NCBI RefSeq assembly: GCF_004137085.1
Contig: NZ_QYBC01000010.1
Coordinates: 62,001-126,000, forward strand
Source of the DNA: Lichenibacterium ramalinae
Lineage (GTDB): Bacteria > Pseudomonadota > Alphaproteobacteria > Rhizobiales > Beijerinckiaceae
Direction of reading: 5' to 3'
DNA length: 64,000 nt
Both the position numbers and the translations under genes were made by a program. Below the pieces are notes generated by a model. That model made no database searches. It had not been told where the DNA came from and was given only the letters and a program-made list of their open reading frames with translations. Every line of letters begins with the position of its first letter. The stretch's first letter is position 1. Positions 1-64,000 of the stretch are shown piece after piece.

Positions 1-1
1 C

Positions 2-370
2 GATGTCATCGACCGACCCTTCGCGCTGCTGCCTCGCGATAGCCCTATGCGTCGCGTGCTGGCTCCGTTGTTCCGCGAGACCGGCGTCGAGGCGCCAGCC
101 GACCTCGTGGAAACCGCGTCGATCATGACCATCGTGGCGCTGCTGAGTGAAAGCGACACTGTAGCGGTGTTGCCGGAGGACGTGGCGCGATTCTACGAGG
201 ATCAAGGTACCCTCGTTCGCTTGTCGCCGGCGCTGCCGGCCGTGATGGGCGCCTACGGCATCATCACGCGTCACGGCATCCCGGCATCGACCGGGGCCGA
301 GCACTTCCTGCTGGCGATCCGGGCCGTGCTCAGGGCGCTAGGCGAAGATGCCGCCCTGATCCGGTCGTAG
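2..370 (+). CDS. LysR-family transcriptional regulator, C-terminal part (5' end outside window)
   Basis: The reading frame is open from the window edge to a TAG at 368-370 and gives about 122 residues. They resemble the end of a LysR substrate-binding domain: an FALLPRDSPMRRVLAPLFR segment, then a hydrophobic strand followed by LSESDTVAVLPEDVA, the loop that closes the effector pocket in LysR proteins. The N-terminal winged HTH is not in the window. GbpR-type LysR regulators often sit next to sugar ABC transporters like the one encoded just downstream on the other strand, so it may regulate that locus. This role is inferred from position only. Confidence 0.72.
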   Translation, partial: DVIDRPFALLPRDSPMRRVLAPLFRETGVEAPADLVETASIMTIVALLSESDTVAVLPEDVARFYEDQGTLVRLSPALPAVMGAYGIITRHGIPASTGAEHFLLAIRAVLRALGEDAALIRS

Positions 371-858
371 TAGACCCAGCCGCGCGTTGTCGGTAAGAGG
401 CAACGCTGAGGTGCGACCACGCCGCATCTTTTCAGGACAGCAAGAGGCAAGCATTACTGTAAGGCTCGGTGTCACTTACGAAGGCGCCGACCATCAAGGT
501 CCCGTCAGGATGGTGCGAGAGGGTGAGCCTGTATTTCGGTACGAAAATGACCTGGCGCTTGCAAACGACTCAGAATTCACGAGCACGAGATTTCGTCGGC
601 TTCACGGCGCCTAAATCGAGTTCTGATTGGTCAGAGTCCAAAAACAGATTTCAATGGAGGCTTCAGTCGGCCTCAAGGATCCCCAGATTGATGAGTTTAC
701 AGGCGCTGCCGCCTTCGATCGCGGCTCGGGTCGATCGAGCTCGTCGATGTCTGCTTTGGATCAAAACGGGATCGGCACTGAACGTCTTGGAGGGGTCGTT
801 AGCCGACGTTACATGGGCCTCCTCCGGCGCCAGCGAGCTCTTGGGAGAGGTCGCGACG
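371..858. other. intergenic region without a supported gene
   Basis: This 488-bp stretch separates the end of the LysR gene from the end of the kinase operon, which converges on it. Its base composition is less GC-rich than the neighbours. Short open frames are present but none has recognisable protein features or a good ribosome-binding site. I see no clear T-tailed terminator hairpin. Confidence 0.5.
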
Positions 859-2406
859 TCAATGACCTGCCGGTGACTGCGGCGCGGCGTTCGCCGCCGC
901 TAAGGCGTCGAGGTCCCCGTAGAACGCCTGGGCGCTCCGGTAGAGGCGGTCGAAGAGTGGTTGCATGCGCCGGTAGGTGTCGGCCCAGGCCGGTTCGGGC
1001 GGCACCTCGGCGGCATAGCGGACCATGGCCGCCGCGGCCTCGTCGAGGCTGCCGAAGCGGCCGGCCGCGGTCTGGGCCATGGCGGCGCACCCGACCACGC
1101 CGCATTCGGGTTCGGCCGGGACCAGGATCGGGCGATCGTAGACGCTGGCCTTGATCCGAAGCCAGAGCTCTGTTTTTGCCCCCCCGCCGGAGGCCACGAC
1201 CCGCTCCACCCGCCGGCCGGCCGCGTCCTCCATGATGCTGAGGTGGCGGGCGGCCGCGAAGGCGACGCCTTCGAGTGTGGCGCGTTCCAGTTCGGGCAGG
1301 CCGTGGGCCGCTGCGAGTCCGAAGTACTGGGCCCGCGCGTTGCGGTGCTGCCCCAGCCGCTCGCCCGACAGGTAGGGCAGGAAGAAGAGGCCGTCACAGC
1401 CCGGCCGCGCCTGGGCCGCCTCGGCGACCACCGCGTCGTAGCCGATGCGGTTCTGGTGGAAGGCACGCCGGGCCCAGCGTACGGCGTCGCCGCCCGTTTC
1501 AAGCAGCACGAAGGGTCCCCAATGGCCCTCGATTGTGGCGACGTTGCAGATCTCGGGATCGAGCAAAGGCCGCTCGGCGATCACCGTCAGGATGCAGGAC
1601 GTCCCGGTCACATCGGACGCCAGACCCGGGCGGCAGACGCCGGAGCCGTAGAGCGCCATGGGGTAGTCTGCGCCGCCGACGAGCACGGGCGTCCCGGCGA
1701 GGAGGCCGGTGGCGGCCGCGGCCTCGGGGGTGACAAGCCCGATGATGTCGAGCCCTTCGCGGATCGGAGGCAGCTTGCTCGTGTCGAGCCCAAGCGAGGC
1801 CGCCATGACGGAGGACCATGCGCCTGTCGCGGGGTCCATAAGGAACGAGCATGACGCGTCCCCCCGGTCCATAGCGACGGCGCCCGTGAGGCGCAGGTTG
1901 ATGAAGTCCTTCGGCATCAGGACGTGGGCGGCGCGTGAGAAGGCGCTCGGGTCGTGGTCGCGGAGCCAGGCCAGCTTGAAGCCGGGCCAAGCCGGCGTCG
2001 CCGGATTGCCGCTCAGTCCCAGATAGTCCCCCGACGGGTGCGCGGCCTCGTAGGCCGTCACGAGGCCGACCGTCCGCTTGTCGTTCCAGAGCGGGGCGTG
2101 GGCCCGAGTCGGCCGGCCGGCCTCGTCGACCAGCACGGTGCCGTGCATCTGTCCGCAGGCACAGATCATGGCGACGCGATGGACGGCGTCGGGCACCTTG
2201 TCGAGCACCGCGCGGATCGACTGGGTGACGCCCTGCCACCACCCCTCCACCGCCTGCTCGGCCCACCCGAAGGCGGGCACGATCTGGTGCTGCTCGACTG
2301 CCGCGATGGCGAGGATGGCGCCGTCGGCCGAGACCAGGGCGGCACGGACGCTGCCGGTACCGACGTCGATCGAGAGGGTGAGGTCCTTCGGCCTGGGAGC
2401 GGTCAT
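859..2406 (-). CDS. FGGY-family carbohydrate kinase (xylulokinase-like)
   Basis: The protein of about 515 residues phosphorylates a ketose or polyol with ATP in the cytosol. The N-terminal FGGY domain opens with the phosphate-binding strand LSIDVGTGSVRAALV and contains ACGQMHGTV, as in xylulokinases. The C-terminal domain contains VASGGGAKTELW, the adenosine-binding loop. I prefer the ATG at 2406 because it forms an ATGA overlap with the permease stop; an ATG at 2418 adds four residues. It is the last gene of the ABC transporter operon, so the imported sugar is probably phosphorylated by this enzyme. The exact sugar cannot be read from the sequence. Confidence 0.88.
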   Translation of the reverse strand: MTAPRPKDLTLSIDVGTGSVRAALVSADGAILAIAAVEQHQIVPAFGWAEQAVEGWWQGVTQSIRAVLDKVPDAVHRVAMICACGQMHGTVLVDEAGRPTRAHAPLWNDKRTVGLVTAYEAAHPSGDYLGLSGNPATPAWPGFKLAWLRDHDPSAFSRAAHVLMPKDFINLRLTGAVAMDRGDASCSFLMDPATGAWSSVMAASLGLDTSKLPPIREGLDIIGLVTPEAAAATGLLAGTPVLVGGADYPMALYGSGVCRPGLASDVTGTSCILTVIAERPLLDPEICNVATIEGHWGPFVLLETGGDAVRWARRAFHQNRIGYDAVVAEAAQARPGCDGLFFLPYLSGERLGQHRNARAQYFGLAAAHGLPELERATLEGVAFAAARHLSIMEDAAGRRVERVVASGGGAKTELWLRIKASVYDRPILVPAEPECGVVGCAAMAQTAAGRFGSLDEAAAAMVRYAAEVPPEPAWADTYRRMQPLFDRLYRSAQAFYGDLDALAAANAAPQSPAGH

Positions 2407-3389
2407 CGGCGCAGCCACCGCGCGCCGTACTGGAGCAGCATCGCCACCACGATGATGCCGCCCATGAAGACCTGCTGATTGTAGCCCGGGACGTCGGCGA
2501 GGTTCATAATGTTGCCGATGACGCCCATCACCAGGGCGCCGAGCAGGGTGTTGACCACGCCGCCGCGCCCGCCCATCAGGCTCGCGCCGCCGATCACCAC
2601 TGCGGCGATGACGTCCAGTTCGGCCCCGACGCCGATGGACCCCGAGCCGACGCCGGTGCGGCTGGCGCTGATGATGCCCGCCGTGGCCGCCAGCGCACCC
2701 GAGATGACGTAGACCGCCATCACGTAGCGGGGCGCCGCGATGCCGGACAGCCGCACTGCCTCGGCGTTCGACCCGATGGCTTTCACAATGCGGCCGAACT
2801 TGGTGAAGTTGAGCACCACGCCAGCCACGACGAACACCGCGAACATCAGGATCACGGGCTGGGGCACGCCGAGGACGAAGCCCGAGCCGAAGTCCGTCAG
2901 CGCCTCGCCGGGGTCGCCCATCATGATGGGCTGGCCGGAGGCGAGGATCAGCGCGCTGCCGCGCGCGGCCGTCATCATGGCGAGGGTGATGACGAAGGGC
3001 GGCAGCTCCGCGTAGGCGACCAGCACGCCCGTCACGATCCCGGCCGCCGCCCCGGCGCCGACGGCCGCCGCGACCGCGACCGGCGTACCGCTTCCCGCGG
3101 CGGCGGTGAGCGCGCAGCTGACGCTGCCGAGTGCTAGCAGCGAGCCGACCGACAGGTCGATCCCGCGGGTCAGGATGACGAACAGCATGCCCACGGCCAT
3201 GATGCCGGTCGGCGCCACCTGGCGCAGCACGTTCATGACGTTGCGCTCGGTCAGGAACGCCTGAGACTGCGAGGCGGCCCCGATCACCAGCACGAGGAAG
3301 ATCGCCGCGGTGCCGTAGCGCCGGAACAGCTCCGACACCTCGATCCGCTGTCGCTTGCCTTCGGGCAGGTCTTCCGTGACGACGCTCAT
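2403..3389 (-). CDS. sugar ABC transporter permease (RbsC/BPD_transp_2 family)
   Basis: A 328-residue inner-membrane protein with about eight to ten hydrophobic segments. The family signature GIDLSVGSLLALGSVSCAL lies near residue 75, and GGRGGVVNTLLGALVMGVIGNIMNL near the C-terminus. It forms the translocation pore for a monosaccharide. It lies one base after the ATPase gene and overlaps the kinase gene by four bases, indicating translational coupling in one operon. Length and motifs are ordinary for the ribose/xylose/galactose permease group. Confidence 0.93.
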   Translation of the reverse strand: MSVVTEDLPEGKRQRIEVSELFRRYGTAAIFLVLVIGAASQSQAFLTERNVMNVLRQVAPTGIMAVGMLFVILTRGIDLSVGSLLALGSVSCALTAAAGSGTPVAVAAAVGAGAAAGIVTGVLVAYAELPPFVITLAMMTAARGSALILASGQPIMMGDPGEALTDFGSGFVLGVPQPVILMFAVFVVAGVVLNFTKFGRIVKAIGSNAEAVRLSGIAAPRYVMAVYVISGALAATAGIISASRTGVGSGSIGVGAELDVIAAVVIGGASLMGGRGGVVNTLLGALVMGVIGNIMNLADVPGYNQQVFMGGIIVVAMLLQYGARWLRR

Positions 3390-3390
3390 G

Positions 3391-4896
3391 TCAACTCGCT
3401 TTCCGCAAGGGGGCCGCCCCCCGGGTCATCGCCAGGGTCAGGAGGCGCTCCTCCGAATAGTCGGCGGGCTGCAGTTCGCCCGCGATCCTCCCCTCGGCCA
3501 TCACCAGCACGCGATCGCAGAGGCCGAACAGTTCCTGGTGCTCGGAGGAGATGACCAGCACGGCCCTGCCGGCCGCCGCCAGCTCCTCGATCAGGGCGTA
3601 GATCTCGGCCTTGGCGCCGACGTCGACGCCACGGGTCGGCTCGTCGAGGATGATGACGTCGGTGCCGGCGTGGAACCACTTGGCGAGCACCACCTTCTGC
3701 TGGTTGCCTCCCGAGAGGCTGGACGCGGGCGCGTCGACGCCGGCGCTCTTCAGCCTCAGGCGCTTCGACAGTGCCTCGACGAGGCCGCGCTCGACGCGCA
3801 GGCGGAGGAACCCGAGCGCGTTTACCACGGGGGCCAGCCGCGCCATGGTGGTGTTGGTGCGGATCGGCATGTCGAGGATCACGCCCTGGTGCTTGCGGTC
3901 CTCGGGCACGAGGCCGATGCCCGCCAGCACGGCGTCGAGCGGGGAGGAGATCCGCGCCTGCTCGCCCCGGAGGTGAATGGTGCCGTCGTCGCGGCGGTCG
4001 GCGCCGAAGATCAGCCGCACCGTCTCGGTGCGGCCCGAACCGACGAGCCCGCCGAGGCCCACGATCTCGCCCGCCCTGACGGACAGGCTCACGCCGCGCA
4101 CGCGGTTGCCGCGCCGGAGGTCCGCAACGCGCAGCACCTCGTCGCCGATGCGGCGGCCCTCGGCCTTCGGGAACAGCGCCGCCAGCGGGCGGCCCACCAT
4201 CATGCGGATCACGTCCTCGACGCTCGCGTCCCGAGGGGTCGTGACGCCGACGACGCGACCGTCCTTCATGACCGTCATCCGGTCGGAGATGCGGAACACC
4301 TCCTCGAGCCGATGCGAGATGTAGACGATGCCGACGCCCTCGGCCCGGAGCCCCGCGATGATGCCGTGCAGGCGCTCGGCGTCGCCCGTGGACAGGACCG
4401 CCGTGGGCTCGTCGAAGACGATGACCCGGACCTTCTGGGAGAGCGCCTTGGCGATCTCGACGACCTGCTGGTGAGCGACGGCGAGATCGCCGACGGTGCG
4501 GCGTGGGTCGATCGCGAAGCCGAGCTGTTTCAGGAGCACGGCGGCGCGCCGGTTCAGCGCCGGCCAGGCGATGATGCCCGGCAGCTCGCGCATGAAGATG
4601 TTCTCGGCCACCGACAGGTCGGGCGCCAACGCGGTCTCCTGGTGGATGACCGCGATGCCGTGTGAGGCTGCCACCCGGGGGTCGTAGGGAGCGACGGACG
4701 CGCCGTCGATCAGGATGGCACCGCCGTCCGGCGTGATCTCGCCCGCCAGCACCCGCATGAGCGTCGACTTGCCGGCGCCGTTCTCGCCCAATAGCGCGTG
4801 CACCTCGCCGGGACGAAGGTCGAAGTCGATGCCCTTGAGGGCGCGGACGCCCCCGAAGGACCGGGTGATGCCTTTCAGCTCGACGAGCGGGCCCAT
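3391..4896 (-). CDS. sugar ABC transporter ATP-binding protein, two-domain (RbsA/MglA type)
   Basis: A 501-residue protein with two fused nucleotide-binding domains, as usual for CUT2 sugar importers. Domain 1 has Walker A GENGAGKST near residue 38 and Walker B VIVFDEPT; its signature is a weak LAVAHQQ. Domain 2 has a degenerate Walker A (GLVGSGRTE), a full signature LSGGNQQKV and Walker B VIILDEPTRGVD. This asymmetric pattern is typical of RbsA-like proteins. The gene lies 24 bases downstream of the binding-protein gene and directly upstream of the permease. Confidence 0.95.
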   Translation of the reverse strand: MGPLVELKGITRSFGGVRALKGIDFDLRPGEVHALLGENGAGKSTLMRVLAGEITPDGGAILIDGASVAPYDPRVAASHGIAVIHQETALAPDLSVAENIFMRELPGIIAWPALNRRAAVLLKQLGFAIDPRRTVGDLAVAHQQVVEIAKALSQKVRVIVFDEPTAVLSTGDAERLHGIIAGLRAEGVGIVYISHRLEEVFRISDRMTVMKDGRVVGVTTPRDASVEDVIRMMVGRPLAALFPKAEGRRIGDEVLRVADLRRGNRVRGVSLSVRAGEIVGLGGLVGSGRTETVRLIFGADRRDDGTIHLRGEQARISSPLDAVLAGIGLVPEDRKHQGVILDMPIRTNTTMARLAPVVNALGFLRLRVERGLVEALSKRLRLKSAGVDAPASSLSGGNQQKVVLAKWFHAGTDVIILDEPTRGVDVGAKAEIYALIEELAAAGRAVLVISSEHQELFGLCDRVLVMAEGRIAGELQPADYSEERLLTLAMTRGAAPLRKAS

Positions 4897-4920
4897 GCCG
4901 GGATCCTCGGCGGTGCCGGC

Positions 4921-5889
4921 TCAGAACACCGCGTTGGGCTTGATGTACTTGTCGACGTTGTCCTTGGTGATCACCGCGGGCGCCGTGATGTCGAGCTTGG
5001 AGAAGCCGGCCGGCAGCGAGCCGTCGAGGGCCTTCATGCCGACGTCAATAGCAGTGCGGCCGATCGCGTCCGGGTCGTTGAGGCCGGTCGCCCCGTACTT
5101 GCCCTCCTTGATCATCTGCAGGGCCTCCTTCTGGCCGTCGGCCGCGGCCACCAGCAGCACGTCCTTCTTCCCGGCGGCCTCCAGCGCCTTGCGGGCTCCG
5201 AGCACCATGGAGTCGTTCTCGCCGAGCACGACGTTGACGTCAGGATGTGCGGTGAGGATGTCCTCCATGGCCTTGAGGCCGCCGTCGTTGTTCCAGGCGC
5301 CCCAGCCCTGGCCGACGATGTCGAAGCTCGCCTTGCCCCCGCTCTGCAGCTGTCCCTCGGCGATGCCGCGGATCACCCCGAGCCGGCGCTCCTGCCCGAC
5401 CACGTTCCCCTTGTCGCCTGACAGGAGCGCGATCTTCATCGGCTTGCCGTTCATGGTCTTGGCGAGCCACTGACCGACAAGGAAGCCGTTCCTGTCGTTC
5501 GAGGACTGGACCAACGTGACGTAGTTGGCCTTGGGGTTGAGGCCGCTGTCGATCACCACGACCTTGACGCCCGCCTTGGCGGCAGAGTTCACGGCCGGCA
5601 CCAGGCCCTCGGGATCGCGGGGGTTGAGGATGATTAGGTTGACGCCCTTGGCGACCATGTCCTCGACGTCGCCGATCTGCTTCGACATGTCGTTCTGGCC
5701 GTCGGCGGTCGACACCGAGCATCCCGCCTTCTTGGCTTGGTCCTGCGCGGCTTGCAGCTGGGCCGCGTAGTACGGCGCGTTCAGCGTGAACATCGAGATG
5801 CCGACCTTGCAGTCGGCGGCCGACGCGAGGCCGGCGGTACCTACGAGGATAGCCGAGGCTGCGACGCAGCCGAGCAGAATGCGATTCAT
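4921..5889 (-). CDS. periplasmic sugar-binding protein of the ABC transporter (Peripla_BP_4)
   Basis: The precursor of 322 residues starts with a signal peptide (MNRILLGCVAASAILVGTAG, then LASAAD) with probable cleavage after ASA. The mature part is a type-1 periplasmic-binding fold: it begins CKVGISMFTLNAPYY and has the NPRDPEGLVPAV and GQWLAKTMNGKP segments seen in ribose/xylose/myo-inositol binders. I chose the ATG at 5889 because GGAGG lies just upstream (complement of 5897-5901) and it places the signal peptide at the N-terminus; an upstream in-frame ATG at 5964 would add 25 non-signal residues. It is the first gene of the leftward transport operon. Confidence 0.93.
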   Translation of the reverse strand: MNRILLGCVAASAILVGTAGLASAADCKVGISMFTLNAPYYAAQLQAAQDQAKKAGCSVSTADGQNDMSKQIGDVEDMVAKGVNLIILNPRDPEGLVPAVNSAAKAGVKVVVIDSGLNPKANYVTLVQSSNDRNGFLVGQWLAKTMNGKPMKIALLSGDKGNVVGQERRLGVIRGIAEGQLQSGGKASFDIVGQGWGAWNNDGGLKAMEDILTAHPDVNVVLGENDSMVLGARKALEAAGKKDVLLVAAADGQKEALQMIKEGKYGATGLNDPDAIGRTAIDVGMKALDGSLPAGFSKLDITAPAVITKDNVDKYIKPNAVF

Positions 5890-5930
5890 GGTGATCCCTC
5901 CTGAAACGACTGTGTCGCCGCTGTCGTGTA

Positions 5931-5958
5931 ACTTTAATACGCGTCGGAGAGCCGTCAA
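5931..5958 (-). promoter_or_regulatory. candidate promoter of the sugar transport operon
   Basis: On the minus strand, TTGACG (complement of 5953-5958) is followed after 16 bases by TAAAGT (complement of 5931-5936), about 42 bases before the binding-protein start codon. This resembles a housekeeping -35/-10 pair. It is a visual match only. Confidence 0.4.
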
Positions 5959-6020
5959 GCTCATTCATGGCTCGAAACGGCCGCGATTTTCCGCTTGTCT
6001 TTGATATCGGATCGGAGAAA

Positions 6021-6035
6021 TGTAGTTTGATTACA
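6021..6035. promoter_or_regulatory. HexR/RpiR-type operator palindrome
   Basis: The 15-mer TGTAGTTTGATTACA matches the known HexR consensus TGTARTWWWATTACA at 14 of 15 positions. HexR belongs to the RpiR/MurR family, and an RpiR-family gene is encoded at 10298-11239 in the same locus. The site lies in the 229-bp gap between the divergent transport and catabolic operons, 84 bases before the first SDR gene, where it could control both. Binding by the local regulator is an inference. Confidence 0.55.
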
Positions 6036-6118
6036 GAACCGGTGCACGCCGGGGCGGCTGGTCCGGCACACCGGGACGCCTGCCCGTCGATCGTGTCGGG
6101 AACCCGACCAGGACCGCC

Positions 6119-6892
6119 ATGTATCTGGATAGATTCAAGCTGACCGACCGCGTCGCCGTCGTCACTGGTGCTGCCCGCGGCATCGGTCTCGCCATCTCGG
6201 AGGCCTTGGCCGAGGCCGGCGCCTCCGTGGTGCTGACCGACATGGATCCCGTGGCGCTGGAGGGTGCCGTCGCGAAGCTCCGCGATCAGGGCCACCGCGT
6301 CGAGGGCGAGACGCTCGACGTCACCGATGCCGCGGCGGTGGGGCGCGTGCACGAGGCCGTCTCCGCCCGGCACGGGCCGGTGGACGTGCTGGTCAACAAC
6401 GCCGGCATCGCCATCTCGAACCACCCTGCCGAGTCCATGACCGACGCGGTCTGGGCCAAGGTCATCGACGTGAACCTCAACGGCGTCTTCTACTGCTGTC
6501 GCGCCTTTGGGGCCGGCATGCTGGCGCGGGGGTCGGGGTCCATCGTCAACGTCGGATCGATGTCGGGCTTCATCGTCAACCGCCCACAGGAGCAGGCGAA
6601 CTACAACGCGTCGAAGGCCGCCGTGCACCACCTCACGCGGTCGCTGGCCGCCGAGTGGGGCGCCCGGGGCGTCCGGGTCAACGCGGTCGCGCCGACCTAC
6701 ATCGAGACCGAGATGAACGCCTACGTCCACGAGGACGCCGAGATGTACCGGCATTGGGTCGGGGGTACGCCGATGAACCGCATGGGTCGCCCCGACGAGG
6801 TCGCCGCCGTGGTGCTGTTCCTGGCGGGCGACGCCGCGAGCCTCATGACGGGCTCCATCGTCCTGGCCGACGGCGGATACGTCTGTTGGTGA
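6119..6892 (+). CDS. SDR-family NAD(P)-dependent oxidoreductase
   Basis: A 257-residue classical short-chain dehydrogenase. The cofactor motif TGAARGIG is near residue 16, the structural NNAG near 92, and the active site has Ser in NVGSMSG and Tyr/Lys in YNASK. An Asp in LTDMD after strand 2 suggests NAD preference. It probably oxidises a sugar, sugar acid or polyol. It is the first gene of the rightward operon, divergent from the transporter and downstream of the RpiR-type operator. The substrate is unknown. Confidence 0.9.
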   Translation: MYLDRFKLTDRVAVVTGAARGIGLAISEALAEAGASVVLTDMDPVALEGAVAKLRDQGHRVEGETLDVTDAAAVGRVHEAVSARHGPVDVLVNNAGIAISNHPAESMTDAVWAKVIDVNLNGVFYCCRAFGAGMLARGSGSIVNVGSMSGFIVNRPQEQANYNASKAAVHHLTRSLAAEWGARGVRVNAVAPTYIETEMNAYVHEDAEMYRHWVGGTPMNRMGRPDEVAAVVLFLAGDAASLMTGSIVLADGGYVCW

Positions 6893-6968
6893 GCCGGGAT
6901 TCGGTCCGCCACCCCGACGTCGTCGTGCGGCCGATTGTCGACCCGATCCACTATCCGCGAGGTGAAGC

Positions 6969-7727
6969 GTGACGACTGCCGCAGAGAGTTTCAGACCCGG
7001 CCTCTTCGACGGGCACCACGTGATGGTGTCGGGCGGCACCAGCGGCATCGGCCTCGCCATCGCGCGTGGCTTCGCGGCCCTTGGCGCGACCGTCCTGGCG
7101 ACGGGGAGTTCAGAGGACAAGATCGCCGGCCTGCGTCGGGAAGGCGGTATCGCCGGCCTGACCTTCCGATCTCTCGACGTCCGCGATCGCGCCGCCGTGC
7201 AGGCCGTCGTGGGTGGCCTCGACGCTTTGGACGTGCTGGTCAACGCGGCCGGTATCGCCCGTCCGCATCGCGAGTTCGAGGAGGACACGTTCCTCGAGGT
7301 GATGGACGTCAACCTGAACGCGGCCATGCGCCTCGCCATGGCGGCCCGACCGCTCCTGGCGCGTCGCGGCGGCTCCATCCTGAACTTCGCGTCGATGCTG
7401 AGCTACGTTGCGGACGCCGCGGTTCCCGCCTACGGCGCCAGCAAGACCGGCATCCTCGGATTGACCCGGCATCTCGCACACGCCTTCGGGCCCGAGGGGA
7501 TCCGCGTCAACGCGATCTCGCCTGGTTACCACCGGACCGATATGACGCGCGAACTGTGGGAGGATCCGGGGGCGGCCGCCAAGATCGAGGCGAAGACCGC
7601 GGTCCGGCGCTGGGGCACGACAGAGGACCTGGTCGGGACCGCGCTGTTCCTCGCCTCGCCGGCGGCGGCCTACGTCACGGGCGCGGACCTGCCGGTCGAC
7701 GGCGGCTACGTGGTGAGCGGCTTTTAA
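6969..7727 (+). CDS. SDR-family oxidoreductase (second paralogue)
   Basis: A 252-residue classical SDR. It has GGTSGIG for cofactor binding, NAAG, an active-site Ser in NFASMLS and YGASK with the catalytic Tyr/Lys. The start is GTG at 6969, 76 bases after the first SDR gene. The two SDRs differ clearly in sequence, so they probably catalyse different steps rather than being a recent duplication. The ATGSSE loop after strand 2 lacks the acidic residue of the first SDR and may indicate NADP use (inference). Confidence 0.9.
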   Translation: MTTAAESFRPGLFDGHHVMVSGGTSGIGLAIARGFAALGATVLATGSSEDKIAGLRREGGIAGLTFRSLDVRDRAAVQAVVGGLDALDVLVNAAGIARPHREFEEDTFLEVMDVNLNAAMRLAMAARPLLARRGGSILNFASMLSYVADAAVPAYGASKTGILGLTRHLAHAFGPEGIRVNAISPGYHRTDMTRELWEDPGAAAKIEAKTAVRRWGTTEDLVGTALFLASPAAAYVTGADLPVDGGYVVSGF

Positions 7728-7785
7728 AAACCGTCACGTCGGTGCCATCGCGCCCGAGACCATCCGAGGCGAAGGGAGATCACGC

Positions 7786-8412
7786 ATGGAGATGACGGAA
7801 CCGGTGCGTTGCTCCGTCGACGTCGGAAGCGGCCGGCTCGCGGGCGGCTCCGGCCGCTACGAGAAGCGGCTCTCGGACCTCGCGAGCCTCTACGCCGACG
7901 CCGAGGCCTACGACGCGCTGCTGCGGGACGGCGGGGACCGCGTCGTCTACGCGGTCGAGGACCTCAGACCCTCGTCGGCCCCGGGCGACATGATCTTCGG
8001 GGTGACCCGCATGGCCCCCGGCACCGTGGGCGACGAGTTCTTCCTCACGCGCGGTCACATCCACGCGATCGCGAACCGCCCGGAAATCTACTACGGTGAA
8101 AGCGGCACGGGGCTGATGCTGATGGAGTCGCCCGCGGGCGAGACCCGCATCGTTGAGGTCGGAGCCCGCGTGGTCTGCTACGTGCCGCCCTTCTGGATCC
8201 ACCGCTCCGTCAACGTCGGCCCAGACGATCTCGTCATGACCTTCGCCTATCCGGCCGACTCCGGGCAGGACTACGACATCATCGCCCGCTCTGGCGGCAT
8301 GGCGCAGCGCGTCCTCCGCACCGGCGACGGCGGGTGGCGGGCGGTCCCCAACGCGTCCTATCGGCCCCGCACGGCGGACGACGTCGCGCGCGTGCTGGCG
8401 AGCGCAGCCTGA
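7786..8412 (+). CDS. cupin-type glucose-6-phosphate isomerase (cPGI family)
   Basis: A 208-residue protein with the metal-binding motif of cupin phosphoglucose isomerases: TRGHIHAIANRPEIYYGESG at about residues 87-106, giving two His and one Glu, with a third His expected in FWIHRS. The family isomerises aldose and ketose 6-phosphates (classically glucose-6-P and fructose-6-P) with a bound metal. A pathway-specific copy in a sugar operon suggests isomerisation of an analogous phosphorylated intermediate, such as the product of the operon kinase. The canonical PGI fold is unrelated. Confidence 0.85.
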   Translation: MEMTEPVRCSVDVGSGRLAGGSGRYEKRLSDLASLYADAEAYDALLRDGGDRVVYAVEDLRPSSAPGDMIFGVTRMAPGTVGDEFFLTRGHIHAIANRPEIYYGESGTGLMLMESPAGETRIVEVGARVVCYVPPFWIHRSVNVGPDDLVMTFAYPADSGQDYDIIARSGGMAQRVLRTGDGGWRAVPNASYRPRTADDVARVLASAA

Positions 8413-8435
8413 CGCCCGAGCCCGGAGCACCACAC

Positions 8436-9383
8436 GTGAATTACAGCGCGGCCACGCGGCCGACCCTCCACTTCATCGGCGTCACCACGGGCCAGAGTTC
8501 GATCATGCGGGTCTTCCCTGCGTGGACGGAGCTGTTAGGCATCGACGCCGCCATCTCGGGCATCGACTTCCCGATCCACGCCGCCCCCCAGAGTTACAGG
8601 GATGCCGTGCGGTTTATCAAGACCGACCCACTGTCGATGGGCGCCCTCGTGACGACGCATAAGATCGACCTGTTCGCGGCCTGTCGGGACCTGTTCGACG
8701 ACGTCGATCCCCATGCCGCCCTGATGGACGAGACGAGTTGCCTGTCGAAGCGCGGTGGCCGGCTCGTCTGCCATGCCAAGGACCCGATCTCCTCGGGTCT
8801 GGCCGTGGATGGCTTCCTACCGCAGCGCCACTTCGCCGAGACCGGAGCCGAGCTTTTCGCCATGGGGGCCGGCGGCTCGACGATCGCTTTGACCTGGCAC
8901 CTGATGCGACGCGACCGCGGCGCGGACGTGCCGTCCCGCATCGTCGTGTCGGACCGCGAGCAGGGACGCCTCGACGAGATCCGACGCATCCATTCGGACA
9001 TCCCCTCGGACGTGCCGGTCGAGTACCGCCTCGTGACGGGATCAGCCGACAACGACTCCGTCTTGAACGGGCTCAGGCCGGGCTCCTTCGTGGTCAACGC
9101 GACCGGACTCGGCAAGGACAGGCCGGGATCGCCGCTCGGCGACCGGGCGCACTTCCCGGAGCGCGCGATCGCCTGGGACCTGAACTACCGCGGCGATCTC
9201 GTCTTCGTCGACCAGGCCCGGGCCCAGCAGGTCGAGCGCGACCTGCAGGTCGAGGACGGCTGGACCTACTTCCTCCACGGCTGGACGCAGGTGATCGCCG
9301 AGGTGTTCCACGTCGACATCCCGACCGCAGGGCCCCGGTTCGACGAGATCGCGCGCGTCGCGCGGGACAGCGCTGCGGCGTGA
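8436..9383 (+). CDS. shikimate-dehydrogenase-like oxidoreductase (AroE superfamily)
   Basis: A protein of about 315 residues related to shikimate/quinate dehydrogenases. The N-terminal substrate domain has the catalytic Lys in LVTTHKIDLF and an Asp in the following KDPISSGLAVDGF loop. The nucleotide-binding domain has GAGGSTIALTW. I chose the GTG at 8436 since GGAG lies 9-12 bases upstream; the frame extends further upstream but inside the isomerase gene. AroE proteins normally serve aromatic biosynthesis, so its place in a sugar operon suggests oxidation of a cyclic polyol or an open-chain sugar acid. The gene overlaps the next one by four bases. Confidence 0.8.
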   Translation: MNYSAATRPTLHFIGVTTGQSSIMRVFPAWTELLGIDAAISGIDFPIHAAPQSYRDAVRFIKTDPLSMGALVTTHKIDLFAACRDLFDDVDPHAALMDETSCLSKRGGRLVCHAKDPISSGLAVDGFLPQRHFAETGAELFAMGAGGSTIALTWHLMRRDRGADVPSRIVVSDREQGRLDEIRRIHSDIPSDVPVEYRLVTGSADNDSVLNGLRPGSFVVNATGLGKDRPGSPLGDRAHFPERAIAWDLNYRGDLVFVDQARAQQVERDLQVEDGWTYFLHGWTQVIAEVFHVDIPTAGPRFDEIARVARDSAAA

Positions 9384-10264
9384 CCGACCTCGCGATCGAC
9401 GAGACACCGTTCGCCGAGCCCCTCGACGAGCGTCTCGGCGCGGTCCAGCCCGCCGGCCGCGTGACGTTGCACTGGCTCGGCCAGGCGGGCTTCGTGGTCT
9501 CGGCCGGAGGACGGCGCCTCGTCCTCGACCCGTACCTGTCGGACACGCTGGGGATCAAGTACCGAGGCACCGCCACGCCGCACGAGCGCATGATGGCGGC
9601 CCCGATCACGGTCGCGGGGCTCGGGCCGGTCGACCTCGCCTTGATCACCCATCACCACACAGACCACATGGACCCCGGCACGCTCGCACCTCTCGCGGCG
9701 TCCCGAACCGGCTTGCGCTTCGTGGTGCCGGCGGCGAGCCGGGACGAGGCGTTGCGCCGGACCGGGGCCGAGGCCGCGCGTCTCGACGCCATCGACGCCG
9801 GCGACACCATCGTGCCGTGGCCGGGCCTGGAGGTCACGGCCGTGCGGGCGGCCCACGAGACGCTGGAGCTTGACGCGGGCGGGCACCACAGGTTCCTGGG
9901 CTACGTTCTGCGCTTCACGGTCTCCGGCGGGGCCGTCACGCTGTTCCATTCGGGCGACACCGTGCCCTTCGACGGACAGGTCGAGGAGGTGCGTTGCCTG
10001 CGTCCCGACGTGGCTCTGCTGCCGGTGAACGGACGTTCGGCGGCGCTGCTGGCGCGTGGCGTGCCGGGCAACATGACGCTCGACGAGGCGGTGGCACTCT
10101 CCGAAGCGGTCGGGGCCGGGACGATGGTGGCCCACCATCATGGCCTCTTCGCCTTCAATACCTGCGACCCCGAACGACTGGCGGCCCGTGGGCGACAGGG
10201 CGGCTCAGCGGTGAGGGTCGTACCGGCCCGAACCGGCTTGGAGCTCCGCCTCGGACGGGTCTAG
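9380..10264 (+). CDS. UlaG-like metallo-beta-lactamase-fold hydrolase
   Basis: A 294-residue MBL-fold protein. It carries the metal motif HHHTDHMD near residue 92, a second site in FHSGDT and a late His cluster VAHHHGLFAFN. The closest functional group is COG2220, which includes UlaG, the L-ascorbate-6-phosphate lactonase. In this operon it may open a sugar-acid lactone made by one of the SDRs. The start is GTG at 9380, overlapping the preceding stop (GTGA). The open frame continues far upstream in this phase, but that part is a shadow of the preceding gene. Confidence 0.8.
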   Translation: MTDLAIDETPFAEPLDERLGAVQPAGRVTLHWLGQAGFVVSAGGRRLVLDPYLSDTLGIKYRGTATPHERMMAAPITVAGLGPVDLALITHHHTDHMDPGTLAPLAASRTGLRFVVPAASRDEALRRTGAEAARLDAIDAGDTIVPWPGLEVTAVRAAHETLELDAGGHHRFLGYVLRFTVSGGAVTLFHSGDTVPFDGQVEEVRCLRPDVALLPVNGRSAALLARGVPGNMTLDEAVALSEAVGAGTMVAHHHGLFAFNTCDPERLAARGRQGGSAVRVVPARTGLELRLGRV

Positions 10265-10297
10265 TCCTGTCGCGTGCCGGTAGGAGGTTCTGCGGAG

Positions 10298-11239
10298 ATG
10301 GTCGTGCTTCAGAAGAGCCCGGAGGCGGGGCGGCGGCCCGTCCAGAACGTGCTCGACGTCGTCCGGGCCGCGCTCCCATCCTTGAGGCGGTCCGACGCCA
10401 AGGTCGCCGAGCTCGTCCTGCTCGACCCGTCCTGGGTGCTCGAATCAGCCGTCGCGGCCGTGGCCAGGCAGGCGGGGGTCAGCCAGCCCACGGTGATCCG
10501 CTTCTGCACGGCGGTGGGCTTCTCGGGCTTCGGCGAGTTCAAGCTCAGGCTCGCCCACAGCCTGGCCCTCGGTCGCCCGGCGACGAACTCGGCCATCAAG
10601 GACACGGACACGCTCGACGCGGTGGCCGACAAGATCTTCGCCTACACGCTCACGAGCCTCGATTGGGCGCGACAGCACCTCGACCGCGGGGCGTTGGCCC
10701 GCGCCGTGGACCTCTTGGCGAGCGCCGGGAGCGTCTCGTTCCTGGGGTTCGGGGCATCAGGCGTCGTGGCCTACGACGCCCAGCAGAAGTTCCCGCTGTT
10801 CGGCGTCCCCTGCCGGGCCGAGTCGGACTTCCACCAGCAGGTGATGCTGGCGTCCATGATGGGCGAGGGCGACGTCGCCGTGGTCATCTCGAACACGGGC
10901 CGGACGCGTCAGCTGGTGGAGACCGCGCGGCTTGCCCGCGACAGCGGCGCCGCGGTGATCGGCCTCGTCGGGGCGGAGGGTGACGTCAGCGCGCTCTGCG
11001 ACGTCGTTCTGCTCATCGAGACCTTCGACAACACCGGCGTCTACACGCCGACGACGTCACGCATCGCCGCGCTGGTCATGATCGACGTGCTCTCGACCGC
11101 AGTGGCGCTCCGGCGCGACGAGCCGCACGATGATCGCCTGAGGCGCATGAAGCGACGGCTCAACACGGTCCGATCAGGCAATGCCGGACGGGACGAGGCG
11201 GCGCCGCATGCGGAGCCCGACACCGAGGAAGAGACTTGA
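10298..11239 (+). CDS. MurR/RpiR-family transcriptional regulator
   Basis: A 313-residue regulator. Residues 15-90 form the RpiR HTH domain, including VARQAGVSQPTVIRFCTAVGF. Residues about 125-260 form a SIS sugar-phosphate-binding domain (FLGFGASGVVAYDAQQKF and VVISNTGRTRQLVETARLA). The family senses phosphorylated sugars or KDPG. The ATG at 10298 is preferred because TAGGAGG lies at 10281-10287; a GTG at 10274 lacks a ribosome-binding site. It probably controls this locus through the palindrome at 6021-6035. Confidence 0.9.
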   Translation: MVVLQKSPEAGRRPVQNVLDVVRAALPSLRRSDAKVAELVLLDPSWVLESAVAAVARQAGVSQPTVIRFCTAVGFSGFGEFKLRLAHSLALGRPATNSAIKDTDTLDAVADKIFAYTLTSLDWARQHLDRGALARAVDLLASAGSVSFLGFGASGVVAYDAQQKFPLFGVPCRAESDFHQQVMLASMMGEGDVAVVISNTGRTRQLVETARLARDSGAAVIGLVGAEGDVSALCDVVLLIETFDNTGVYTPTTSRIAALVMIDVLSTAVALRRDEPHDDRLRRMKRRLNTVRSGNAGRDEAAPHAEPDTEEET

Positions 11240-11243
11240 CGCC

Positions 11244-12665
11244 ATGGATCGCATCGATGCCGCGCACCCGTCCGAGGCCGCCCTTCGGCACGGGTTCGCG
11301 CCCGACCTGTTCCTGTCGGACCCGGACCTGATCGCACCCCTCACCCGGGATAGGACGGGTGGCTACACGGGGCAGCCCGTCGCGGTGGCCCGCCCACGCT
11401 CGGCCGCTGAACTCGCCGACGTGGTGCGCCGCTGCCGCGCGCTCGGCCTCGGGCTCGTTCCGCAGGGCGGGCTGACAGGGCTCGTCGGCGCTGGAGTGTC
11501 GGGGGATGTGGACCGAGAGGTCGTCGTGCTGCTCGACCGCATGAGCGCGGTGCGCACCGTCGATCCCGTCGGCTTCGCCATGGTGGTGGAGGCCGGCTGC
11601 GTGCTGGAGACCGCGAAGAAGGCCGCCGACGCCGAGGACATGCTGCTGCCCATCACCTTCGGCTCGCAGGGTTCGTGCCGCGTCGGGGGCGTGGTGGCGA
11701 CGAACGCCGGAGGCTTCAACGTCCTGCGTTACGGCATGACGCGGGACCTCGTGCTCGGCCTGGAGGTCGTGCTGCCGGACGGCCGGGTCTGGGACGGGCT
11801 CCGCACCCTGCGCAAGGACAACCGTGGCTACGACCTCAAGCAGCTCTTCGTGGGCGCGGAGGGCACGCTCGGCATCGTCACAGCGGTGGCGTTCAAGCTG
11901 TTCCCCAAGCCGACCCGCGTCGAGACCGCCCTCGTCGGCCTACGCTCGGTCGAGGACGTCATGACCCTATACGGCCGGGCGCGGCGCGCCTGCAGCGACC
12001 TGCTCTCGGCCTTCGAACTGATGACGCGCGACGGACTGGCCCTGGCCCTGGAACACGGGCCCGACCTCCTCGACCCGTTGGGAGAGGCGTGCCCGTATTA
12101 CGTGCTGATGGAGCTCTCCGGTGGGGGTGCGGTCGATCTTTCGGCTCTCCTCGAGGTACTTTTCGAGGAGGCCGGTGACCTCATCGTCGATGGCACCATC
12201 GCGCAGAGCCAAGCCCAGGCGGAGCGTCTATGGTTGTTGCGCGAGGCGATGGTGGCCGCGCAGAGCCGCTCCGGGCCCTACTACCGGACGGACGTGTCGG
12301 TGCCCTTGGCCGAGATCCCGGCCTTCCTGCACGCGGCCTTCGCCCGGCTTGCCGCCGAACTCCCCGACGGTCGCCCGATCGCCTACGGCCATGTCGGCGA
12401 CGGCAACATCCACCTCAACGTCGTCCCACCCGCCTCCTGGTCGATAGAGCCCCGCCGTGACCTCTTCCGGGCCGCCGAGGAGGTGATCTTTACGACGCTG
12501 GACCGCTTTGGCGGCAGCATCAGCGCAGAGCACGGCATCGGGCGCTCGAAGAAACGCGCGTTCATGGAGCGGGTCGACCCCGTGACGCTGGACCTGCTCC
12601 GCGCGCTCAAGAGCGTCATCGATCCTCAAGGTACGATGAGCCGCGGGCGCATCTTCGACCTTTGA
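11244..12665 (+). CDS. GlcD-like FAD-dependent 2-hydroxyacid oxidase/dehydrogenase
   Basis: A 473-residue flavoprotein of the FAD-linked oxidase type 4 family. The N-terminal PCMH domain includes VPQGGLTGLVGAG and GSCRVGGVVATNAGG. The C-terminal domain has HVGDGNIHLN and SAEHGIGRSKK, metal and substrate residues typical of D-lactate, glycolate and D-2-hydroxyglutarate dehydrogenases. It likely oxidises a D-2-hydroxy acid arising from sugar breakdown. The ATG at 11244 follows GAGGAAGAG and lies four bases after the RpiR stop. It ends the operon. Confidence 0.88.
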   Translation: MDRIDAAHPSEAALRHGFAPDLFLSDPDLIAPLTRDRTGGYTGQPVAVARPRSAAELADVVRRCRALGLGLVPQGGLTGLVGAGVSGDVDREVVVLLDRMSAVRTVDPVGFAMVVEAGCVLETAKKAADAEDMLLPITFGSQGSCRVGGVVATNAGGFNVLRYGMTRDLVLGLEVVLPDGRVWDGLRTLRKDNRGYDLKQLFVGAEGTLGIVTAVAFKLFPKPTRVETALVGLRSVEDVMTLYGRARRACSDLLSAFELMTRDGLALALEHGPDLLDPLGEACPYYVLMELSGGGAVDLSALLEVLFEEAGDLIVDGTIAQSQAQAERLWLLREAMVAAQSRSGPYYRTDVSVPLAEIPAFLHAAFARLAAELPDGRPIAYGHVGDGNIHLNVVPPASWSIEPRRDLFRAAEEVIFTTLDRFGGSISAEHGIGRSKKRAFMERVDPVTLDLLRALKSVIDPQGTMSRGRIFDL

Positions 12666-13197
12666 GGGTCGGAGCATTCATCCGCATCGTCGGGCATTAT
12701 GCCCCAAACCTGCGCCGGATCGTTGACTGGCCGAACGCGATGTCTGGCTGACCTACATCGAGTCAGCCGGGCTCCTCTGGTTCGGGAGGGCTGGGCAGCT
12801 TCAGCCTCTGCAAAGATCTGACGGAGATCACGCCGGCAGGTCGAAGCGTTCAAGCCGGTCAGGGCCTGTAGCGCTGCCTGGCTGCGCCGTGTGAAGTCCG
12901 CGTCGGATCGAACGATAAACGGCCTCAAACAGCACGGTCGGGTCGTCAGCGGCCGCACACCGCTGGATCGGAAGGGGAGCGGTCGTGTTCTTGCCGACAG
13001 GCAGTCAGACGGCGCCGATCCGAGCCGGCGATGGGATTGCCGGTTTGCCGCTACCGCCGAGACCGCGATGGAGGGTGCTCATTTGAGCGCGGGAAGCACG
13101 ATCGCTCGCTAGCGTCCGGGCCAGGCCAACGTGAAAACGATAGCCATCGATAATTAGCCTTATCGTTGACTGCAGATATCGCGTTGGGCAGGGTTGC
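12666..13197. other. intergenic region between the sugar locus and the recombinase
   Basis: These 532 bases contain no gene I can support. Short frames on both strands show Arg/Pro-rich, non-domain translations. The last 65 bases hold A/T-rich inverted repeats (listed separately). No tRNA, which would be a usual integrase target, was recognised. Confidence 0.5.
13136..13167. repeat. A/T-rich inverted repeats upstream of the recombinase gene
   Basis: AACGATA (13136-13142) is inverted as TATCGTT (13161-13167). Nested within is CGATAA (13148-13153) inverted as TTATCG (13160-13165). The block is A/T-rich against a GC-rich background and ends about 34 bases before the recombinase start. It could be an operator or a recombinase core/arm site. 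Confidence 0.45.
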
Positions 13198-13200
13198 GTG

Positions 13201-14211
13201 ATGGTGCCCTTCGCTGCAGCCGACCGGTCCGTGGTCGTCCCCGAGTCGCGGGATCAGCCTATCGATCGCGCGACGATCGATGCGAGGCTGAACGACCACG
13301 CGCGCGACGCGGCCGGCGCGTTCGCGCCGAACACCATCCGGGCGCTCGCCGCCGACACCCGCGTCTTCTCGGCTTGGTGCGCGGGGCAGGGCAGGGAGGC
13401 GCTGCCGGCCTCGCCCGAGACCGTGGCGGCCTTCGTCGACGCCATGGCCGGGGTGCGGGCGCCGGCGACGGTGCGGCGCTACTGCGCCTCGATCGCCAGC
13501 ATGCACCGGGCAGCCGGCCTCGTCCCCCCGACGGCGATGCAGCCGGCCAAGCTCGCGCTCCGGCGCATGGCGCGCGCCAAGACCACGCGCCAACGCCAGG
13601 CCGAACCGCTGAACCGGCCCGCGCTCGACCGCATGCTGGCAGCGGTCGGGCAGGGGGCCGAGCCTACCGCCATCGCGCTCCGGGATGCGGCCCTGGCCGC
13701 CGTCGCCTACGACACGCTGCTCCGCCGCTCCGAGCTCGTCTCCTTATATATAGAGGACCTCGCGCCGGTGTCGGGGGAGGGGACCACGATCCTGGTCCGC
13801 AGGTCCAAGACCGACCAGGGCGGCGAGGGTGTCGTCAAGTTCCTCGCGCCTGACACCGTCCGAGCGTTGCGCGCCTACCTCGACGCGATCGGGGCGCCGA
13901 CGCATGGCCCATTGTTCAGGCCGGTGACGCGATGGGGCAGGGCGGCCGCGAAGGCGCTCGAGGGGCAGGAGGTGCCGCGGATCTTCCGCAAGCTCGCCGA
14001 GGCGGCGGGCGTGAGGACGGCACGACCGCATTCCGGTCACTCGACCCGGGTCGGGGCGGCACAGGACATGCTGGCGGCGGGTCTCGAGCTCGGTGAGGTG
14101 ATGCAGGCCGGCAGCTGGAAGTCCGTAGCCATGGTGGCGCGCTACGGCGAGCGCCTGCTCGCCCGGCGTGGAGCGGCGCGCAAACTCGCCGTGCTGCAAA
14201 ACAGAGCCTGA
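13201..14211 (+). CDS. tyrosine recombinase/integrase
   Basis: A 336-residue phage-integrase-family recombinase. The N-terminal SAM-like core-binding domain (about 30-125) includes NTIRALAADTRVFSAWC. The catalytic domain has Arg in LLRRSELVSL, Lys in RRSKTDQGG, the HSTR box (H-x-x-R), a Trp in the His/Trp position (GSWKS) and the nucleophile Tyr in ARYGERL. All key residues are present, so it should be active. A GTG at 13198 is directly before the ATG and could serve instead. It resembles stand-alone integrases on alphaproteobacterial plasmids and islands. No matching attachment site pair was identified. Confidence 0.88.
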   Translation: MVPFAAADRSVVVPESRDQPIDRATIDARLNDHARDAAGAFAPNTIRALAADTRVFSAWCAGQGREALPASPETVAAFVDAMAGVRAPATVRRYCASIASMHRAAGLVPPTAMQPAKLALRRMARAKTTRQRQAEPLNRPALDRMLAAVGQGAEPTAIALRDAALAAVAYDTLLRRSELVSLYIEDLAPVSGEGTTILVRRSKTDQGGEGVVKFLAPDTVRALRAYLDAIGAPTHGPLFRPVTRWGRAAAKALEGQEVPRIFRKLAEAAGVRTARPHSGHSTRVGAAQDMLAAGLELGEVMQAGSWKSVAMVARYGERLLARRGAARKLAVLQNRA

Positions 14212-14621
14212 GTTTCCTGAACCTGCGGGCTTTCGGATCGTGAAGTGAGTTGGCGCGCAATGTCGTAAGTGGGTGGAAGGCGGTCCGGCTGCTTTCGATC
14301 TGGATCAAGCAGAAGGAGACGTTTCCACCGGCAACCTCAGGCAGCTTCTGTCGCGGTAGCTCTTGGAGAATGATACCTTTTTGCGACAGACATCCGCGAC
14401 GTTAGCCTACCGCGTCGAGAACACCCCATCGGTCCGCGGCAAAAAGTCAGGAGCTAAGCGACAGCCGGCGGATGGAACGCGCGAGCCGAGGCAGGGCCCG
14501 ACCGTCATGCCGTCAGGGCATTGGCACGTTGTGAAACATTCGCTGTACCTCATTAACGTGCCTGTCCTAACGTATGATAATCGGTAACCATGCCTCGACG
14601 TAGAGCAGCGGACGTAATGCA
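14212..14621. other. intergenic region upstream of the PAS-GGDEF-EAL gene
   Basis: These 410 bases hold no supportable gene. The last 120 bases are relatively A/T-rich and probably include the promoter for the following gene, but I cannot pick a convincing -35/-10 pair. Confidence 0.4.
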
Positions 14622-14942
14622 ATGAGCCTTTCGGTCCGGCCTTCCAAGGCTCTGAACCATGACCTCGTCGCGCTCGCGTTCGAGTCGAGCGGCGACTGCA
14701 TCAAGATGCTCTCTTCCGATGGGACCTTGCTGCTGCTCAACGCCGGCGGTGCGGCGGCAATGGGCTTCGATGGGCCGACCGTTCCGGTGGGGTAGAACTG
14801 GGTCGAGTTCTGGCAGGGAGAGGATCGCGAGGCGGCCCGCGCGGCGCTCGCCGTTGCGGCGAGTGGGCGCCCGACCACCGTCAGTGGCTACCTTCCTACG
14901 GTCACGGGCTCTCCCCGATGGTGGGAAAGCACGATCACGCCG
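14622..14942 (+). pseudogene. N-terminal PAS segment of the GGDEF-EAL protein, broken by an in-frame TAG
   Basis: From ATG 14622 the frame encodes a PAS-like segment (ALAFESSGDCIKMLSSDGTL and so on) that stops at TAG 14793-14795. It then continues in the same frame with NWVEFWQGEDREAARAAL and joins the downstream gene without a shift. The context PVG-stop-NWVEFW matches the usual PAS wording G-Q-x-W-x-x-F-W, so a CAG Gln codon probably became TAG. No ATG follows in frame near the stop; the first possible restarts are TTG 14943 or GTG 14997, without a good ribosome-binding site. Confidence 0.75.
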
Positions 14943-17852
14943 TTGCACAACGACGACACGGACAAGCCAAGGCGGCTTTTGGTCATCTCTCGCGACGTGA
15001 CTGCCCAGCGCCAGGCGGAAAGCGCCAGTCGGCGGTCTGAGAGGCTCTACAGGACGTTGATCGAGGCGACGTCGCAGATTGTTTGGAGCCGCGACCTGGA
15101 AAGCGGGCAGTGCGACAGCCGTGGTTGGAGTGAGTTTACGGGATACCCACAAGACGTCTCCGCTCCTGAGGGCTGGCTGGAAGCGGTTCATCCGGACGAT
15201 CGTGAGAGGACGCACCAAACCAACCGGGCCGCCGTGCGGCATGGGCGGAGCCTCACCGTTGAGTACCGCCTCTGGTTCAAAGCGGGCGGGTGGCGATGGG
15301 TCGAGGATCACGCCGTTCCGGTCAAAGACGAAGGTGATGTGATCACCGGGTGGGTTGGCGTGGTCACAGACGTTCACGAACGTAAGGCAGCGGAGCAGAA
15401 CCTGTGCGATGAGGGCAGCAGGCTGCGGCTAGCGCTCGAGTCTGCGGCGCTGGGCACGTGGGATGTCGACCTGCGGACGGGAGAGTGCCACTTTTCCATG
15501 GAAGCTCGGCGAATGCTCGGGTTTCGTGAGCAGGATGCCAGCTGCGGCCTACTCGATATCCTGCATCCTGACGACCGGGACCTCGTCGTTGAACAGTATC
15601 GGGCCAACCTGTCTCAGACCGTCGGGATGTCCATGACGACGTTCAGGATCGTCCGTCCAGATACAGGCGACACGCGCTGGATCGCCTCGCGCGGGCGAGC
15701 CGTACTCGACGGCGAAGGAAGTGCTGTCCGCCGCATAGGCACGTTTGAGGACTTCACGGAACGCAAACGGACCCAGGACGCGCTTCGCTCCACGCTGCGG
15801 CGGCACCAGGCGCTGCTCGACGCCACCTCGGTGATCGTGTGGCATTCCGATGCCGCCCAGACGAGCTGCGAACGCCAGGGCTGGGCGGAGTTCACAGGCC
15901 GTCTTGCTACAGAGGTGGGCGACGGTTGGCTTGACGCCATTCACCCCGCCGACCGCGCGGGCGTGAGGGCGAGGCGCGACCGAGCTCACGCGGCTGGCGA
16001 ACCATACCTGAACGAGTACCGTCTGAGCCACGTCGACGGCGGCCATCGCTGGGTAAGGGACGACGTGGTGCCGCTGCTCTCGGACGATCGTCTCGTTGAC
16101 GGTTGGGTCGGGATCATCTCCGACATCCACGAACGCCGGACCGCTGAGCAGGCCCTTCGCGCCAGTGAGGAGCGATTGAGGCTCGCCAGCGAGGTGGCCG
16201 GGCTCGGCACCTATGACGTGGACTTGGTGACGGGACGACGCGAATGGTCGCCGGAGTTCCATGACCTGCTTCGGATCCCTCGAACCACCGCTCCAGACCG
16301 ACGGCTGTTCCTTGATGCCGTGCATCCGGACGACCGCGTCCATCTGCTGGATGACGGGCAGATGTCGGAAGAGACCCACGGCAGCCTGCGGATCAGCACC
16401 TATCGCCTCCGGTTCGGGTCAGGTGAGGTGCGCTGGATGGAGGAGCGGGAGCGTCTCTTTCTGGATGCAGAGAGCCGGCCGGCCCGGCGAGTCGGCACGA
16501 TGCAGGACATCACGGATCGCAAACGGGTCGAACACGAGCTCTGGTTGGCGGCCCACGCCGACGCACTGACGGGACTGGCCAACCGGACGCTGTTTCAGGC
16601 GCGTGTCGAGGAGGCGGTGGCGGAAGCCGACGTGCGAGGCACCGAGGCCTGCGTCCTGATCGTCGATATTGACCGCTTCAAGGAGGTCAACGACACGCTG
16701 GGGCACGACGCCGGGGACACCGTGCTGCGCGCCATGGCGGACAGGCTCAGGCGTTGTTGCCCCTCGAACGCCACCGTGGCCCGTCTCGGAGGCGACGAGT
16801 TCGGCGTGGTCATCTCCTGCGAGCGGTACCGCGCGGCGCCCAACGTCGTCGGCGAGAACATTCTTCAGGCTCTGCGTCAGCCGCTGATGCACGGCGGCCG
16901 GGAGATCGAGTCCTCGGGCAGCGTCGGCTTCTCTGTCTATCCTCGCCACGATGCCGACGCCACGGCGCTGCTCAAGAACGCCGACATGGCACTCTACATG
17001 GCGAAAAAAGCGGGTCGAAATCGTGTGGCGTCGTTCGACACCACCATGCGCGACGACCTCAGGCGTCGCGTGGACGTGCTCCGTTCTGCCAAAGAGGCGC
17101 TGAACCGAGATGCAGTGCTTCCCTTCTATCAACCCAAGGTTTCGCTCCAGACCGGGAAAGTGGTCGGCTTCGAGGCTCTGCTACGATGGCGGGATGCGTC
17201 GGGCCTGCGTTCCCCGTCGGATCTGCAGGAGGCGTTCGCCGACCCCGACCTGGCGTGTCGTCTCGGCTCGCGCATGCTGAGCCGCGTCGTGGCGGACATG
17301 CGCGTGTGGACGGAGCGGGGCGTACCTTTCGGCCACGTCGCGTTGAACGCCGGAGCGCCCGAGCTGCATCGCGCCGACTTCGCGGACGGCATCCTGCAAG
17401 CGTTGGCCCACGCGGGGCTCCGCACAGATCAGCTTGAGATCGAGGTGACCGAGGGTGTCCTTCTGGACGACGCCACGGTGGCCGTGACCAGGGCGCTGAA
17501 GGTCTTGAGCGGAGCCGGAGTGGCGATCTCGCTCGACGATTTCGGCACAGGCTACGCGTCTTTGACCCACCTTAAACGCTTCCCCGTCTCGTGGCTGAAG
17601 ATCGACCGCTCGTTCGTCTCCAACATGGAGGCAGACAAAGACGCGCAGGTGATCGTCAGAGCCGTGATCGGCCTTGCTCACAACTTGGGCCTGAAGACGG
17701 TAGCCGAAGGCGTGGAGACGCGTTCGCAGCTGGACTTCCTGGCCGACGTCGGCTGCAAGCTCGCTCAGGGCTACCTCTTCGCCAAGCCCATGGCCGCCGC
17801 TGAGGTGCCGACCTTCCTCGCTGGCTGGAGGGCATCGCCGGCCGCGACCTGA
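14943..17852 (+). CDS. multi-PAS GGDEF-EAL cyclic-di-GMP enzyme (part downstream of the amber codon)
   Basis: The open part encodes up to 969 residues with four PAS domains (about 35-150, 155-280, 285-400 and 405-525), a GGDEF domain and an EAL domain. GGDEF is intact (residues 616-620) but no RxxD inhibitory site lies before it. The EAL domain has FEALLRW (Glu744), DDFGTGYASL, LKIDRSFV and AEGVET, so phosphodiesterase activity is expected; net activity is unclear. No transmembrane segment is seen. The natural start is probably ATG 14622, with an in-frame TAG at 14793, so expression of this part needs readthrough, suppression or a weak internal start. It may be a fresh pseudogene. Confidence 0.8.
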   Translation: MHNDDTDKPRRLLVISRDVTAQRQAESASRRSERLYRTLIEATSQIVWSRDLESGQCDSRGWSEFTGYPQDVSAPEGWLEAVHPDDRERTHQTNRAAVRHGRSLTVEYRLWFKAGGWRWVEDHAVPVKDEGDVITGWVGVVTDVHERKAAEQNLCDEGSRLRLALESAALGTWDVDLRTGECHFSMEARRMLGFREQDASCGLLDILHPDDRDLVVEQYRANLSQTVGMSMTTFRIVRPDTGDTRWIASRGRAVLDGEGSAVRRIGTFEDFTERKRTQDALRSTLRRHQALLDATSVIVWHSDAAQTSCERQGWAEFTGRLATEVGDGWLDAIHPADRAGVRARRDRAHAAGEPYLNEYRLSHVDGGHRWVRDDVVPLLSDDRLVDGWVGIISDIHERRTAEQALRASEERLRLASEVAGLGTYDVDLVTGRREWSPEFHDLLRIPRTTAPDRRLFLDAVHPDDRVHLLDDGQMSEETHGSLRISTYRLRFGSGEVRWMEERERLFLDAESRPARRVGTMQDITDRKRVEHELWLAAHADALTGLANRTLFQARVEEAVAEADVRGTEACVLIVDIDRFKEVNDTLGHDAGDTVLRAMADRLRRCCPSNATVARLGGDEFGVVISCERYRAAPNVVGENILQALRQPLMHGGREIESSGSVGFSVYPRHDADATALLKNADMALYMAKKAGRNRVASFDTTMRDDLRRRVDVLRSAKEALNRDAVLPFYQPKVSLQTGKVVGFEALLRWRDASGLRSPSDLQEAFADPDLACRLGSRMLSRVVADMRVWTERGVPFGHVALNAGAPELHRADFADGILQALAHAGLRTDQLEIEVTEGVLLDDATVAVTRALKVLSGAGVAISLDDFGTGYASLTHLKRFPVSWLKIDRSFVSNMEADKDAQVIVRAVIGLAHNLGLKTVAEGVETRSQLDFLADVGCKLAQGYLFAKPMAAAEVPTFLAGWRASPAAT

Positions 17853-17881
17853 CCCGCATGCGAGCGCGGCGACGAACAGGT

Positions 17882-20368
17882 CTATGTCGACGCTACCGCC
17901 GGACCGACGGTGGTCTTCTCTGCCGAGTGTGCGAGGCGGCGGCGCTCGAGGTCGTCGATGGCAAGGCGTGCCAACCCCGTCAGCAGATGCCGCTGGGCCT
18001 CGTCGAGGGCCGGTCGGGCATGGTCGTCGGCGATGCAGAGTGCGCCGAGCTTGTGGCCGTCTATCGGGCTCACCAGGGGCGCTCCCGCATAGGAGCCGAT
18101 GCCTGCCTGCGTCCGGGAGGTCGTGCTGAACCGGGGATCAGACCGTGTGTTCGAGACCACCAGCGGCTCGTCACCCAGGATCGTGTGCGCGCAGTAGGCC
18201 GCTTCCCGGGGTCCCCTCTCCATTGTCACGTTGTGGCGCCCGATGAGGACGGCCTCCTCGCGCCCGAGGAGAGACACAAAGGCCATCGGCACGCCGAAGG
18301 TTTCAGCAGCCAGCCGGGCGATGCGGTCGAGGCTATCGGAAGGTCCGCCTGCGCCAGCCTGTTCATAACTGGCCACGGTTTTCAGGCGGTCCGTCTCGGC
18401 CACGCTGAGGGGAGCGATGGGCGATGTGGACATCGCAGTGACGATGCGATTTCGCCCCAAGCGCTTCGCCTCGTAAAGACGTTCGTCGGAGACCGCGATC
18501 AACGACCTCGGGTGTCCGCTGTCGTCGGCTGGTCTCATCGTAGCGGAGCCAAGACTGACGGTCACCACCGAACCGCAGCCCGCGTTCCCGGCGTGCGGCA
18601 GGGCGAGGGCCTCGACTGCTGAACGGACACGTTCGGCGACCTGCGCGGCTCCGGCTTCGTCCGTGCCCGGCAGCACGACGACGAACTCCTCTCCACCATA
18701 GCGGGCGACGAGATCTCCAGGCCGCCTGACGCTGTCCCGGACTGCGCCGGCGACCGCACGGAGACAGGCATCACCGTCTTGGTGACCGTAGCGGTCGTTG
18801 AACGCTTTGAAGCGGTCGACGTCGAGCAGCAGCAGCGAGATGGGGCCACCGGCTCGCTTCGCCCGCCGCCACTCGCTGTCCAGCACCTCGTCGAAGTGGC
18901 GGCGGTTCGACAATCCAGTGAGCGCGTCGCTCCGCGCCACGCGGGACAGTTCGGCGTTCAGCGCCTCCAGCTGTTCCTCGGCGGCCTTGCGAAGTGTGAC
19001 GTCGCGCAGCACGACGATGAAGCCGCCGTCCTCGGGAACGAGGCTGTAGCGTCCCTCGACCCAGACGTAGTGACCGGCCTTATGCCGCAATCTGTAGGTG
19101 GCCTCGGTGCTGGCCCGCTGCGCCTGCGAGGCGCAGATCAGCATCGTGACGTTCGGCCAATCGTCGGGGTGGATGATGTCCACAATGTCCCGGCCTTCGA
19201 GTTCCTCGGGTTGGTAGCCCAGCATGGCGAGTGCGGCAGGCGACACGTAGCTGCGCCGCAGCGACCGATCGAGCTGGATGATGACGTCCTGGGCATAGTC
19301 GGCGAGCAGACGGTAGCGCGCCTCGCTACGCGACAACATCGCCTCGGAGCGTGCCGTTCGCCGCATCTGACGCCTGAGCCCGGCTCCCAGCGCCGCGGCT
19401 GTCGCGCATAGGACCGCGAGCGCGAGCAGGATGGCGGTGGCCTTCGCCCGCCACACGGCGAAGACGTCCGCATCGGCGAAGGCAACGTTCAGCACGAGGG
19501 GCAGCTCGCCGAGGTGGGCGAAGCTGTAGATGCGGTCGACACCGTCGATGCTGGCCGTGCCGTTGAAGGTCCCCGAAGGCGAACGCATGAAGCGCTGGAA
19601 GTTGCTGCTCTTGGCGAGGTTGAGCCCGATCTGCCCCGGACCACTCGGGACGCGCATCATGACGACACCGTCGGTGCGAAACAGGCTGATGGACCCATGA
19701 GAACCGAGATCGGTCTTCGAGAAAAGCTTCTTGAAATACGCGAGCCGCATCGTGCCGACCACGACGCCGGCGAAGGCCCCGTCCGCTGATCTCAGGGCAC
19801 GGCTGAGGGCGATGACGTCGTCATCGCCGGTCACGCGACGCGTGAAGGGAGAACTGATGAACAGGCCACGGCCCGGGGCGGCCTTCTGTGCCTGGAAGTA
19901 CTCGCGGTCACCGAGCTCGGCACCGATGGCTTCCGACTTCGATCCGCGCACGACCTTGCCGTCGCGATCCAGCACGAGGATGGAACCGAGGTCCCTTGCC
20001 GAAGCGGCACGATCGAAGAGCACCAGGTCCTGAAGGCGCGGGCTGAGCCCTGACAGCTCGGGCTCGGACAGCCCATCGACGACGGCCTGAAGCGAAAGAT
20101 CGTAGATCTCGATGTTGCGCGTGATGTCCTGCGACAGCGCGCTGAGCAGGTTGGTTTCGCTGCTCACCGCTTGGGCATAGGTGCTCTGTCGCAAATCGTA
20201 GAGGGTCCAACCTGACGCGGCGCAGAACCCGCCGACCACCACCGCGATGGCCGAGCCGAGCAGGCGGACCTTCCAAGCTCCCTTTACGGTTGGCCGAGCG
20301 TGGGAATGGCCGTTGCCGCCGTGCGGTCCGCCCGACGCGTCGGACCCTGATGCCCCGACGTAGCTCAT
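17882..20368 (-). CDS. membrane diguanylate cyclase: periplasmic sensor-PAS-GGDEF-GAF
   Basis: An 828-residue protein. Two membrane segments (about 34-56 and 308-330) flank a dCACHE-like periplasmic sensor domain. A PAS domain follows (about 345-465), then a GGDEF domain with active GGEEF and an upstream RPGD inhibitory site (R-x-x-D five residues before), so it should make c-di-GMP with product inhibition. A GAF domain (about 680-810, including YCAHTILGDEPLVV and GALCIAD) sits after the cyclase, an unusual order. Its start overlaps the stop of the upstream EAL gene fragment (ATGA), showing that both belonged to one operon before IS66 insertion upstream. Confidence 0.9.
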   Translation of the reverse strand: MSYVGASGSDASGGPHGGNGHSHARPTVKGAWKVRLLGSAIAVVVGGFCAASGWTLYDLRQSTYAQAVSSETNLLSALSQDITRNIEIYDLSLQAVVDGLSEPELSGLSPRLQDLVLFDRAASARDLGSILVLDRDGKVVRGSKSEAIGAELGDREYFQAQKAAPGRGLFISSPFTRRVTGDDDVIALSRALRSADGAFAGVVVGTMRLAYFKKLFSKTDLGSHGSISLFRTDGVVMMRVPSGPGQIGLNLAKSSNFQRFMRSPSGTFNGTASIDGVDRIYSFAHLGELPLVLNVAFADADVFAVWRAKATAILLALAVLCATAAALGAGLRRQMRRTARSEAMLSRSEARYRLLADYAQDVIIQLDRSLRRSYVSPAALAMLGYQPEELEGRDIVDIIHPDDWPNVTMLICASQAQRASTEATYRLRHKAGHYVWVEGRYSLVPEDGGFIVVLRDVTLRKAAEEQLEALNAELSRVARSDALTGLSNRRHFDEVLDSEWRRAKRAGGPISLLLLDVDRFKAFNDRYGHQDGDACLRAVAGAVRDSVRRPGDLVARYGGEEFVVVLPGTDEAGAAQVAERVRSAVEALALPHAGNAGCGSVVTVSLGSATMRPADDSGHPRSLIAVSDERLYEAKRLGRNRIVTAMSTSPIAPLSVAETDRLKTVASYEQAGAGGPSDSLDRIARLAAETFGVPMAFVSLLGREEAVLIGRHNVTMERGPREAAYCAHTILGDEPLVVSNTRSDPRFSTTSRTQAGIGSYAGAPLVSPIDGHKLGALCIADDHARPALDEAQRHLLTGLARLAIDDLERRRLAHSAEKTTVGPAVAST

Positions 20369-21710
20369 GCAGCGACGGGCTTCGCGTGTTCCGCAATGAG
20401 CGCGACGAAGGCCACCGCCGGCGTGGGCTTGCCGAACAGATAGCCTTGCGCGTCCTTGCAGCCGAACGCCACAAGAGCGATTGCCTGCTCGGGCGTCTCG
20501 ATGCCTTCGGCGATTACCTCGAGACCCATGCTGGCGCCGAGGGCGACGACGGCCTTGACGATGGCGGCGTCGTCGGGGTCGCTCTCGAGGTCGCGCACGA
20601 ACTCGCGGTCGATCTTCAGGCGCGTCAGGGGATAGCGCTTGAGGAGGCTGAGCGAGGCGTAGCCGGTGCCATAGTCATCGAAGGCGATGCCGACGCCGAG
20701 ATCGCGCAGGCGACGCAGAGGATCGATGATGCCGTCATCGAGGCCCAGCACCGTCGTCTCGGTGATTTCGAGTTCCAGAAGTTGAGGGGGCAGACCGGCG
20801 AACGCCAGGGTGGCCATGACGTCGTCGAAGAAGTCGACCTGCTTGAGTTGCACGGCGAAAAGGTTCACCCCTACCCGGATCGGGGTACCGGCAGCGGCTG
20901 CATCGGCGGCGAAGCAGCATGCCTGACGAAGGATCCAGTGACCGACCCCGAGTGCGATGTCGGAGGCCTCGAGCACCGCCAAGAAGGTCGCAGGTGACAA
21001 CAGTCCACGTTCGGGATGACGCCAGCGCAACAGCGCCTCCGCGCCGACGATGCGGCCGTCGGGGATCGTGACCTGCGGCTGGAAGTGCAGTTCGAATTCG
21101 CCGCGCGCCAAGGCGCTTCGGAGTTCGCCTTCGACGCGACGACGTTCCTCGGCCTGGTGACCCATCTGCGGCCTGAACACCTCGCAGCGTCGACCACCCT
21201 CGCGCTTCGCGTGCTGGAGGGCGAGCAATGCGGCCTTCAGGGCCTGATCGGCGGCTTCGAAGTGCGACAGCCCGGGACACAGAACGATGCCGACGCTCGT
21301 CCCGATGTGGCAGGTCGCTCCGTCAGCGCCGAACGGTGCGCACAGGCGTTCCATGACACGTCGCCCGACCGAGCTGGCGGCGATCAGGTCGTCGCTCTCG
21401 GTGACGAGGATGCCGAACTCGTCCGCGCCCAGTCGCGCCACGAACGCGTCGGATCCTGCCGCCTCCATCACGCGCCGGGCGGCGGCAACGAGGACGAGGT
21501 CGCCGGCCGCCATGCCCAGCGATCCGTTCACCGCTTTGAAGTGGTCCAGGCCGATCATCAGCAACGTGAAGCGACCCACCCTGTTCAGCGCCTCGTCGAC
21601 CATTTCCAGGAACCGCGTCCGGTTCGGCAGGCCGGTGAGCCGGTCGTGGTGCGTGAGCTGACGGACGCGCTCCTGAGATCGATGCCGTTCGGAAACGTCT
21701 CGGATAATGG
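20365..21710 (-). pseudogene. 3' part of a GAF-PAS-GGDEF-EAL gene split by IS66
   Basis: This encodes the end of a PAS domain (IIRDVSERHRSQERVRQL), a GGDEF domain with a changed motif GADEF, and an EAL domain with AEALLRW, DDYGTGYASL, LKIDREFV and AEGIET. The cyclase motif is degenerate, while the phosphodiesterase residues are present. The frame is open upstream into the IS66 end, where a GTG at 21729 could act as an accidental start. Removing the IS and one copy of the 8-bp duplication joins it in frame to 24275-25109 and restores a 726-residue protein. It overlaps the cyclase gene downstream by four bases. Confidence 0.88.
21703..21710. repeat. target-site duplication of IS66, left copy
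   Basis: GATAATGG directly abuts the GTAAGC end of the element and is repeated exactly at 24267-24274. Eight bases is the expected duplication length for IS66-family elements. Confidence 0.92.
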
Positions 21711-21783
21711 GTAAGCATCCGGCCAGCACCGCAGGTCAGGGCTGCCGCGTGATGTCGGCCTTGCGAAAACCGTCGGTGCCCCG

Positions 21784-23358
21784 TCAGGCCGCCTGAGCCA
21801 GGGCTGCGCCGGGTCGGCTGGCCTTCCAGTTCCAGGGCAGCAGCTCGTCGAGGCGCTTCGCGGGGTGGTCGGGCAGGCGGGCGAGGACGTCGGCGAGCCA
21901 GGCCTGCGGATCGACGTCGTTGAGCTTGGCGGTCTCGATCAGCGTGTAGATGGCGGCGGCGCGATGGCCGCCGGCGTCCGAGCCGCAGAACGTCCAGTTC
22001 CGTCTGCCGATGGCGATCCCCCGCAACGCGCGCTCCGCCGCGTTGTCGGTGAGGCAAATTCTGCCGTCGTCGAGGAAGCGGGTGAAGGCCTCCCAACGGC
22101 TCAGGATGTAGGTGATGGCCTTGGCCGTATCGCTCTTGGCCGAGAGCCGCATTCGCTGTTCCCGAAGGTAGGTCTCCAGATCCAAGATCAGCGGCTTCGC
22201 GTGCTGCTGTCGTGCCGCGACGCGCTCGGCCGCGCTTCGGCCGTTGATGGTGCGCTCGACGGCGAAGATCTCGTCCATGCGTCGCACCGCCTCGACGGCG
22301 ATCGGCGCCTTCGTCAGCTTGGCGATGTCGAACAGTTTGCGCCGTCCGTGGGCCCAGCACGCAGCCTCGATCACCGGAGCAGGCCTCCGCCGGCCGTCGT
22401 AGAGTTCGTTGTAGCCCGCATAGGCATCGGCCTGCAGAATGCCGCCGTAGGTCGCCAGGTGCTCCCGCGGGTGTTCCCCGGACCGGCTGCGCGAATAGTG
22501 GAAGGCCGCGGCCGGCGGGCCGGCACCGCCGAACGGCCGGTCGTCCCGCACGTAGGTCCACAGCCGCGCCGTGTCGGTCTTGCCCTTGGCCAGCACCGGC
22601 ACCGTGGTGTCGTCGCCGTGGATCCGATCCGCCGCCAGCACGTGACGCGTGATCGCGTCCACGATCGGGCCGAGCGCCACCGCGCAGGCGCCGACGCGAT
22701 CGGCGAGCGTCGACGTGTCGATCACGATCCCCTCGCGGGCGAAGGTGTCGCTCTGCCGGTTGAGCGGCTGGTGCAGCATGAACTTCGACACCAGCACGCT
22801 CGCCAGCAGGTTCGGGCCGGCAAAGCCGCGCGGGATTGGATGGGACGGAGCCGGCGTCTCGGTGACGCCCTCGCAGTCGCGGCACGTCATCTTCTCGCGC
22901 ACGTGCTCGACGATCTTCCACCGCCGCGGCTCGCATTCGAGCGAGCGCGACACGACGTCGTCGAGCTTGCGAAGCCGGGCCCCGCCGCATCGGGCACAGG
23001 CGCAGGGCGCCGGATACACGATCCGCTCCACCGGCAGGTGATCGGGCAGGCTCGGGCGCCGCGAACGGGCGGGACGGCTTTGGCGCTCTGCGAGGGGGGC
23101 TCCCGAAGCCGCGATGTCGGCCTCGGCCTCGGCGGCTCCCTGGCTCTCCTCAACGTCGGCGATGGCCAGCTCGAGCTGCTCCACCAGGAGCCTGCCACGC
23201 TCGGAGGACTGGCCGAACTGCTCACGCCGCAGCTTGGCGATCAGGAACTTCAGCTTCTCGGTTTCGAGCCGGCGGATCAGGGCTTCGCTGCGCAGCGCCA
23301 CGATCATGGCGTGGGCGTCGGCGAGGTCGGACGGGAGCTGATCGGAGGATGCTGTCAC
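21784..23358 (-). CDS. tnpC: IS66 transposase TnpC
   Basis: A 524-residue DDE transposase of IS66. An N-terminal helical leucine-rich segment contains KLRREQFGQSSER. Then comes a zinc ribbon (CACARCGG and CRDCEG), the DDE domain with HGDDTTV, LQADAYAGYNELY and NAAERALRGIAIGRRNW, and a C-terminal tail with PDHPAKRLDELLPWNW. All parts appear intact and the length is usual for the family. It begins 43 bases after tnpB. Confidence 0.97.
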   Translation of the reverse strand: MTASSDQLPSDLADAHAMIVALRSEALIRRLETEKLKFLIAKLRREQFGQSSERGRLLVEQLELAIADVEESQGAAEAEADIAASGAPLAERQSRPARSRRPSLPDHLPVERIVYPAPCACARCGGARLRKLDDVVSRSLECEPRRWKIVEHVREKMTCRDCEGVTETPAPSHPIPRGFAGPNLLASVLVSKFMLHQPLNRQSDTFAREGIVIDTSTLADRVGACAVALGPIVDAITRHVLAADRIHGDDTTVPVLAKGKTDTARLWTYVRDDRPFGGAGPPAAAFHYSRSRSGEHPREHLATYGGILQADAYAGYNELYDGRRRPAPVIEAACWAHGRRKLFDIAKLTKAPIAVEAVRRMDEIFAVERTINGRSAAERVAARQQHAKPLILDLETYLREQRMRLSAKSDTAKAITYILSRWEAFTRFLDDGRICLTDNAAERALRGIAIGRRNWTFCGSDAGGHRAAAIYTLIETAKLNDVDPQAWLADVLARLPDHPAKRLDELLPWNWKASRPGAALAQAA

Positions 23359-23401
23359 ACCCCGATCAGATCACAACCATCTGCCGTTGCAAGCCTTTCC
23401 G

Positions 23402-23804
23402 CTATCCGGCCTGGGTGGGCCGCCACGTCCGCTGCGGGTTCCTCCAGTCGATGCCCTCCGTCAGGTAGGCGAGTTGCGCCGAGGTGATGGGAACCGCCCC
23501 ATCGCGCGCCGATGGCCAGGTGAACCGGCCCCGGTCCAGCCGCTTCATGAAGAGGCACCCGCCCTGGCCGTCGTGCCAGACGATCTTGATCAGATCGGAC
23601 CGACGGCCGCGGAAGACGAACAGGTGGCCGCAGAACGGATCGCGCCCGAGCACCTCCTGCACCAGCAGCGACAGGCCGCCGATCCCCTTGCGCATGTCGG
23701 TGTGCCCTCCGCTAGGCACCCCACCAAGCTTCGCTTGGCGTGGGCCCTGCCTGCGCTCCGCCCGTCGCCAGCCACACCTTGGTGCCGCTCGGCAGCGGGA
23801 TCAT
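23402..23804 (-). pseudogene. tnpB: IS66 accessory gene tnpB, interrupted by a 55-bp insert
   Basis: The gene starts at ATG 23804, overlapping the tnpA stop as ATGA, and reads MIPLPSGTKVWLATG. The conserved continuation HTDMRKG is displaced by a 55-bp insert (23705-23759) that shifts the frame and adds a TAG. After the insert the frame is intact to the conserved end IDWRNPQRTWRP. Without the insert the gene would encode 115 residues, the usual TnpB length. A GTG inside the insert (23719) opens a 105-codon truncated frame that could give a partial TnpB. TnpB is generally needed for IS66 transposition. Confidence 0.85.
23705..23759. repeat. 55-bp REP-like hairpin insert in tnpB
   Basis: The insert holds a strong imperfect palindrome: CCACCAAGC, loop TTC, then GCTTGGCGTGG, extended outward by AGGCA/TGCCT pairing. 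It is bounded by short similar sequences (CTCCGC-like) at both ends. Its borders are defined by comparison with the conserved TnpB N-terminus and may be off by a few bases. Confidence 0.7.
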
Positions 23805-24178
23805 CGCCGATCCAGGGCATCGAGGACGCGCCGCAGCGCGTCGCCATCGACGTCAGGGCCCACCCGCAGGCGGCGCCCCTGCGACAGCTCGATCTCGATC
23901 AGCCCGGCCGACCGCCTCGGGCGCGGCACGCTCGGTGCCGGCAGCGCGGGCATGGGAGCCACGATCTCGACCGGAACCAGCGCCGGACCGCCCCGTCCCA
24001 GCAGGCCGTCGCGCGCCAGACGGCGCCAACCGAACACCAGGCTGGCACTCACCGCGTTGCGCCTGGCCACCTCGGCCACCCGCGCGCCCGGGACCAAAGT
24101 CTCCTCGATGATCCGGGCCTTCTCATCGTCCGACCACTGACGCCGGCGCTCGACCCCGCTCAGAACCTCGACCCGCAT
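23801..24178 (-). CDS. tnpA: IS66 accessory protein TnpA (HTH)
   Basis: A 125-residue protein with an N-terminal helix-turn-helix (WSDDEKARIIEETLVPGARV, then VARRNAVSASLVFGWRR), typical of IS66 Orf1/IS3-Orf A-like proteins that bind the element ends. The C-terminal half is the usual variable Pro/Arg-rich linker ending in a conserved strand pair. Its stop overlaps the original tnpB start by four bases, the normal coupling in IS66. Confidence 0.92.
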   Translation of the reverse strand: MRVEVLSGVERRRQWSDDEKARIIEETLVPGARVAEVARRNAVSASLVFGWRRLARDGLLGRGGPALVPVEIVAPMPALPAPSVPRPRRSAGLIEIELSQGRRLRVGPDVDGDALRRVLDALDRR

Positions 24179-24266
24179 CGACCTGATGACCTTTAGGCTA
24201 GCCGTAAGCCCGTAAGGTCGGCCGCGGGCCAGTCATCCCGCAAGGCGGTCCTCGTCGGAAGCGTAC

Positions 24267-24274
24267 GATAATGG
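24267..24274. repeat. target-site duplication of IS66, right copy
   Basis: GATAATGG directly follows the right end of the element and matches 21703-21710 exactly. Confidence 0.92.
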
Positions 24275-25109
24275 AGCCGACATGCGTCCGGTCCCCGTCC
24301 TGCCACGTTGCCAGGGACAGCTCGAGCGGGAACTCCGTCCCGTCCTGCCGCTGCCCCCTGATTTCGACCGTCTTGCCGGCGAGGCGCCGCTCACCGCCGG
24401 CGGCTATACGGGCCATGCCGGCCTCGTGCCCGCCTCGGAACGCAGCGGGCACGATGAGGGTCAGCGGTCGTCCTATCGCCTCTCGTTTAGCATAGCCGAA
24501 CATGCGTTCGGCGGCCTCGTTCCAGAAGGTGATCGTGCCCGCATCGTCCGCGCAGACGATCGCGTCGGGCGTCGCTGCGGCCATGCTCATGGCAGCTTGT
24601 CGCACGATGTCCAGTTTTCGCTTTTCGAGATGGTCGGTGACGATCTTCGCCAAACTTCGCAGCAGACTCAGCTGTCGCTGAGACAGGTGCGCGCGCGGTT
24701 CCGTGTCGATGACGCAAACGGAACCAAGCCTATGTCCATCCGGCGTCACGATGGGCGCACCGGCATAGAAGCGGATGAACGGTGGGCCGACGACGAGTGG
24801 GTTGTCGGCGAAGCGAGCGTCGTACCGCGCGTCCGGGATTACGAGCACCTCATCGCTCATTAGCGCGTGGGCGCAGAACGACACCTCACGCGACGTCTCA
24901 CACGCCTCGAAACCCACACGCGCCTTGAAAAACTGTTGGTGCTCCTCGACGAAGCGGACCAAGGCCGTCGGCACCTCGAAGAGGTCCGCTGCGAGTTGGA
25001 CGACGTGGTCGAACTCCGAGGCGGGAGATGACACCTCGAGGCGATAGCTCCTCAGAACCTCGAGCCGCTGCTGCTCATCATTGGGGAGAGGGTAGCGTTG
25101 CGGCGGCAT
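24275..25109 (-). pseudogene. 5' part of the GAF-PAS-GGDEF-EAL gene split by IS66
   Basis: From ATG 25109 the frame encodes a GAF domain (about 20-160, with FCAHALMSDEVLVIPDARYD and GSVCVIDTEPR) and a PAS domain (about 170-280, with ATPDAIVCADDAGTITFWNEA). It breaks inside the last PAS strand (THVGSII) at the IS66 end and reads on into the IS until 24198. Joined to 20365-21710, the PAS strand becomes GSIIRDVSERHRSQ, exactly the expected wording. The GAF resembles the C-terminal GAF of the cyclase at 17882-20368. A truncated GAF-PAS protein may still be made. Confidence 0.88.
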
Positions 25110-25403
25110 GACGGGACCGGTGTGTGCGTGTAAGCGCCATTATCTCGTCATGGTGCTACCGATCCGTTGCTGCGTTTCCTTTTCCGGCAGCACTCTCATT
25201 CGGCTCTCCCGGCAGCACCCTCGCGACCGGAGCCCAGGTTAGCGAAGCCGTCTCCTCCCACAGCGTGGATAGGCATGGCTTGCGAAGCGGGCCGGCCGGC
25301 CGGTACGGTCGCGACCCAGATGTTCAAGGCAACGCTACGCCACGCCGATCTAGCATTCGAAGTCCCGGCAGGCGTTGATCCCTGCCGGGAGAGCGGGGTC
25401 AGG

Positions 25404-26519
25404 TCACCGAGCCGCCTTGATCTCAGCGAGCGTCCTGTTCAGGTGCACGTGACGGTCGACGTGATCCACCCAAGCCATCGGCACGTAGTGGTGCTGGCCG
25501 TCAGGCGACGTGGTCTTGGCGAGCTTGATGCGGTCCGCCCCGTCCATATGGTCGACCGTACCGATCTTGGTGCCGTCCGAGGCGTACACCTCCATGTGCT
25601 CCACGATCCGGCCGTCGTCGCTGCCTTCTCTCACGGCGCCCGTGGTGCCGCCGACGCTCGTCGTGGTGCGCCCGTCCTCGACCTCGACCTCGGTATGACG
25701 CACCGTGTCGCGGATCGTTTCGGTGCGGTCCTGTGCTTCCTTGTGAAGCGAGATTTCCTCGACCACACGCGCCTCCTTGGACACGACCGCTTCCTCGTCG
25801 AACTCCTCCAGCTCGATGGTGCGGTCCTGGAAAGCGGCATCGGCGGCGCTCACGGCACGGTCCACCGGGCGACGGTCGACCTGCACGGTTTCGCGACGGA
25901 GCGTGACCTGCTCGTTGACCGGAGTCTCGACGACGAAGCTCCGCACACGGAGACGGCCATGGCTGACCTCGCGCTTGCCGACGGTCAAACGTTCTTCGTA
26001 CAGCGAGATCGAGTCCTCGCGGCCGGTCAGGCTGGTATTGGCGACGGTTCCTGACGACGTCGCGTCGCGGGTAGAGACCGTCCCCTGCGTCGCTGCCGTT
26101 CCAGCAGCGACCGTTCCAATCGCGGGTGCCCGATATCCCGTCCACCCCTCGCCGCGCCAGGAGGTCTCGCGCTCATCCATGTCCACGGCACCGTCGCGGT
26201 CGAGGATGTCGAGCACGCGGTCGGCATCGACCTGTCCGGTTTTGACCGAAACGAGGTATCCACCCCGGCGCAGGCCCTCTGCGTAGGAGTAGCGGTCCTC
26301 CTCGGGCATGAACATGTCCTTCAGGGCCGCCAGGAAGCCCTCGTGTTGAGGAGCCGAAGCCGTGCCGCTGGAGCCGCTGCCGCCCTCGACCATGCTGATG
26401 TCGCCACGGGGGACGCCCGCAGCCTCGATGTCGGAGACGGCCTGCTGGGCCGCTCCCTTGGTGTCGAAGAAGGCGGTGAGGGCGCGCGACGGCGCCGACG
26501 TGTTCTGGGTGAAGCTCAT
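25404..26519 (-). CDS. DUF2382 (YsnF/AvaK) stress protein with DUF2171-like tail, copy 1
   Basis: A 371-residue soluble protein. The N-terminal domain (about 10-115) resembles general-stress 17M-type domains (ALTAFFDTKGAAQQAVSDIE and so on). DUF2382 spans about 170-290, with LYEERLTVGKREVSHGRLRV and DEEAVVSKEARVVEEI. The C-terminal 60 residues form a DUF2171/PRC-like domain (VYASDGTKIGTVDHMDGADR). DUF2382 proteins are often induced by general stress, but their biochemical role is not established. Its N- and C-terminal domains match those of the protein at 30006-31250. Confidence 0.85.
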   Translation of the reverse strand: MSFTQNTSAPSRALTAFFDTKGAAQQAVSDIEAAGVPRGDISMVEGGSGSSGTASAPQHEGFLAALKDMFMPEEDRYSYAEGLRRGGYLVSVKTGQVDADRVLDILDRDGAVDMDERETSWRGEGWTGYRAPAIGTVAAGTAATQGTVSTRDATSSGTVANTSLTGREDSISLYEERLTVGKREVSHGRLRVRSFVVETPVNEQVTLRRETVQVDRRPVDRAVSAADAAFQDRTIELEEFDEEAVVSKEARVVEEISLHKEAQDRTETIRDTVRHTEVEVEDGRTTTSVGGTTGAVREGSDDGRIVEHMEVYASDGTKIGTVDHMDGADRIKLAKTTSPDGQHHYVPMAWVDHVDRHVHLNRTLAEIKAAR

Positions 26520-26857
26520 GGTGCGACCTCAAGGCAGTACGACGGGACTGGGATAGCCGAGGCACGGTCCTGACGCCGATCGGACCTGCGACTCCACGGT
26601 ACGAAGACTGCTCCCGACTGCACGGCCCGAAAGCGGGCATGTGGAAGGCGATCACCGATCCATGAACCGGGGCAACGCCAACGCAGGGCACGGGTTGCAG
26701 CGATGGCCCGGGCGGACGAGGTATCTTCGCATCCGCGTTCGCCCTAGGCTCGGGCGTGCCGTCCCGGTTGGCTGACCCGACCTTCAGCACGGTGGGACCA
26801 GGGTCGTGGCGCACGCCGCTTTCCTGTGTTCCGCCTCCTTCCAGGCGGAGCACAATC

Positions 26858-28948
26858 GTGCACGAGTTTCTTCGTTACCTGTCCCGACACCAGTCGACCG
26901 CCGCGGTCCGCTATGGGATTCCGGTGGTCGCCATCGGTCTCCTCAGCCTGCTCAGGCAGTTTGTGCCGCTCGATACGGCACCGTTCCTGCTCTACATGCC
27001 GGTGATCTTCGTGGTGGGCGTGGCCCTGGGACGCGGTCCGGCCGTCGTCGGCATGACCCTCTCCACGGCGTTCGCAGCCTGGTTCTTCTGGCGGGCGCCC
27101 CCCTATGGCCAGCTTTCGATCGGCCAGATCGTCGCCCTCGTGCAATACATCGTGGTCGGAAGCGGCATGGTGATGGTCTGCGAGGCGCTGCGCAAGGTCG
27201 TGACGGCCAACGAGGAAGCCTTGTTGGCCATGGCCAGTCTCAACGCCGCCCTGACGCAAAGGGAAGCCACGCTTGCAGCCGCCAAGGACGAAGCGGAGGC
27301 CGCTCGAAAAGCGGCAGTGATGGCCCAAGAGGAGGCCGAGTGGGCCAAGGATGCCGCCTTAGCCACGAAGGCAGAAGCGGAGCTTGCCAAGGATGAAGCC
27401 CTCGCGGCCAAGGCGGAAGCCGAGGGGGCCAAGGACGCCGCCGAGGCCGCCAACCAGGCCAAGAGTTCCTTTCTCGCCAACATGAGCCACGAACTGCGGA
27501 CGCCGCTGTCCGCCGTTATCGGCTACAGCGAGATGATGGAGGAGGAGGTCGAGGACCTAGGGGAAAAAGGCCTGCTGGCCGACCTCGGCAAGATCAAATC
27601 GAACGCCCGTCACCTCCTCAGCCTCATCAACGACGTGCTCGACCTCAGCAAGGTCGAGGCGAACCGCATGGATACCTATGCGGAGGATGTCGAGGTTCGG
27701 ACCCTCGTGGAACAGGCCGCGGCGACGGTGGGGGCCCTGGTAGCACAGAAGGAGAACCGGCTCGTCGTCGAGGTCGCGCCGGATGCCGGTGCCATGCATA
27801 CGGACGTGGTGAAGCTGCGCCAGTGCCTCTTCAACCTGATGAGCAATGCGTCGAAATTCACCGAGAAGGGAACCGTGACGCTGAGGGTTCACCGCGAAGG
27901 TGAGCTGGAGGGGGCGGCGTTGGTGTTCTGCGTAGCGGACACCGGCATCGGCATGACGCCCGAGCAGGTTGCACGCCTGTTCCAGCGGTTCAGCCAGGCG
28001 GACGAGTCGACCACCCGCAAGTTCGGCGGCACGGGCCTGGGTCTGGCCCTCACGCGCGCCTTCGCCCATCTATTGGGTGGTGACATCTCGGTCGAGAGCA
28101 TCTTCGGCGAGGGCACGACCTTCACGCTCCGACTTCCAGCCTACATGCCGGAGCAGAAGACCTATGAGGACGGAACTCCGGTGCCAGGTCGCGTCGAGGG
28201 GGACGAGCGACAGACCGTGCTGGTGATCGACGACGACTTGGCGCAGCTCGACCTGATGGCGAAGTTCCTGGACCGTCAGGGCTTCCACGTCCGCACGGCG
28301 ACCAACGCCCAGACCGGGCTTGAGATCGCCCGCATGGTCGTACCACGCGCCATCATGCTGGACGTGATGATGCCCCACATCGACGGTTGGGCGGTGTTGA
28401 CCGCGTTGAAGGCGGATCCCGCCCTCGCCAAGATACCGGTGGTCATGGTGACGTTTCACGACGACAGCGGGCTCAGCGTCACGCTCGGGGCCGCTGACCA
28501 CGTCGACAAGCCGGTGCGCTGGGAGAAGCTGAAGAGCGTCATGGAACGCTTCCGCGACGCGGAGGGCGACGTGTTGATCGTCGACGACGACCCGAGCGTG
28601 CGGGAACGCCTGCGGGCGACCTTGTTGCGTCAGGGTTGGAGCGTGGTCGAAGCCGTCAACGGCCGGGATGCCCTGGTGAAGGTCATGCACGGGCCGCCGC
28701 GCGCCATCCTGCTCGACCTCAACATGCCGGTCATGGATGGCTTCCAATTCCTGCACGATCTCAGGGAAAAGCCCGGCTGCGCCGACATCCCCGTCATCAT
28801 ATTCAGTGCCCGCGACCTGTCGGCGGCGGACCGTCGACGTTTGCAGGATGCTGACAAGATCCTGACGAAGACCACGAGCCTCCGGGAAGTCGCAGCCGAG
28901 CTTCGTGTCCTGGTTCCGGACATGCTCGACGAAGGTCGGTCGAATTGA
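26858..28948 (+). CDS. membrane hybrid histidine kinase with two C-terminal receiver domains
   Basis: A 696-residue protein. It has three to four N-terminal membrane helices (about 15-115, DUF4118/KdpD-like), then a coiled coil of eight regular Ala-rich heptads (about 140-200), HisKA with His211 in NMSHELRTPL, and HATPase with NLMSNASKF, DTGIGM and GGTGLGLAL. Receiver 1 has phospho-acceptor Asp502 and DKP; receiver 2 has Asp620 but its conserved Lys lies in LTKTT without the usual Pro. I chose GTG 26858 because GGCGGAG precedes it; the frame is open upstream to 26756 but reads non-conserved residues. The signal sensed is unknown. It stands between DUF2382 genes, suggesting a stress role. Confidence 0.88.
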   Translation: MHEFLRYLSRHQSTAAVRYGIPVVAIGLLSLLRQFVPLDTAPFLLYMPVIFVVGVALGRGPAVVGMTLSTAFAAWFFWRAPPYGQLSIGQIVALVQYIVVGSGMVMVCEALRKVVTANEEALLAMASLNAALTQREATLAAAKDEAEAARKAAVMAQEEAEWAKDAALATKAEAELAKDEALAAKAEAEGAKDAAEAANQAKSSFLANMSHELRTPLSAVIGYSEMMEEEVEDLGEKGLLADLGKIKSNARHLLSLINDVLDLSKVEANRMDTYAEDVEVRTLVEQAAATVGALVAQKENRLVVEVAPDAGAMHTDVVKLRQCLFNLMSNASKFTEKGTVTLRVHREGELEGAALVFCVADTGIGMTPEQVARLFQRFSQADESTTRKFGGTGLGLALTRAFAHLLGGDISVESIFGEGTTFTLRLPAYMPEQKTYEDGTPVPGRVEGDERQTVLVIDDDLAQLDLMAKFLDRQGFHVRTATNAQTGLEIARMVVPRAIMLDVMMPHIDGWAVLTALKADPALAKIPVVMVTFHDDSGLSVTLGAADHVDKPVRWEKLKSVMERFRDAEGDVLIVDDDPSVRERLRATLLRQGWSVVEAVNGRDALVKVMHGPPRAILLDLNMPVMDGFQFLHDLREKPGCADIPVIIFSARDLSAADRRRLQDADKILTKTTSLREVAAELRVLVPDMLDEGRSN

Positions 28949-29012
28949 AAGCTGGTGAGGGAACAGGACGTCGGTCGACTGCTCTCGCCGGCACCACCCC
29001 CCTTTCGTAGGA

Positions 29013-29270
29013 TCAGCGGCCCATGTCCCGGACCACCGCGTCGAAGACCTTGCGGCAGGGGCCCGTCAGCAACGCACGTTTAGGCCGCATGCAGGCGACG
29101 ATGGCCGCCTCATCGCTGATGGCGTCCGCACAGAGCCTGATGGCATCGTCCCGGCATACCGCCTCGGCCTGCGCGCGTAAGGCCGGACTGACATCCGCCG
29201 CGGCGACGAGGGCCGCCGAGGGGACGAACAAGGTGGCAAGCGTGGCGAAGAGGACGCGAACGGATGGCAT
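29013..29270 (-). CDS. small secreted cysteine-containing protein
   Basis: An 85-residue protein with a signal peptide (MPSVRVLFATLATLFVPSAA, then LVAAAD). The mature part has four Cys (VCRDDAIRLCADAI, then IVACMRPKRA and GPCRKVF), likely forming two disulfides in the periplasm. Similar short 'CxxDxxRLC' proteins occur widely in Hyphomicrobiales as hypothetical proteins; function is unknown. It stands alone, convergent with the histidine kinase gene. Confidence 0.75.
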   Translation of the reverse strand: MPSVRVLFATLATLFVPSAALVAAADVSPALRAQAEAVCRDDAIRLCADAISDEAAIVACMRPKRALLTGPCRKVFDAVVRDMGR

Positions 29271-29361
29271 TGGGAAGCCTTGTCATATTTCGGGTGCCAT
29301 GGCGCATCCCGTGACGGACGTGGTTCGAGGGCTAAGCGTCCGTTGGCCTGAAAACCGCCCG

Positions 29362-29907
29362 TCAGTCTGAAGAGCGCGCAGAAGGATTACCGTCCTCACT
29401 AACTCGACGGGCGTCGATACCGCCCTCCGGTGCGAGACGCTCGACGATGGCGCGTTGACGCCGCAGCGTCACGGGTTCCCTCACCACCTCACGCTCAAGG
29501 ACATGACGGACGTGGACCTCCTCGACAAGGAAAAGCTGCTTCACCAGCACCAAGCGGTCCTCGACGACGGGGATGATGGTAGTATCGCCTTCCGCGCGTG
29601 CTGACGGCGCCTCGTCCACAACGCGGCCCACCGGCACGCGCGTGACCTCGACGCGGTAGCGGTCCAAGTCCGCCTCGACGACCTCCTCGATGGTCTCGGT
29701 GCGCGTCCCGACCCGGACGGTGCCGGTGAGCGTACGCCACTTCGCGACCTGGATGTGCTCCTCGACTACCTGGAGGACATCGGCGGCTTCGTCCCGGGTG
29801 GTTGACGATGCCTGGGCAGCGCGGTTGGCCAAGACGAGCCTTGCATCCCGGAGAGTCTCCGTAGGGCTCCGTGCCGTTCCGCTGGGTGCCTTTGGCTTTT
29901 CGTCCAT
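29362..29907 (-). CDS. DUF2382 (YsnF/AvaK) domain protein, copy 2 (short form)
   Basis: A 181-residue protein mostly made of a DUF2382-like domain: VVEEHIQVAKWRTLTGTVRV, VEADLDRYRVEVTRVPVGRV and VEDRLVLVKQLFLVEEVHVR. It lacks the N-terminal stress domain and the DUF2171-like tail of the two longer neighbours. I chose the ATG at 29907 (MDEKPKAP); the frame is open further upstream to 29997, but that part lies in a hairpin between genes. No strong ribosome-binding site is visible. Confidence 0.78.
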   Translation of the reverse strand: MDEKPKAPSGTARSPTETLRDARLVLANRAAQASSTTRDEAADVLQVVEEHIQVAKWRTLTGTVRVGTRTETIEEVVEADLDRYRVEVTRVPVGRVVDEAPSARAEGDTTIIPVVEDRLVLVKQLFLVEEVHVRHVLEREVVREPVTLRRQRAIVERLAPEGGIDARRVSEDGNPSARSSD

Positions 29908-29972
29908 GTCGCAATGTCGCCGCTTCGAGGATGGGGGGCGGCCCGGCTCCGTGCCGAACCGCTTCTTCCGTG

Positions 29973-29995
29973 GTCCCCGGATACATTCCGGGGAC
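29973..29995 (-). terminator. hairpin between two DUF2382 genes
   Basis: GTCCCCGGA and its exact complement TCCGGGGAC flank a 5-base loop (29982-29986). It lies 11 bases after the stop of the gene at 30006-31250 and before the next DUF2382 gene. It lacks a T-run, so it may be a transcript-end stabiliser or attenuator rather than a full terminator. Confidence 0.5.
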
Positions 29996-30005
29996 ATGCG
30001 TCGGA

Positions 30006-31250
30006 TCAGACAGCCTTCCAGCGCCGCATGGCCTCGGAGCCCGGAACGCTGAGCATGACCTTGTCATCGGCGGACCTGACCAGGTCCACAGGCAGCAGGT
30101 GGTACTGGCCGCCGCCGACGTTGTCCTTGCGCTTCAGCTTCATCATGGCCCCGTCCAGGCGGTCGATGACGCCGACGTGCACTCCGTCGGAGCCGACGAC
30201 CTCAACGTCCTTGACCAAACGTGAGGTGAAGCCGGACGTCGCGCCCATGGCCGTCGTGCCGACCATGCGGCCGTCCTCGATGTCGACCTTGGTGGAGCGC
30301 ACGGTGTCGCGGATCGTCTCGGTGTGGTCGACTACGTCCTTGCGGATACCGATCTCCTCGACGACGCGCGCCGTCTTGGCGACGACCGCCTCCTCGTCGA
30401 CCTCCTCCATCTCGATGGTGCGCTCCTTGAAGGCGTCGGCCCCAAGCGACGCCACGGGACGGTCGACGGCGTGCCGGTCGATGGTGACCGTCTCGTCGCG
30501 CAGGGTGATGTCCTCCGACACTTGGTTCTCGACCACGTAGCTGTGGAGGCGAACCTTGCCGCGGCTGACGGCGCGCTTACCGACGTTCAGGCGCTCCTCG
30601 ACGACCTGCACGACGTCCTCGTTGCCGCGTCCGACCGTGCCGGTCGACAGCACCGGCTTCGAGGCCACGGGCACGGGGACCTTGACCACCGGAGCCGGTG
30701 CGACGACCGGCTTCGGCGCGAGGACCGGGGCGCGCTCGACGACGGTCTCAGTCTCCACGATGCGCGTGGGCGCGGTCTTGCCCGCAAGGGCCATCGCCAT
30801 GGCACCACCAGCGGTGGCCACCGTGGAGGTGGCGGACGACGTCATGGCCGGTGCGCCGGTCCAACCCTCGCTGCGCCAGGTCTCCTCATGCTCGTCGAGG
30901 TCGATGGAGCCGTGCTCCTCGACGATGGCGACGGCGCGGTCGAGCTGGGCGTCCATGACGTGGGCGGTCAGCAGCACGTGTCCGCGGCGCACCCCCTCGG
31001 CATAGGTGTGATGGTCGTCGGTGCCGCCGAACATGTCTTCGAGCGAGGCCCAGAAGCCGGTCTTCCTAGGGGCCGCGGCCGTCGTGGTGTCGGAGCCGTA
31101 GAGGCCGTACTCGTCCCTGGCGTTCTCGGGCGAGACGGTGACGTCGGATGCCGGGACGCCCAGGGCGCGCAGCTTGTTCGCTGCGCTGTCGGCGTAGTCA
31201 CGGCTCTCGTAGAAGGCCGTGATGGTGTGGTCGCGCTGGTTCGTGGCCAT
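30006..31250 (-). CDS. DUF2382 (YsnF/AvaK) stress protein with DUF2171-like tail, copy 3
   Basis: A 414-residue protein with the same plan as the protein at 25404-26519: N-terminal domain (HTITAFYESRDYADSAANKL), an Ala/Pro/Val-rich linker (about 150-210), DUF2382 with VVEERLNVGKRAVSRGKVRL and DEEAVVAKTARVVEEI, and a C-terminal DUF2171-like domain (VVGSDGVHVGVIDRLDGA). The two proteins share the phrase pattern W-R-x-E-G-W-T-G after the N-terminal domain. The ATG at 31250 is preferred over 31286 because conserved sequence begins there. Confidence 0.85.
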   Translation of the reverse strand: MATNQRDHTITAFYESRDYADSAANKLRALGVPASDVTVSPENARDEYGLYGSDTTTAAAPRKTGFWASLEDMFGGTDDHHTYAEGVRRGHVLLTAHVMDAQLDRAVAIVEEHGSIDLDEHEETWRSEGWTGAPAMTSSATSTVATAGGAMAMALAGKTAPTRIVETETVVERAPVLAPKPVVAPAPVVKVPVPVASKPVLSTGTVGRGNEDVVQVVEERLNVGKRAVSRGKVRLHSYVVENQVSEDITLRDETVTIDRHAVDRPVASLGADAFKERTIEMEEVDEEAVVAKTARVVEEIGIRKDVVDHTETIRDTVRSTKVDIEDGRMVGTTAMGATSGFTSRLVKDVEVVGSDGVHVGVIDRLDGAMMKLKRKDNVGGGQYHLLPVDLVRSADDKVMLSVPGSEAMRRWKAV

Positions 31251-31363
31251 GATGAGTCCTCGTCTTTGAAGTGGTGGGTCGCGCATCCGAAGGGGGGCGG
31301 ATGGCCTGGCGTCGGCCTCGGCGGCATGCGGGATGCCGACGAGGATCTCGGGATGGCGTCAGG

Positions 31364-32332
31364 TCACGCGGCCGTGTTGCCCTGGCGGCGGACGGTGCGG
31401 ATGAACTGCGCCGTGACGGTCGGGTCGACCGTGCCGGCCTTGCCGCCGAACCAGGACGCGACGGCGCCGAGGATCAGGGCCAGGCTGCCCAGCAGGGCGC
31501 CGCGGGACACGCCCTTGGCGGCGGTGTCGGCCGCCTCGGCGGCCTGCTGCTTGGCCTGGGCGGCCTTGTCACGGAACTGCCCCTCGTAGGAGGCAACGCG
31601 GGTCCGGGCCTGGTCGACCGGGATGTTCTGCTGCTTGGCCATCGCCAGGGCGACCTTCTCCCGGGCGTCAGCGACCTGAGCGTCGTCGCCCGTCACCATC
31701 GCCCTGGCGAGGGACGCCGTGGCGTCTTTCATGGCCGTCGCCGGATCGTTGGCTGGAGCCGACAGGGCCTGCTGCATGGCGCCGACCGGGTCGGTGCCCT
31801 GCGACAGGGCGGGGACGGCCGTCTGCGCCGCGGTGCCGACCGCGTGGCCCACGCCGCCGATGGCGCCGCTCACCGTGTTAAAGGCGCCGCCGATGAGGCC
31901 GCCGACGGCCGTGGTGAGCAGGTAGAAGACGACCAGCGTGGTCAGGGCCCAGGAGGTCAGGCCGTGCCAGGCGCCGGTGGAGGCCTTCGGGCGGCCGGAC
32001 AGGCGGCTGGCGATGTAGCCGCCCACGAAGGCCGCGATGATGCCCGACAGTGCCCACCAGATGCCCGCGCCGATAGAGAAGCCGCTCGCGGTCGGGTTGT
32101 CGCCCGTGGTCGGGTTCAGGGTGGACGCCCCGACGCCGATGCCGATCAGGTTTAGGATGAGCTGCGTCACGAGGCCGGCGACGACGCCCGCCAGCACGCC
32201 GCCCCAGGACACGTTGTTGACCAGGATGGTGCGCGCGTCGTCCTCGGGGCTGACGGGCGTCAGGTTCGGGTCGCCGCGGGACGGGTGGACGGTGTCGCTG
32301 ATGGCCATGGACAGGATCCTGTAGGCGCGCAT
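31364..32332 (-). CDS. PhnA-like integral membrane protein
   Basis: A protein of up to 322 residues with about four membrane segments (roughly 38-68, 88-112, 124-150 and 290-308). NNVSWGGVLAGVVAGLVTQLILNLIGIGVG and GDNPTASGFSIGAGIWWALSGIIAAF are typical of alphaproteobacterial proteins labelled 'PhnA-like'; this name does not imply phosphonate metabolism. A long Ala/Gln-rich helical segment (about 180-280) faces one side of the membrane. The start may be ATG 32332 (GGAGG upstream) or ATG 32308. It lies upstream of DUF2382 copy 3, same strand, and may be part of the same stress group. Confidence 0.75.
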   Translation of the reverse strand: MRAYRILSMAISDTVHPSRGDPNLTPVSPEDDARTILVNNVSWGGVLAGVVAGLVTQLILNLIGIGVGASTLNPTTGDNPTASGFSIGAGIWWALSGIIAAFVGGYIASRLSGRPKASTGAWHGLTSWALTTLVVFYLLTTAVGGLIGGAFNTVSGAIGGVGHAVGTAAQTAVPALSQGTDPVGAMQQALSAPANDPATAMKDATASLARAMVTGDDAQVADAREKVALAMAKQQNIPVDQARTRVASYEGQFRDKAAQAKQQAAEAADTAAKGVSRGALLGSLALILGAVASWFGGKAGTVDPTVTAQFIRTVRRQGNTAA

Positions 32333-32518
32333 GTTTCCGGCCCCTCCGGATGGAAGGTCATGGACGCATCAATTGCTAAATTGTCGATCGATCGCCGTTT
32401 GTACTTGGCATCCAGGGCGGATGTTCAGGATGCGGCGATGTAGCCATAACGGAAACAGGCGTCCATCGATGCGGTCGATATTCGCTGACCTACTATGCGC
32501 CGATGCATTGCGGACGCC

Positions 32519-33400
32519 TTAGCCCGGCAGGAACGCCCCTACGGCCTCGGCGATGACGGCCGACGTCGCCCGGATGCGCGGCGTCGCGCGGCTGTCCTTG
32601 TGCACCAGGATGCAGACCTTGGCGTGCGGCGGTGGGGTGGGCGTGTCCAGCCGCGTGAGGGACGGGTCGCGGTCCGCCCGGAAGCGGGCGAGGCAGGCCA
32701 GCCCGCCCCCGCTGCGCGCTGCGACCACCAGGGCCTCGTGGCTGCTCGTCTGCAGACCCGGACGCGCGCGGTGCGCCAGTCCTGCGGCCCACCGTTCCTG
32801 CTCCTCGCCGTCGACGTCGTCGAGCGAGGTCATGAGGCGGTGGCCAGCGCATCCGGCCGCGAAGTCGGGCTCGCCGTGGCGCTGGAGGTACAGCGGTGAC
32901 GCGTAGAGGCCGAAGTCCACGCGCCCGACGCGGCGCACCACGAGGTCGTTGCGGTCCGACGGCGCCAGGCGCACGGAGATGTCGGCCTCGCGCATCGCCA
33001 GGCTCACCTGGAGCGGGTTCGGCACCAGTTCGACCCGGATCTCGGGGTGGTTGTGCTGGAGCGCGACGAAGCAGGGCGCGAGCATGTGGACGGCCAGCGT
33101 CTCGGTGCACGACACCCGCACGGTGCCCTGCAGCTTGTCGTCGTGGCCGCCCACGGCACGCTGGATGGTGAGCGCCTCGACCTCGACCCGCTCCGCCTGG
33201 CTCCGCACCGCCTCTCCGGCGAGCGTGAGCCGGTACCCATCGGGGGTCCGGTTGAGGAGGCGGACCGCGAGGTTCTCCTCCAGGGAGGCGAGCCGGCGCC
33301 CCACCGTGGACTGCGCGACGCCGAGGTCCCTCGCAGCCGCGGTGAGGCTGCCGTGCCGCGCGACGGCGAGGAAGAAGCGCAGGTCGTCCCAGTCGAGCAT
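32519..33400 (-). CDS. LysR-family transcriptional regulator
   Basis: A 293-residue regulator. The winged HTH spans residues 3-62 (LRFFLAVARHGSLTAAARDL, then GVAQSTVGRRLASLEENLAV). The substrate-binding domain follows (about 90-290). The ATG at 33400 has GGAGGTGGC just before it. It is divergent from the OsmC-desaturase pair, the classical arrangement for a LysR regulator and its target, with 104 bases between the two starts. Confidence 0.92.
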   Translation of the reverse strand: MLDWDDLRFFLAVARHGSLTAAARDLGVAQSTVGRRLASLEENLAVRLLNRTPDGYRLTLAGEAVRSQAERVEVEALTIQRAVGGHDDKLQGTVRVSCTETLAVHMLAPCFVALQHNHPEIRVELVPNPLQVSLAMREADISVRLAPSDRNDLVVRRVGRVDFGLYASPLYLQRHGEPDFAAGCAGHRLMTSLDDVDGEEQERWAAGLAHRARPGLQTSSHEALVVAARSGGGLACLARFRADRDPSLTRLDTPTPPPHAKVCILVHKDSRATPRIRATSAVIAEAVGAFLPG

Positions 33401-33504
33401 GCCACCTCCATGCGAATCCGCATACCCGGAAAGCTTTTCTGGTTCGACTTCTCGGCGAACCGAAACTGTTGTCCGCTTGTGTACCTACCTTAAGGAGCGC
33501 CCAA

Positions 33505-34062
33505 GTGACAGAAATGACGGGATGCGGGCCTCTCGCAGAGCATGTCGACTGGACGACGTCCTTGGAACTTGGCACCGGCACCGGTGACCTGCCGCAGGTG
33601 GCTCGGAACGCGCGCACGCTGGCGTGCAAGACGGTGGCGACGGCGCGTTTGCGACAACGGCACCACATCCGCGATCTACCACCCATCGGCAGCGGGGCAG
33701 GCTCGCCGGCATCCGAGACCTTGTTGGCCGAGGAGGAGGAGCCCCACCCGTCGGAGATGCTGCTCGCGGCGCTCGGGGCCTGCGTCACCGCCAGCATCCA
33801 GGCCAACGCCGTGGCGCGCGGAATCCCGCTCCGGAAGCTCGAAGTGCACTCGCGGGGGGAGGTCGACCTGTCTTCGCTCTGGGGCGGCGACCGCCGGCCT
33901 CACCCGCTCGGCTTCGAGTCGATCAGCATCGAGGTCCACATCGAGGCCGACGCCCCGCGCGACGCGCTGAGGCGCCTCGTCGACCACGCCGTGCTGTGGT
34001 CCCCGGTGGCCAACACGCTGCACGACCCCGTCCACCTCGACGTCGCGCTGGTGACGGAGTGA
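33505..34062 (+). CDS. OsmC-family protein
   Basis: A 185-residue protein of the OsmC/Ohr superfamily. One family cysteine is present in LLAALGACVTASIQANAVAR, but the second is Ser (LWSPVANTLHDPVHL instead of a CP motif). Without the redox pair it is unlikely to act as a normal hydroperoxide reductase. I chose GTG 33505 because AAGGAG lies seven bases upstream; ATG 33514 is an alternative. It precedes a fatty acid desaturase by four bases, suggesting a role in lipid or oxidative homeostasis. Confidence 0.85.
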   Translation: MTEMTGCGPLAEHVDWTTSLELGTGTGDLPQVARNARTLACKTVATARLRQRHHIRDLPPIGSGAGSPASETLLAEEEEPHPSEMLLAALGACVTASIQANAVARGIPLRKLEVHSRGEVDLSSLWGGDRRPHPLGFESISIEVHIEADAPRDALRRLVDHAVLWSPVANTLHDPVHLDVALVTE

Positions 34063-34066
34063 GCCC

Positions 34067-35092
34067 ATGACGACGAACGTCGACTCGAACTCCCCCTCGG
34101 TCTCGGCCAAGGCCTGGATGCGCGTCCTCGCACGCTACCGCGAGCCGAGCCCAGGCCGCAGCGCGGCCGAGATCGCCCTCACTGCGGTCCCGCTGCTCGC
34201 GCTCTGGGTCGCGATGTGGCTCTGCCTGCAGGTGAGCTGCTGGCTCTGCCTCGCCCTAGCCCCCCTCGCGGCCGCCTTCTTGGTCCGGCTCTTCCTCATC
34301 GAGCACGACTGCAGCCACGACGCCTGCTTTCGCACCCGGGCCGCCAACGACTGGGTGGGGCGGGTCATCGGCGTCTTCACCTTGACGCCTTACGACTATT
34401 GGCGCCGCACGCACGCCATCCACCATGCCACGGTCGGCAACCTCGACCAGCGCGGCATCGGCGACGTCACCACGCTGACCGTGGCCGAGTACAAGGCCGC
34501 GTCCCGGACGGGGCGACTCCTGTACCGGCTCTATCGTCATCCGGTCGTGATGTTCGGGCTCGGGCCCGCCTGGCTGTTCCTGGTGCAGTACCGCCTGCCC
34601 ATCGGCCTCATGCGGGCAGGCTGGAAGCCGTGGGCCAGCACCATGGGCACCACCGCCGCGACCGCGTCGCTCGTTGCGGGGCTCGTGTGGTGGCTCGGCG
34701 TCGCGCCCGTGCTGTTGATCCCGCTGCCGGTGCTCCTCGTCGCCGCGTCGGCGGGCGTGTGGCTGTTCTACGTGCAGCACCAGTTCGAAGAGACGAACTG
34801 GTCGGCGGCCCCGGACTGGACGCACGCCGAGGCAGCGCTGCACGGCAGCTCCCACTACGACCTGCCACTCGTCCTGCGTTGGCTCACGGCCAACATCGGC
34901 CTGCACCACGTGCACCACCTCAGCAGCCGCATTCCGTTCTACAGGTTGCCCGAGGTGATGCGAGATCATCCCGAGCTGCGCGACGTCGGACGCATCACCT
35001 TGTCCGCAAGCCTACGGTGCGTGCCGTTGGTGCTGTGGGACGAGGGCAACCGACGCCTCGTCTCGTTCGAGACCGCGCGGAGGACTTCATGA
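34067..35092 (+). CDS. membrane fatty acid desaturase (DesA-like)
   Basis: A 341-residue integral membrane di-iron enzyme with the three His boxes: HDCSH near residue 82, HAIHH near 117 and HHVHH near 285. Hydrophobic segments lie at about 38-75, 165-180 and 190-235. It introduces a double bond into an acyl chain, probably of a membrane lipid or acyl-ACP; regioselectivity cannot be read here. It follows the OsmC gene closely and is likely co-transcribed and controlled by the divergent LysR protein. Confidence 0.9.
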   Translation: MTTNVDSNSPSVSAKAWMRVLARYREPSPGRSAAEIALTAVPLLALWVAMWLCLQVSCWLCLALAPLAAAFLVRLFLIEHDCSHDACFRTRAANDWVGRVIGVFTLTPYDYWRRTHAIHHATVGNLDQRGIGDVTTLTVAEYKAASRTGRLLYRLYRHPVVMFGLGPAWLFLVQYRLPIGLMRAGWKPWASTMGTTAATASLVAGLVWWLGVAPVLLIPLPVLLVAASAGVWLFYVQHQFEETNWSAAPDWTHAEAALHGSSHYDLPLVLRWLTANIGLHHVHHLSSRIPFYRLPEVMRDHPELRDVGRITLSASLRCVPLVLWDEGNRRLVSFETARRTS

Positions 35093-35487
35093 CTCGGATT
35101 CACCTAGGGTCTCGCCGACTCTGGATTGAGGAACCGCCATGGGTTGCGCCGTCCACCCAAGCCACATCACGGAACGTTGAACGTCGGCTTTTGAGCAGAC
35201 CACTTTCGACGTCTACCGTCATATGTGGGTCGACACCAGCCATAGCCGATGACGCCAGCTTCTGCCCACTCACCTCGACCGTGTCCGCGTGGACGGCAGT
35301 GGCTATCTTTCGCACCCTTCGGCGATGTTCAAGCTGACCATTTGCCTGGCCTGATCGGCTCGTCGCGGGGGCGACTAACGACCTGATCTCCAGCCAGCGT
35401 CCGCCGACGAGGCGCGACGCACGGAGGGAACATGCGCCCGCGGCGGTGTGTGGGCTATCAAGCAAGGGGCCAGTAGGCGGGCGTGCA
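35093..35487. other. non-coding or decayed region downstream of the desaturase
   Basis: About 395 bases with interrupted frames on both strands. I found no recognisable domain. The region runs into the ScfR remnant and may be decayed DNA of the same former gene or another one. Confidence 0.4.
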
Positions 35488-35898
35488 TCACCATTGTCCA
35501 AGCGCTTCGCCAGTGCCAACTTGCCCTTCACTCGGTACTCGGGCGACTGACCGCGCTGGAACATCCACGCGAGCCTCCATGACCCCGGGCGGCTGGTGAC
35601 CCAGATCGTCGAGGCAACAGACGGCGAGCACTACTTCACACTGGCCCGGACGGTGCCGCGCATCGGCGGGGAGGGCGACCTCGCCATCAGGCTCGGCTGC
35701 GAGCTGAAGCATGCCGGGCGCCCCGCGGCCGCGCGGGGCCTTGACCTCGGCAACCCGCTGGTCACGCCTATCGGTCCCGCATGCCGCATCTGCGAGCGTC
35801 CCGAATGCCCGCAGCGCGCCGCCCAGCCGGTGAGCCGCACCCTGATTGTGGACGACCTCCGCAAGACGGTGTCGCCCTGTCCCTTCGCACCAAGTTGA
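35488..35898 (+). pseudogene. 3' remnant of a ScfR-type (DUF2083) XRE-family regulator
   Basis: The frame reads SPLSKRFASANLPFTRYSGD, a TGA stop (35548-35550), then PRWNIHASLHDPGRLVTQIV, EATDGEHYFTLARTV and TPIGPACRICERPECPQRA. This is the C-terminal domain of short-chain fatty acyl regulators (ScfR/RamB type), including its Cys pairs. The stop sits where the family has a Cys in G-x-C-P-x-W-N, so a Cys codon likely became TGA. The N-terminal HTH half is absent upstream. It is a decayed gene, close to phaC. Confidence 0.78.
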
Positions 35899-35982
35899 GT
35901 CCGATCTCCAGCCGGTCGAGCTTCGAGACTTGGTCGAGGCTGGTGAATCGAAGCGGAGCCGTCATGGGACACCTCGCCAGCC

Positions 35983-37971
35983 TCAGCTCTGGACCCTCAC
36001 GTAATCGCCCGGAGCATCGCACAACGGTTGCAACACGCCGCCTCCCGGCTCGCGCGCCGAGATCTTCTCGGGCGCTTGTTCGACCAGCCAAGCGGCCCAG
36101 TCCGGCCACCAGCTGCCGGGCGTTTCCGTCGCGGCTTCGAGCCAAGCCTCGTAGCTGTCCCCGACCTCCGGGCCTGACCAATACTGGTACTTCGGCTTCG
36201 AGGGAGGATTGACCACGCCCGCGATATGGCCCGACCCGGCCAGAACGTAGCGCATAGGCCCGCCGAAGAATTTGGCACCCACGAAGACGGACTTCGCCGG
36301 CGCGATGTGATCCTCCTTGGCGGCGAGGTTGTAGACCGGGATGGTGACACGCCCGAGGTCGAGCGTCTCCCCGGCCAGGACCATCTCCCTCTTTGTCAGC
36401 CTATTCTCGAGATAGCAGTTCCGCAGGTAGAAGGCATGGTTGGCGGCGGGCATGCGAGTGGAATCGGAGTTCCATGTCAGGAGGTCGAAGGCCATGGGGG
36501 CCTTCCCCTTGAGGTAGTTGTCGACCACGTAGGACCAGATCAGGTCGTTCGGCCGCAGCATGTTGAATGCGTTGGCCATCTTCGACCCCTGCAGGTAACC
36601 CCTCTCGCGCATCTGGTTCTCGACGGCGGCGATCTGCTCCTCGCTGGCGAAGACCTTGAGGTCGCCGGCGTCGCGGAAGTCGGTCTGTGCCGTCAGGAAC
36701 GTGGCGGACGAGATCCGCGCGTCGCCGTGTATGGCCATGTAGGCGAGCGTCACGGCGAGCAGGGTGCCGCCGACGCAGTAGCCAGCCGCCGCCGCGTCAC
36801 GCTCTCCGGTGGCTTGCTCGATGGCGCCGAGGGCGGCGAAGATGCCCTCGCGCATGTAGCTCTCGAAGTCCTTGTCGGCGTGGCGCTCGTCTGGGTTAAC
36901 CCAGGAGATGACGAAGACCGTCAGGCCCTGGTCGACAGCCCACCTGACGAGGCTCTTGGCCGGGTTGAGGTCGAGCACGTAGAACTTGTTGATCCACGGC
37001 GGCACGATGAGCAGGGGGCGCCGGTACACGTCCGGCGTCGAGGACGCATACTGGATGAGCTCCATCAGCTCGTTGCGGTACACGACCTTGCCGGGCGTCA
37101 TCGCCATGTTGACGCCGAGCTCGTGGCCGGTGTTGTCGCTCTGCCGGATCTTGAGTTCGCCCTTGCCGGCCGCGATGTCCTCGGCGAGCATCCGCATTCC
37201 GCGCACGAGGTTCTCGCCGCCCTCCTCGAACGTGTGCCTCAGCAGTTCCGGGTTGGTGGCTAGGAAGTTGGAGGGTGACAAGGCGCCGGTGAGCTGACGC
37301 AGGTAGAACCGCGCCCGACCGCGCGTGTCCTCGTCGAGGTCGGCCTGGTCGACGAGGCCGGTCGCCCACTCGCTGGTTATCGTGTAGGCCTGCCGAAGGA
37401 AGTCGAATCCCGGCATCTCGCGCCACTCAGGGGCGGCGAAGCGCTTGTCTACCGTCTTGGCGGGCTCGGGCTCGGGGGCCGAGCCGCCGGCCATGCGGCC
37501 CATGGTGCCGGCCCAAAGCTCCATCATCTGCCTCGACAAGGTGGCCTGGGCGACCATCATCCTTGCGGGATCGGTCATCCACTGCGCCGCGACCTGTCCC
37601 AGCGTCTGGACCATGTCCTTGGCCTCTTCGCCGCCCTGCGGCTGGACATTCATGCGCGATCTCGGCTCCAGATAGGCCGCCGCGACCTTCTGGCTCTCCT
37701 CGACGAAGAGGCCCATGGTCCGTGACAGCCGGTCCAATTCGGTGATGCCCGAGGGAGCTGGGCCGCTTTCGTCTCGGGGACCGCCGGTGGCCTGCGCGGG
37801 AGCGGGCGCCTGGCCGGCAGCCGTTGGGCGGCTGGCCCCCGGTCCTGACGGCGAGGCGCCGGCGGCGTCACCGCTCGTCGGGCCCTGGCCGACGTTCAGC
37901 GGATCCGCGGACGGATCCTCCGACCTCGGGTCCCCCTGGGCCTTTCGTCGCGACGGACGCTGATCCTTCAT
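35983..37971 (-). CDS. phaC: class I poly(3-hydroxyalkanoate) synthase PhaC
   Basis: A 662-residue PHA polymerase. A Pro/Ala-rich low-complexity N-terminus (about 1-85) precedes the PhaC_N domain. The alpha/beta-hydrolase core contains the lipase-like box GYCVGG with the catalytic Cys, the Asp in LAAKEDHIAP and the His in AGSGHIAGVVNPP. It polymerises 3-hydroxyacyl-CoA into storage granules. The ATG at 37971 (MKDQRPSR) has GAGAG upstream; the open frame extends to 38115 without conserved residues. No phasin, phaA or phaB is adjacent. Confidence 0.95.
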   Translation of the reverse strand: MKDQRPSRRKAQGDPRSEDPSADPLNVGQGPTSGDAAGASPSGPGASRPTAAGQAPAPAQATGGPRDESGPAPSGITELDRLSRTMGLFVEESQKVAAAYLEPRSRMNVQPQGGEEAKDMVQTLGQVAAQWMTDPARMMVAQATLSRQMMELWAGTMGRMAGGSAPEPEPAKTVDKRFAAPEWREMPGFDFLRQAYTITSEWATGLVDQADLDEDTRGRARFYLRQLTGALSPSNFLATNPELLRHTFEEGGENLVRGMRMLAEDIAAGKGELKIRQSDNTGHELGVNMAMTPGKVVYRNELMELIQYASSTPDVYRRPLLIVPPWINKFYVLDLNPAKSLVRWAVDQGLTVFVISWVNPDERHADKDFESYMREGIFAALGAIEQATGERDAAAAGYCVGGTLLAVTLAYMAIHGDARISSATFLTAQTDFRDAGDLKVFASEEQIAAVENQMRERGYLQGSKMANAFNMLRPNDLIWSYVVDNYLKGKAPMAFDLLTWNSDSTRMPAANHAFYLRNCYLENRLTKREMVLAGETLDLGRVTIPVYNLAAKEDHIAPAKSVFVGAKFFGGPMRYVLAGSGHIAGVVNPPSKPKYQYWSGPEVGDSYEAWLEAATETPGSWWPDWAAWLVEQAPEKISAREPGGGVLQPLCDAPGDYVRVQS

Positions 37972-38233
37972 GGCGCTCTCCCTGTCCTGGGGCTTGCCGA
38001 GAGCGGTGCCCCTTGTCGTCGCTTGACGATGTGATCGACGAGACGGCTGGTCGTCCGTCCAACGTCCGATCGTGCTTTCGAGAGGCACGGTCGGTTCGCC
38101 TCGCCTCAAGGACACAACTCATCGCTGGCGATCGAGTTCACGATGCGACCGAGCCGCAAGGGCTCGGGACGATACCGTCGACGTCCGGCCAGGAGTTCGC
38201 GGCACGGGCGTGTACATCGCCGAGCCGCCTGAA

Positions 38234-39649
38234 TCACGACCGTTCCGCAAGCGCGTGGAAGAAGGTTCCGGTGACCGTACCGCGGCAGCTACCGGTCATC
38301 GAGGGTGCGCTCCCATAGGCGTCCGCGGCCTCGGCAAGGCCGGGGTCGCCACCGATGTCGACGATCGAAGCGTAATGGAATTCGTGACCGCGCAGTCGCG
38401 TGCCGACCGGACCGAGGCAGGAGGCGCGAAGCGTGACGGCGTCTCGATAGCCGAGGTGCAGCTTCTTCCTGGCGTAGCTCGTCTCGAGGCCGAGCAGTCC
38501 CACCATGGCGTGACGCACGCCGTGCGCGTCGACGAGCCCCTGGCCGAGGACCATGTACCCGCCGCATTCGCCATGGACGGGCCGATCGGACGCGAACGCA
38601 CGCAAGCCGGATGCGAACCGGGAAGCCGCGGCGAGTCGGCCGGCGTGGAGCTCAGGGTAGCCTCCGGGCAGCCAGCAGGCGTCGCAGTCGAGCGGCGGCG
38701 GTTCGTCCTGTAGGGGAGAGAAGGCGACGATCTCCGCACCGGCGCGTCGCCAGCCGTCGATGACGTGCGGGTAGACGAAGGAGAAGGCGTCGTCACGCGC
38801 GAGGGCGATGCGCCGGCCGGGCGGGCGCAGCGGAGCAGGGCGGTGATCCTGTTCCTCTCGGGGGCTGTCGACGTTGCCCGGGAGGTGTTTCGAGAGCGTT
38901 GCCCGTGGTGGGCGCAAGGGTGGCACGCGTCTCCCCGTCTCGCCGGGGTTACCCTCTGCGCGGCCCAGGGTGCTTCCCGCGATCCTCGCCAGCGCGTCGA
39001 GATCGACGTGCTCGGCTACGACGTCGGCAGCCGCGTCGACCCTCGCCTGGAGGTCGTCGGTCTCCTCGGCCTGGACGAGGCCGAGGTGGCGTTCCGGTAG
39101 TGACAGCCGATCATCGCGGGGCACGGCACCCAGAACCGTCACCCCGACGCGCTCCATCGCCTCCGACACGAGGCGTCGGTGTCGCTCGCTGGCGACTCGG
39201 TTGAGGATGACGCCGGCGATCCGGATCCGAGGGTCGTAGGCGACGCAGCCGGCCAGGAGCGCCGCCGCTGACTGGGCCTGCCCGGAGCAGTCGTGGATCA
39301 TCACCACCGGCCAGCCGGTGAGTGCCGCGAGGTCGGCGGAGGATCCGCCTCGCCCCTCCTGCGCCGGCACACCGTCGAAGAGGCCCATGGAGCCCTCGCA
39401 GATGACGACGTCGCCGTCCGCCCGGGCGAGGCTGCGCAACAACTCCGGCGGCATGGACCAACTGTCGAGGTTGTAGCTCGGGCGGCCGGTCACGGCGGCG
39501 TGGAACGCGGGATCGATGTAGTCCGGCCCGTTCTTACGCCCGGCCACACGCATCCCGAGGCGGCCGAAGGCCCGCATCAGACCGAGCGTCAGGATCGTCT
39601 TGCCCGAACCCGAGCGGGTCGCGGCGATCATCAAGCCGGGCGAGCTCAC
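38234..39649 (-). CDS. cobB: cobyrinate a,c-diamide synthase CobB
   Basis: A 471-residue glutamine amidotransferase that amidates the a and c side chains of hydrogenobyrinate. The N-terminal ATP-binding domain starts with LMIAATRSGSGKT. The C-terminal GATase_3 domain has the nucleophile Cys in VHGECGGYMVLGQG and the His in RGHEFHYASI. Between them lies a Pro/Arg-rich linker (about 225-285). The start is GTG 39649, overlapping the cobA stop (GTGA). Confidence 0.93.
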   Translation of the reverse strand: MSSPGLMIAATRSGSGKTILTLGLMRAFGRLGMRVAGRKNGPDYIDPAFHAAVTGRPSYNLDSWSMPPELLRSLARADGDVVICEGSMGLFDGVPAQEGRGGSSADLAALTGWPVVMIHDCSGQAQSAAALLAGCVAYDPRIRIAGVILNRVASERHRRLVSEAMERVGVTVLGAVPRDDRLSLPERHLGLVQAEETDDLQARVDAAADVVAEHVDLDALARIAGSTLGRAEGNPGETGRRVPPLRPPRATLSKHLPGNVDSPREEQDHRPAPLRPPGRRIALARDDAFSFVYPHVIDGWRRAGAEIVAFSPLQDEPPPLDCDACWLPGGYPELHAGRLAAASRFASGLRAFASDRPVHGECGGYMVLGQGLVDAHGVRHAMVGLLGLETSYARKKLHLGYRDAVTLRASCLGPVGTRLRGHEFHYASIVDIGGDPGLAEAADAYGSAPSMTGSCRGTVTGTFFHALAERS

Positions 39650-40449
39650 GTGGGCAGGCCGATCATGCCGGCGCTGAGGAGCGCCCGCAGACCCACGATG
39701 GCTCCCACCGCGACGATGGCGGGCGAGTCGAGGCCCGCATGGTCGGCGTCGGCCCGGGCCGCGGCCAGCGTCGTCTCCCAGACCCGCTGGCGCGGCGTCG
39801 TGGCGTCGCAGACGATCGCGACGGGCGTCTCCGGCGCCAGGCCACCGTCGACCAGTCCCGAGGCGATCGACCCGAGGTGCGTCATCGCCATGTACAGGAT
39901 GAGCGGAAGGCCGGTGCGCGCTATGGGCCCCCAGTCGCGCGGAGCGTCCGCCGTCGCCAGGTGACCGCTCATCAGAATGACGCCCGCGTTCGTGGTGCGG
40001 GTCGTGGCCGGGATGCCCGCGTAGGCGAGCCCGCCGATGCCGGCGGTGACCCCGGGGATGATGCGGAAGGGCACCCCGGCCCTGGTGAGGTCGAGCGCCT
40101 CTTCGCCGCCCCGGCCGAAGACGAACGGGTCTCCGCCCTTAAGGCGCAGGACGCGCTTCCGCGCCCGCGCGAGCTCGACGAGCCGCCCGGTGATGTCGCA
40201 CTGCTTGGGCGACAGTCTGCCGCCTCGCTTGCCCGCGAACTCGCGTTCGACCTGCGGACCGGCGAACGTCATGATCTCGTCGGACACCAGGGCGTCGTAG
40301 ACGATGACGTCAGCGCTCTGCATGGCGTGCACGGCGTGAAGCGTCAGGAGGCCCGGATCGCCCGGTCCGGCCCCGCAGAGCCACACGGTGCCGGGGGCGA
40401 ACTCGGGGAAGCGGTCAGTGACCTCGTGTGGCTCGAGCGGGTCGGTCAT
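39646..40449 (-). CDS. cobA: uroporphyrinogen-III C-methyltransferase (SUMT)
   Basis: A 267-residue SAM-dependent methylase that makes precorrin-2, the entry to cobalamin and siroheme. Motifs are VWLCGAGPGDPGLLTLHAV, RLKGGDPFVFGRGGEE and the SAM-site segment GVTAGIGGLAYAGIP. It is a single-domain CobA, without the CysG dehydrogenase part. The ATG at 40449 is chosen because conserved sequence starts shortly after; the frame is open to 40548. It is divergent from cbiD with a 56-bp gap and overlaps cobB. Confidence 0.93.
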   Translation of the reverse strand: MTDPLEPHEVTDRFPEFAPGTVWLCGAGPGDPGLLTLHAVHAMQSADVIVYDALVSDEIMTFAGPQVEREFAGKRGGRLSPKQCDITGRLVELARARKRVLRLKGGDPFVFGRGGEEALDLTRAGVPFRIIPGVTAGIGGLAYAGIPATTRTTNAGVILMSGHLATADAPRDWGPIARTGLPLILYMAMTHLGSIASGLVDGGLAPETPVAIVCDATTPRQRVWETTLAAARADADHAGLDSPAIVAVGAIVGLRALLSAGMIGLPT

Positions 40450-40505
40450 GGCGAGCACTGAAGACCCCCTTGAGTCGTTGCGGCGATGCCGTACATGATC
40501 GGTCG

Positions 40506-41579
40506 ATGACAGACCCCATCCTTCGCCGTGGCTGGACCACGGGAGCATGCGCCACGGCGTCCGCCCGAGCCGCCTTCACGGTGCTGCATGGTGCGAACTG
40601 TCCCGACCCCGTCGAAGTGGCGCTGCCGAGCGGCACCCGCGTCGCCTTCGCATTGGCGCTCGACGAGCACGGCGAGGGCTTCGGCCGGGCCGGGGTGGTG
40701 AAGGACGCGGGCGACGATCCCGACGTCACGCACGGCGCGCTGGTCATCGCGACCGTGCGACTCGCGCCGGCCGGCTCCGGCGTGAGCTTCCGGGCAGGTG
40801 AGGGCGTCGGGATGGTGACGCGCCCCGGCCTCCCGCTTCCCCCCGGCGAGCCGGCGATCAACCCCGTTCCGCGTGCCATGATCGGCGTAGCCATCGCCGA
40901 GGCCGCTGCGGAGCTTGGCGTCGCGCCCGACGCGGAGGTCGAGATCGCCATCCCGGGTGGGGCGCTCTTGGCCGAGCGGACGCTCAACGGCCGGCTCGGC
41001 ATCGTGGGCGGCCTGTCCGTCCTCGGCACGACCGGCATCGTCGTGCCCTATTCCTGCGCGGCCTGGATCGACACCATCCATCGCGGCATCGACGTCGCCC
41101 GCGCGCTCAAGCTGGGCCACGTCGCCGGTGCGACGGGCAACGCGTCGGAGGTCGCGGTGCGCGAACTGTACGGTCTCGACGAACCTGCGCTCATCGACAT
41201 GGGCGACTTCGTGGGCGGCATGCTGAAGTACCTTCGCCGGCATCCCGTCGACCGGATCACGGTGGCGGGTGGCGTCGCGAAGATGACCAAGCTCGCCCAG
41301 GGGCTGCTCGACCTCCATTCGAAGCGCGGCGAGGTTGACCGAGCCTTCCTCGCCGAACGTTCCCGCGAGGCCGGCGGCGGAGGCGCGCTGGCCGAGGCCG
41401 TGCTCGGCTGCAACACGGCGGCGGAAGCCTTCGGGATGGCGCAGGCCGAGGGCGTCGACCTCGGGGGAGTCGTGGCGGGGGGCGCGCTGCGCACCGCCGC
41501 GACCTGCCTCGGCCGGAGCGACGGGCTCGACGTGGTGCTGTTCGACCGCAACGGTCGATTGGTTGCGCGAGCCGGGTGA
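40506..41579 (+). CDS. cbiD: cobalt-precorrin-5B C1-methyltransferase CbiD
   Basis: A 357-residue protein recognised by LRRGWTTGACATASARAAF at the N-terminus and by GATGNASEVAVRELYG, typical of CbiD. It catalyses C1 methylation with loss of the acetaldehyde/C20 fragment. CbiD is named from the anaerobic pathway, but in several alphaproteobacteria it stands in for CobF within the aerobic route, as appears to be the case here since cobG is present and no cobF is in the window. Confidence 0.93.
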   Translation: MTDPILRRGWTTGACATASARAAFTVLHGANCPDPVEVALPSGTRVAFALALDEHGEGFGRAGVVKDAGDDPDVTHGALVIATVRLAPAGSGVSFRAGEGVGMVTRPGLPLPPGEPAINPVPRAMIGVAIAEAAAELGVAPDAEVEIAIPGGALLAERTLNGRLGIVGGLSVLGTTGIVVPYSCAAWIDTIHRGIDVARALKLGHVAGATGNASEVAVRELYGLDEPALIDMGDFVGGMLKYLRRHPVDRITVAGGVAKMTKLAQGLLDLHSKRGEVDRAFLAERSREAGGGGALAEAVLGCNTAAEAFGMAQAEGVDLGGVVAGGALRTAATCLGRSDGLDVVLFDRNGRLVARAG

Positions 41580-41584
41580 CGTCG

Positions 41585-42349
41585 TCAAGGCTGTCGGCCT
41601 CCGCGGAAGCGCCGACGGTAGTCCGCGTCGTAGAGGGCGCTGTCTCGGAAGTCATCGGCCGCGAGGGTGCGACCGACGAGGATCAGGGCGGTCCGCTCGG
41701 CCGGCTCGGCCGCCATCAGGCCCGCGATGGTGCCGAGCGTGCCGCGGACGATCCGCTCCTCGGGCCAGGAGGCCCGAACGACGACCACGGCCGGCATGTC
41801 GGCGCCGTGGACCGGCGAGAGCTCGGCCACGACGCGGTCGAGCGCGTGGATCGACAGGTGGATCGCCAGCGTGGCTCTCGTGGTGGCGAAGGCTGCGAGC
41901 GTTTCGGCTGCCGGCATCGCCGACGCGCGACCGGAGGTCCGGGTCAGCACCAAGGACTGGGCCACCCCGGGTAGGGTCAGCTCGGCACCCAGTGCCGCCG
42001 CCGCGGCCGCGAAGGAGGGCACGCCGGGCGTGACGCTGTAGGGGATGCCGAGATCACGCAGGCGACGCAGCTGCTCGCCCATGGCGCTCCACACAGACAG
42101 GTCACCGGAGTGGAGACGGGCCACCTCCTGGTCGGCCGCATGGGCGCGGGCGAATTCGGCCGCGATAGCGTCGAGGTCGAGCGGCGCCGTGTCGACGATC
42201 CGAGCACCGGGCGGGCAATGGTCGAGCAGCGCCCGGGGTACGATCGATCCCGCGTAGAGGCAGACTGGGCAGCGGGCGAGGAGGTCACGGCCGCGCAGTG
42301 TGATGAGATCGGGGGCACCCGGTCCGGCACCGATGAAGTGGACCGTCAT
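41585..42349 (-). CDS. cobM: precorrin-4 C11-methyltransferase CobM
   Basis: A 254-residue SAM-dependent tetrapyrrole methylase. Motifs are [20 protein letters not shown], the Y-A-G-S-I/V-P segment ([12 protein letters not shown]) and [15 protein letters not shown], all typical of CobM/CbiF. It methylates C11 of precorrin-4. It converges on cbiD with a five-base gap and lies about 200 bases after cobL. Confidence 0.93.
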
Positions 42350-42487
42350 GTCGTCTCCGGATTTGGCGCCTCGGGGAGCGCGAGGCGGTGTCGAGATCGG
42401 GGCGTGTCGCTTCGTGGAGCCGGGCGACGGCTCTCCGCCGGCGCCGCCCGCTCTGCCGACCCGCGGAGTGACGCGGCCTCGTGCGGA

Positions 42488-42507
42488 ACCGGCGGGTGTC
42501 CGCCGGT
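42488..42507. repeat. perfect hairpin in the cobL-cobM gap
   Basis: ACCGGCGG and CCGCCGGT (8-base arms) flank a four-base loop. It lies in the 202-bp gap between cobL and cobM. No T-run follows on either strand. Translations of this gap are Arg/Pro-rich without a domain; I see no cobE here. Confidence 0.6.
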
Positions 42508-42551
42508 GGGCGACGAGCGGCGGCCAGCGCAGCCGTCGGGATCGGGGACGC

Positions 42552-43757
42552 TCACGCCTTCACCCAGGTCCACTGGGTGACCGGCATTGCGGTGCGCCAA
42601 CCATGGAAGGCGCCGACGCGGTCGGCATGCGCCACGCTCAACGCCGTCAGCGCGCCGCCGGTCGAGCGGAACCGCGCGATAAGGACTTCCTGGGTCTCGA
42701 TCGTGACGGCGTTGACGACGAGGCGCCCACCGGGCCTCAGCGCCGCCGCGCAGGAGTCGAGTACCCCATCCCTGGTGGCCCCACCGCCCACGAAGACGGC
42801 ATCCGGTGCGGGAAGGTCGGCCAGCACGTCGGGAGCCGCGCCTTCGCTGACGACGAGGCAGGGCACGCCGAGCGCGGCGGCGTTGCTTCTGATGCGCGCC
42901 GCACGCTCGGGATGGCGCTCGACGGCGAAGGCCCGGTTCTCGGGGTGGGCGAGCATCCACTCGATCGCCACCGAGCCCGAACCGGCGCCGACGTCCCAGA
43001 GGACCTCGCCCGCAAGTGGTGCCAACGCGGCCAGCGTCGCGGCCCGGACCGCCGACCTGGTGATCTGTCCGTCGTGGTCGAACGACCCGTCGGGGCGGCC
43101 AGGGACGAGCGACAGGGCTGGGCCCAGTCCTGCCACGTCGATCGCCAGGGTGTTGAGCGGCTCCAAGTCTGACAGTGCGAAGGCGTCAGCCGAGGAGACG
43201 CGAATTCTCTCGCGCGGACCACCCATGGCCTCGAGCACCGTGAGCCGCGAGGCGCCGAAGCCGCGAGCCGAGAGGAGCCGGGCCACCTGTCCGGGCGTTT
43301 GGGCGTCCGCCGACAGCGCCAGGACCCGAGCCCCGGCCCTGAGCGCCGGAACCAGCGTCTCGATCGGGCGGCCGCAGAGCGAGAGGAGGCTGCAGTCCTG
43401 CTGGGCCCAGCCTAGCCTCGCGGTGGCCAGGGCGAACGCCGAGGGCTGGGGATAGCAGCGCAGTTCGGCGGACGGCACGTGCCGGGCCAGCGCGGCGCCC
43501 ACGCCGTAGCAGTAGGGATCGCCGCTCGCCAGCACGGCGACGGGCTCGCCGCGGCGGGCGAGGATCATCGGATAGGTGTCCCGCATGGGCGATGCCCAGG
43601 CCAGGGTCTCGGCCCTCGTCGGGCCCAGGAGCGCGAGGTGCCGCCGCCCGCCGACGACCAGGACGGCTTGCGCCAGGGCGCGTCGCGCGTCACGAGACAG
43701 GCCCTCGACCCCGTCCTCGCCGATGCCGACCAGCGTCAGCCAGGGTTCTGCGCTCAC
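42552..43757 (-). CDS. cobL: precorrin-6Y C5,15-methyltransferase (decarboxylating) CobL
   Basis: A 401-residue fusion. The N-terminal half (about 1-200) is a CbiE-type methylase ([33 protein letters not shown]). The C-terminal half (about 205-400) is a CbiT-type methylase with the SAM motif [17 protein letters not shown] and [13 protein letters not shown]. It methylates C5 and C15 and decarboxylates the C12 acetate. It is divergent from cobK with only 17 bases between the starts. Confidence 0.94.
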
Positions 43758-43774
43758 CCGGTCCCCCCCGCCCC

Positions 43775-44533
43775 ATGAAGCTCCTGATCCTCGGCGGCAC
43801 TACCGAAGCCACGGCCCTCGCGGCGTCCCTGGCGGGCCGGGACGACCTGAGGCCGGTCCTGTCGCTGGCCGGGCGCACCGCCAGCCCCGTCCTGCCCCCG
43901 ATCCCGCACCGCATCGGCGGCTTCGGCGGCGTCGCGGGCCTCGTCGGCTACCTGGCGGGCGAGCGCGTGGCGGCGGTGGTCGACGCCACCCACCCCTTCG
44001 CGGCCCGCATCTCCGCTCATGCCGTCGAGGCCTGCGCGGCCCGCGGCGTGCCGCTGCTGGCCTTCACCCGCCCGCCCTGGGAACCCGCCCCGGGAGCGCG
44101 CTGGACGGGGGTGGCGGACCTCGACGCCGCGGCCCTGGCGCTCGGCGCGGCACCCCGGCGCGTGCTGCTGACGGTGGGCCGGCTCGGCCTCGCGGCCTTC
44201 CGGGCGGCGCCGCAGCATCGCTACGTCATCCGCACCATCGATCCCCCGGTTCCCGCGGACCTGCCATCCGACCACCGGCTGGTGCTGGACCGCGGCCCCT
44301 TCCGCCTCGCCGCCGAGACGGCGCTGATGCGCGGCGCGGCGATCGACGTGCTGGTGACCAAGAACAGCGGCGGCGCGGCCGCGTCGGCGAAGCTCGACGC
44401 CGCGCGGGCGCTGGGGATCGTCGTCGTGGCAGTGGCGCGGCCGGCCGTGGCGGGGCCGCGCCACGAGGCCTTCGCCCTGGACGAGGTGCTGGCCTGGATC
44501 GACGCCCGGGCTCACGTGGTGCCCCGCCCGTAG
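43775..44533 (+). CDS. cobK: precorrin-6A reductase CobK
   Basis: A 252-residue NADPH-dependent reductase that converts precorrin-6A to precorrin-6B. It starts MKLLILGGTTEATALA, the usual nucleotide-binding N-terminus, and has VVDATHPFAARISAHA and VTKNSGGAAASAKLDAARAL. ATG 43775 is chosen because it begins the conserved fold; the frame is open upstream within the cobL antisense. Its 3' end overlaps that of convergent cobJ by 22 bases. Confidence 0.93.
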   Translation: MKLLILGGTTEATALAASLAGRDDLRPVLSLAGRTASPVLPPIPHRIGGFGGVAGLVGYLAGERVAAVVDATHPFAARISAHAVEACAARGVPLLAFTRPPWEPAPGARWTGVADLDAAALALGAAPRRVLLTVGRLGLAAFRAAPQHRYVIRTIDPPVPADLPSDHRLVLDRGPFRLAAETALMRGAAIDVLVTKNSGGAAASAKLDAARALGIVVVAVARPAVAGPRHEAFALDEVLAWIDARAHVVPRP

Positions 44534-45276
44534 CTGCGCGGGGTCAGCATCCAGCGGCGGCCGTCGGCGCCCGCCACCCAGCGGGTCTCGCTCGACCCGA
44601 TCATCACCAAGGTCGCCATGTCGACGAGGGCCGGGTCAGCCTCGCCGAGGCTGGTCAGGTGCACCCGCTCGTCCGGCCGGCCGATCGCGCGGGCGAAGGC
44701 GACCGGCGTCGCCGCGTCCTTGAGATCGCGCAGGTGCGCCAGGGCCTCGCCGAGCCGCGCGGGCCGGGCGTTCGAGGCCGGGTTGTAGAGCGCCAGCACG
44801 AAATCCCCCTCGGCCACGGCGGTGAGGCGCCGCAACACGACCTCCCAGGGCTTGAGGTTGTCGCTGAGCGACATGGCGCAGAAGTCGTGGCCGAGCGGGG
44901 CGCCGAGCCGGGCCGCCGCCGCCTGCATGGCGGAGAGGCCCGGCACGACCCGGACCGGGACGGCGCGGAAGGTGGGATCGGCCTCGAGCGCCTCGAAGAC
45001 CGCGGCCGCCATGGCGAAGACGCCGGGGTCCCCGCCCGATACGACGGCGACGTGCCGGCCCGCCAGGGCCAGGGCGAAGGCGTGCCGGGCGCGGTCGACC
45101 TCGACGCGGTTGTCGGTCGCGTGCCTCACTAGGCCGGCCCGCTCCGGCACGCGTGCCACGTAAGGAACGTAGCCGACGAGATCCGTGGCTTGGCCCAGGA
45201 CCGACGCTGCCTCGGGCAGTAGCCAATCGACCGGTCCGGGGCCCAGGCCCACGACGGCGAGTGACCCGTCCGTCAT
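44512..45276 (-). CDS. cobJ: precorrin-3B C17-methyltransferase CobJ
   Basis: A 254-residue SAM methylase that performs ring contraction and C17 methylation. Motifs are LAVVGLGPGPVDWLLPEA, GYVPYVARVP, VVSGGDPGVFAMAAAVFE and VLALYNPASNARP, all typical of CobJ/CbiH. It overlaps cobI by four bases (ATGA) and is the last gene of the riboswitch operon. Confidence 0.94.
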   Translation of the reverse strand: MTDGSLAVVGLGPGPVDWLLPEAASVLGQATDLVGYVPYVARVPERAGLVRHATDNRVEVDRARHAFALALAGRHVAVVSGGDPGVFAMAAAVFEALEADPTFRAVPVRVVPGLSAMQAAAARLGAPLGHDFCAMSLSDNLKPWEVVLRRLTAVAEGDFVLALYNPASNARPARLGEALAHLRDLKDAATPVAFARAIGRPDERVHLTSLGEADPALVDMATLVMIGSSETRWVAGADGRRWMLTPRSYGRGTT

Positions 45277-46001
45277 GGCCGCCGCCCCTGGCCCGGCACC
45301 AGCACGACCGAGAAGTAGGGCGCGTCATCGTCGCGCTTGTCGACGAGCGGCATCACGACCTCGGCTGCCATGGTGCCACGCTCGACGTACAGGGCGCGCT
45401 CGAGAAGACCCGCGTCGGCGAGCGCGGCACGCACCTTGGGGAGGTTGCGGCCGAGCTTCATGACCACGGCCGCGTCGGCCGCGAGGAATCGCGTGCGCAA
45501 CGCCTCCGGCGGGAGTGTGCCCGGCACCACGGTGAGGACGTCGTCGCCCCAGGTCATGGGTTCGCCCGCCGCCGTCCAGCAGCCCGACATGCCTGTGACC
45601 CCCGGCACGATGCGGCAGGGGAAGCGCTCGCGCAAGCGGACGTACAGGTGCATGAACGACCCGTAGAACAGCGGGTCCCCCTCGCAGAGCAGCGCCACGT
45701 CCCGGCCTGCCGCGAGGTGTCCCGCGAGGAGTTCGGTCGATTCCGCGTAGAAAGCGGAGAGGGCTGACACGTAGTCCGCGTGATCGAAGCGGATCTCGAC
45801 CGTCACGGGGTAGAGCAGAGGCAGTTCGGTCGCGCCGGGCGGCATCCAGCGGTCCGCGATGGTGCGGGCGTTGCCGCGCCGCCCGCTCTTGGCGAAGTAG
45901 CTCACCACGTGCGTGGCCTCGAGCGCCCGCACGGCCTTGACGGTGAGGAGGTCGGGGTCGCCAGGTCCGAGACCGACGCCCGTGAGCGTTCCGACGCTCA
46001 T
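45273..46001 (-). CDS. cobI: precorrin-2 C20-methyltransferase CobI
   Basis: A 242-residue SAM methylase converting precorrin-2 to precorrin-3A. Motifs are LTGVGLGPGDPDLLTVKAVRAL, LCEGDPLFYGSFMHLYVRL and PGVTGMSGCWTAAGEPM. ATG 46001 overlaps the cobH stop as ATGA; the longer open frame upstream is a shadow of cobH. It also overlaps cobJ by four bases. Confidence 0.94.
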   Translation of the reverse strand: MSVGTLTGVGLGPGDPDLLTVKAVRALEATHVVSYFAKSGRRGNARTIADRWMPPGATELPLLYPVTVEIRFDHADYVSALSAFYAESTELLAGHLAAGRDVALLCEGDPLFYGSFMHLYVRLRERFPCRIVPGVTGMSGCWTAAGEPMTWGDDVLTVVPGTLPPEALRTRFLAADAAVVMKLGRNLPKVRAALADAGLLERALYVERGTMAAEVVMPLVDKRDDDAPYFSVVLVPGQGRRP

Positions 46002-46624
46002 TCCTCGTCGCTCGCCAGCGCGTTGACGGCCGCAGCCGTCATCGCGCTGCCGCCCTTGCGGCCCCGCACAACGAGGGCTGGCACGCGGCCGAACTCTAGA
46101 AGGGCCTCCTTCGACTCCATCGCGCCCACGAAACCGACGGGCATGCCGATGACGGCGGCCGGCAGGGGCCCGCCCGCGGCGATCATCTCGAGCAGGTGGA
46201 ACAGGGCCGTCGGAGCGTTGCCGATCGCCACGACCGCGCCCGCCAAGCGGTCGCGCCAGAGCTCCACCGCAGCCGCCGTCCGGGTGGTCCCGAGCCGGGC
46301 CGCCAGCGCCGGCACCTCCGGGTCGTTCAGGGTGCACACCACGTCGTTGCCGGCCGGCAGGCGGCGGCGCGTGACGCCGTCCGCCACCATGCGGACGTCG
46401 CACAGCACGGGCGCGCCGGCCCGCAACGCCGCCTTGGCGGCCGCGACAGCGCCCGACGTGAACCGGATGTCTGCCGCAGCCTCCACCATGCCGCAGGCGT
46501 GGATGATGCGCACCGCCACGGGTTCCTCGACGGGATCGAACACGCTGAGGCTGGCCTCGCCCCGGATCATGGCGAAGCTCTTGGCGTAGATGGCGGCGCC
46601 ATCGTGGATGTAGTCGTAGCTCAC
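45998..46624 (-). CDS. cobH: precorrin-8X methylmutase CobH
   Basis: A 208-residue protein that moves the C11 methyl to C12, giving hydrogenobyrinic acid. It begins VSYDYIHDGAAIYAKSFAMI and contains RIIHACGMVEAAADIRF with the catalytic His, then IGMPVGFVGAMESKEAL. The start is GTG 46624, overlapping the cobG stop (GTGA); the upstream open frame to 46900 lies inside cobG. Confidence 0.94.
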   Translation of the reverse strand: MSYDYIHDGAAIYAKSFAMIRGEASLSVFDPVEEPVAVRIIHACGMVEAAADIRFTSGAVAAAKAALRAGAPVLCDVRMVADGVTRRRLPAGNDVVCTLNDPEVPALAARLGTTRTAAAVELWRDRLAGAVVAIGNAPTALFHLLEMIAAGGPLPAAVIGMPVGFVGAMESKEALLEFGRVPALVVRGRKGGSAMTAAAVNALASDEE

Positions 46625-48069
46625 GGGCAGCGATCCAGGCCGAGGTTGATGGGGAGGAGGTGGCGCACTTCGCCGACGGCGAGTCCGGAGGCGACGGGCT
46701 CGTTCCAGGGGGCTTCGCCGATTACGAGGGAGTAACGCCCCTCGGTCGCCACGAGCGTCAACGGGGCAGGCCCGGGGTGGGCGCAGCCCTTGGCGCAACC
46801 GGAGACGTGGAGAAGGATGTCGTGCGAAGAGTCGCCTGACCCGATCAGCGCGGCCCATGCCGCCGCGTGCTCGAGCACCGGGGTGGTTCCGCGCCGGCAT
46901 CCTGGCGAGCCCGGACAGGCTGCGACGCGGAGGCGGGGGTCGGCGGCGTCCACGATCAGGTCGACTGCGCCGCAGTCCTTCGCGAGGCGGTCGGCGGCTT
47001 CGGGTGAGAGCCCCGGGACGAGCAGGGCTCGCCAGGGTGTGACGCGCAACCCCTCAGCGCCGGCTCGCACCGCGCCGCGAACCAAAACCTCGAACTGCCT
47101 CGCATCGAGTCGGCCGAATGGTGCGGCCACGCCGAGCGTGACCCTGCTCCCGACCGTGAAGGGTCCTACGAACGGGATGGGTCGAATTGGGACGCTTGGC
47201 TCGTCGGTGGCGGCTCGATCGGGACGGAGTCCCACCTTGTGCTCGCGAGGGCGGTAGGACGTCTCGTCACCGTCCGAGTTCTCAACCCGCGGTGCAGCTT
47301 GGGGCACTCGGAAAGGCGGGTTCTGCCGCCTCCCCTCATTCGTGAGAGACGGGTCGATTGATCGACGTTCGGAAGGGTGGGGAGTCCACTTCGGACCGTC
47401 GAGGACGGCTTCGGGGCCGACCCGAGCGACGAGGTCTCGCATGCGCCGCAAGCCGGACTCCGTCGCGCACCACGCGGCGAAGCCACGCATGAAGCCCAAA
47501 GCGACGTCCGGCAGACCCCGCGTGGTGCAAGTCGCGACGACCCGGTCGTCCCCGTCGAGCCGCACCACGAACCGACCGTCGCGCGCGGCTTCGACGCGTA
47601 TGTCGGCCGAGGCGGTCGACAGACGCATCAGCCCTCCGTCGGACACCGCGACGCCGAACTTCGAAGGTAGGTCTCCCAAGTCCTCCGCATCCACGAGCGC
47701 CGCCTCGAGCGCCGTGACGGCAGGGCGAATGTCGAAGGCGGCGGTGGGGTCGAGCCCGGCCAGTGGACTGACGAGGACGTTTCGACGCGACTCCGCGGCG
47801 GGGTCTGCGTCGAGCAAACCGACATCGTCGAGATCTATCGTCAACGCCGGCAGGCCGGCCTCCGTGACGCCCCTCACCTGAACGTTGGCCCTGGCGGTGA
47901 GGTCGAGTAGGCCGTTGCCGTGGCGGGCCGCCGCTCCCGCGATGGCGCCGGCCTGCAGCAGGGTGAGGCTGGCACCGCGCGGCTTCACCCGCACGATCAG
48001 CCCGTCGCCGCTCGCCATGGGGCGGAGCGCGCCGGGGCACCAGCCGACGCGCAGGGCGGCGGCGCTCAT
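46621..48069 (-). CDS. cobG: precorrin-3B synthase CobG
   Basis: A 482-residue nitrite/sulfite-reductase-like monooxygenase that uses O2 to make precorrin-3B, marking the aerobic pathway. The C-terminal part has the Cys residues ACPGSPGCRRG and HVSGCAKGCAHPG for the 4Fe-4S centre. A Pro/Arg/Ser-rich insert (about 238-320) separates the two halves and makes the protein longer than most CobG; its DNA holds a hairpin at 47314-47331. ATG 48069 overlaps the cobN stop. The phase remains open to 50952 upstream, but that is an artefact inside cobN. Confidence 0.92.
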   Translation of the reverse strand: MSAAALRVGWCPGALRPMASGDGLIVRVKPRGASLTLLQAGAIAGAAARHGNGLLDLTARANVQVRGVTEAGLPALTIDLDDVGLLDADPAAESRRNVLVSPLAGLDPTAAFDIRPAVTALEAALVDAEDLGDLPSKFGVAVSDGGLMRLSTASADIRVEAARDGRFVVRLDGDDRVVATCTTRGLPDVALGFMRGFAAWCATESGLRRMRDLVARVGPEAVLDGPKWTPHPSERRSIDPSLTNEGRRQNPPFRVPQAAPRVENSDGDETSYRPREHKVGLRPDRAATDEPSVPIRPIPFVGPFTVGSRVTLGVAAPFGRLDARQFEVLVRGAVRAGAEGLRVTPWRALLVPGLSPEAADRLAKDCGAVDLIVDAADPRLRVAACPGSPGCRRGTTPVLEHAAAWAALIGSGDSSHDILLHVSGCAKGCAHPGPAPLTLVATEGRYSLVIGEAPWNEPVASGLAVGEVRHLLPINLGLDRCP

Positions 48070-51000
48070 GCGGCGCTCCTGAGGCCGGCCAGGATGGCGG
48101 CGGTGGAGTTGCGCCGGGAATGCCAGTAGCCGCGCGCCTGCGCCTCCGCGAAGCGGTCGGCCGTCGCCCGCGCGGCGGCGGGATTGGCCCCCACCATGAA
48201 GTCGCGCACGGCATCGTCGCCGAGCGTGGCGTCGAAGAGCAGGTCGAAATGCCGGCTCGGGGCCGCGTCCGAGGTGGCGGCGAAACCGAAGAGCGCGTCC
48301 ACGGTTTCGGCGATCTCGGCGGCCCCACGGAAGCCGTGGCGCATCTGGCCGACGATCCAGCGCGGGTTGGTGGCACGGGCCCGCATCACGCGCGCCACCT
48401 CCTCGGACAGGGTCCGGATGCGGAGGTCGCCGGGGCGGGTGGCGTCGGCGTGATAGAGCGCCGGCACGGTTCCGAGCGCGGCGGCGGCGGCGGCGAAGCC
48501 GCCCTGGTGCTCGGCGAACGTGTCGGAGGACAGGACGTCGACCTCCGGCAGGTCCGCGACGTGGAGGTGGCTCTCCGCCGCGGCGACGCGGTCGCGGAAG
48601 CCCGGCGAGGCGTGGCCGGCGGCCTCGGCCCCGCCATAGGCATGGGACGTGCCCGCGAGGTAGCGCTCGCCGAGGTCGGCACGCCCGGCGAAGTCGCCCG
48701 AGGCCACGGCGCGGGCGAGGCCGATGCCGTAGCTGTCCGGCGCGCCGCCGAACACCCGGTCGAGGGCTTCTCCGGCCCGGCGCGCGGCGGCGAGCGGGTT
48801 CATGGCATCGTCCTCGTCGAGAGCCGCCACGGCGCGCACGGCGGCGTCGAAGAGCGCGATCTGATCCGGGAAGGTGTCGCGGAACAGGCCCGAGATGCGC
48901 AGCGTCACGTCGACCCGCGGCCGGTCGAGGCGCGCCTCGGGCAGAATCTCGAAACCGTCGACGCGGGTCGTACCCGCGTGCCAGCGGGGCCGCACGCCGA
49001 GCAGCGCCAGGGCCTGGGCGAGGTCGTCGCCCCCGGTGCGCATGGTGGCGCTGCCCCACAGGTCCATGACGAGGCGGCGCGGCCAGTCGCCATGATCTTG
49101 GGCGTAGCGGGTGGCGAAGTCCGCCGCGGCCCGCAGGCCGATCTCGACGGCGGTGCGGGTCGGCACGGCGCGGGGGTCGACCGAGAACAGGTTGCGGCCC
49201 GTCGGCAGCACGTCGCGCCGGCCGGCCGCGGGCGAGCCCGCCGGGCCCGGCGGCACGAAGCGCCCGTCGAGCGCCGCCAGGAGCCCCGCGGTCTCGGCGG
49301 CGCCGCAGTCCGCGACGCCGTCCGGCCGGGCCTCGGTGCCGCCGAAGACGTGCAGGCCGTCGCCGATGCGGGCTTCCTTCACGTCGCAGAGCCAGGCGTC
49401 GAGCCCCGCCAGGGCATCGTCGGGCGCCGCACCCTCGGCGATGCCGCAATCGGCCAGCAGCCCGGCGTCGCGGGCGCGCTCCAGGATGGCGGCGGCGAGG
49501 AGGCGGGCGCGCCGGGCATCGAGGCCCTGCGCTTCGGCATATTCGTCGAACAGGGCCTCGACCTCGGCTAGCGCCCCGTGGGTGCCGGCCGCCACCAGCG
49601 GCGGCGTGAGGTGCCCGACCGTGACGGCCGCGATGCGACGCTTGGCCTGGGCGGCCTCGCCGGGGTCGCTCACGATGAAGGGATAGACGGTCGGCACGGC
49701 GCCCAGCACGGCTTCGGGCGCGCAGGCGCCCGACAGCGCCACGGCCTTGCCGGGCAGCCATTCGAGCGTGCCGTGGGTGCCGAGGTGGACCATGGCGTGG
49801 ATTCGCTCGACCTCGCGCAGCCACACGTAGAAGGCGATGTAGGCGTGGCACGGCGGCAGCGCCGTGTCGTGGTAGTCGGCGCGGCGGTCCGCCGTGGGGG
49901 CCCGGTCGGGCTGCACCGCCACGATCAGACTGCCGGCCCGGTGGATGGGATAGCCGAAAGCGCCGTCGCGCAGCGCGCGGTCGTCGGCCGGCGCCCCCCA
50001 GCGCGCCGTGACGGCCGCGCGGAAGGCGGCCGGCAGGCGCGCGAAGGCGCGCTCGTAGGCGGCGAGCGGCAGGACGGGCTCCGGCACCCCCTGGGTCAGG
50101 TGCATCATCAGGGCGGCGGGATCGGCGACGGTGTCGACGCGGTAGCCGGCCGCGGCGAGCGAGGCCGCGATGCCGGCGAGGCTGGCGGGGGCGTCGAGCC
50201 CGACCGCGTAGCCGCCGCGCCCGGCCTTGCCGGGATAGTCGGACAGCACCAGGGCGAGCCGGCGCGCGGCGCGCGGGGTGGTGCGCAGCATCGCCCAGGC
50301 GCGGGCGAGGTCGGCCACGTGGGCGACGCGGTCCGCGTCCGGCCGGTGCAGCACGGGCGAGAATTCGCGGGTCGGATCGGGCGCGCCGGCCTCCTTGAAC
50401 GAGACCGTGCCGGCCAGCACGCGGCCGTCGACCTCGGGCAGGACGACGTTCATGGCGAGGTCGGCGGCCCTGAGGCCGCGGTCGCTCGCCGCCCAGGCGT
50501 CGCGGTCGCTGCCGGACTGGACGACCTGCAGCACGGGCGCGTCCGCGCCGTCGAGCACCGTGCCGCCCCCCTGGCGGCGGGCCGAGAAGGCCGTGGTGTT
50601 GAGCAGGACGTCGGGCGGATCGCGCGCGATAAGGGCCGCCAGCGCTTCGGCCGCCGCCTCGTCCTTCAGGCTCGCCACCGACACGGCGGTGACGCGCAGG
50701 CCCCGCGCCGCCAGCGCGTTGGCCAGGGCCGCGACCGGGGCGGTATCGCCGGCGAGCAGGGCCGAGCGGTAGAAGGTCAACAGCGCGTGCGGCGCCCGCC
50801 CTCCCGGGCCGGGCCGGGACAGCGCGGCGGAGACGGCCGCGGCGGGAAGTCGCGCCGGCTCCTCCCACGCGACGTCGCGGCCGATGCGCGACGCCACGAA
50901 GCGCATCGCCTGGCGCAGGTTCTCGGGGCCGCCCTCGCGGAAATAGCGCCACAGCCGGCGCAGGTCCGGCTCGGGCAGGGTCGAGAGGGCGTCGAGCCGC

Positions 51001-51356
51001 GGGTCGAGCTGGTCGCAGCCCGGCACGGCGGCGAGGTGGAACCCGTGCCGCCGCGCCGCGGCGCCGAGCTCCTCGAGACCGTAGCGCCAGTAATCGAGGC
51101 CACCCAGGATGCGCACCAGGACGAAGCGCGAGCGCGCCGCCACCTTCTCGACGTAGAGGTCGACCGATAGCGGGTGCCCCAGGCCCTTCAAGGTCGCGAG
51201 CCGCAGGCTCGGCGCCGCTTCCCCCGCCACGCCGGCCAGCGCCGCGAGGTCCCCGTCCGAGAAGGACAGCACCACGAGGTCGGCCGGCGTCTGCGAGACG
51301 TCGACGGCGCTCGGCGCGGGGTCCAGCGACCCTTGGGGAAGCGGCAGCAGGTGCAT
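48066..51356 (-). CDS. cobN: cobaltochelatase subunit CobN
   Basis: A 1,096-residue large subunit of the aerobic ATP-dependent cobaltochelatase, which inserts Co2+ into hydrogenobyrinate a,c-diamide with CobS and CobT (not in this window). Typical segments include HLGTHGTLEWLPGKAVALSG, VYPFIVSDPGEAAQAKRRI, MDLWGSATMRTGGDDLAQAL and the C-terminal NPRWIVGQMRHGFRGAAEI. It is shorter than the about 1,270-residue P. denitrificans type but complete at both ends. It overlaps cobG and follows cobW by 20 bases. Confidence 0.95.
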   Translation of the reverse strand: MHLLPLPQGSLDPAPSAVDVSQTPADLVVLSFSDGDLAALAGVAGEAAPSLRLATLKGLGHPLSVDLYVEKVAARSRFVLVRILGGLDYWRYGLEELGAAARRHGFHLAAVPGCDQLDPRLDALSTLPEPDLRRLWRYFREGGPENLRQAMRFVASRIGRDVAWEEPARLPAAAVSAALSRPGPGGRAPHALLTFYRSALLAGDTAPVAALANALAARGLRVTAVSVASLKDEAAAEALAALIARDPPDVLLNTTAFSARRQGGGTVLDGADAPVLQVVQSGSDRDAWAASDRGLRAADLAMNVVLPEVDGRVLAGTVSFKEAGAPDPTREFSPVLHRPDADRVAHVADLARAWAMLRTTPRAARRLALVLSDYPGKAGRGGYAVGLDAPASLAGIAASLAAAGYRVDTVADPAALMMHLTQGVPEPVLPLAAYERAFARLPAAFRAAVTARWGAPADDRALRDGAFGYPIHRAGSLIVAVQPDRAPTADRRADYHDTALPPCHAYIAFYVWLREVERIHAMVHLGTHGTLEWLPGKAVALSGACAPEAVLGAVPTVYPFIVSDPGEAAQAKRRIAAVTVGHLTPPLVAAGTHGALAEVEALFDEYAEAQGLDARRARLLAAAILERARDAGLLADCGIAEGAAPDDALAGLDAWLCDVKEARIGDGLHVFGGTEARPDGVADCGAAETAGLLAALDGRFVPPGPAGSPAAGRRDVLPTGRNLFSVDPRAVPTRTAVEIGLRAAADFATRYAQDHGDWPRRLVMDLWGSATMRTGGDDLAQALALLGVRPRWHAGTTRVDGFEILPEARLDRPRVDVTLRISGLFRDTFPDQIALFDAAVRAVAALDEDDAMNPLAAARRAGEALDRVFGGAPDSYGIGLARAVASGDFAGRADLGERYLAGTSHAYGGAEAAGHASPGFRDRVAAAESHLHVADLPEVDVLSSDTFAEHQGGFAAAAAALGTVPALYHADATRPGDLRIRTLSEEVARVMRARATNPRWIVGQMRHGFRGAAEIAETVDALFGFAATSDAAPSRHFDLLFDATLGDDAVRDFMVGANPAAARATADRFAEAQARGYWHSRRNSTAAILAGLRSAA

Positions 51357-51376
51357 GGCGCGATCCTATCCCGCCG

Positions 51377-52411
51377 TCACGCCCCGATGTCGACCGCGAT
51401 GGCGGCCCGGTCGATGCCCTTCTCGCCGATCACGACGAGCCGGCCGCGCCGCGCCTCGCCGGGCGCCCAGGGCCGGTCGAACTGCTGGCGGAAGCGGCTC
51501 CCGACCCCCTGCACCAGCAGCCGCATGGGCTTGCCGGCCACGGCCAGGAATCCCTTGGTGCGCAGCACGCCGTGGCGCTCCGCCACGCCGGCGAGCTTGC
51601 GCGTGAAGGCTTCGGGATCGTCGAGGGCCGGGACGTCGAGCACGAAGGAGTCGAAGTCGTCGTGGTCGTGCCCCTCCTCGGCGTCGTGGTGGGAAGGCCT
51701 GTTGGCGAGGTCGTCCTCGGCGGCGGCGCCGAGGCCGAGCAGCACGGCGGCGTCGATCCGGCCCTCGCGGGTCGCCACCACCTTGACGGCGCGCGGCACC
51801 GTGGCGCGGATCTCGGCCGCCACCGCCTCGAGCCGCTCGGGGGCGAGCAGGTCGGCCTTGTTCAGCACCACGAGGTCGGCGCACAGGAGCTGGTCCTCGT
51901 AGACCTCCTCCAGCGGGTTGTCGTGGTCGACCGAGCCGTCGGCCTGGCGCTGGGCGGCGAGCTTGGCGGGATCGTCGGCGAAGCGGCCTTCCGCGACGGC
52001 GGCGCCGTCCACCACCGCCACGACGCCGTCGACGGTGACGCGGGCGCGGATCGCCGGCCAGTCGAAGGCCTTGACGAGCGGCTTCGGCAGGGCGAGGCCC
52101 GAGGTCTCGACCACGATGTGGTCGGGCCGCGGCTCGCGCGCCAGCAGCGCCTCGATGGCGGGCACGAAATCGTCCGCCACCGTGCAGCACAGGCAGCCGT
52201 TGGCGAGCTCGACGATGTTCTCCTCGGGGCAGGATTCGATGCCGCAGGAGCGCAGGATGTCGCCGTCGACGCCGACGTCGCCGAATTCGTTGATGATGAG
52301 CGCCAGCCGGCGGCCGTGGGCGCCCTCGAGCAGGTGGCGGATCAGCGTGGTCTTGCCGGCTCCGAGGAAGCCGGTCACCACCGTCACGGGAACCTTGGCG
52401 AGCGCTTTCAT
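51377..52411 (-). CDS. cobW: CobW-family GTPase, probable cobalt/zinc metallochaperone
   Basis: A 344-residue G3E GTPase. It has Walker A VTGFLGAGKTT, the metal-binding CxCC motif in ANGCLCCTVADDF, Walker B/G3-like VETSGLALP, NKAD in VVLNKADLL, and a His/Asp-rich loop (HHDAEEGHDHDD) that can bind metal. CobW is thought to deliver cobalt to the chelatase. ATG 52411 overlaps the DUF1636 stop; the frame open to 52642 upstream is a shadow. Confidence 0.93.
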   Translation of the reverse strand: MKALAKVPVTVVTGFLGAGKTTLIRHLLEGAHGRRLALIINEFGDVGVDGDILRSCGIESCPEENIVELANGCLCCTVADDFVPAIEALLAREPRPDHIVVETSGLALPKPLVKAFDWPAIRARVTVDGVVAVVDGAAVAEGRFADDPAKLAAQRQADGSVDHDNPLEEVYEDQLLCADLVVLNKADLLAPERLEAVAAEIRATVPRAVKVVATREGRIDAAVLLGLGAAAEDDLANRPSHHDAEEGHDHDDFDSFVLDVPALDDPEAFTRKLAGVAERHGVLRTKGFLAVAGKPMRLLVQGVGSRFRQQFDRPWAPGEARRGRLVVIGEKGIDRAAIAVDIGA

Positions 52412-52809
52412 GCTGTCTGTCCTGCGATGGGGAGCGGGGGCACGCGGGCCACGACGCCGCGCTTGATGGGGTCGGCGCGCAATTTCCAGGGAATCAGCCC
52501 GTCGGGCGTGGCGGCATAGAGGCGGGCGGCCTCGGCCACGACGGGGGCGGTGCCCTCGGCCGGCATGTCGGCGTAGACGTAGGTCCACTTGCCGGGTGCC
52601 GCGAAGGACACCGTACAGGGCCGGCGGCACGCGCTGAGGCATTCGACCGGCACGAGCGCGACGGCGGGATCGGCACCGAACTCGGCCGCCAGCGCGTCGT
52701 GCAGGCGGCGGCCGGCCCGGACCGGGTCGGTCTCGCCCTCCGACCGGCAGGTCACGCAGACGTGGATCGTAGTGACGGCTGGCGGACTCGTCGATCCAGT
52801 GTCCTGCAT
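52408..52809 (-). CDS. DUF1636 family metal-binding protein
   Basis: A 133-residue protein with HVCVTCRSEGETDPVRAGRR and ECLSACRRPCTVSF. The Cys pairs resemble those of thioredoxin-like 2Fe-2S ferredoxins. DUF1636 proteins are common in cobalamin and cobalt-uptake operons and are presumed to bind metal, but no activity is established. It is the first gene after the cobalamin riboswitch and overlaps cobW by four bases. Confidence 0.88.
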   Translation of the reverse strand: MQDTGSTSPPAVTTIHVCVTCRSEGETDPVRAGRRLHDALAAEFGADPAVALVPVECLSACRRPCTVSFAAPGKWTYVYADMPAEGTAPVVAEAARLYAATPDGLIPWKLRADPIKRGVVARVPPLPIAGQTA

Positions 52810-52907
52810 GGCGTCACTACCTCCCTCTTCTTCACCGAAGGAGCGGGATGCGGCGTCCTGCGGAACGAGTCCGCCGGATGCGCGGCCAATGACTGGCCGA
52901 ACAGAGA

Positions 52908-52929
52908 CGCCGGGACACCCCGCCCGGCG
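52908..52929 (-). terminator. hairpin between the riboswitch and the first gene
   Basis: CGCCGGG (52908-52914) pairs with CCCGGCG (52923-52929) around an eight-base loop; on the transcript strand a moderately U-rich stretch follows. A second small hairpin (GGCCA/TGGCC) lies at 52884-52898. Either could be the expression platform of the riboswitch, as terminator or as a start-site sequestering stem. Confidence 0.4.
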
Positions 52930-52964
52930 CGCGCCAACATCGCTGCGCCGTCTCGGTGGACGGC

Positions 52965-53140
52965 GGCGCCAGCACGGCAGGTCTCCTGGCTAGCGGATCA
53001 TGACGCTTGATCGTCGCCTTCCCGTGACGCTACGCGCTCCACAGTGGCTTCGTGACGATTCGGCTGTCCGCTCACAGTTGCGGGGGCAGCTCCGGCCTCG
53101 CACCCTTGAGCGGGGCGCGTCCGAATTCCCATTTGGCGCC
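52965..53140 (-). promoter_or_regulatory. cobalamin riboswitch (AdoCbl class)
   Basis: Read on the minus strand, the conserved core appears in order: GGGAATTC, GAGCTGCCCCCGCAACTGTG (at 53073-53092), GCCACTG (53042-53048), GGGAAGGC (53016-53023) and the B12 box AGCCAGGAGACCTGCC (52976-52991). The ends can pair as P1 (GGCGCCA at 53134-53140 with TGGCGCC at 52965-52971). It precedes the DUF1636-cobW-cobN-cobG-cobH-cobI-cobJ operon by about 155 bases and should repress it when adenosylcobalamin is plentiful. Confidence 0.95.
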
Positions 53141-53466
53141 CGGGTGGGGCGCCGATCCCCTCGCGGGGAACCAGTGCTACTCAAGACATACGGCTGGCGT
53201 CGCCAAGGGTCAATGTACTCGACCAGGTCAGGATGCAGAATTCTGAATTCATTCGCGTAGGCATCGTTCGTCAGCCCGCGTCCGGCATCGCTGGGACGGT
53301 TCGCCCTTGTCGCTGGTCTGTTCCGATGTGGCACGGGGGGCGTCGTCCCATCGACGAGGGAGCGACGTGGGGCGACGAGTCACCTGGTTCACCGGGCCTG
53401 CCACTCCGCGCTGCGATCAGCGATGACGCGAGGGGCCCTGATCCGCCCCGCGCGGCTCGGTCTCGC
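53141..53466. other. intergenic region upstream of the cobalamin riboswitch
   Basis: These 326 bases should contain the promoter of the riboswitch operon (leftward) and the end of the small-gene pair. The few open frames have no domain or codon pattern like the neighbours. No clear promoter hexamers could be assigned. Confidence 0.45.
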
Positions 53467-53685
53467 TCACCAGGGAGGTGCCATCCTCAACGTCGTCCTC
53501 GGATGAAGTGCGAGGTCATGGTCGTCCTCGATCCAGAGGAAGCGCGACGCGTCCTCCTTCGAGACGATCTGGGGGCCCACCTCGCTCATGTACAGCTTGA
53601 CGAAGTCATCCTCGGCTATGAGCTCGAAGCCTCGCATCCTGAGACTCTCATCGGAAATGCCCGCGAAATCAGCGTAGGCGCCCAT
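53467..53685 (-). CDS. small hypothetical protein (72 aa)
   Basis: The frame encodes an acidic protein beginning MGAYADFAGISDESLRMRGF and containing LIAEDDFVKLYMSEVGPQIV. No family was recognised. It begins three bases after the stop of the 97-residue gene upstream, with only a weak AAGG ribosome site, so translation may depend on that gene. The pair stands alone between the riboswitch and the GntR gene. Confidence 0.5.
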   Translation of the reverse strand: MGAYADFAGISDESLRMRGFELIAEDDFVKLYMSEVGPQIVSKEDASRFLWIEDDHDLALHPRTTLRMAPPW

Positions 53686-53688
53686 GGC

Positions 53689-53982
53689 TCAACCAACCTT
53701 CATGATATCGCGGAGTAGGAAGCGCCCGACGTTCTCGAGGTTCGGTTGGACCATCATGGCCTCACGCGCCGTCAAGCACGAGGTGATCGCAGCCTGCTTC
53801 GATAGGTAGAACTCGCAGCAGGTTCTCAGCCTGCGAAGCAGGTCGTCGTAAGTCGCCGCGGTTATGTAGAGGAACGGCGTAGATCTGGTCGCAGCGACCC
53901 AGGTTCCGTCGCCCGTCTGTGCGGTGTGGATCTCCAGATCGAGGAGCCCTGCCGCGATCCGCTTGCCTTGTGTCGCCCCCAT
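53689..53982 (-). CDS. small hypothetical protein (97 aa), possibly HicB/DUF1902-like
   Basis: A 97-residue protein starting MGATQGKRIAAGLLDLEIHT. The segment WVAATRSTPFLYITAATYDD followed by LLRRLRTCCEFYL loosely resembles HicB/DUF1902-type antitoxin folds, but the match is by eye only. A strong GGAGG lies about nine bases before ATG 53982, supporting a real gene. It leads the two-gene unit with the 72-residue protein. A toxin-antitoxin role is possible but unproven. Confidence 0.6.
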   Translation of the reverse strand: MGATQGKRIAAGLLDLEIHTAQTGDGTWVAATRSTPFLYITAATYDDLLRRLRTCCEFYLSKQAAITSCLTAREAMMVQPNLENVGRFLLRDIMKVG

Positions 53983-54128
53983 CAGCGGTTCCCTCCTCAG
54001 AAGTCAGGTCCTCGGTATCACGAGAGGTCGAGCGTTTCGAGCCGCCGTCGCCGTACCCTCGTCGTCGATCCCATCACCGCTTGCGTGCGTCCCCGCCAGC
54101 GACCCTAGAAGGGCATGGGGCGCGGTCA

Positions 54129-54848
54129 TCACGATCGATCGCTCGGTTTGCGGATCCGGCCTGGCTCGCCCGACTCTGCCTCGATCCCGGGGGCCGGGTT
54201 CGCCTCGAACCCTATCCTCTCGGCGGCACTGACGATGTGTTTGCACATCATGTCGGCGGCCGCGTCACCGTCGCCCCTCGCCATCGCCTCGATGATGCGC
54301 CCGTGCTCCTGCCAGACGCTGATCGACATCCCCGGGTAGCGCAGCACCTCTCCCATGGCTCGGCGCAGATGCTTCCAGTGGAGCTTCAGGCTCTCGCCGA
54401 TCAGCGCGTTCCCCGAGAGCTCGTATATGAACGAGTGGAAGTCCACGTCGGCTTGGAGGCTCGCCCTGGCATCGCCGGCGATCATCATGTTGCGGCCGTG
54501 CTCGACGATGGACCTACCCTTCACGATGGCGCTGGTCGACAGCCGCGAGCACCCCAGCCTCACGGCGAGGGGCTCCAGCACGGACCGCATCTGGTATATC
54601 TCGGCGAAGAACTTCATTTCCACTGGCGCCACGGTGAGCCCGCGGCGACCAGACGAGATCAGGAACCCCTGCGACTTGAGAACCGCGAGGGCGTGGGTCA
54701 CGGGTTGTCTGGAAACGTTGAGGCGTGCCGCGATGTCTTCCTGCGTGATGCGCTCACCGGACTTCAGAGTGCCGTCACAGAGAGCGTCCAGGATCACGTC
54801 GTACGCCTGATCGACAAGATGCTTCTCGCTCCTTAGCGTCTCAATCAC
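54129..54848 (-). CDS. GntR-family (FadR/FCD subfamily) regulator
   Basis: A 239-residue regulator. The N-terminal winged HTH (about 10-75) includes ITQEDIAARLNVSRQPVTHALAVLKSQGFL. The C-terminal FCD effector domain (about 85-215) contains the metal-binding pattern with Asp/His in ADVDFHSFIY and His residues in EHGRIIEAMARGD and CKHIVS. It is divergent from the mutase operon with a 249-bp gap that holds a palindrome, so it most likely controls that operon in response to a carboxylate or acyl-CoA. Confidence 0.92.
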   Translation of the reverse strand: MIETLRSEKHLVDQAYDVILDALCDGTLKSGERITQEDIAARLNVSRQPVTHALAVLKSQGFLISSGRRGLTVAPVEMKFFAEIYQMRSVLEPLAVRLGCSRLSTSAIVKGRSIVEHGRNMMIAGDARASLQADVDFHSFIYELSGNALIGESLKLHWKHLRRAMGEVLRYPGMSISVWQEHGRIIEAMARGDGDAAADMMCKHIVSAAERIGFEANPAPGIEAESGEPGRIRKPSDRS

Positions 54849-55023
54849 TTCGGTCCGCTTTCATCACACCGGCCCCGGTCCACAGTCCACTGGGCTCACC
54901 ACGACCGTCACCGCATAGATAGCCGACGCCCCTGCACCGCGCCACACGAGGTGCCCTTTCTCGAACGTATGCTCCGACGCCGGACCGGCCATCCCTGCGT
55001 GCTCCGGATCGCGGGTTCTAACC

Positions 55024-55073
55024 TTGACAGGGGGGCAGGCGTGGATCAACCTCCACTGAATTCAGAGTTCAGT
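55024..55073 (+). promoter_or_regulatory. candidate promoter and GntR operator of the mutase operon
   Basis: A perfect -35 TTGACA (55024-55029) is followed after 17 bases by a weak -10 CAACCT. Just downstream is the palindrome ACTGAATTCAGAGTTCAGT (55055-55073), with outer arms ACTGAA/TTCAGT and an inner CTGAATTCAG. It lies 25 bases before the first gene, where a repressor would block transcription. Confidence 0.5.
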
Positions 55074-55097
55074 AAGAACCAGACAGGGAGAGATTGG

Positions 55098-55502
55098 ATG
55101 CAGCCAGTACGTGTGCTCCTCGCGAAGGTCGGGCTTGACGGGCACGACCGTGGGGTCAAGGTGGTCGCCCGAACCCTGCGCGACGCAGGCATGGACGTCG
55201 TATACACGGGCCTCCACCGCACGCCCGAGGAGGTCGTCAACGCTGCCGTTCAAGAAGACGTCGACGTGCTCGGCGTCAGCCTGCTCTCGGGAGTCCAACT
55301 GACCGTCTTCCCAAAGATCTTCAAGCTACTGGAGGAGAAGGGCGCCTCCGACATGATCGTCATCGCCGGTGGCGTCATGCCCGACGAGGACGTCGTCGAG
55401 CTGAAGAAGATGGGCGTGCGTGAGGTGCTCCTGCAGGATACCCCGCCCGATTACATCGTCTCGACGCTGAACCGTCTCGTGCAAGAGCGCGGTCCGCGCT
55501 GA
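55098..55502 (+). CDS. hcmB: B12-binding small subunit of 2-hydroxyisobutyryl-CoA mutase (HcmB-like)
   Basis: A 134-residue stand-alone cobalamin-binding domain. It has the DxHxxG motif in KVGLDGHDRGVKVV (His as lower cobalt ligand), SLLSGVQLTVFPKIF and IVIAGGVMPDEDV. As a separate small subunit of this size it matches HcmB-type proteins rather than the fused methylmalonyl-CoA mutase. ATG 55098 follows AGGGAG. It is the first gene of the operon, 14 bases before the ligase. Confidence 0.9.
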   Translation: MQPVRVLLAKVGLDGHDRGVKVVARTLRDAGMDVVYTGLHRTPEEVVNAAVQEDVDVLGVSLLSGVQLTVFPKIFKLLEEKGASDMIVIAGGVMPDEDVVELKKMGVREVLLQDTPPDYIVSTLNRLVQERGPR

Positions 55503-55516
55503 TCGGGAGGTTAGCC

Positions 55517-56953
55517 ATGGAAGACTGGTCATTTCCCCCGAGGTACGACGATTCCTACGTCCCACCCGCGGACAGCCGTTACTGGTTTCCGAAGCGGGAG
55601 ACCATGCCGGCTGCTGATCGCGAGAAGCTCATCCTGGAGCGACTTCAGCAGGTCTGCAGTTACGCCTACGACAACGCGCCGTTCTACAGGCGCAAGTGGG
55701 ACGAAGCGGGGTTCCATCCGAGCCACCTGCGTACCCTCGAGGACTTCGAGGAGAAGGTGCCGGTGGTGACGAAGGCCGACCTTCGCCGTTCGCAGGCGGA
55801 GAACCAGCCCTTCGGCGACTACCTGTGCGTCCCCGACAGCGAGATCTTCCACATCCACGGGACGAGCGGCACCACCGGTCGCCCGACAGCGTTCGCCATC
55901 GGTCGGAACGACTGGAAGGCGGTGGCCAACGCCCACGCACGCATCATGTGGGGAATGGGGATCCGTCCCGGCGACATGGTCTGCGTGGCCGCGATCCTGA
56001 GCCTCTACATGGGCAGCTGGGGAGCCCTGGCGGGCGCGGAGCGTCTCGGCGCCAAGGCCTTCCCATTTGGGGCCGGTGCTCCCGGCATGACGATCCGCTG
56101 TGCGCAGTGGCTCGACCTCATGAAGCCAGCCGCGTTCTACGGGACGCCGACCTACGCACTCCACCTCGCCCAGGCGGCGATCGGGGAGGGGTTGGACCCG
56201 CGCAAGTTCGGCCTGCGCGCCATGTTCTTCTCTGGTGAGCCGGGTGCCTCCATCCCGGGCGTCCGGGACAAGATCGAGGACTTCTACGGCGCCAAGGTCT
56301 TCGACTGCGGCTCCATGGCCGAGATGACGCCCTTCATGAACGTCGCCGGCACTTTGGAGACGTCTGGCCTGCTGTGCTGGCAGGACGTGGTCTACACCGA
56401 GGTCTGCGACCCCAAGACGATGAGGCGCGTGCCCTACGGGCAGCGCGGGACGCCCGTCTACACGCATCTCGAGCGGACATCCCAGCCGATGATCCGTCTG
56501 GCCTCTGGTGACCTGACGCTGTGGACGGACGAGCCCAATCCCTGCGGACGCACCTATCCACGCCTGCCGCAGGGCATCTTCGGACGGATCGACGACATGT
56601 TCACGATCCGCGGCGAGAACATATACCCGAGCGAGATCGATGCGGTCCTGAACGAGCTGCCTGCCTACGGCGGTGAGCATCAGATCGTGATCACGCGCGA
56701 GGCGGCGATGGACGAGCTCCTGCTGCGCGTCGAGGCTCATGCGGACGCCGCCTCCAGGGGTGAGGGTGAGGTGGCGGCGTTCCGCGCCGAGGTCGCCCGT
56801 CGCATGCAGAAGATGCTCGGACTGCGCACGGCCGTCGAGATCGTTCAGCAGGGCCTCCTCCCGCGCACCGACTTCAAGGCCCGCCGCGTCGTCGACGACC
56901 GGGCCGTGTTCCGCGAGCTGCGCCAGCAGATCGCCGCGGAGGGTGGTGCATGA
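55517..56953 (+). CDS. hcl: PaaK-like acyl-CoA ligase, probable 2-hydroxyisobutyrate-CoA ligase
   Basis: A 478-residue AMP-forming ligase of the phenylacetate-CoA ligase group. The ATP-binding loop is HIHGTSGTTGRPTAF (about 115-130); FDCGSMAEMTPFMNVAG and GRIDDMFTIRGENIYPSEID are the later core motifs, and LPRTDFKARRV holds the C-terminal catalytic Lys. In known 2-hydroxyisobutyrate degraders a ligase of this length lies with the mutase genes. It presumably activates the branched hydroxy acid with ATP and CoA. It overlaps the GTPase gene by four bases. Confidence 0.85.
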   Translation: MEDWSFPPRYDDSYVPPADSRYWFPKRETMPAADREKLILERLQQVCSYAYDNAPFYRRKWDEAGFHPSHLRTLEDFEEKVPVVTKADLRRSQAENQPFGDYLCVPDSEIFHIHGTSGTTGRPTAFAIGRNDWKAVANAHARIMWGMGIRPGDMVCVAAILSLYMGSWGALAGAERLGAKAFPFGAGAPGMTIRCAQWLDLMKPAAFYGTPTYALHLAQAAIGEGLDPRKFGLRAMFFSGEPGASIPGVRDKIEDFYGAKVFDCGSMAEMTPFMNVAGTLETSGLLCWQDVVYTEVCDPKTMRRVPYGQRGTPVYTHLERTSQPMIRLASGDLTLWTDEPNPCGRTYPRLPQGIFGRIDDMFTIRGENIYPSEIDAVLNELPAYGGEHQIVITREAAMDELLLRVEAHADAASRGEGEVAAFRAEVARRMQKMLGLRTAVEIVQQGLLPRTDFKARRVVDDRAVFRELRQQIAAEGGA

Positions 56954-57912
56954 GTTCGTACGTTCCCTCGATGGAGCTCGTCGAGCGCGTCGTGGCGGGC
57001 CACACGGCCGCCGTCGCGCGCCTCATCTCCCGCGCGGAGGCGGGCGTCGACGAGGCCAAGCCGGCACTCGCCGAGATCTACCGGCGTGCTGGTCGCGCCA
57101 ACGTCATCGGCATCACCGGCGTCCCGGGGTCGGGCAAGTCGACGCTGGTCGCGCGGTTCGCGACCATGCTGCGGAGCCGAGGGCATCGGGTCGGTGTCGT
57201 CGCGGTCGATCCCTCGAGCCCATACTCTGGCGGGGCGATCCTCGGCGACCGCATCCGCATGACCGACCTCGCGCTCGATCCCGACGTCTTCATTCGATCG
57301 ATGGCGACGCGAGGGGCCATGGGAGGCATGGCGCGAGCGGCGCTCGACGCCGTCGACATCCTCGACGTCGCCGGGTTCGACACGGTAGTCATCGAGACGG
57401 TCGGCGTCGGCCAGGACGAGGTCGAGATCGCCAAGGCCTCCCACACGACCGTGGTCGTGTCCGCGCCCGGCCTCGGTGACGAGGTGCAGGCCATCAAGGC
57501 GGGCATGCTCGAGATCGCGGACGTCCACGTGGTTTCGAAGAGCGATCGCAGCGACGCCCATCGGACGCTGGCCGACCTGAAGGGCATGATGACGCTCAAC
57601 GCCCACCACGGGCCGGGGCCGGACTGGAGGGTGCCTGTGCTTGGCATCTCCTCCTACTCGGGCGAGGGCTTCGAAGCGTTCATCGACGCCGTGGAGCGAC
57701 ACCGCGCCCTGACCATGGATAGAGAGCGGGGCAGGCCCCGGCGAATGGCTATCGCGCGCTTCCGCCTGCTGAAGACGGCCGAGAACCTGCTGATGGCGCG
57801 CTTCTCGAAGTTCGCCGCACCGGGCGTGGGTGACCTCGCGTCGCGTCTCGAGGCCCGGAACGGTGACCCATATACGTTGGCCGAGGAACTTGTGGCCGAG
57901 TCTTTAAAGTGA
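56950..57912 (+). CDS. meaH: MeaB/ArgK-type GTPase chaperone of the mutase (MeaH-like)
   Basis: A 320-residue G3E GTPase. It has Walker A GITGVPGSGKST, the family motif DPSSPYSGGAILGDRIRM, switch region ETVGVGQDEVEI and the base-recognition variant SKSD. Such proteins load adenosylcobalamin onto acyl-CoA mutases and protect or repair them. Location between the ligase and the mutase large subunit fits MeaH of the 2-hydroxyisobutyryl-CoA mutase system. ATG 56950 overlaps the ligase stop. Confidence 0.92.
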   Translation: MSSYVPSMELVERVVAGHTAAVARLISRAEAGVDEAKPALAEIYRRAGRANVIGITGVPGSGKSTLVARFATMLRSRGHRVGVVAVDPSSPYSGGAILGDRIRMTDLALDPDVFIRSMATRGAMGGMARAALDAVDILDVAGFDTVVIETVGVGQDEVEIAKASHTTVVVSAPGLGDEVQAIKAGMLEIADVHVVSKSDRSDAHRTLADLKGMMTLNAHHGPGPDWRVPVLGISSYSGEGFEAFIDAVERHRALTMDRERGRPRRMAIARFRLLKTAENLLMARFSKFAAPGVGDLASRLEARNGDPYTLAEELVAESLK

Positions 57913-57938
57913 ACGACAGGGTCTGAGGGAGAACCACG

Positions 57939-59645
57939 ATGGATGACATGACCGACCGTGGCGCGCGCGCGCAGGACCAGGTGGAGGCGATCCGCGCCGA
58001 GGTCCGGGACTGGGAGACCAACGAGGTCGCCAACTTCCTGCGCAAGCAGAAGGAGCGGAAGGACGAGTTCTTCACCCTCGGTGACATCCCGGTCAGACGG
58101 ACCTACACGGCAGCCGACCTGGCCGAGACGCCGCCCGAGGACATCGGCCTACCCGGCCGTTACCCCTTCACCCGCGGACCCTACCCGACCATGTACCGGT
58201 CGCGGAACTGGACCATGCGCCAGATCGCCGGCTTTGGCACCGGCGAGGACACCAACGTCCGCTTCAAGTACCTGATCGCCCAGGGCCAGACGGGCATCTC
58301 GACCGACTTCGACATGCCCACGCTGATGGGCTACGACTCCGACCACGCCATGAGCGAGGGCGAGGTCGGCCGCGAGGGCGTGGCCATCGACACCCTGGCC
58401 GACATGGAGGCGCTGTTCGACGGTATCGACCTCGAGAACATCTCTGTGTCGATGACGATCAACCCGAGCGCCTGGATCCTGCTGGCGATGTACATCGCCC
58501 TGGCCGAGAAGCGCGGGTACGACCTCAACAAGCTCAGCGGCACCGTTCAGGCTGACATCCTGAAGGAGTATATGGCGCAGAAGGAGTACATCTTCCCGGT
58601 GGAGCCATCGGTACGCATCGTGCGCGACTGCATCACCTACTGCGCCAAGACGATGAAGCGCTACAACCCGATCAACATCTCGGGCTACCACATCTCGGAG
58701 GCGGGTTCGTCGCCGTTACACGAGGCCGCGTTCACCCTCGCGAACCTCATCGTGTACGTCGAGGAGGTGCTCAAGACGGGCATGACGGTCGATGAGTTTT
58801 CCCCTAGACTCGCGTTCTTCTTTGTCTGTCAAGCGGACTTCTTCGAAGAGGTCGCGAAGTTCCGCGCTCTCCGGCGCTGTTACGCTAAGATCATGAAGGA
58901 GCGGTTCGGCGCCAAGAACCCGGAGTCGATGCGCCTGCGCTTCCACTGCCAGACGGCAGCCGCCTCGCTCACCAAGCCGCAGTACATGGTCAACGTCGTC
59001 CGGACCTCCTTCCAAGCCATGGCGGCGGTGCTCGGCGGCTGCCAGTCGCTCCACACGAACGGCTACGACGAGGCCTTCGCCATTCCCACTGAGGATGCCA
59101 TGCGGATGGCGCTCCGGACCCAACAGGTGATAGCCGAGGAGTCCAACGTCACCCAGGTCGTCGACCCCCTAGGTGGTTCGTACTACGTGGAAAGCCTGAC
59201 CACGGAGTACGAGAAGCGCATCTTCGACATCCTGAAGGAGGTCGAAGAACGTGGCGGCACGCTGAAGATGATCCAGGACGGTTGGTTCCAGCGCCACATT
59301 GCCGACTTCGCCTACGAGACCGCCCTCCGCAAGCAGTCGGGCGAGAAGCCGGTGATCGGCGTGAACCGCTTCGTCGACGACACGCCCGATCCCAAGATCC
59401 ACACCCATCCGTACGACCAGACCACGGCCGACCGTCAGGTCGCCCGGACGCAGCGGGTCCGGCGCGAGCGCGACGCGGCCAAGTACGACCTCCTCATGGA
59501 GCGTTTGGTGGAGACGGCGAAGGATCCCCAACAGAACATGATGCCAGTGACGATCGAACTCGTCCGCGAGGGCGCGACGATGGGTGAGATCGTCGAGAGG
59601 CTGAAGGCCATCTGGGGCACCTATCGCGAGGTGCCGGTTTTCTGA
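57939..59645 (+). CDS. hcmA: 2-hydroxyisobutyryl-CoA mutase large subunit (HcmA-like)
   Basis: A 568-residue TIM-barrel substrate subunit of a B12-dependent acyl-CoA mutase. RGPYPTMYRSRNWTMRQIAG places Ile96 where methylmalonyl-CoA mutase has a Tyr, and GISTDFDMPTLMGYDSD gives Asp123. These correspond to Ile90 and Asp117, the diagnostic residues of 2-hydroxyisobutyryl-CoA mutase from Aquincola. It has no fused B12 domain, consistent with the separate small subunit. The expected reaction is 2-hydroxyisobutyryl-CoA to 3-hydroxybutyryl-CoA. Related pivalyl- or isobutyryl-type substrates cannot be fully excluded. Confidence 0.9.
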   Translation: MDDMTDRGARAQDQVEAIRAEVRDWETNEVANFLRKQKERKDEFFTLGDIPVRRTYTAADLAETPPEDIGLPGRYPFTRGPYPTMYRSRNWTMRQIAGFGTGEDTNVRFKYLIAQGQTGISTDFDMPTLMGYDSDHAMSEGEVGREGVAIDTLADMEALFDGIDLENISVSMTINPSAWILLAMYIALAEKRGYDLNKLSGTVQADILKEYMAQKEYIFPVEPSVRIVRDCITYCAKTMKRYNPINISGYHISEAGSSPLHEAAFTLANLIVYVEEVLKTGMTVDEFSPRLAFFFVCQADFFEEVAKFRALRRCYAKIMKERFGAKNPESMRLRFHCQTAAASLTKPQYMVNVVRTSFQAMAAVLGGCQSLHTNGYDEAFAIPTEDAMRMALRTQQVIAEESNVTQVVDPLGGSYYVESLTTEYEKRIFDILKEVEERGGTLKMIQDGWFQRHIADFAYETALRKQSGEKPVIGVNRFVDDTPDPKIHTHPYDQTTADRQVARTQRVRRERDAAKYDLLMERLVETAKDPQQNMMPVTIELVREGATMGEIVERLKAIWGTYREVPVF

Positions 59646-59704
59646 GGACGCCAGCCCGCGCCCTCGACCGCCGGGGGTCGACCTCACCGCATCGGAGTGA
59701 CCTG

Positions 59705-60760
59705 TTGTCGATCGAACCCCGACCCTTGATCCTGCCCTTCGCAGGCGTCAGCCCCGCTTTCGCAAGTCCTCCTTCGACCAGCGGCGCGGGTGCCAGCGTG
59801 CTCGGCCGCGTGACGGTCGGCGCCGACCTAGTCCTAGGCCCCTTCGCGGTGATCCGAGCCGACGGGGAGACAGTGTCGATCGGCGCCGGGTTCTGCCTCG
59901 GCGAGGGATCGACCGTGCACATCGCGCACGGCCTCTTCGCGACCGTCATCGGTGATCGCGTGGCGGTGGGGCGGAACGCGGTGGTCCACGCCTGCACGGT
60001 CGCTGACGATTGCGCGATCGAGGATGACGTCGTCATCCTCGACGCCAGCGTCGTCGGCGCCGGCGTGCTGATCGAGGCGGGATCCACCATCTACCCGCGC
60101 TCGACGTTGGAGCCGGGCGGGCGCTACGCCGGAAGCCCGGCCGTCAGGATAGGTAGCATCTCGCTCGAGGAGTGCCGGGAGCGGGTGGCGTCGATCCGGG
60201 CCGAGGCCGCCGTCGCGGCGGCGCGGCAGATCAGGACCGAGGGGCGCTGGGGAGACGACGGCCGGGGAGCGCATTTCGTCGCCGACACGGCGGTGGTCCG
60301 CGGCGACCTCGTCCTGGCACCTGGCGCCGGCGTGTTCTTCGGATGCCGGTTCGACGCGGCCGCCGTTACGGTCGGACGCAACACAAACATCCAGGACAAC
60401 AGCGTCGTCACCGCGCCGGAGGGCGTGGTGACGATCGGCGACGACACGACCATCGGTCACAACGTCCGCATGAGCGCCTGCCGCGTGGGATCCCGGAGTC
60501 TCGTGGGTATAGGCGCCGTCCTCGGCGAGGGAACGGTGGTCGAGGACGACGTGCTCGTGGCTGCCGGGACCGTGACCACCTACGGCCAGGTGCTAAGGTC
60601 CGGGTGGCTGTGGGGCAGTCGCCCCGCCAAGCCCCTGAAACCCCTCGACGACGCCCGTCGGTCCATGTTGTCCGAGACCATCGGGCACTACGTCGCCTAC
60701 GGGCACGCGTTCCGCGACGCGCAACGGAGCTTGGCCGCGCGCCGCGAGGGCGCCGGATAG
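59705..60760 (+). CDS. tandem left-handed beta-helix (hexapeptide-repeat, gamma-carbonic-anhydrase-like) protein
   Basis: A 351-residue protein made of two gamma-CA/PaaY-like units: residues about 25-150 (GRVTVGADLVLGPFAVIRAD to AGSPAVRI) and about 175-320 (VRGDLVLAPGAGVFFGCRFD to GSRPAKPL). Both show hexapeptide turns and the end signature G-S-x-A; His residues are few (TVHIAHG, VVHACTV in the first, IGHNVRM in the second), so carbonic anhydrase activity is uncertain. The start is TTG 59705 after GGAG. Single-unit proteins are the norm, so the fused duplicate is unusual. It follows hcmA by 59 bases and is likely in the operon. Confidence 0.78.
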   Translation: MSIEPRPLILPFAGVSPAFASPPSTSGAGASVLGRVTVGADLVLGPFAVIRADGETVSIGAGFCLGEGSTVHIAHGLFATVIGDRVAVGRNAVVHACTVADDCAIEDDVVILDASVVGAGVLIEAGSTIYPRSTLEPGGRYAGSPAVRIGSISLEECRERVASIRAEAAVAAARQIRTEGRWGDDGRGAHFVADTAVVRGDLVLAPGAGVFFGCRFDAAAVTVGRNTNIQDNSVVTAPEGVVTIGDDTTIGHNVRMSACRVGSRSLVGIGAVLGEGTVVEDDVLVAAGTVTTYGQVLRSGWLWGSRPAKPLKPLDDARRSMLSETIGHYVAYGHAFRDAQRSLAARREGAG

Positions 60761-60868
60761 GCGGTCCGGCGTCAGGCCGGGCGAACCGCCGCCCGCACGA
60801 CGAGCACCGCCAGATGACGAATCGAAGCGCGACGAGCCGGAAAGGCCGGGCACCAGGGGGAGGGATCC

Positions 60869-62170
60869 ATGACGATCGAAGCCGTATCGATGACCACGGA
60901 CGCGAGCGCGACTCGAACGCTCTACAGCAAGGTCATGTGGCGAATCATGCCGTTGCTCTTGGCCTGCTACATCGGGGCCTACCTTGACCGAGTTAATGTC
61001 GGTTTCGCCAAGTTGCAGATGCTGAAGGACCTCGGCCTCTCCGAGACCGTGTACGGGCTCGGCGCCGGCATGTTCTTCGTCGGGTATGTGATCTTCGAGA
61101 TCCCCAGCAACATGCTCATGATGCGGGTCGGCCCCCGCGCCTGGATCGGTCGCATCCTGATCACGTGGGGCATCATCTCCGCCCTCACGTTGGTGACCAC
61201 GTCCGCGAACATGTTCTACGCGTTGCGCTTCCTGCTGGGCGCCGCCGAGGCGGGGTTCATCCCCGCGATCATCTACTACCTGATGATCTGGTTCCCCTCC
61301 TCGCAGCGCGGCAAGGCCTCGGCGCTGTTCCTCGCGGGAATCCCGCTCTCGGGCGTCATCGGCGGCCCGCTGTCTGGTTGGCTGATGAGCGCGCTCGACG
61401 GCAAGGCGGGTCTCGCGGGCTGGCAGTGGATGTTCCTGGTCGAGGGTCTGCCGGCCGTCATCCTGGGCATCCTGTGCTTCGTCCATCTCGACAACTCGAT
61501 CGATGCCGCACGATGGCTGACGACCGCGGAGAAGGACAAGATCCGCGCCGACGTGGTGGCCGAGAGCCGTGACAAGCCTCTGGTCTCGGCGCGCGACGGC
61601 CTTCTCGACAGGAGGGTCTGGATCCTCAGCTTCACCTACTTCTTCTTCACCATGGGTCTCTATGGCGTCAGCTTCTGGCTCCCGTCGATCATCAAGGACA
61701 GCGGGGTGAGGGATCCGCTGTCCGTCGGCCTGCTCACGGCCATACCGTACACGGGGGCCTTCGTGACGATGATCCTTGTGGGCAGGAGTTCGGACCGGCA
61801 CCGCGAGCGCCGATGGCATCTCGCTCTTCCGGCCCTGGTGGGTGCCGCCGGGCTCGTGGTCAGCGTCATCTACTCGCAGAACACCGTGGTCGCGCTTGCG
61901 GCTCTCACCGTAGCCTCTTCCGGCATCCTGACCTGCGTGCCGCAGTTCTACGTGCTGCCGCCCGCGATCCTGACAGGTGCGGCGGCGGCCATGGGCCTCG
62001 CGGTGGCGAACTCGGTCGGCAGTGTCGCTGGGTTCATCAGCCCCTACCTCCTCGGCTACGTGAAGGACCTCACGGGCAGCACCAACGCGGGCGTGCTCGT
62101 CCTCTCGGTCGCGCTCATCATCGGCGCCGCGATGGTCTTCGTGACGCCTGCCCGGATGGTGAACCGGTGA
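60869..62170 (+). CDS. MFS transporter, anion:cation symporter family
   Basis: A 433-residue protein with about twelve membrane segments. The first loop contains CYIGAYLDRVNVGFAKLQML, the signature of ACS-family carboxylate transporters (tartrate, phthalate, glucarate types). A ribosome site GGGGGAGGG precedes ATG 60869. In this operon it most likely imports 2-hydroxyisobutyrate or a similar organic acid. It overlaps the ThDP enzyme gene by four bases (GTGA). Confidence 0.9.
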   Translation: MTIEAVSMTTDASATRTLYSKVMWRIMPLLLACYIGAYLDRVNVGFAKLQMLKDLGLSETVYGLGAGMFFVGYVIFEIPSNMLMMRVGPRAWIGRILITWGIISALTLVTTSANMFYALRFLLGAAEAGFIPAIIYYLMIWFPSSQRGKASALFLAGIPLSGVIGGPLSGWLMSALDGKAGLAGWQWMFLVEGLPAVILGILCFVHLDNSIDAARWLTTAEKDKIRADVVAESRDKPLVSARDGLLDRRVWILSFTYFFFTMGLYGVSFWLPSIIKDSGVRDPLSVGLLTAIPYTGAFVTMILVGRSSDRHRERRWHLALPALVGAAGLVVSVIYSQNTVVALAALTVASSGILTCVPQFYVLPPAILTGAAAAMGLAVANSVGSVAGFISPYLLGYVKDLTGSTNAGVLVLSVALIIGAAMVFVTPARMVNR

Positions 62171-63888
62171 GCCCTGTCCCGCGGCAGACCGCCGCGGTCA
62201 TCGCGCGGGTCCTTCGAACGCGCGGAATCGAACGGATCTACGGACTGTGCGGCGGTCACGTCATGCCGATCTGGATGGCGTTGGCGGAGGAGGGGATCCG
62301 TATCGTCGACGTCCGTGACGAGCGCGCCGCCGTCCACATGGCACAAGCGGAGGCCGAACTGACCGGCCGCGTCGGTGTCGCCCTAGTCACCGCCGGACCG
62401 GGAGTCACCAACGCCCTGACCGGCATCGCCAACGCCCACGTGTCACGCACGCCCGTGCTCGTCTTGTCCGGCACCACTCCCAGGCCGCAGGAGAACAGGG
62501 GCGCGCTCCAGGACATGGACCACCCGAGCCTCGTGCGACCGGTGACGCGCTACGCACGCACCGTCCGAGACCCGGCCCTCGTGCCTCAGGAGCTCGCCGA
62601 GGCCTTGGCACGCGCGGAGGGCGAGGGTGGCGACCCAGGTCCGGCCTTCCTGGATTTCCCCACTGACGTGCTGAGGGCGCCCGTCCCCGCGAGCATGCTG
62701 CTCCCGGAGTTGGTCGAGCCTCGTCCACGGTTCCGCGCTCGCCCCGCTCCCGAGGCCGTGGCGAGCGCCGTGGACCTGCTCTGGTCGGCGCGCCGCCCGG
62801 TCCTCCTGGCCGGCCGAGGCGCGCGCGGCTCCGGCGCCCGGGTTCGAGCTCTGATCGCCAGACTCGGCTGTCCCTACCTCGACACCGGGGAGAGCCGCGG
62901 CTTGGTGCCGGAGGACGACCCGAACGCAGTGGGGTCGATGCGCGGCCGCGCCATGGCGGAGGCGGATCTCGTGGTCACGCTCGGGCGGCGGCTTGACTTC
63001 CAGCTCGCCTATGGATCGCCAGCCGTCTTCCGAGCCGCGCGATTCCTGCGCATCGCGGACAGCCCTGCCGAGTTGCGCGACAACCGATCCGGTGCGCTGG
63101 CAATCCTCGCGGACGTCGGAGAGACGCTCGAGGCGATGCTGCGCCACGCCGCGGACCGCCCGTCCTCCGTCGACCCGCGCTGGGCGGCGGAGTTACGCGA
63201 CGGGCATGCGGTCCGCGCGGCTTCGTTGCGGAAGACCCTGGCGGAGGCGCCGACGGGGGCGGACGGTCACATGCACCCCAATCGACTCGTCGCCGCGCTG
63301 CGGGACGTGCTGCCCCCGGACGCCACGCTGGCGATCGACGGTGGCGACTTCCTGAGCTTCGCACGCGTCGGCCTCTCGGCCGCCGCGGTCCTCGATCCCG
63401 GGCCGTTCGGTTGCCTGGGCGTCGGCGTGCCCTACGGCGTTGCGGCCGCGCTGGCCTACCCCGAACGGGTGACGGTGGTGGCGACGGGCGACGGAGCCTT
63501 CGGCTTCAACGCCGTCGAGATCGACACGGCGGTGCGCCACGATGCCAAGGTGCTGTTCGTGGTGGCCAACAATCGGGGCTGGCAGATCGAGGTCCGCGAC
63601 CAGGAAGTCACCCACGGCCGGGTCGTCGGGACCACGCTGCGGGACGCCGACTACGCCGCCATGGCGCGAGGCCTCGGGCTCTATGCCGAGCGGGTGGAGA
63701 GGGCCGAGGACCTGCCGGATGCGCTCGCACGCGCCCTCGCCCGGCGACCGGCCCTGCTCGACGTGGTGGTGACGTCCGACGCGGTCTCGTCCGACAGCAG
63801 GAGCGGGTTGGCCTGGGTACCCGACCTCCAGCCGTTGGCGGCTTGGAACGAGGCGGAGGCGGCGTGGCGGAAGTCCGGCGACGCATGA
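62167..63888 (+). CDS. thiamine-diphosphate-dependent enzyme (acetolactate-synthase/2-hydroxyacyl-CoA-lyase superfamily)
   Basis: A 573-residue ThDP enzyme with the three standard domains. The Pyr domain has the catalytic Glu in VDVRDERAAVHMAQAEAELT and ALVTAGPGVTNALTGIANAH. The middle domain is about 190-325. The PP domain has GDGAFGFNAVEIDTAVRHDA and ANNRGW for Mg-ThDP. Similar proteins are often labelled acetolactate synthase, but there is no small subunit and no branched-chain amino acid gene nearby. Location suggests a 2-hydroxyacyl-CoA lyase or a 2-ketoacid enzyme linked to hydroxyisobutyrate breakdown. GTG 62167 overlaps the transporter stop. Confidence 0.82.
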   Translation: MSPVPRQTAAVIARVLRTRGIERIYGLCGGHVMPIWMALAEEGIRIVDVRDERAAVHMAQAEAELTGRVGVALVTAGPGVTNALTGIANAHVSRTPVLVLSGTTPRPQENRGALQDMDHPSLVRPVTRYARTVRDPALVPQELAEALARAEGEGGDPGPAFLDFPTDVLRAPVPASMLLPELVEPRPRFRARPAPEAVASAVDLLWSARRPVLLAGRGARGSGARVRALIARLGCPYLDTGESRGLVPEDDPNAVGSMRGRAMAEADLVVTLGRRLDFQLAYGSPAVFRAARFLRIADSPAELRDNRSGALAILADVGETLEAMLRHAADRPSSVDPRWAAELRDGHAVRAASLRKTLAEAPTGADGHMHPNRLVAALRDVLPPDATLAIDGGDFLSFARVGLSAAAVLDPGPFGCLGVGVPYGVAAALAYPERVTVVATGDGAFGFNAVEIDTAVRHDAKVLFVVANNRGWQIEVRDQEVTHGRVVGTTLRDADYAAMARGLGLYAERVERAEDLPDALARALARRPALLDVVVTSDAVSSDSRSGLAWVPDLQPLAAWNEAEAAWRKSGDA

Positions 63889-64000
63889 TGGCGCGGGAGG
63901 GGCACGAGGTGTCATCCCAGGACGGGGGATCGAGCGGGCCCCGTCCCGCGGTCCCGGCCCCCTCGCGAAGCCCGGACCCAACCCAGCCTCTCCCGTCGAA
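63885..64000 (+). CDS. possible start of a further operon gene (truncated by window end)
   Basis: An ATG at 63885 overlaps the ThDP enzyme stop (ATGA), and the frame stays open to the window edge, reading MMAREGHEVSSQDGGSSGPR and a Pro-rich tail. No domain is visible in 38 residues. It could be a real coupled gene or chance. Confidence 0.25.
   Translation, partial: MMAREGHEVSSQDGGSSGPRPAVPAPSRSPDPTQPLPS

Follow-up and report, generated by a model that had tools for sequence, protein, structure and literature searches.

2-Hydroxyisobutyrate (2-HIBA) is a key metabolite in the breakdown of MTBE and tert-butyl alcohol, and two enzymes that act on its CoA thioester (2-HIB-CoA), a B12-dependent mutase and a ThDP-dependent lyase of the AcHACL type, are both of interest for methacrylate precursors and for C1 assimilation (PMC7176365; PMC8760513). 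The literature mostly treats mutase and lyase as alternatives in different bacteria: operons of the type found in Aquincola tertiaricarbonis L108 and Methylibium petroleiphilum PM1 are described in print as mutase genes, ligase, GTPase and regulator, whereas the cluster of Actinomycetospora chiangmaiensis pairs a lyase with a 2-hydroxyisobutyrate-CoA ligase (HCL) and has no mutase. A lyase in a mutase cluster has already been mentioned for Mycolicibacterium sp. ELW1, whose authors consider it possibly part of a minor route (PMC13188929; 2026). More distantly, the acetone clusters of the sulfate reducers Desulfococcus biacutus, Desulfosarcina cetonica and Desulfotomaculum spp. also combine a ThDP enzyme, a B12 mutase and a dehydrogenase around 2-HIB-CoA (PMC8084838).

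The locus described here lies in a window of 64,000 nucleotides from Lichenibacterium ramalinae (contig NZ_QYBC01000010.1), where the eight genes of positions 54129-63888 are all open reading frames. A GntR/FCD regulator gene (54129..54848, minus strand; Pfam FCD 95.7 bits, GntR 43.9 bits) diverges from seven co-directional plus-strand genes: hcmB, for the small B12-binding mutase subunit (55098..55502, ATG at 55098), hcl, for a PaaK-type ligase (55517..56953), meaH, for a MeaB-type GTPase chaperone (56950..57912), hcmA, for the large mutase subunit (57939..59645), and the genes of a beta-helix protein, an MFS transporter and a lyase. The gaps between them are 14, -4, 26, 59, 108 and -4 nt, the first of the negative values being a 4-nt overlap of the meaH start with the hcl end. 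Gene order and direction predict a single operon, hcmB-hcl-meaH-hcmA-LbH-MFS-HACL; a terminator-like hairpin (59616-59635) overlaps the end of hcmA, in a region with three terminator-like sites found against 2.7 expected. The operon sits within a cobalamin synthesis island, and a PduO/HBDH pair lies about 5.5-7 kb downstream on the opposite strand.

The regulator-hcmB-hcl-meaH-hcmA order is that of PM1, with which order was compared, and in PM1 too HACL and LbH follow downstream (hcmB-hcl-meaB-hcmA-hyp-PduO-HACL-LbH-PduO-HBDH); the PM1 operon differs in including two adenosyltransferases and HBDH, where the window has the MFS gene instead. Cluster 2 (ibc) of ELW1 shares with the window mutase, ligase, auxiliary protein, GntR regulator, MFS gene, adjacent cobalamin genes and ThDP lyase, but it is actinobacterial and its lyase is likened here by description rather than by sequence (PMC13188929). 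We rejected the acetone formylation cluster of sulfate reducers as the type of this locus: that type has an RcmAB-type mutase, a ThDP enzyme family of its own and no HCL, whereas the window combines HcmA with HCL and a lyase of the AcHACL type. According to its authors, D. biacutus has an RcmAB-like mutase, a ThDP enzyme 22% identical to AcHACL and no HCL, and the opposite direction is proposed for it (PMC7176365).

The core set of hcmB, ligase, GTPase and hcmA recognised in the first-pass annotation is borne out by family matches: HcmB finds 4r3u chain C as its best solved match (224.5 bits), HCL finds 6hdw, a 2-hydroxyisobutyryl-CoA synthetase (859 bits, against 244 for the next best), and MeaH scores 295.1 bits with TIGR00750 (cut-off 240.75). 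HcmA is 81.2% identical to the crystallised 2-HIB-CoA mutase 4r3u, whose chain A is its best match by a wide interval (1040 bits, the next match reaching 446). The expected Ile96 and Asp123 are present and invariant in all 84 HcmA rows (80 loci, the window and three plasmids), in the numbering of the window protein, whereas the methylmalonyl-CoA mutases of human and of the own genome carry Tyr and Ala there; we take this Ile/Asp pair at the substrate positions to be diagnostic for the 2-HIB-CoA mutase. In a quick tree one branch (SH-aLRT 91) separates 85 HcmA rows from four others, so that the proposed phylogeny groups HcmA with the characterised enzyme and apart from methylmalonyl-CoA mutases, in a tree built without isobutyryl-, ethylmalonyl- or pivalyl-CoA mutase or RcmA reference rows. 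The B12 subunit is encoded separately, and its gene, meaH and hcl share the cluster with hcmA. The window mutase probably acts as a 2-HIB-CoA mutase, a function we infer from the 81% identical enzyme.

The last gene (62167..63888, GTG start), annotated at first pass only as a ThDP enzyme, encodes an AcHACL-type 2-hydroxyacyl-CoA lyase (HACL), a sharper reading that gives the mutase a neighbour whose characterised relative uses its own substrate. The protein scores 782.7 bits with NF058623 (cut-off 600) and 583.7 bits with AcHACL (7pt1; 51% identity), and retains, in AcHACL positions, Glu65, Leu127, Gln128, Ile492 and Glu493 and a C-terminus of lid length, thereby including the catalytic Glu493 and Gln128 and the size-limiting Leu127 and Ile492; lyase family, Glu493/Gln128, lid and HCL partner are thus shared with the A. 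chiangmaiensis cluster. Arg273, Arg362, Arg417 and Asp561 are kept as well, whereas Gln41 is replaced by Cys, Gln255 by Gly, Lys564 by Ser and Ser274 by Gly. Since Gln41, Gln255 and Lys564 hold Glu493 or bind CoA in AcHACL, Gln41 being the residue that holds the catalytic glutamate, the substrate or rate of the window enzyme may differ. Residue 41 is mostly Cys among mutase-linked lyases, and the Cys41 and Gln41 lyases differ at 17 clade-specific positions, Gln41 and Gln255 included; because Gln41 and the full set of CoA contacts, which are properties of AcHACL itself rather than of a published family definition, are not all retained, we file the window enzyme as a Cys41 subfamily of AcHACL-type lyases. 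Cleavage of 2-hydroxyacyl-CoA is its presumptive activity.

Of the three downstream genes whose recurrence was in question, lyase and beta-helix protein do recur within 10 kb of hcmA (27 and 44 of 80 loci, respectively), and the transporter does so far less (6 of 80). HACL is encoded elsewhere in the genome in 8 of 48 further HcmA genomes, giving 35 of the 75 examined, as against 11 of 284 genomes of the class without HcmA (p about 2e-18, for two samples drawn differently and with related genomes kept); its absence from the other 40 makes it optional to HcmA. The two enzymes treated as alternatives thus co-occur in about half of the HcmA genomes examined, and also on the plasmid carried by PM1, an MTBE degrader, where an HcmA 99.6% identical to 4r3u shares its operon with HACL. 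The co-occurring lyases mostly belong to the subfamily lacking the residue that holds the catalytic glutamate, and this co-occurrence makes testable the job of the lyase beside the mutase, the removal of formyl-CoA and the catalysis of LbH. HACL and LbH overlap by 4 nt in PM1 and likewise in three further loci (L043, L044, L047), whereas in three Methylobacterium loci (L014-L016) HACL diverges from hcmB across one short intergenic region. Rieske oxygenase genes, which we take to be MdpJ-like (tert-alkyl alcohol), adjoin five loci, all five with HACL.

The protein between HcmA and the transporter, previously called a double beta-helix protein, is present and is better described as a gamma-carbonic-anhydrase-like tandem (LbH, 59705..60760, TTG start as listed) with complementary histidines in its two halves. 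Sequence and fold matches support the left-handed beta-helix fold: the AlphaFold2 model has a mean pLDDT of 94.4 and a pTM of 0.92, and the best Foldseek matches reach a TM of about 0.4 over the query, about half of which they cover. Half 1 holds His72 and His95, and half 2 holds His252 with Asn228, Gln230 and Asp231; the metal-binding histidines, whose roles we assume by reference to Cam, are divided two and one and never occur all three in one domain. LbH may accordingly bind a metal, presumably at one site shared between the halves. It was set apart both from gamma-carbonic anhydrases proper (no three-His domain; NF050158 137.5 bits, cut-off 250) and from the PaaY family (TIGR02287 78.8 bits, cut-off 319.6), and only a PaaY-like working is proposed. 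PaaY trimers are built from single-domain chains. We suggest, tentatively and with some doubt, that LbH is a PaaY-like CoA thioesterase freeing CoA from formyl-CoA or from stuck 2-hydroxyacyl-CoA; PaaY, a CoA thioesterase of a PaaK pathway, shares with this setting the gamma-carbonic anhydrase fold, the PaaK-type ligase and a GntR-family regulator, and differs as a trimer from a tandem with split ligands (PMC4498308). The account of A. chiangmaiensis identifies no formyl-CoA hydrolase (PMC7176365), and the D. arcticum cluster has an acetone-induced 'carbonic anhydrase/acetyltransferase' beside ThDP enzyme and mutase (PMC8084838). For ELW1, the main text mentions neither 'carbonic anhydrase' nor 'hexapeptide' (PMC13188929). 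LbH stands without a nearby HACL in 24 of 80 loci, and one genome (G013) without an HcmA match has LbH away from hcm.

On balance we lean towards a role in catabolism: the operon would degrade short tertiary 2-hydroxy acids, whose activated pool could be drained in two ways. The MFS protein would take up 2-hydroxyisobutyrate or a near relative and HCL would form the thioester, which HcmAB, kept active by MeaH, would convert to (S)-3-hydroxybutyryl-CoA, to be passed on through 3-hydroxybutyryl-CoA dehydrogenase. With an AcHACL-type lyase in the hcm operon there are two predicted exits for 2-HIB-CoA: HACL would reversibly split C4-C5 2-hydroxyacyl-CoA into ketone and formyl-CoA, yielding acetone from 2-HIB-CoA, as a side exit that would mainly serve the C5 acid (2-hydroxy-2-methylbutyryl-CoA) or overflow, without replacing the mutase. 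For mutase, ligase and lyase alike, the best match is an enzyme characterised on 2-HIB-CoA or 2-HIBA, and the rates of AcHACL on 2-HIB-CoA and on 2-hydroxy-2-methylbutyryl-CoA are similar (PMC7176365; PMC8760513). Several observations weigh against this reading: the lyase is optional, its residues 41, 255 and 564 differ from those of AcHACL, the own genome shows no acetone carboxylase gamma that could serve as an acetone sink, LbH also occurs apart from HACL and from hcm, and a terminator-like site overlaps the end of hcmA. The suggestion of a fuller route is reasonable, with the direction, substrate and importance of the lyase as predictions within it, but 40 of the 75 HcmA genomes examined lack the lyase.

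Were the lyase to run in reverse, joining formyl-CoA to acetone or butanone for the mutase to linearise, the operon would serve ketone assimilation, as an aerobic analogue of the acetone pathway in sulfate reducers. The own genome gave no match to acetone carboxylase gamma, a family matched in 19 of 289 genomes of the class, which leaves room for a different acetone route; some of the hosts are members of methylotroph genera (four Methylobacterium, one Methylibium, and PM1) and might therefore have C1 units available. AcHACL is reversible (PMC8760513), and acetone-grown sulfate reducers share the logic of ThDP enzyme, B12 mutase and dehydrogenase, in D. arcticum also with the 'carbonic anhydrase/acetyltransferase' (PMC8084838). 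We nevertheless find this reading unlikely, for HCL in the operon indicates a free acid as substrate, no formyl-CoA-forming enzyme is recognised there, and all seven own-genome matches to the formyl-CoA transferase Frc fall below the cut-off. Methylibium T29, moreover, whose operon probably carries HACL judging solely from locus-tag numbering, is reported to grow on 2-HIBA and formate but not acetone (PMC4517660). Similarly doubtful is an extension of this reading, whereby Cys41 lyase and HcmAB would together make up a natural aerobic path that joins C1 units in two steps, from formyl-CoA and a short ketone through a tertiary 2-hydroxyacyl-CoA to, by the B12 mutase, a 3-hydroxyacyl-CoA; LbH, as a fused gamma-carbonic-anhydrase-like protein with one metal site common to two unlike halves, would be a dedicated formyl-CoA/acyl-CoA hydrolase setting the balance, and the operon would work in both directions, with either branched acids or ketones as its input.

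That lyase and mutase use different cofactors on the same predicted intermediate would also fit a cobalamin-independent bypass, in which the lyase carries 2-HIBA catabolism once shortage of B12 or cobalt stops the mutase, and A. chiangmaiensis indeed degrades 2-HIBA by a lyase without a mutase (PMC7176365). ELW1, however, has both genes and still requires Co2+ for growth on 2-HIBA (PMC13188929), and the surrounding cobalamin island makes B12 shortage seem less likely, which leaves the bypass very improbable. Scarcely more credit goes to the idea that the operon chiefly handles some other tertiary 2-hydroxy acid of related structure (e.g., from isoprene or tert-amyl compounds) to which the Cys41 lyase would be tuned, 2-HIBA being incidental: the 17 clade-specific positions and the five Rieske-linked loci, all with HACL, speak for it, but HcmA and HCL closely resemble enzymes studied with the C4 acid, and the own genome gave no match to that Rieske protein in a search run without a positive control.

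Expression of the preferred catabolic operon would start from a divergent promoter under GntR control. In 41 of 74 hcmB-holding loci, a relative of the regulator is found on the opposite strand no more than 1.5 kb upstream of hcmB, and in 48 no more than 6 kb upstream. Just 5' of hcmB, an operator-like inverted repeat (55055..55073; 89% complementary, with 9-nt arms separated by 1 nt) is a candidate regulator site; its core, CTGAATTCAG, occurs in 9 of 74 hcmB upstream regions, the window counted and near relatives kept in the set, whereas the best palindrome in 20 shuffles reached only one to three regions.

The MFS gene (60869..62170), of the anion:cation symporter type, scores 160.9 bits with PF07690 and 307.5 bits with TIGR02332 (HpaX), below the cut-off of 615.4, and is a candidate importer of the hydroxy acid. 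Its recurrence is confined to a few alphaproteobacteria: the six loci comprise four of Methylobacterium (69%), one with a 79-residue piece (L010) and one with a 46% match some 8 kb off (L021), and an Agrobacterium plasmid operon outside the 80 loci has a 73% match 3' of LbH and adenosyltransferase.

The seven genes from hcmB to the lyase gene HACL occupy 55098-63888 on the forward strand and diverge from the gene of a GntR/FCD regulator (54129-54848); they follow one another in the order hcmB-hcl-meaH-hcmA-LbH-MFS-HACL with intergenic gaps of 14, -4, 26, 59, 108 and -4 nt. The top matches of HcmB, HcmA, HCL and MeaH are characterised subunits of 2-hydroxyisobutyryl-CoA (2-HIB-CoA) mutase, the 2-hydroxyisobutyrate-CoA ligase and MeaB-type GTPases, and HcmA is 81.2% identical to the A. 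tertiaricarbonis mutase (structure 4r3u) versus 43.7% to the methylmalonyl-CoA mutase of its own genome. Ile96 and Asp123 are kept in all 84 HcmA rows compared (the best 80 of 328 related stretches, the window and three plasmids). The core set proposed in the first-pass annotation, including these two residues, holds. The phylogenetic check proposed there was answered in part: in a quick tree a branch separates all 85 HcmA rows (4r3u among them) from 4 other rows, and since the tree contains no isobutyryl-, ethylmalonyl- or pivalyl-CoA mutase or RcmA rows, the separation of HcmA from those enzymes is drawn from identity and residues.

The last gene, previously described as a ThDP enzyme, does belong to that family and can be named more precisely as a 2-hydroxyacyl-CoA lyase of the type characterised in Actinomycetospora chiangmaiensis (AcHACL; Rohwerder et al. 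2020, PMC7176365): it scores 782.7 bits against the NCBIfam equivalog NF058623 (cut-off 600), and AcHACL entries head its matches among solved structures (583.7 bits for 7pt1, against 237.5 for the first enzyme of another kind). A single operon would thus hold two enzymes, mutase and lyase, predicted to act on one CoA thioester. The family assignments of the operon proteins, drawn from sequence, are strong, and it is the physiology that we infer; our preferred reading of the operon is a two-exit 2-hydroxyisobutyrate system whose lyase module is optional.

That the extended operon is real and recurrent, as first suggested, was confirmed by scanning genome contigs for HcmA and inspecting the 10 kb around hcmA in the best 80 of 328 related stretches, counting HACL at 45% identity over at least 250 aligned residues and LbH, the tandem left-handed beta-helix protein, at 30% over 250. 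Lyase relatives were found in 27 of the 80 loci, LbH relatives in 44 and both together in 20; the third additional gene, the MFS transporter, recurred in 6. Across the 49 of these loci whose flanks reach 5 kb or more upstream and 4.5 kb or more downstream, both genes were present in 17, HACL alone in 3, LbH alone in 13 and neither in 16, a co-occurrence with p = 0.007 when kin are kept in. For the 53 loci without a nearby HACL, 48 genomes were searched, with both positive controls matched, and 8 hold HACL elsewhere (loci L081, L083, L086, L087 and L088 fell outside this search); overall, HACL was present in 35 and absent from 40 of 75 HcmA genomes examined from the same best 80 of 328, many of them draft metagenome bins. 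Of 289 class genomes sampled evenly, 5 have HcmA (own genome included) and 16 have HACL, with HACL in 5/5 HcmA genomes; excluding the own genome, the lyase accompanies HcmA in 4/4 cases, from two families, versus 11/284 other genomes (p = 5e-6). Among 60 closer relatives HcmA occurs in the own genome and in one other (G041, in which no HACL match was found), and it was found in none of five same-genus genomes, a distribution that suggests lateral gain.

The classic mutase operon, as on the plasmid of Methylibium petroleiphilum PM1, also includes the lyase. There, a GntR gene is followed by hcmB, an AMP ligase, meaB, hcmA (product 99.6% identical to 4r3u), a hypothetical gene, an adenosyltransferase, HACL (annotated merely as a 'thiamine pyrophosphate-binding protein'), a 'gamma carbonic anhydrase family protein', a further adenosyltransferase and 3-hydroxybutyryl-CoA dehydrogenase; genes for a reductase and a Rieske protein come a few kb later. 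Within the literature found, supplements and subscription papers being beyond its scope, the accessible text on Mycolicibacterium sp. ELW1 (PMC13188929) was the one account of an AcHACL-like ThDP lyase inside a 2-HIB-CoA mutase cluster, where it is possibly part of a minor route; proteobacterial HcmAB-HACL operons, the lyase subfamily with Cys41 described below and the tandem LbH had no account in that literature. Clusters of the D. biacutus type, as far as the accessible text describes them, combine other enzyme families than HcmAB and an AcHACL-type lyase.

A large cobalamin synthesis island surrounds the operon: cobB, cbiD, cobM, CbiE/CbiT, cobJ, cobH, cobG (a fragment of which, when tested, fell below its cut-off), cobN and cobW precede it at 38234-52417, and cobT, a nickel/cobalt transporter, PduO, 3-hydroxybutyryl-CoA dehydrogenase, cobQ, cbiB and threonine-phosphate decarboxylase follow it (4597-15283 of stretch L135), PduO and the dehydrogenase lying 5.5-7 kb downstream on the opposite strand. 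In ELW1, too, cobalamin genes adjoin the mutase. The lyase might be a B12-free bypass replacing the mutase when B12 is short; we rate this as low in probability because ELW1, according to the accessible text, requires Co2+ though its lyase gene is present (PMC13188929).

Within the AcHACL-type lyases, position 41 separates two groups, with Cys in 38 of 56 rows, Gln in 17 and Ile in one outlier, a second lyase-like copy (L177) excluded from the clade counts. On a 47-row tree the Gln41/Cys41 switch is a single event, and hcm linkage needs 4 changes versus 14.7 in shuffles. A threshold of at least 85% singles out seventeen positions that distinguish the clades; they include Gln41 to Cys, Gln255 (in contact with CoA in AcHACL) to Gly and Arg494 to Val. 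Glu65, Leu127, Gln128 and Glu493 do not vary in either clade. The accessible account of AcHACL by Zahn et al. (PMC8760513) describes Glu493, Gln128, Gln41, Leu127, Ile492 and a lid. Since most Cys41 loci were picked through HcmA, the bias is smaller in the evenly drawn genomes, where, own genome excluded, HcmA stands alongside Cys41 in 3/4 and alongside Gln41 in 1/14 (p = 0.019, kin kept in). Exceptions exist in both directions: two hcm-linked lyases (L084, G286) carry Gln41, and Cys41 lyases with no hcm seen occur in G012 and Azoarcus KH32C, whose chromosome lay outside the search. The alignments leave out G344, whose lyase is cut short, and 3 of the 27 HACL-bearing hcm loci (L050, L058, L071); the L031 lyase runs off its contig end. 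A 520-aa AMP ligase adjoins 14 of the 17 Gln41 lyases, with mutase genes absent nearby. This stand-alone pair was seen in 13 genomes (L118-L126, L129, L131-L133), a GntR match accompanying it in 6 of the 13 stretches, and also on the Cupriavidus plasmid pRK1-1 (L091 8375-11698).

The product of LbH, rightly described at the outset as a double beta-helix protein, has two left-handed beta-helix domains in 351 aa. Its AlphaFold2 model (mean pLDDT 94.4, pTM 0.92) finds YrdA, RicA and gamma-carbonic anhydrases as best Foldseek matches, over about 150-220 columns, or about half the query (TM 0.35-0.45 over the query); none of the 50 matches listed extends over the entire protein. In an alignment to YrdA and across 44 rows of 280-520 aa, window included, half 1 keeps His72 and His95 (each 43/44) and lacks the middle metal-His position, and half 2 keeps that position alone (His252, 44/44) plus an Asn-x-Gln-Asp motif; a separate alignment took rows of 280-420 aa, excluding L080 and L086. 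The metal of Cam sits between subunits, so for LbH, with its complementary His positions, a natural reading is one putative metal site per chain, shared between unlike halves. PaaY, a thioesterase of the gamma-carbonic-anhydrase fold in the PaaK pathway according to the accessible text (PMC4498308), may serve as a model for its function. A role at the 2-HIB-CoA/lyase node is supported by the 4-nt overlap of the HACL and LbH genes in L043, L044, L047 and PM1, and by an acetone-induced 'carbonic anhydrase/acetyltransferase' in Desulfotomaculum arcticum (PMC8084838, accessible text), likened to LbH by description. A purely lyase-bound LbH was rejected, 24 of the best 80 of 328 loci having LbH without nearby HACL, as was a strictly hcm-bound one, given tandem copies elsewhere in G013, G133 and G342. 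Tandem relatives away from hcm lie at L156 8022-9203, L157 7696-8892 and L158 6710-8578, the latter two with like neighbours: a 420-aa protein, an AMP ligase and a 380-aa protein with a decarboxylating-dehydrogenase-like start.

The MFS gene belongs to a minority of these operons, and its standing as a widely conserved component was rejected on the 6/80 count: four Methylobacterium loci have relatives of 69% identity, L010 has a 79-residue segment, and in L021 a gene matching at 46% lies about 8 kb off. Elsewhere, a 47% match adjoins a stand-alone lyase in Cupriavidus, and a 73% relative follows LbH and an adenosyltransferase on the Agrobacterium deltaense plasmid pEL101-243 (L093 257-13298), whose hcm operon also has genes for a GH3 glycosidase and an MFS protein directly upstream. 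Upstream of the window's hcmB lies an inverted repeat (55055-55073) whose core turns up in front of 9 of 74 hcmB genes versus at most 3 in shuffles, near relatives kept in.

As to substrate sources, cyanogenic glucosides (linamarin, lotaustralin) were set aside: a nitrilase-motif regex, run without a positive control, gave no match in the window and most loci, and the literature found offered general background; the GH3 gene of A. deltaense is the single hint in their direction. Searched with the L044 Rieske protein as a proxy for tert-butanol oxygenase, and without a positive control, the own genome gave no match. Related Rieske oxygenase genes, which we take to be MdpJ-like, lie near hcm in L044, L047, L052, L071 and L085, with HACL in 5/5. 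On the side of the sinks, acetone carboxylase gamma is absent from the own genome and matched in 19/289 class genomes, including 2/5 HcmA genomes (G155, G263); seven own-genome matches to a dedicated formyl-CoA transferase all fall short of the Frc cut-off, and the top match for formate dehydrogenase alpha reaches 586.9 bits, below the cut-off of 666.25. A mutase that shares 56% identity with HcmA is encoded on a Shinella plasmid (L160 6563-12099); it has Val and Asp at the Ile96 and Asp123 positions, has a B12 subunit, MeaB, an aminotransferase, an enoyl-CoA hydratase and an AMP ligase as neighbours, and possibly acts on another substrate; mutases like it, less than 60% identical to HcmA, occur in 20 plasmid records.
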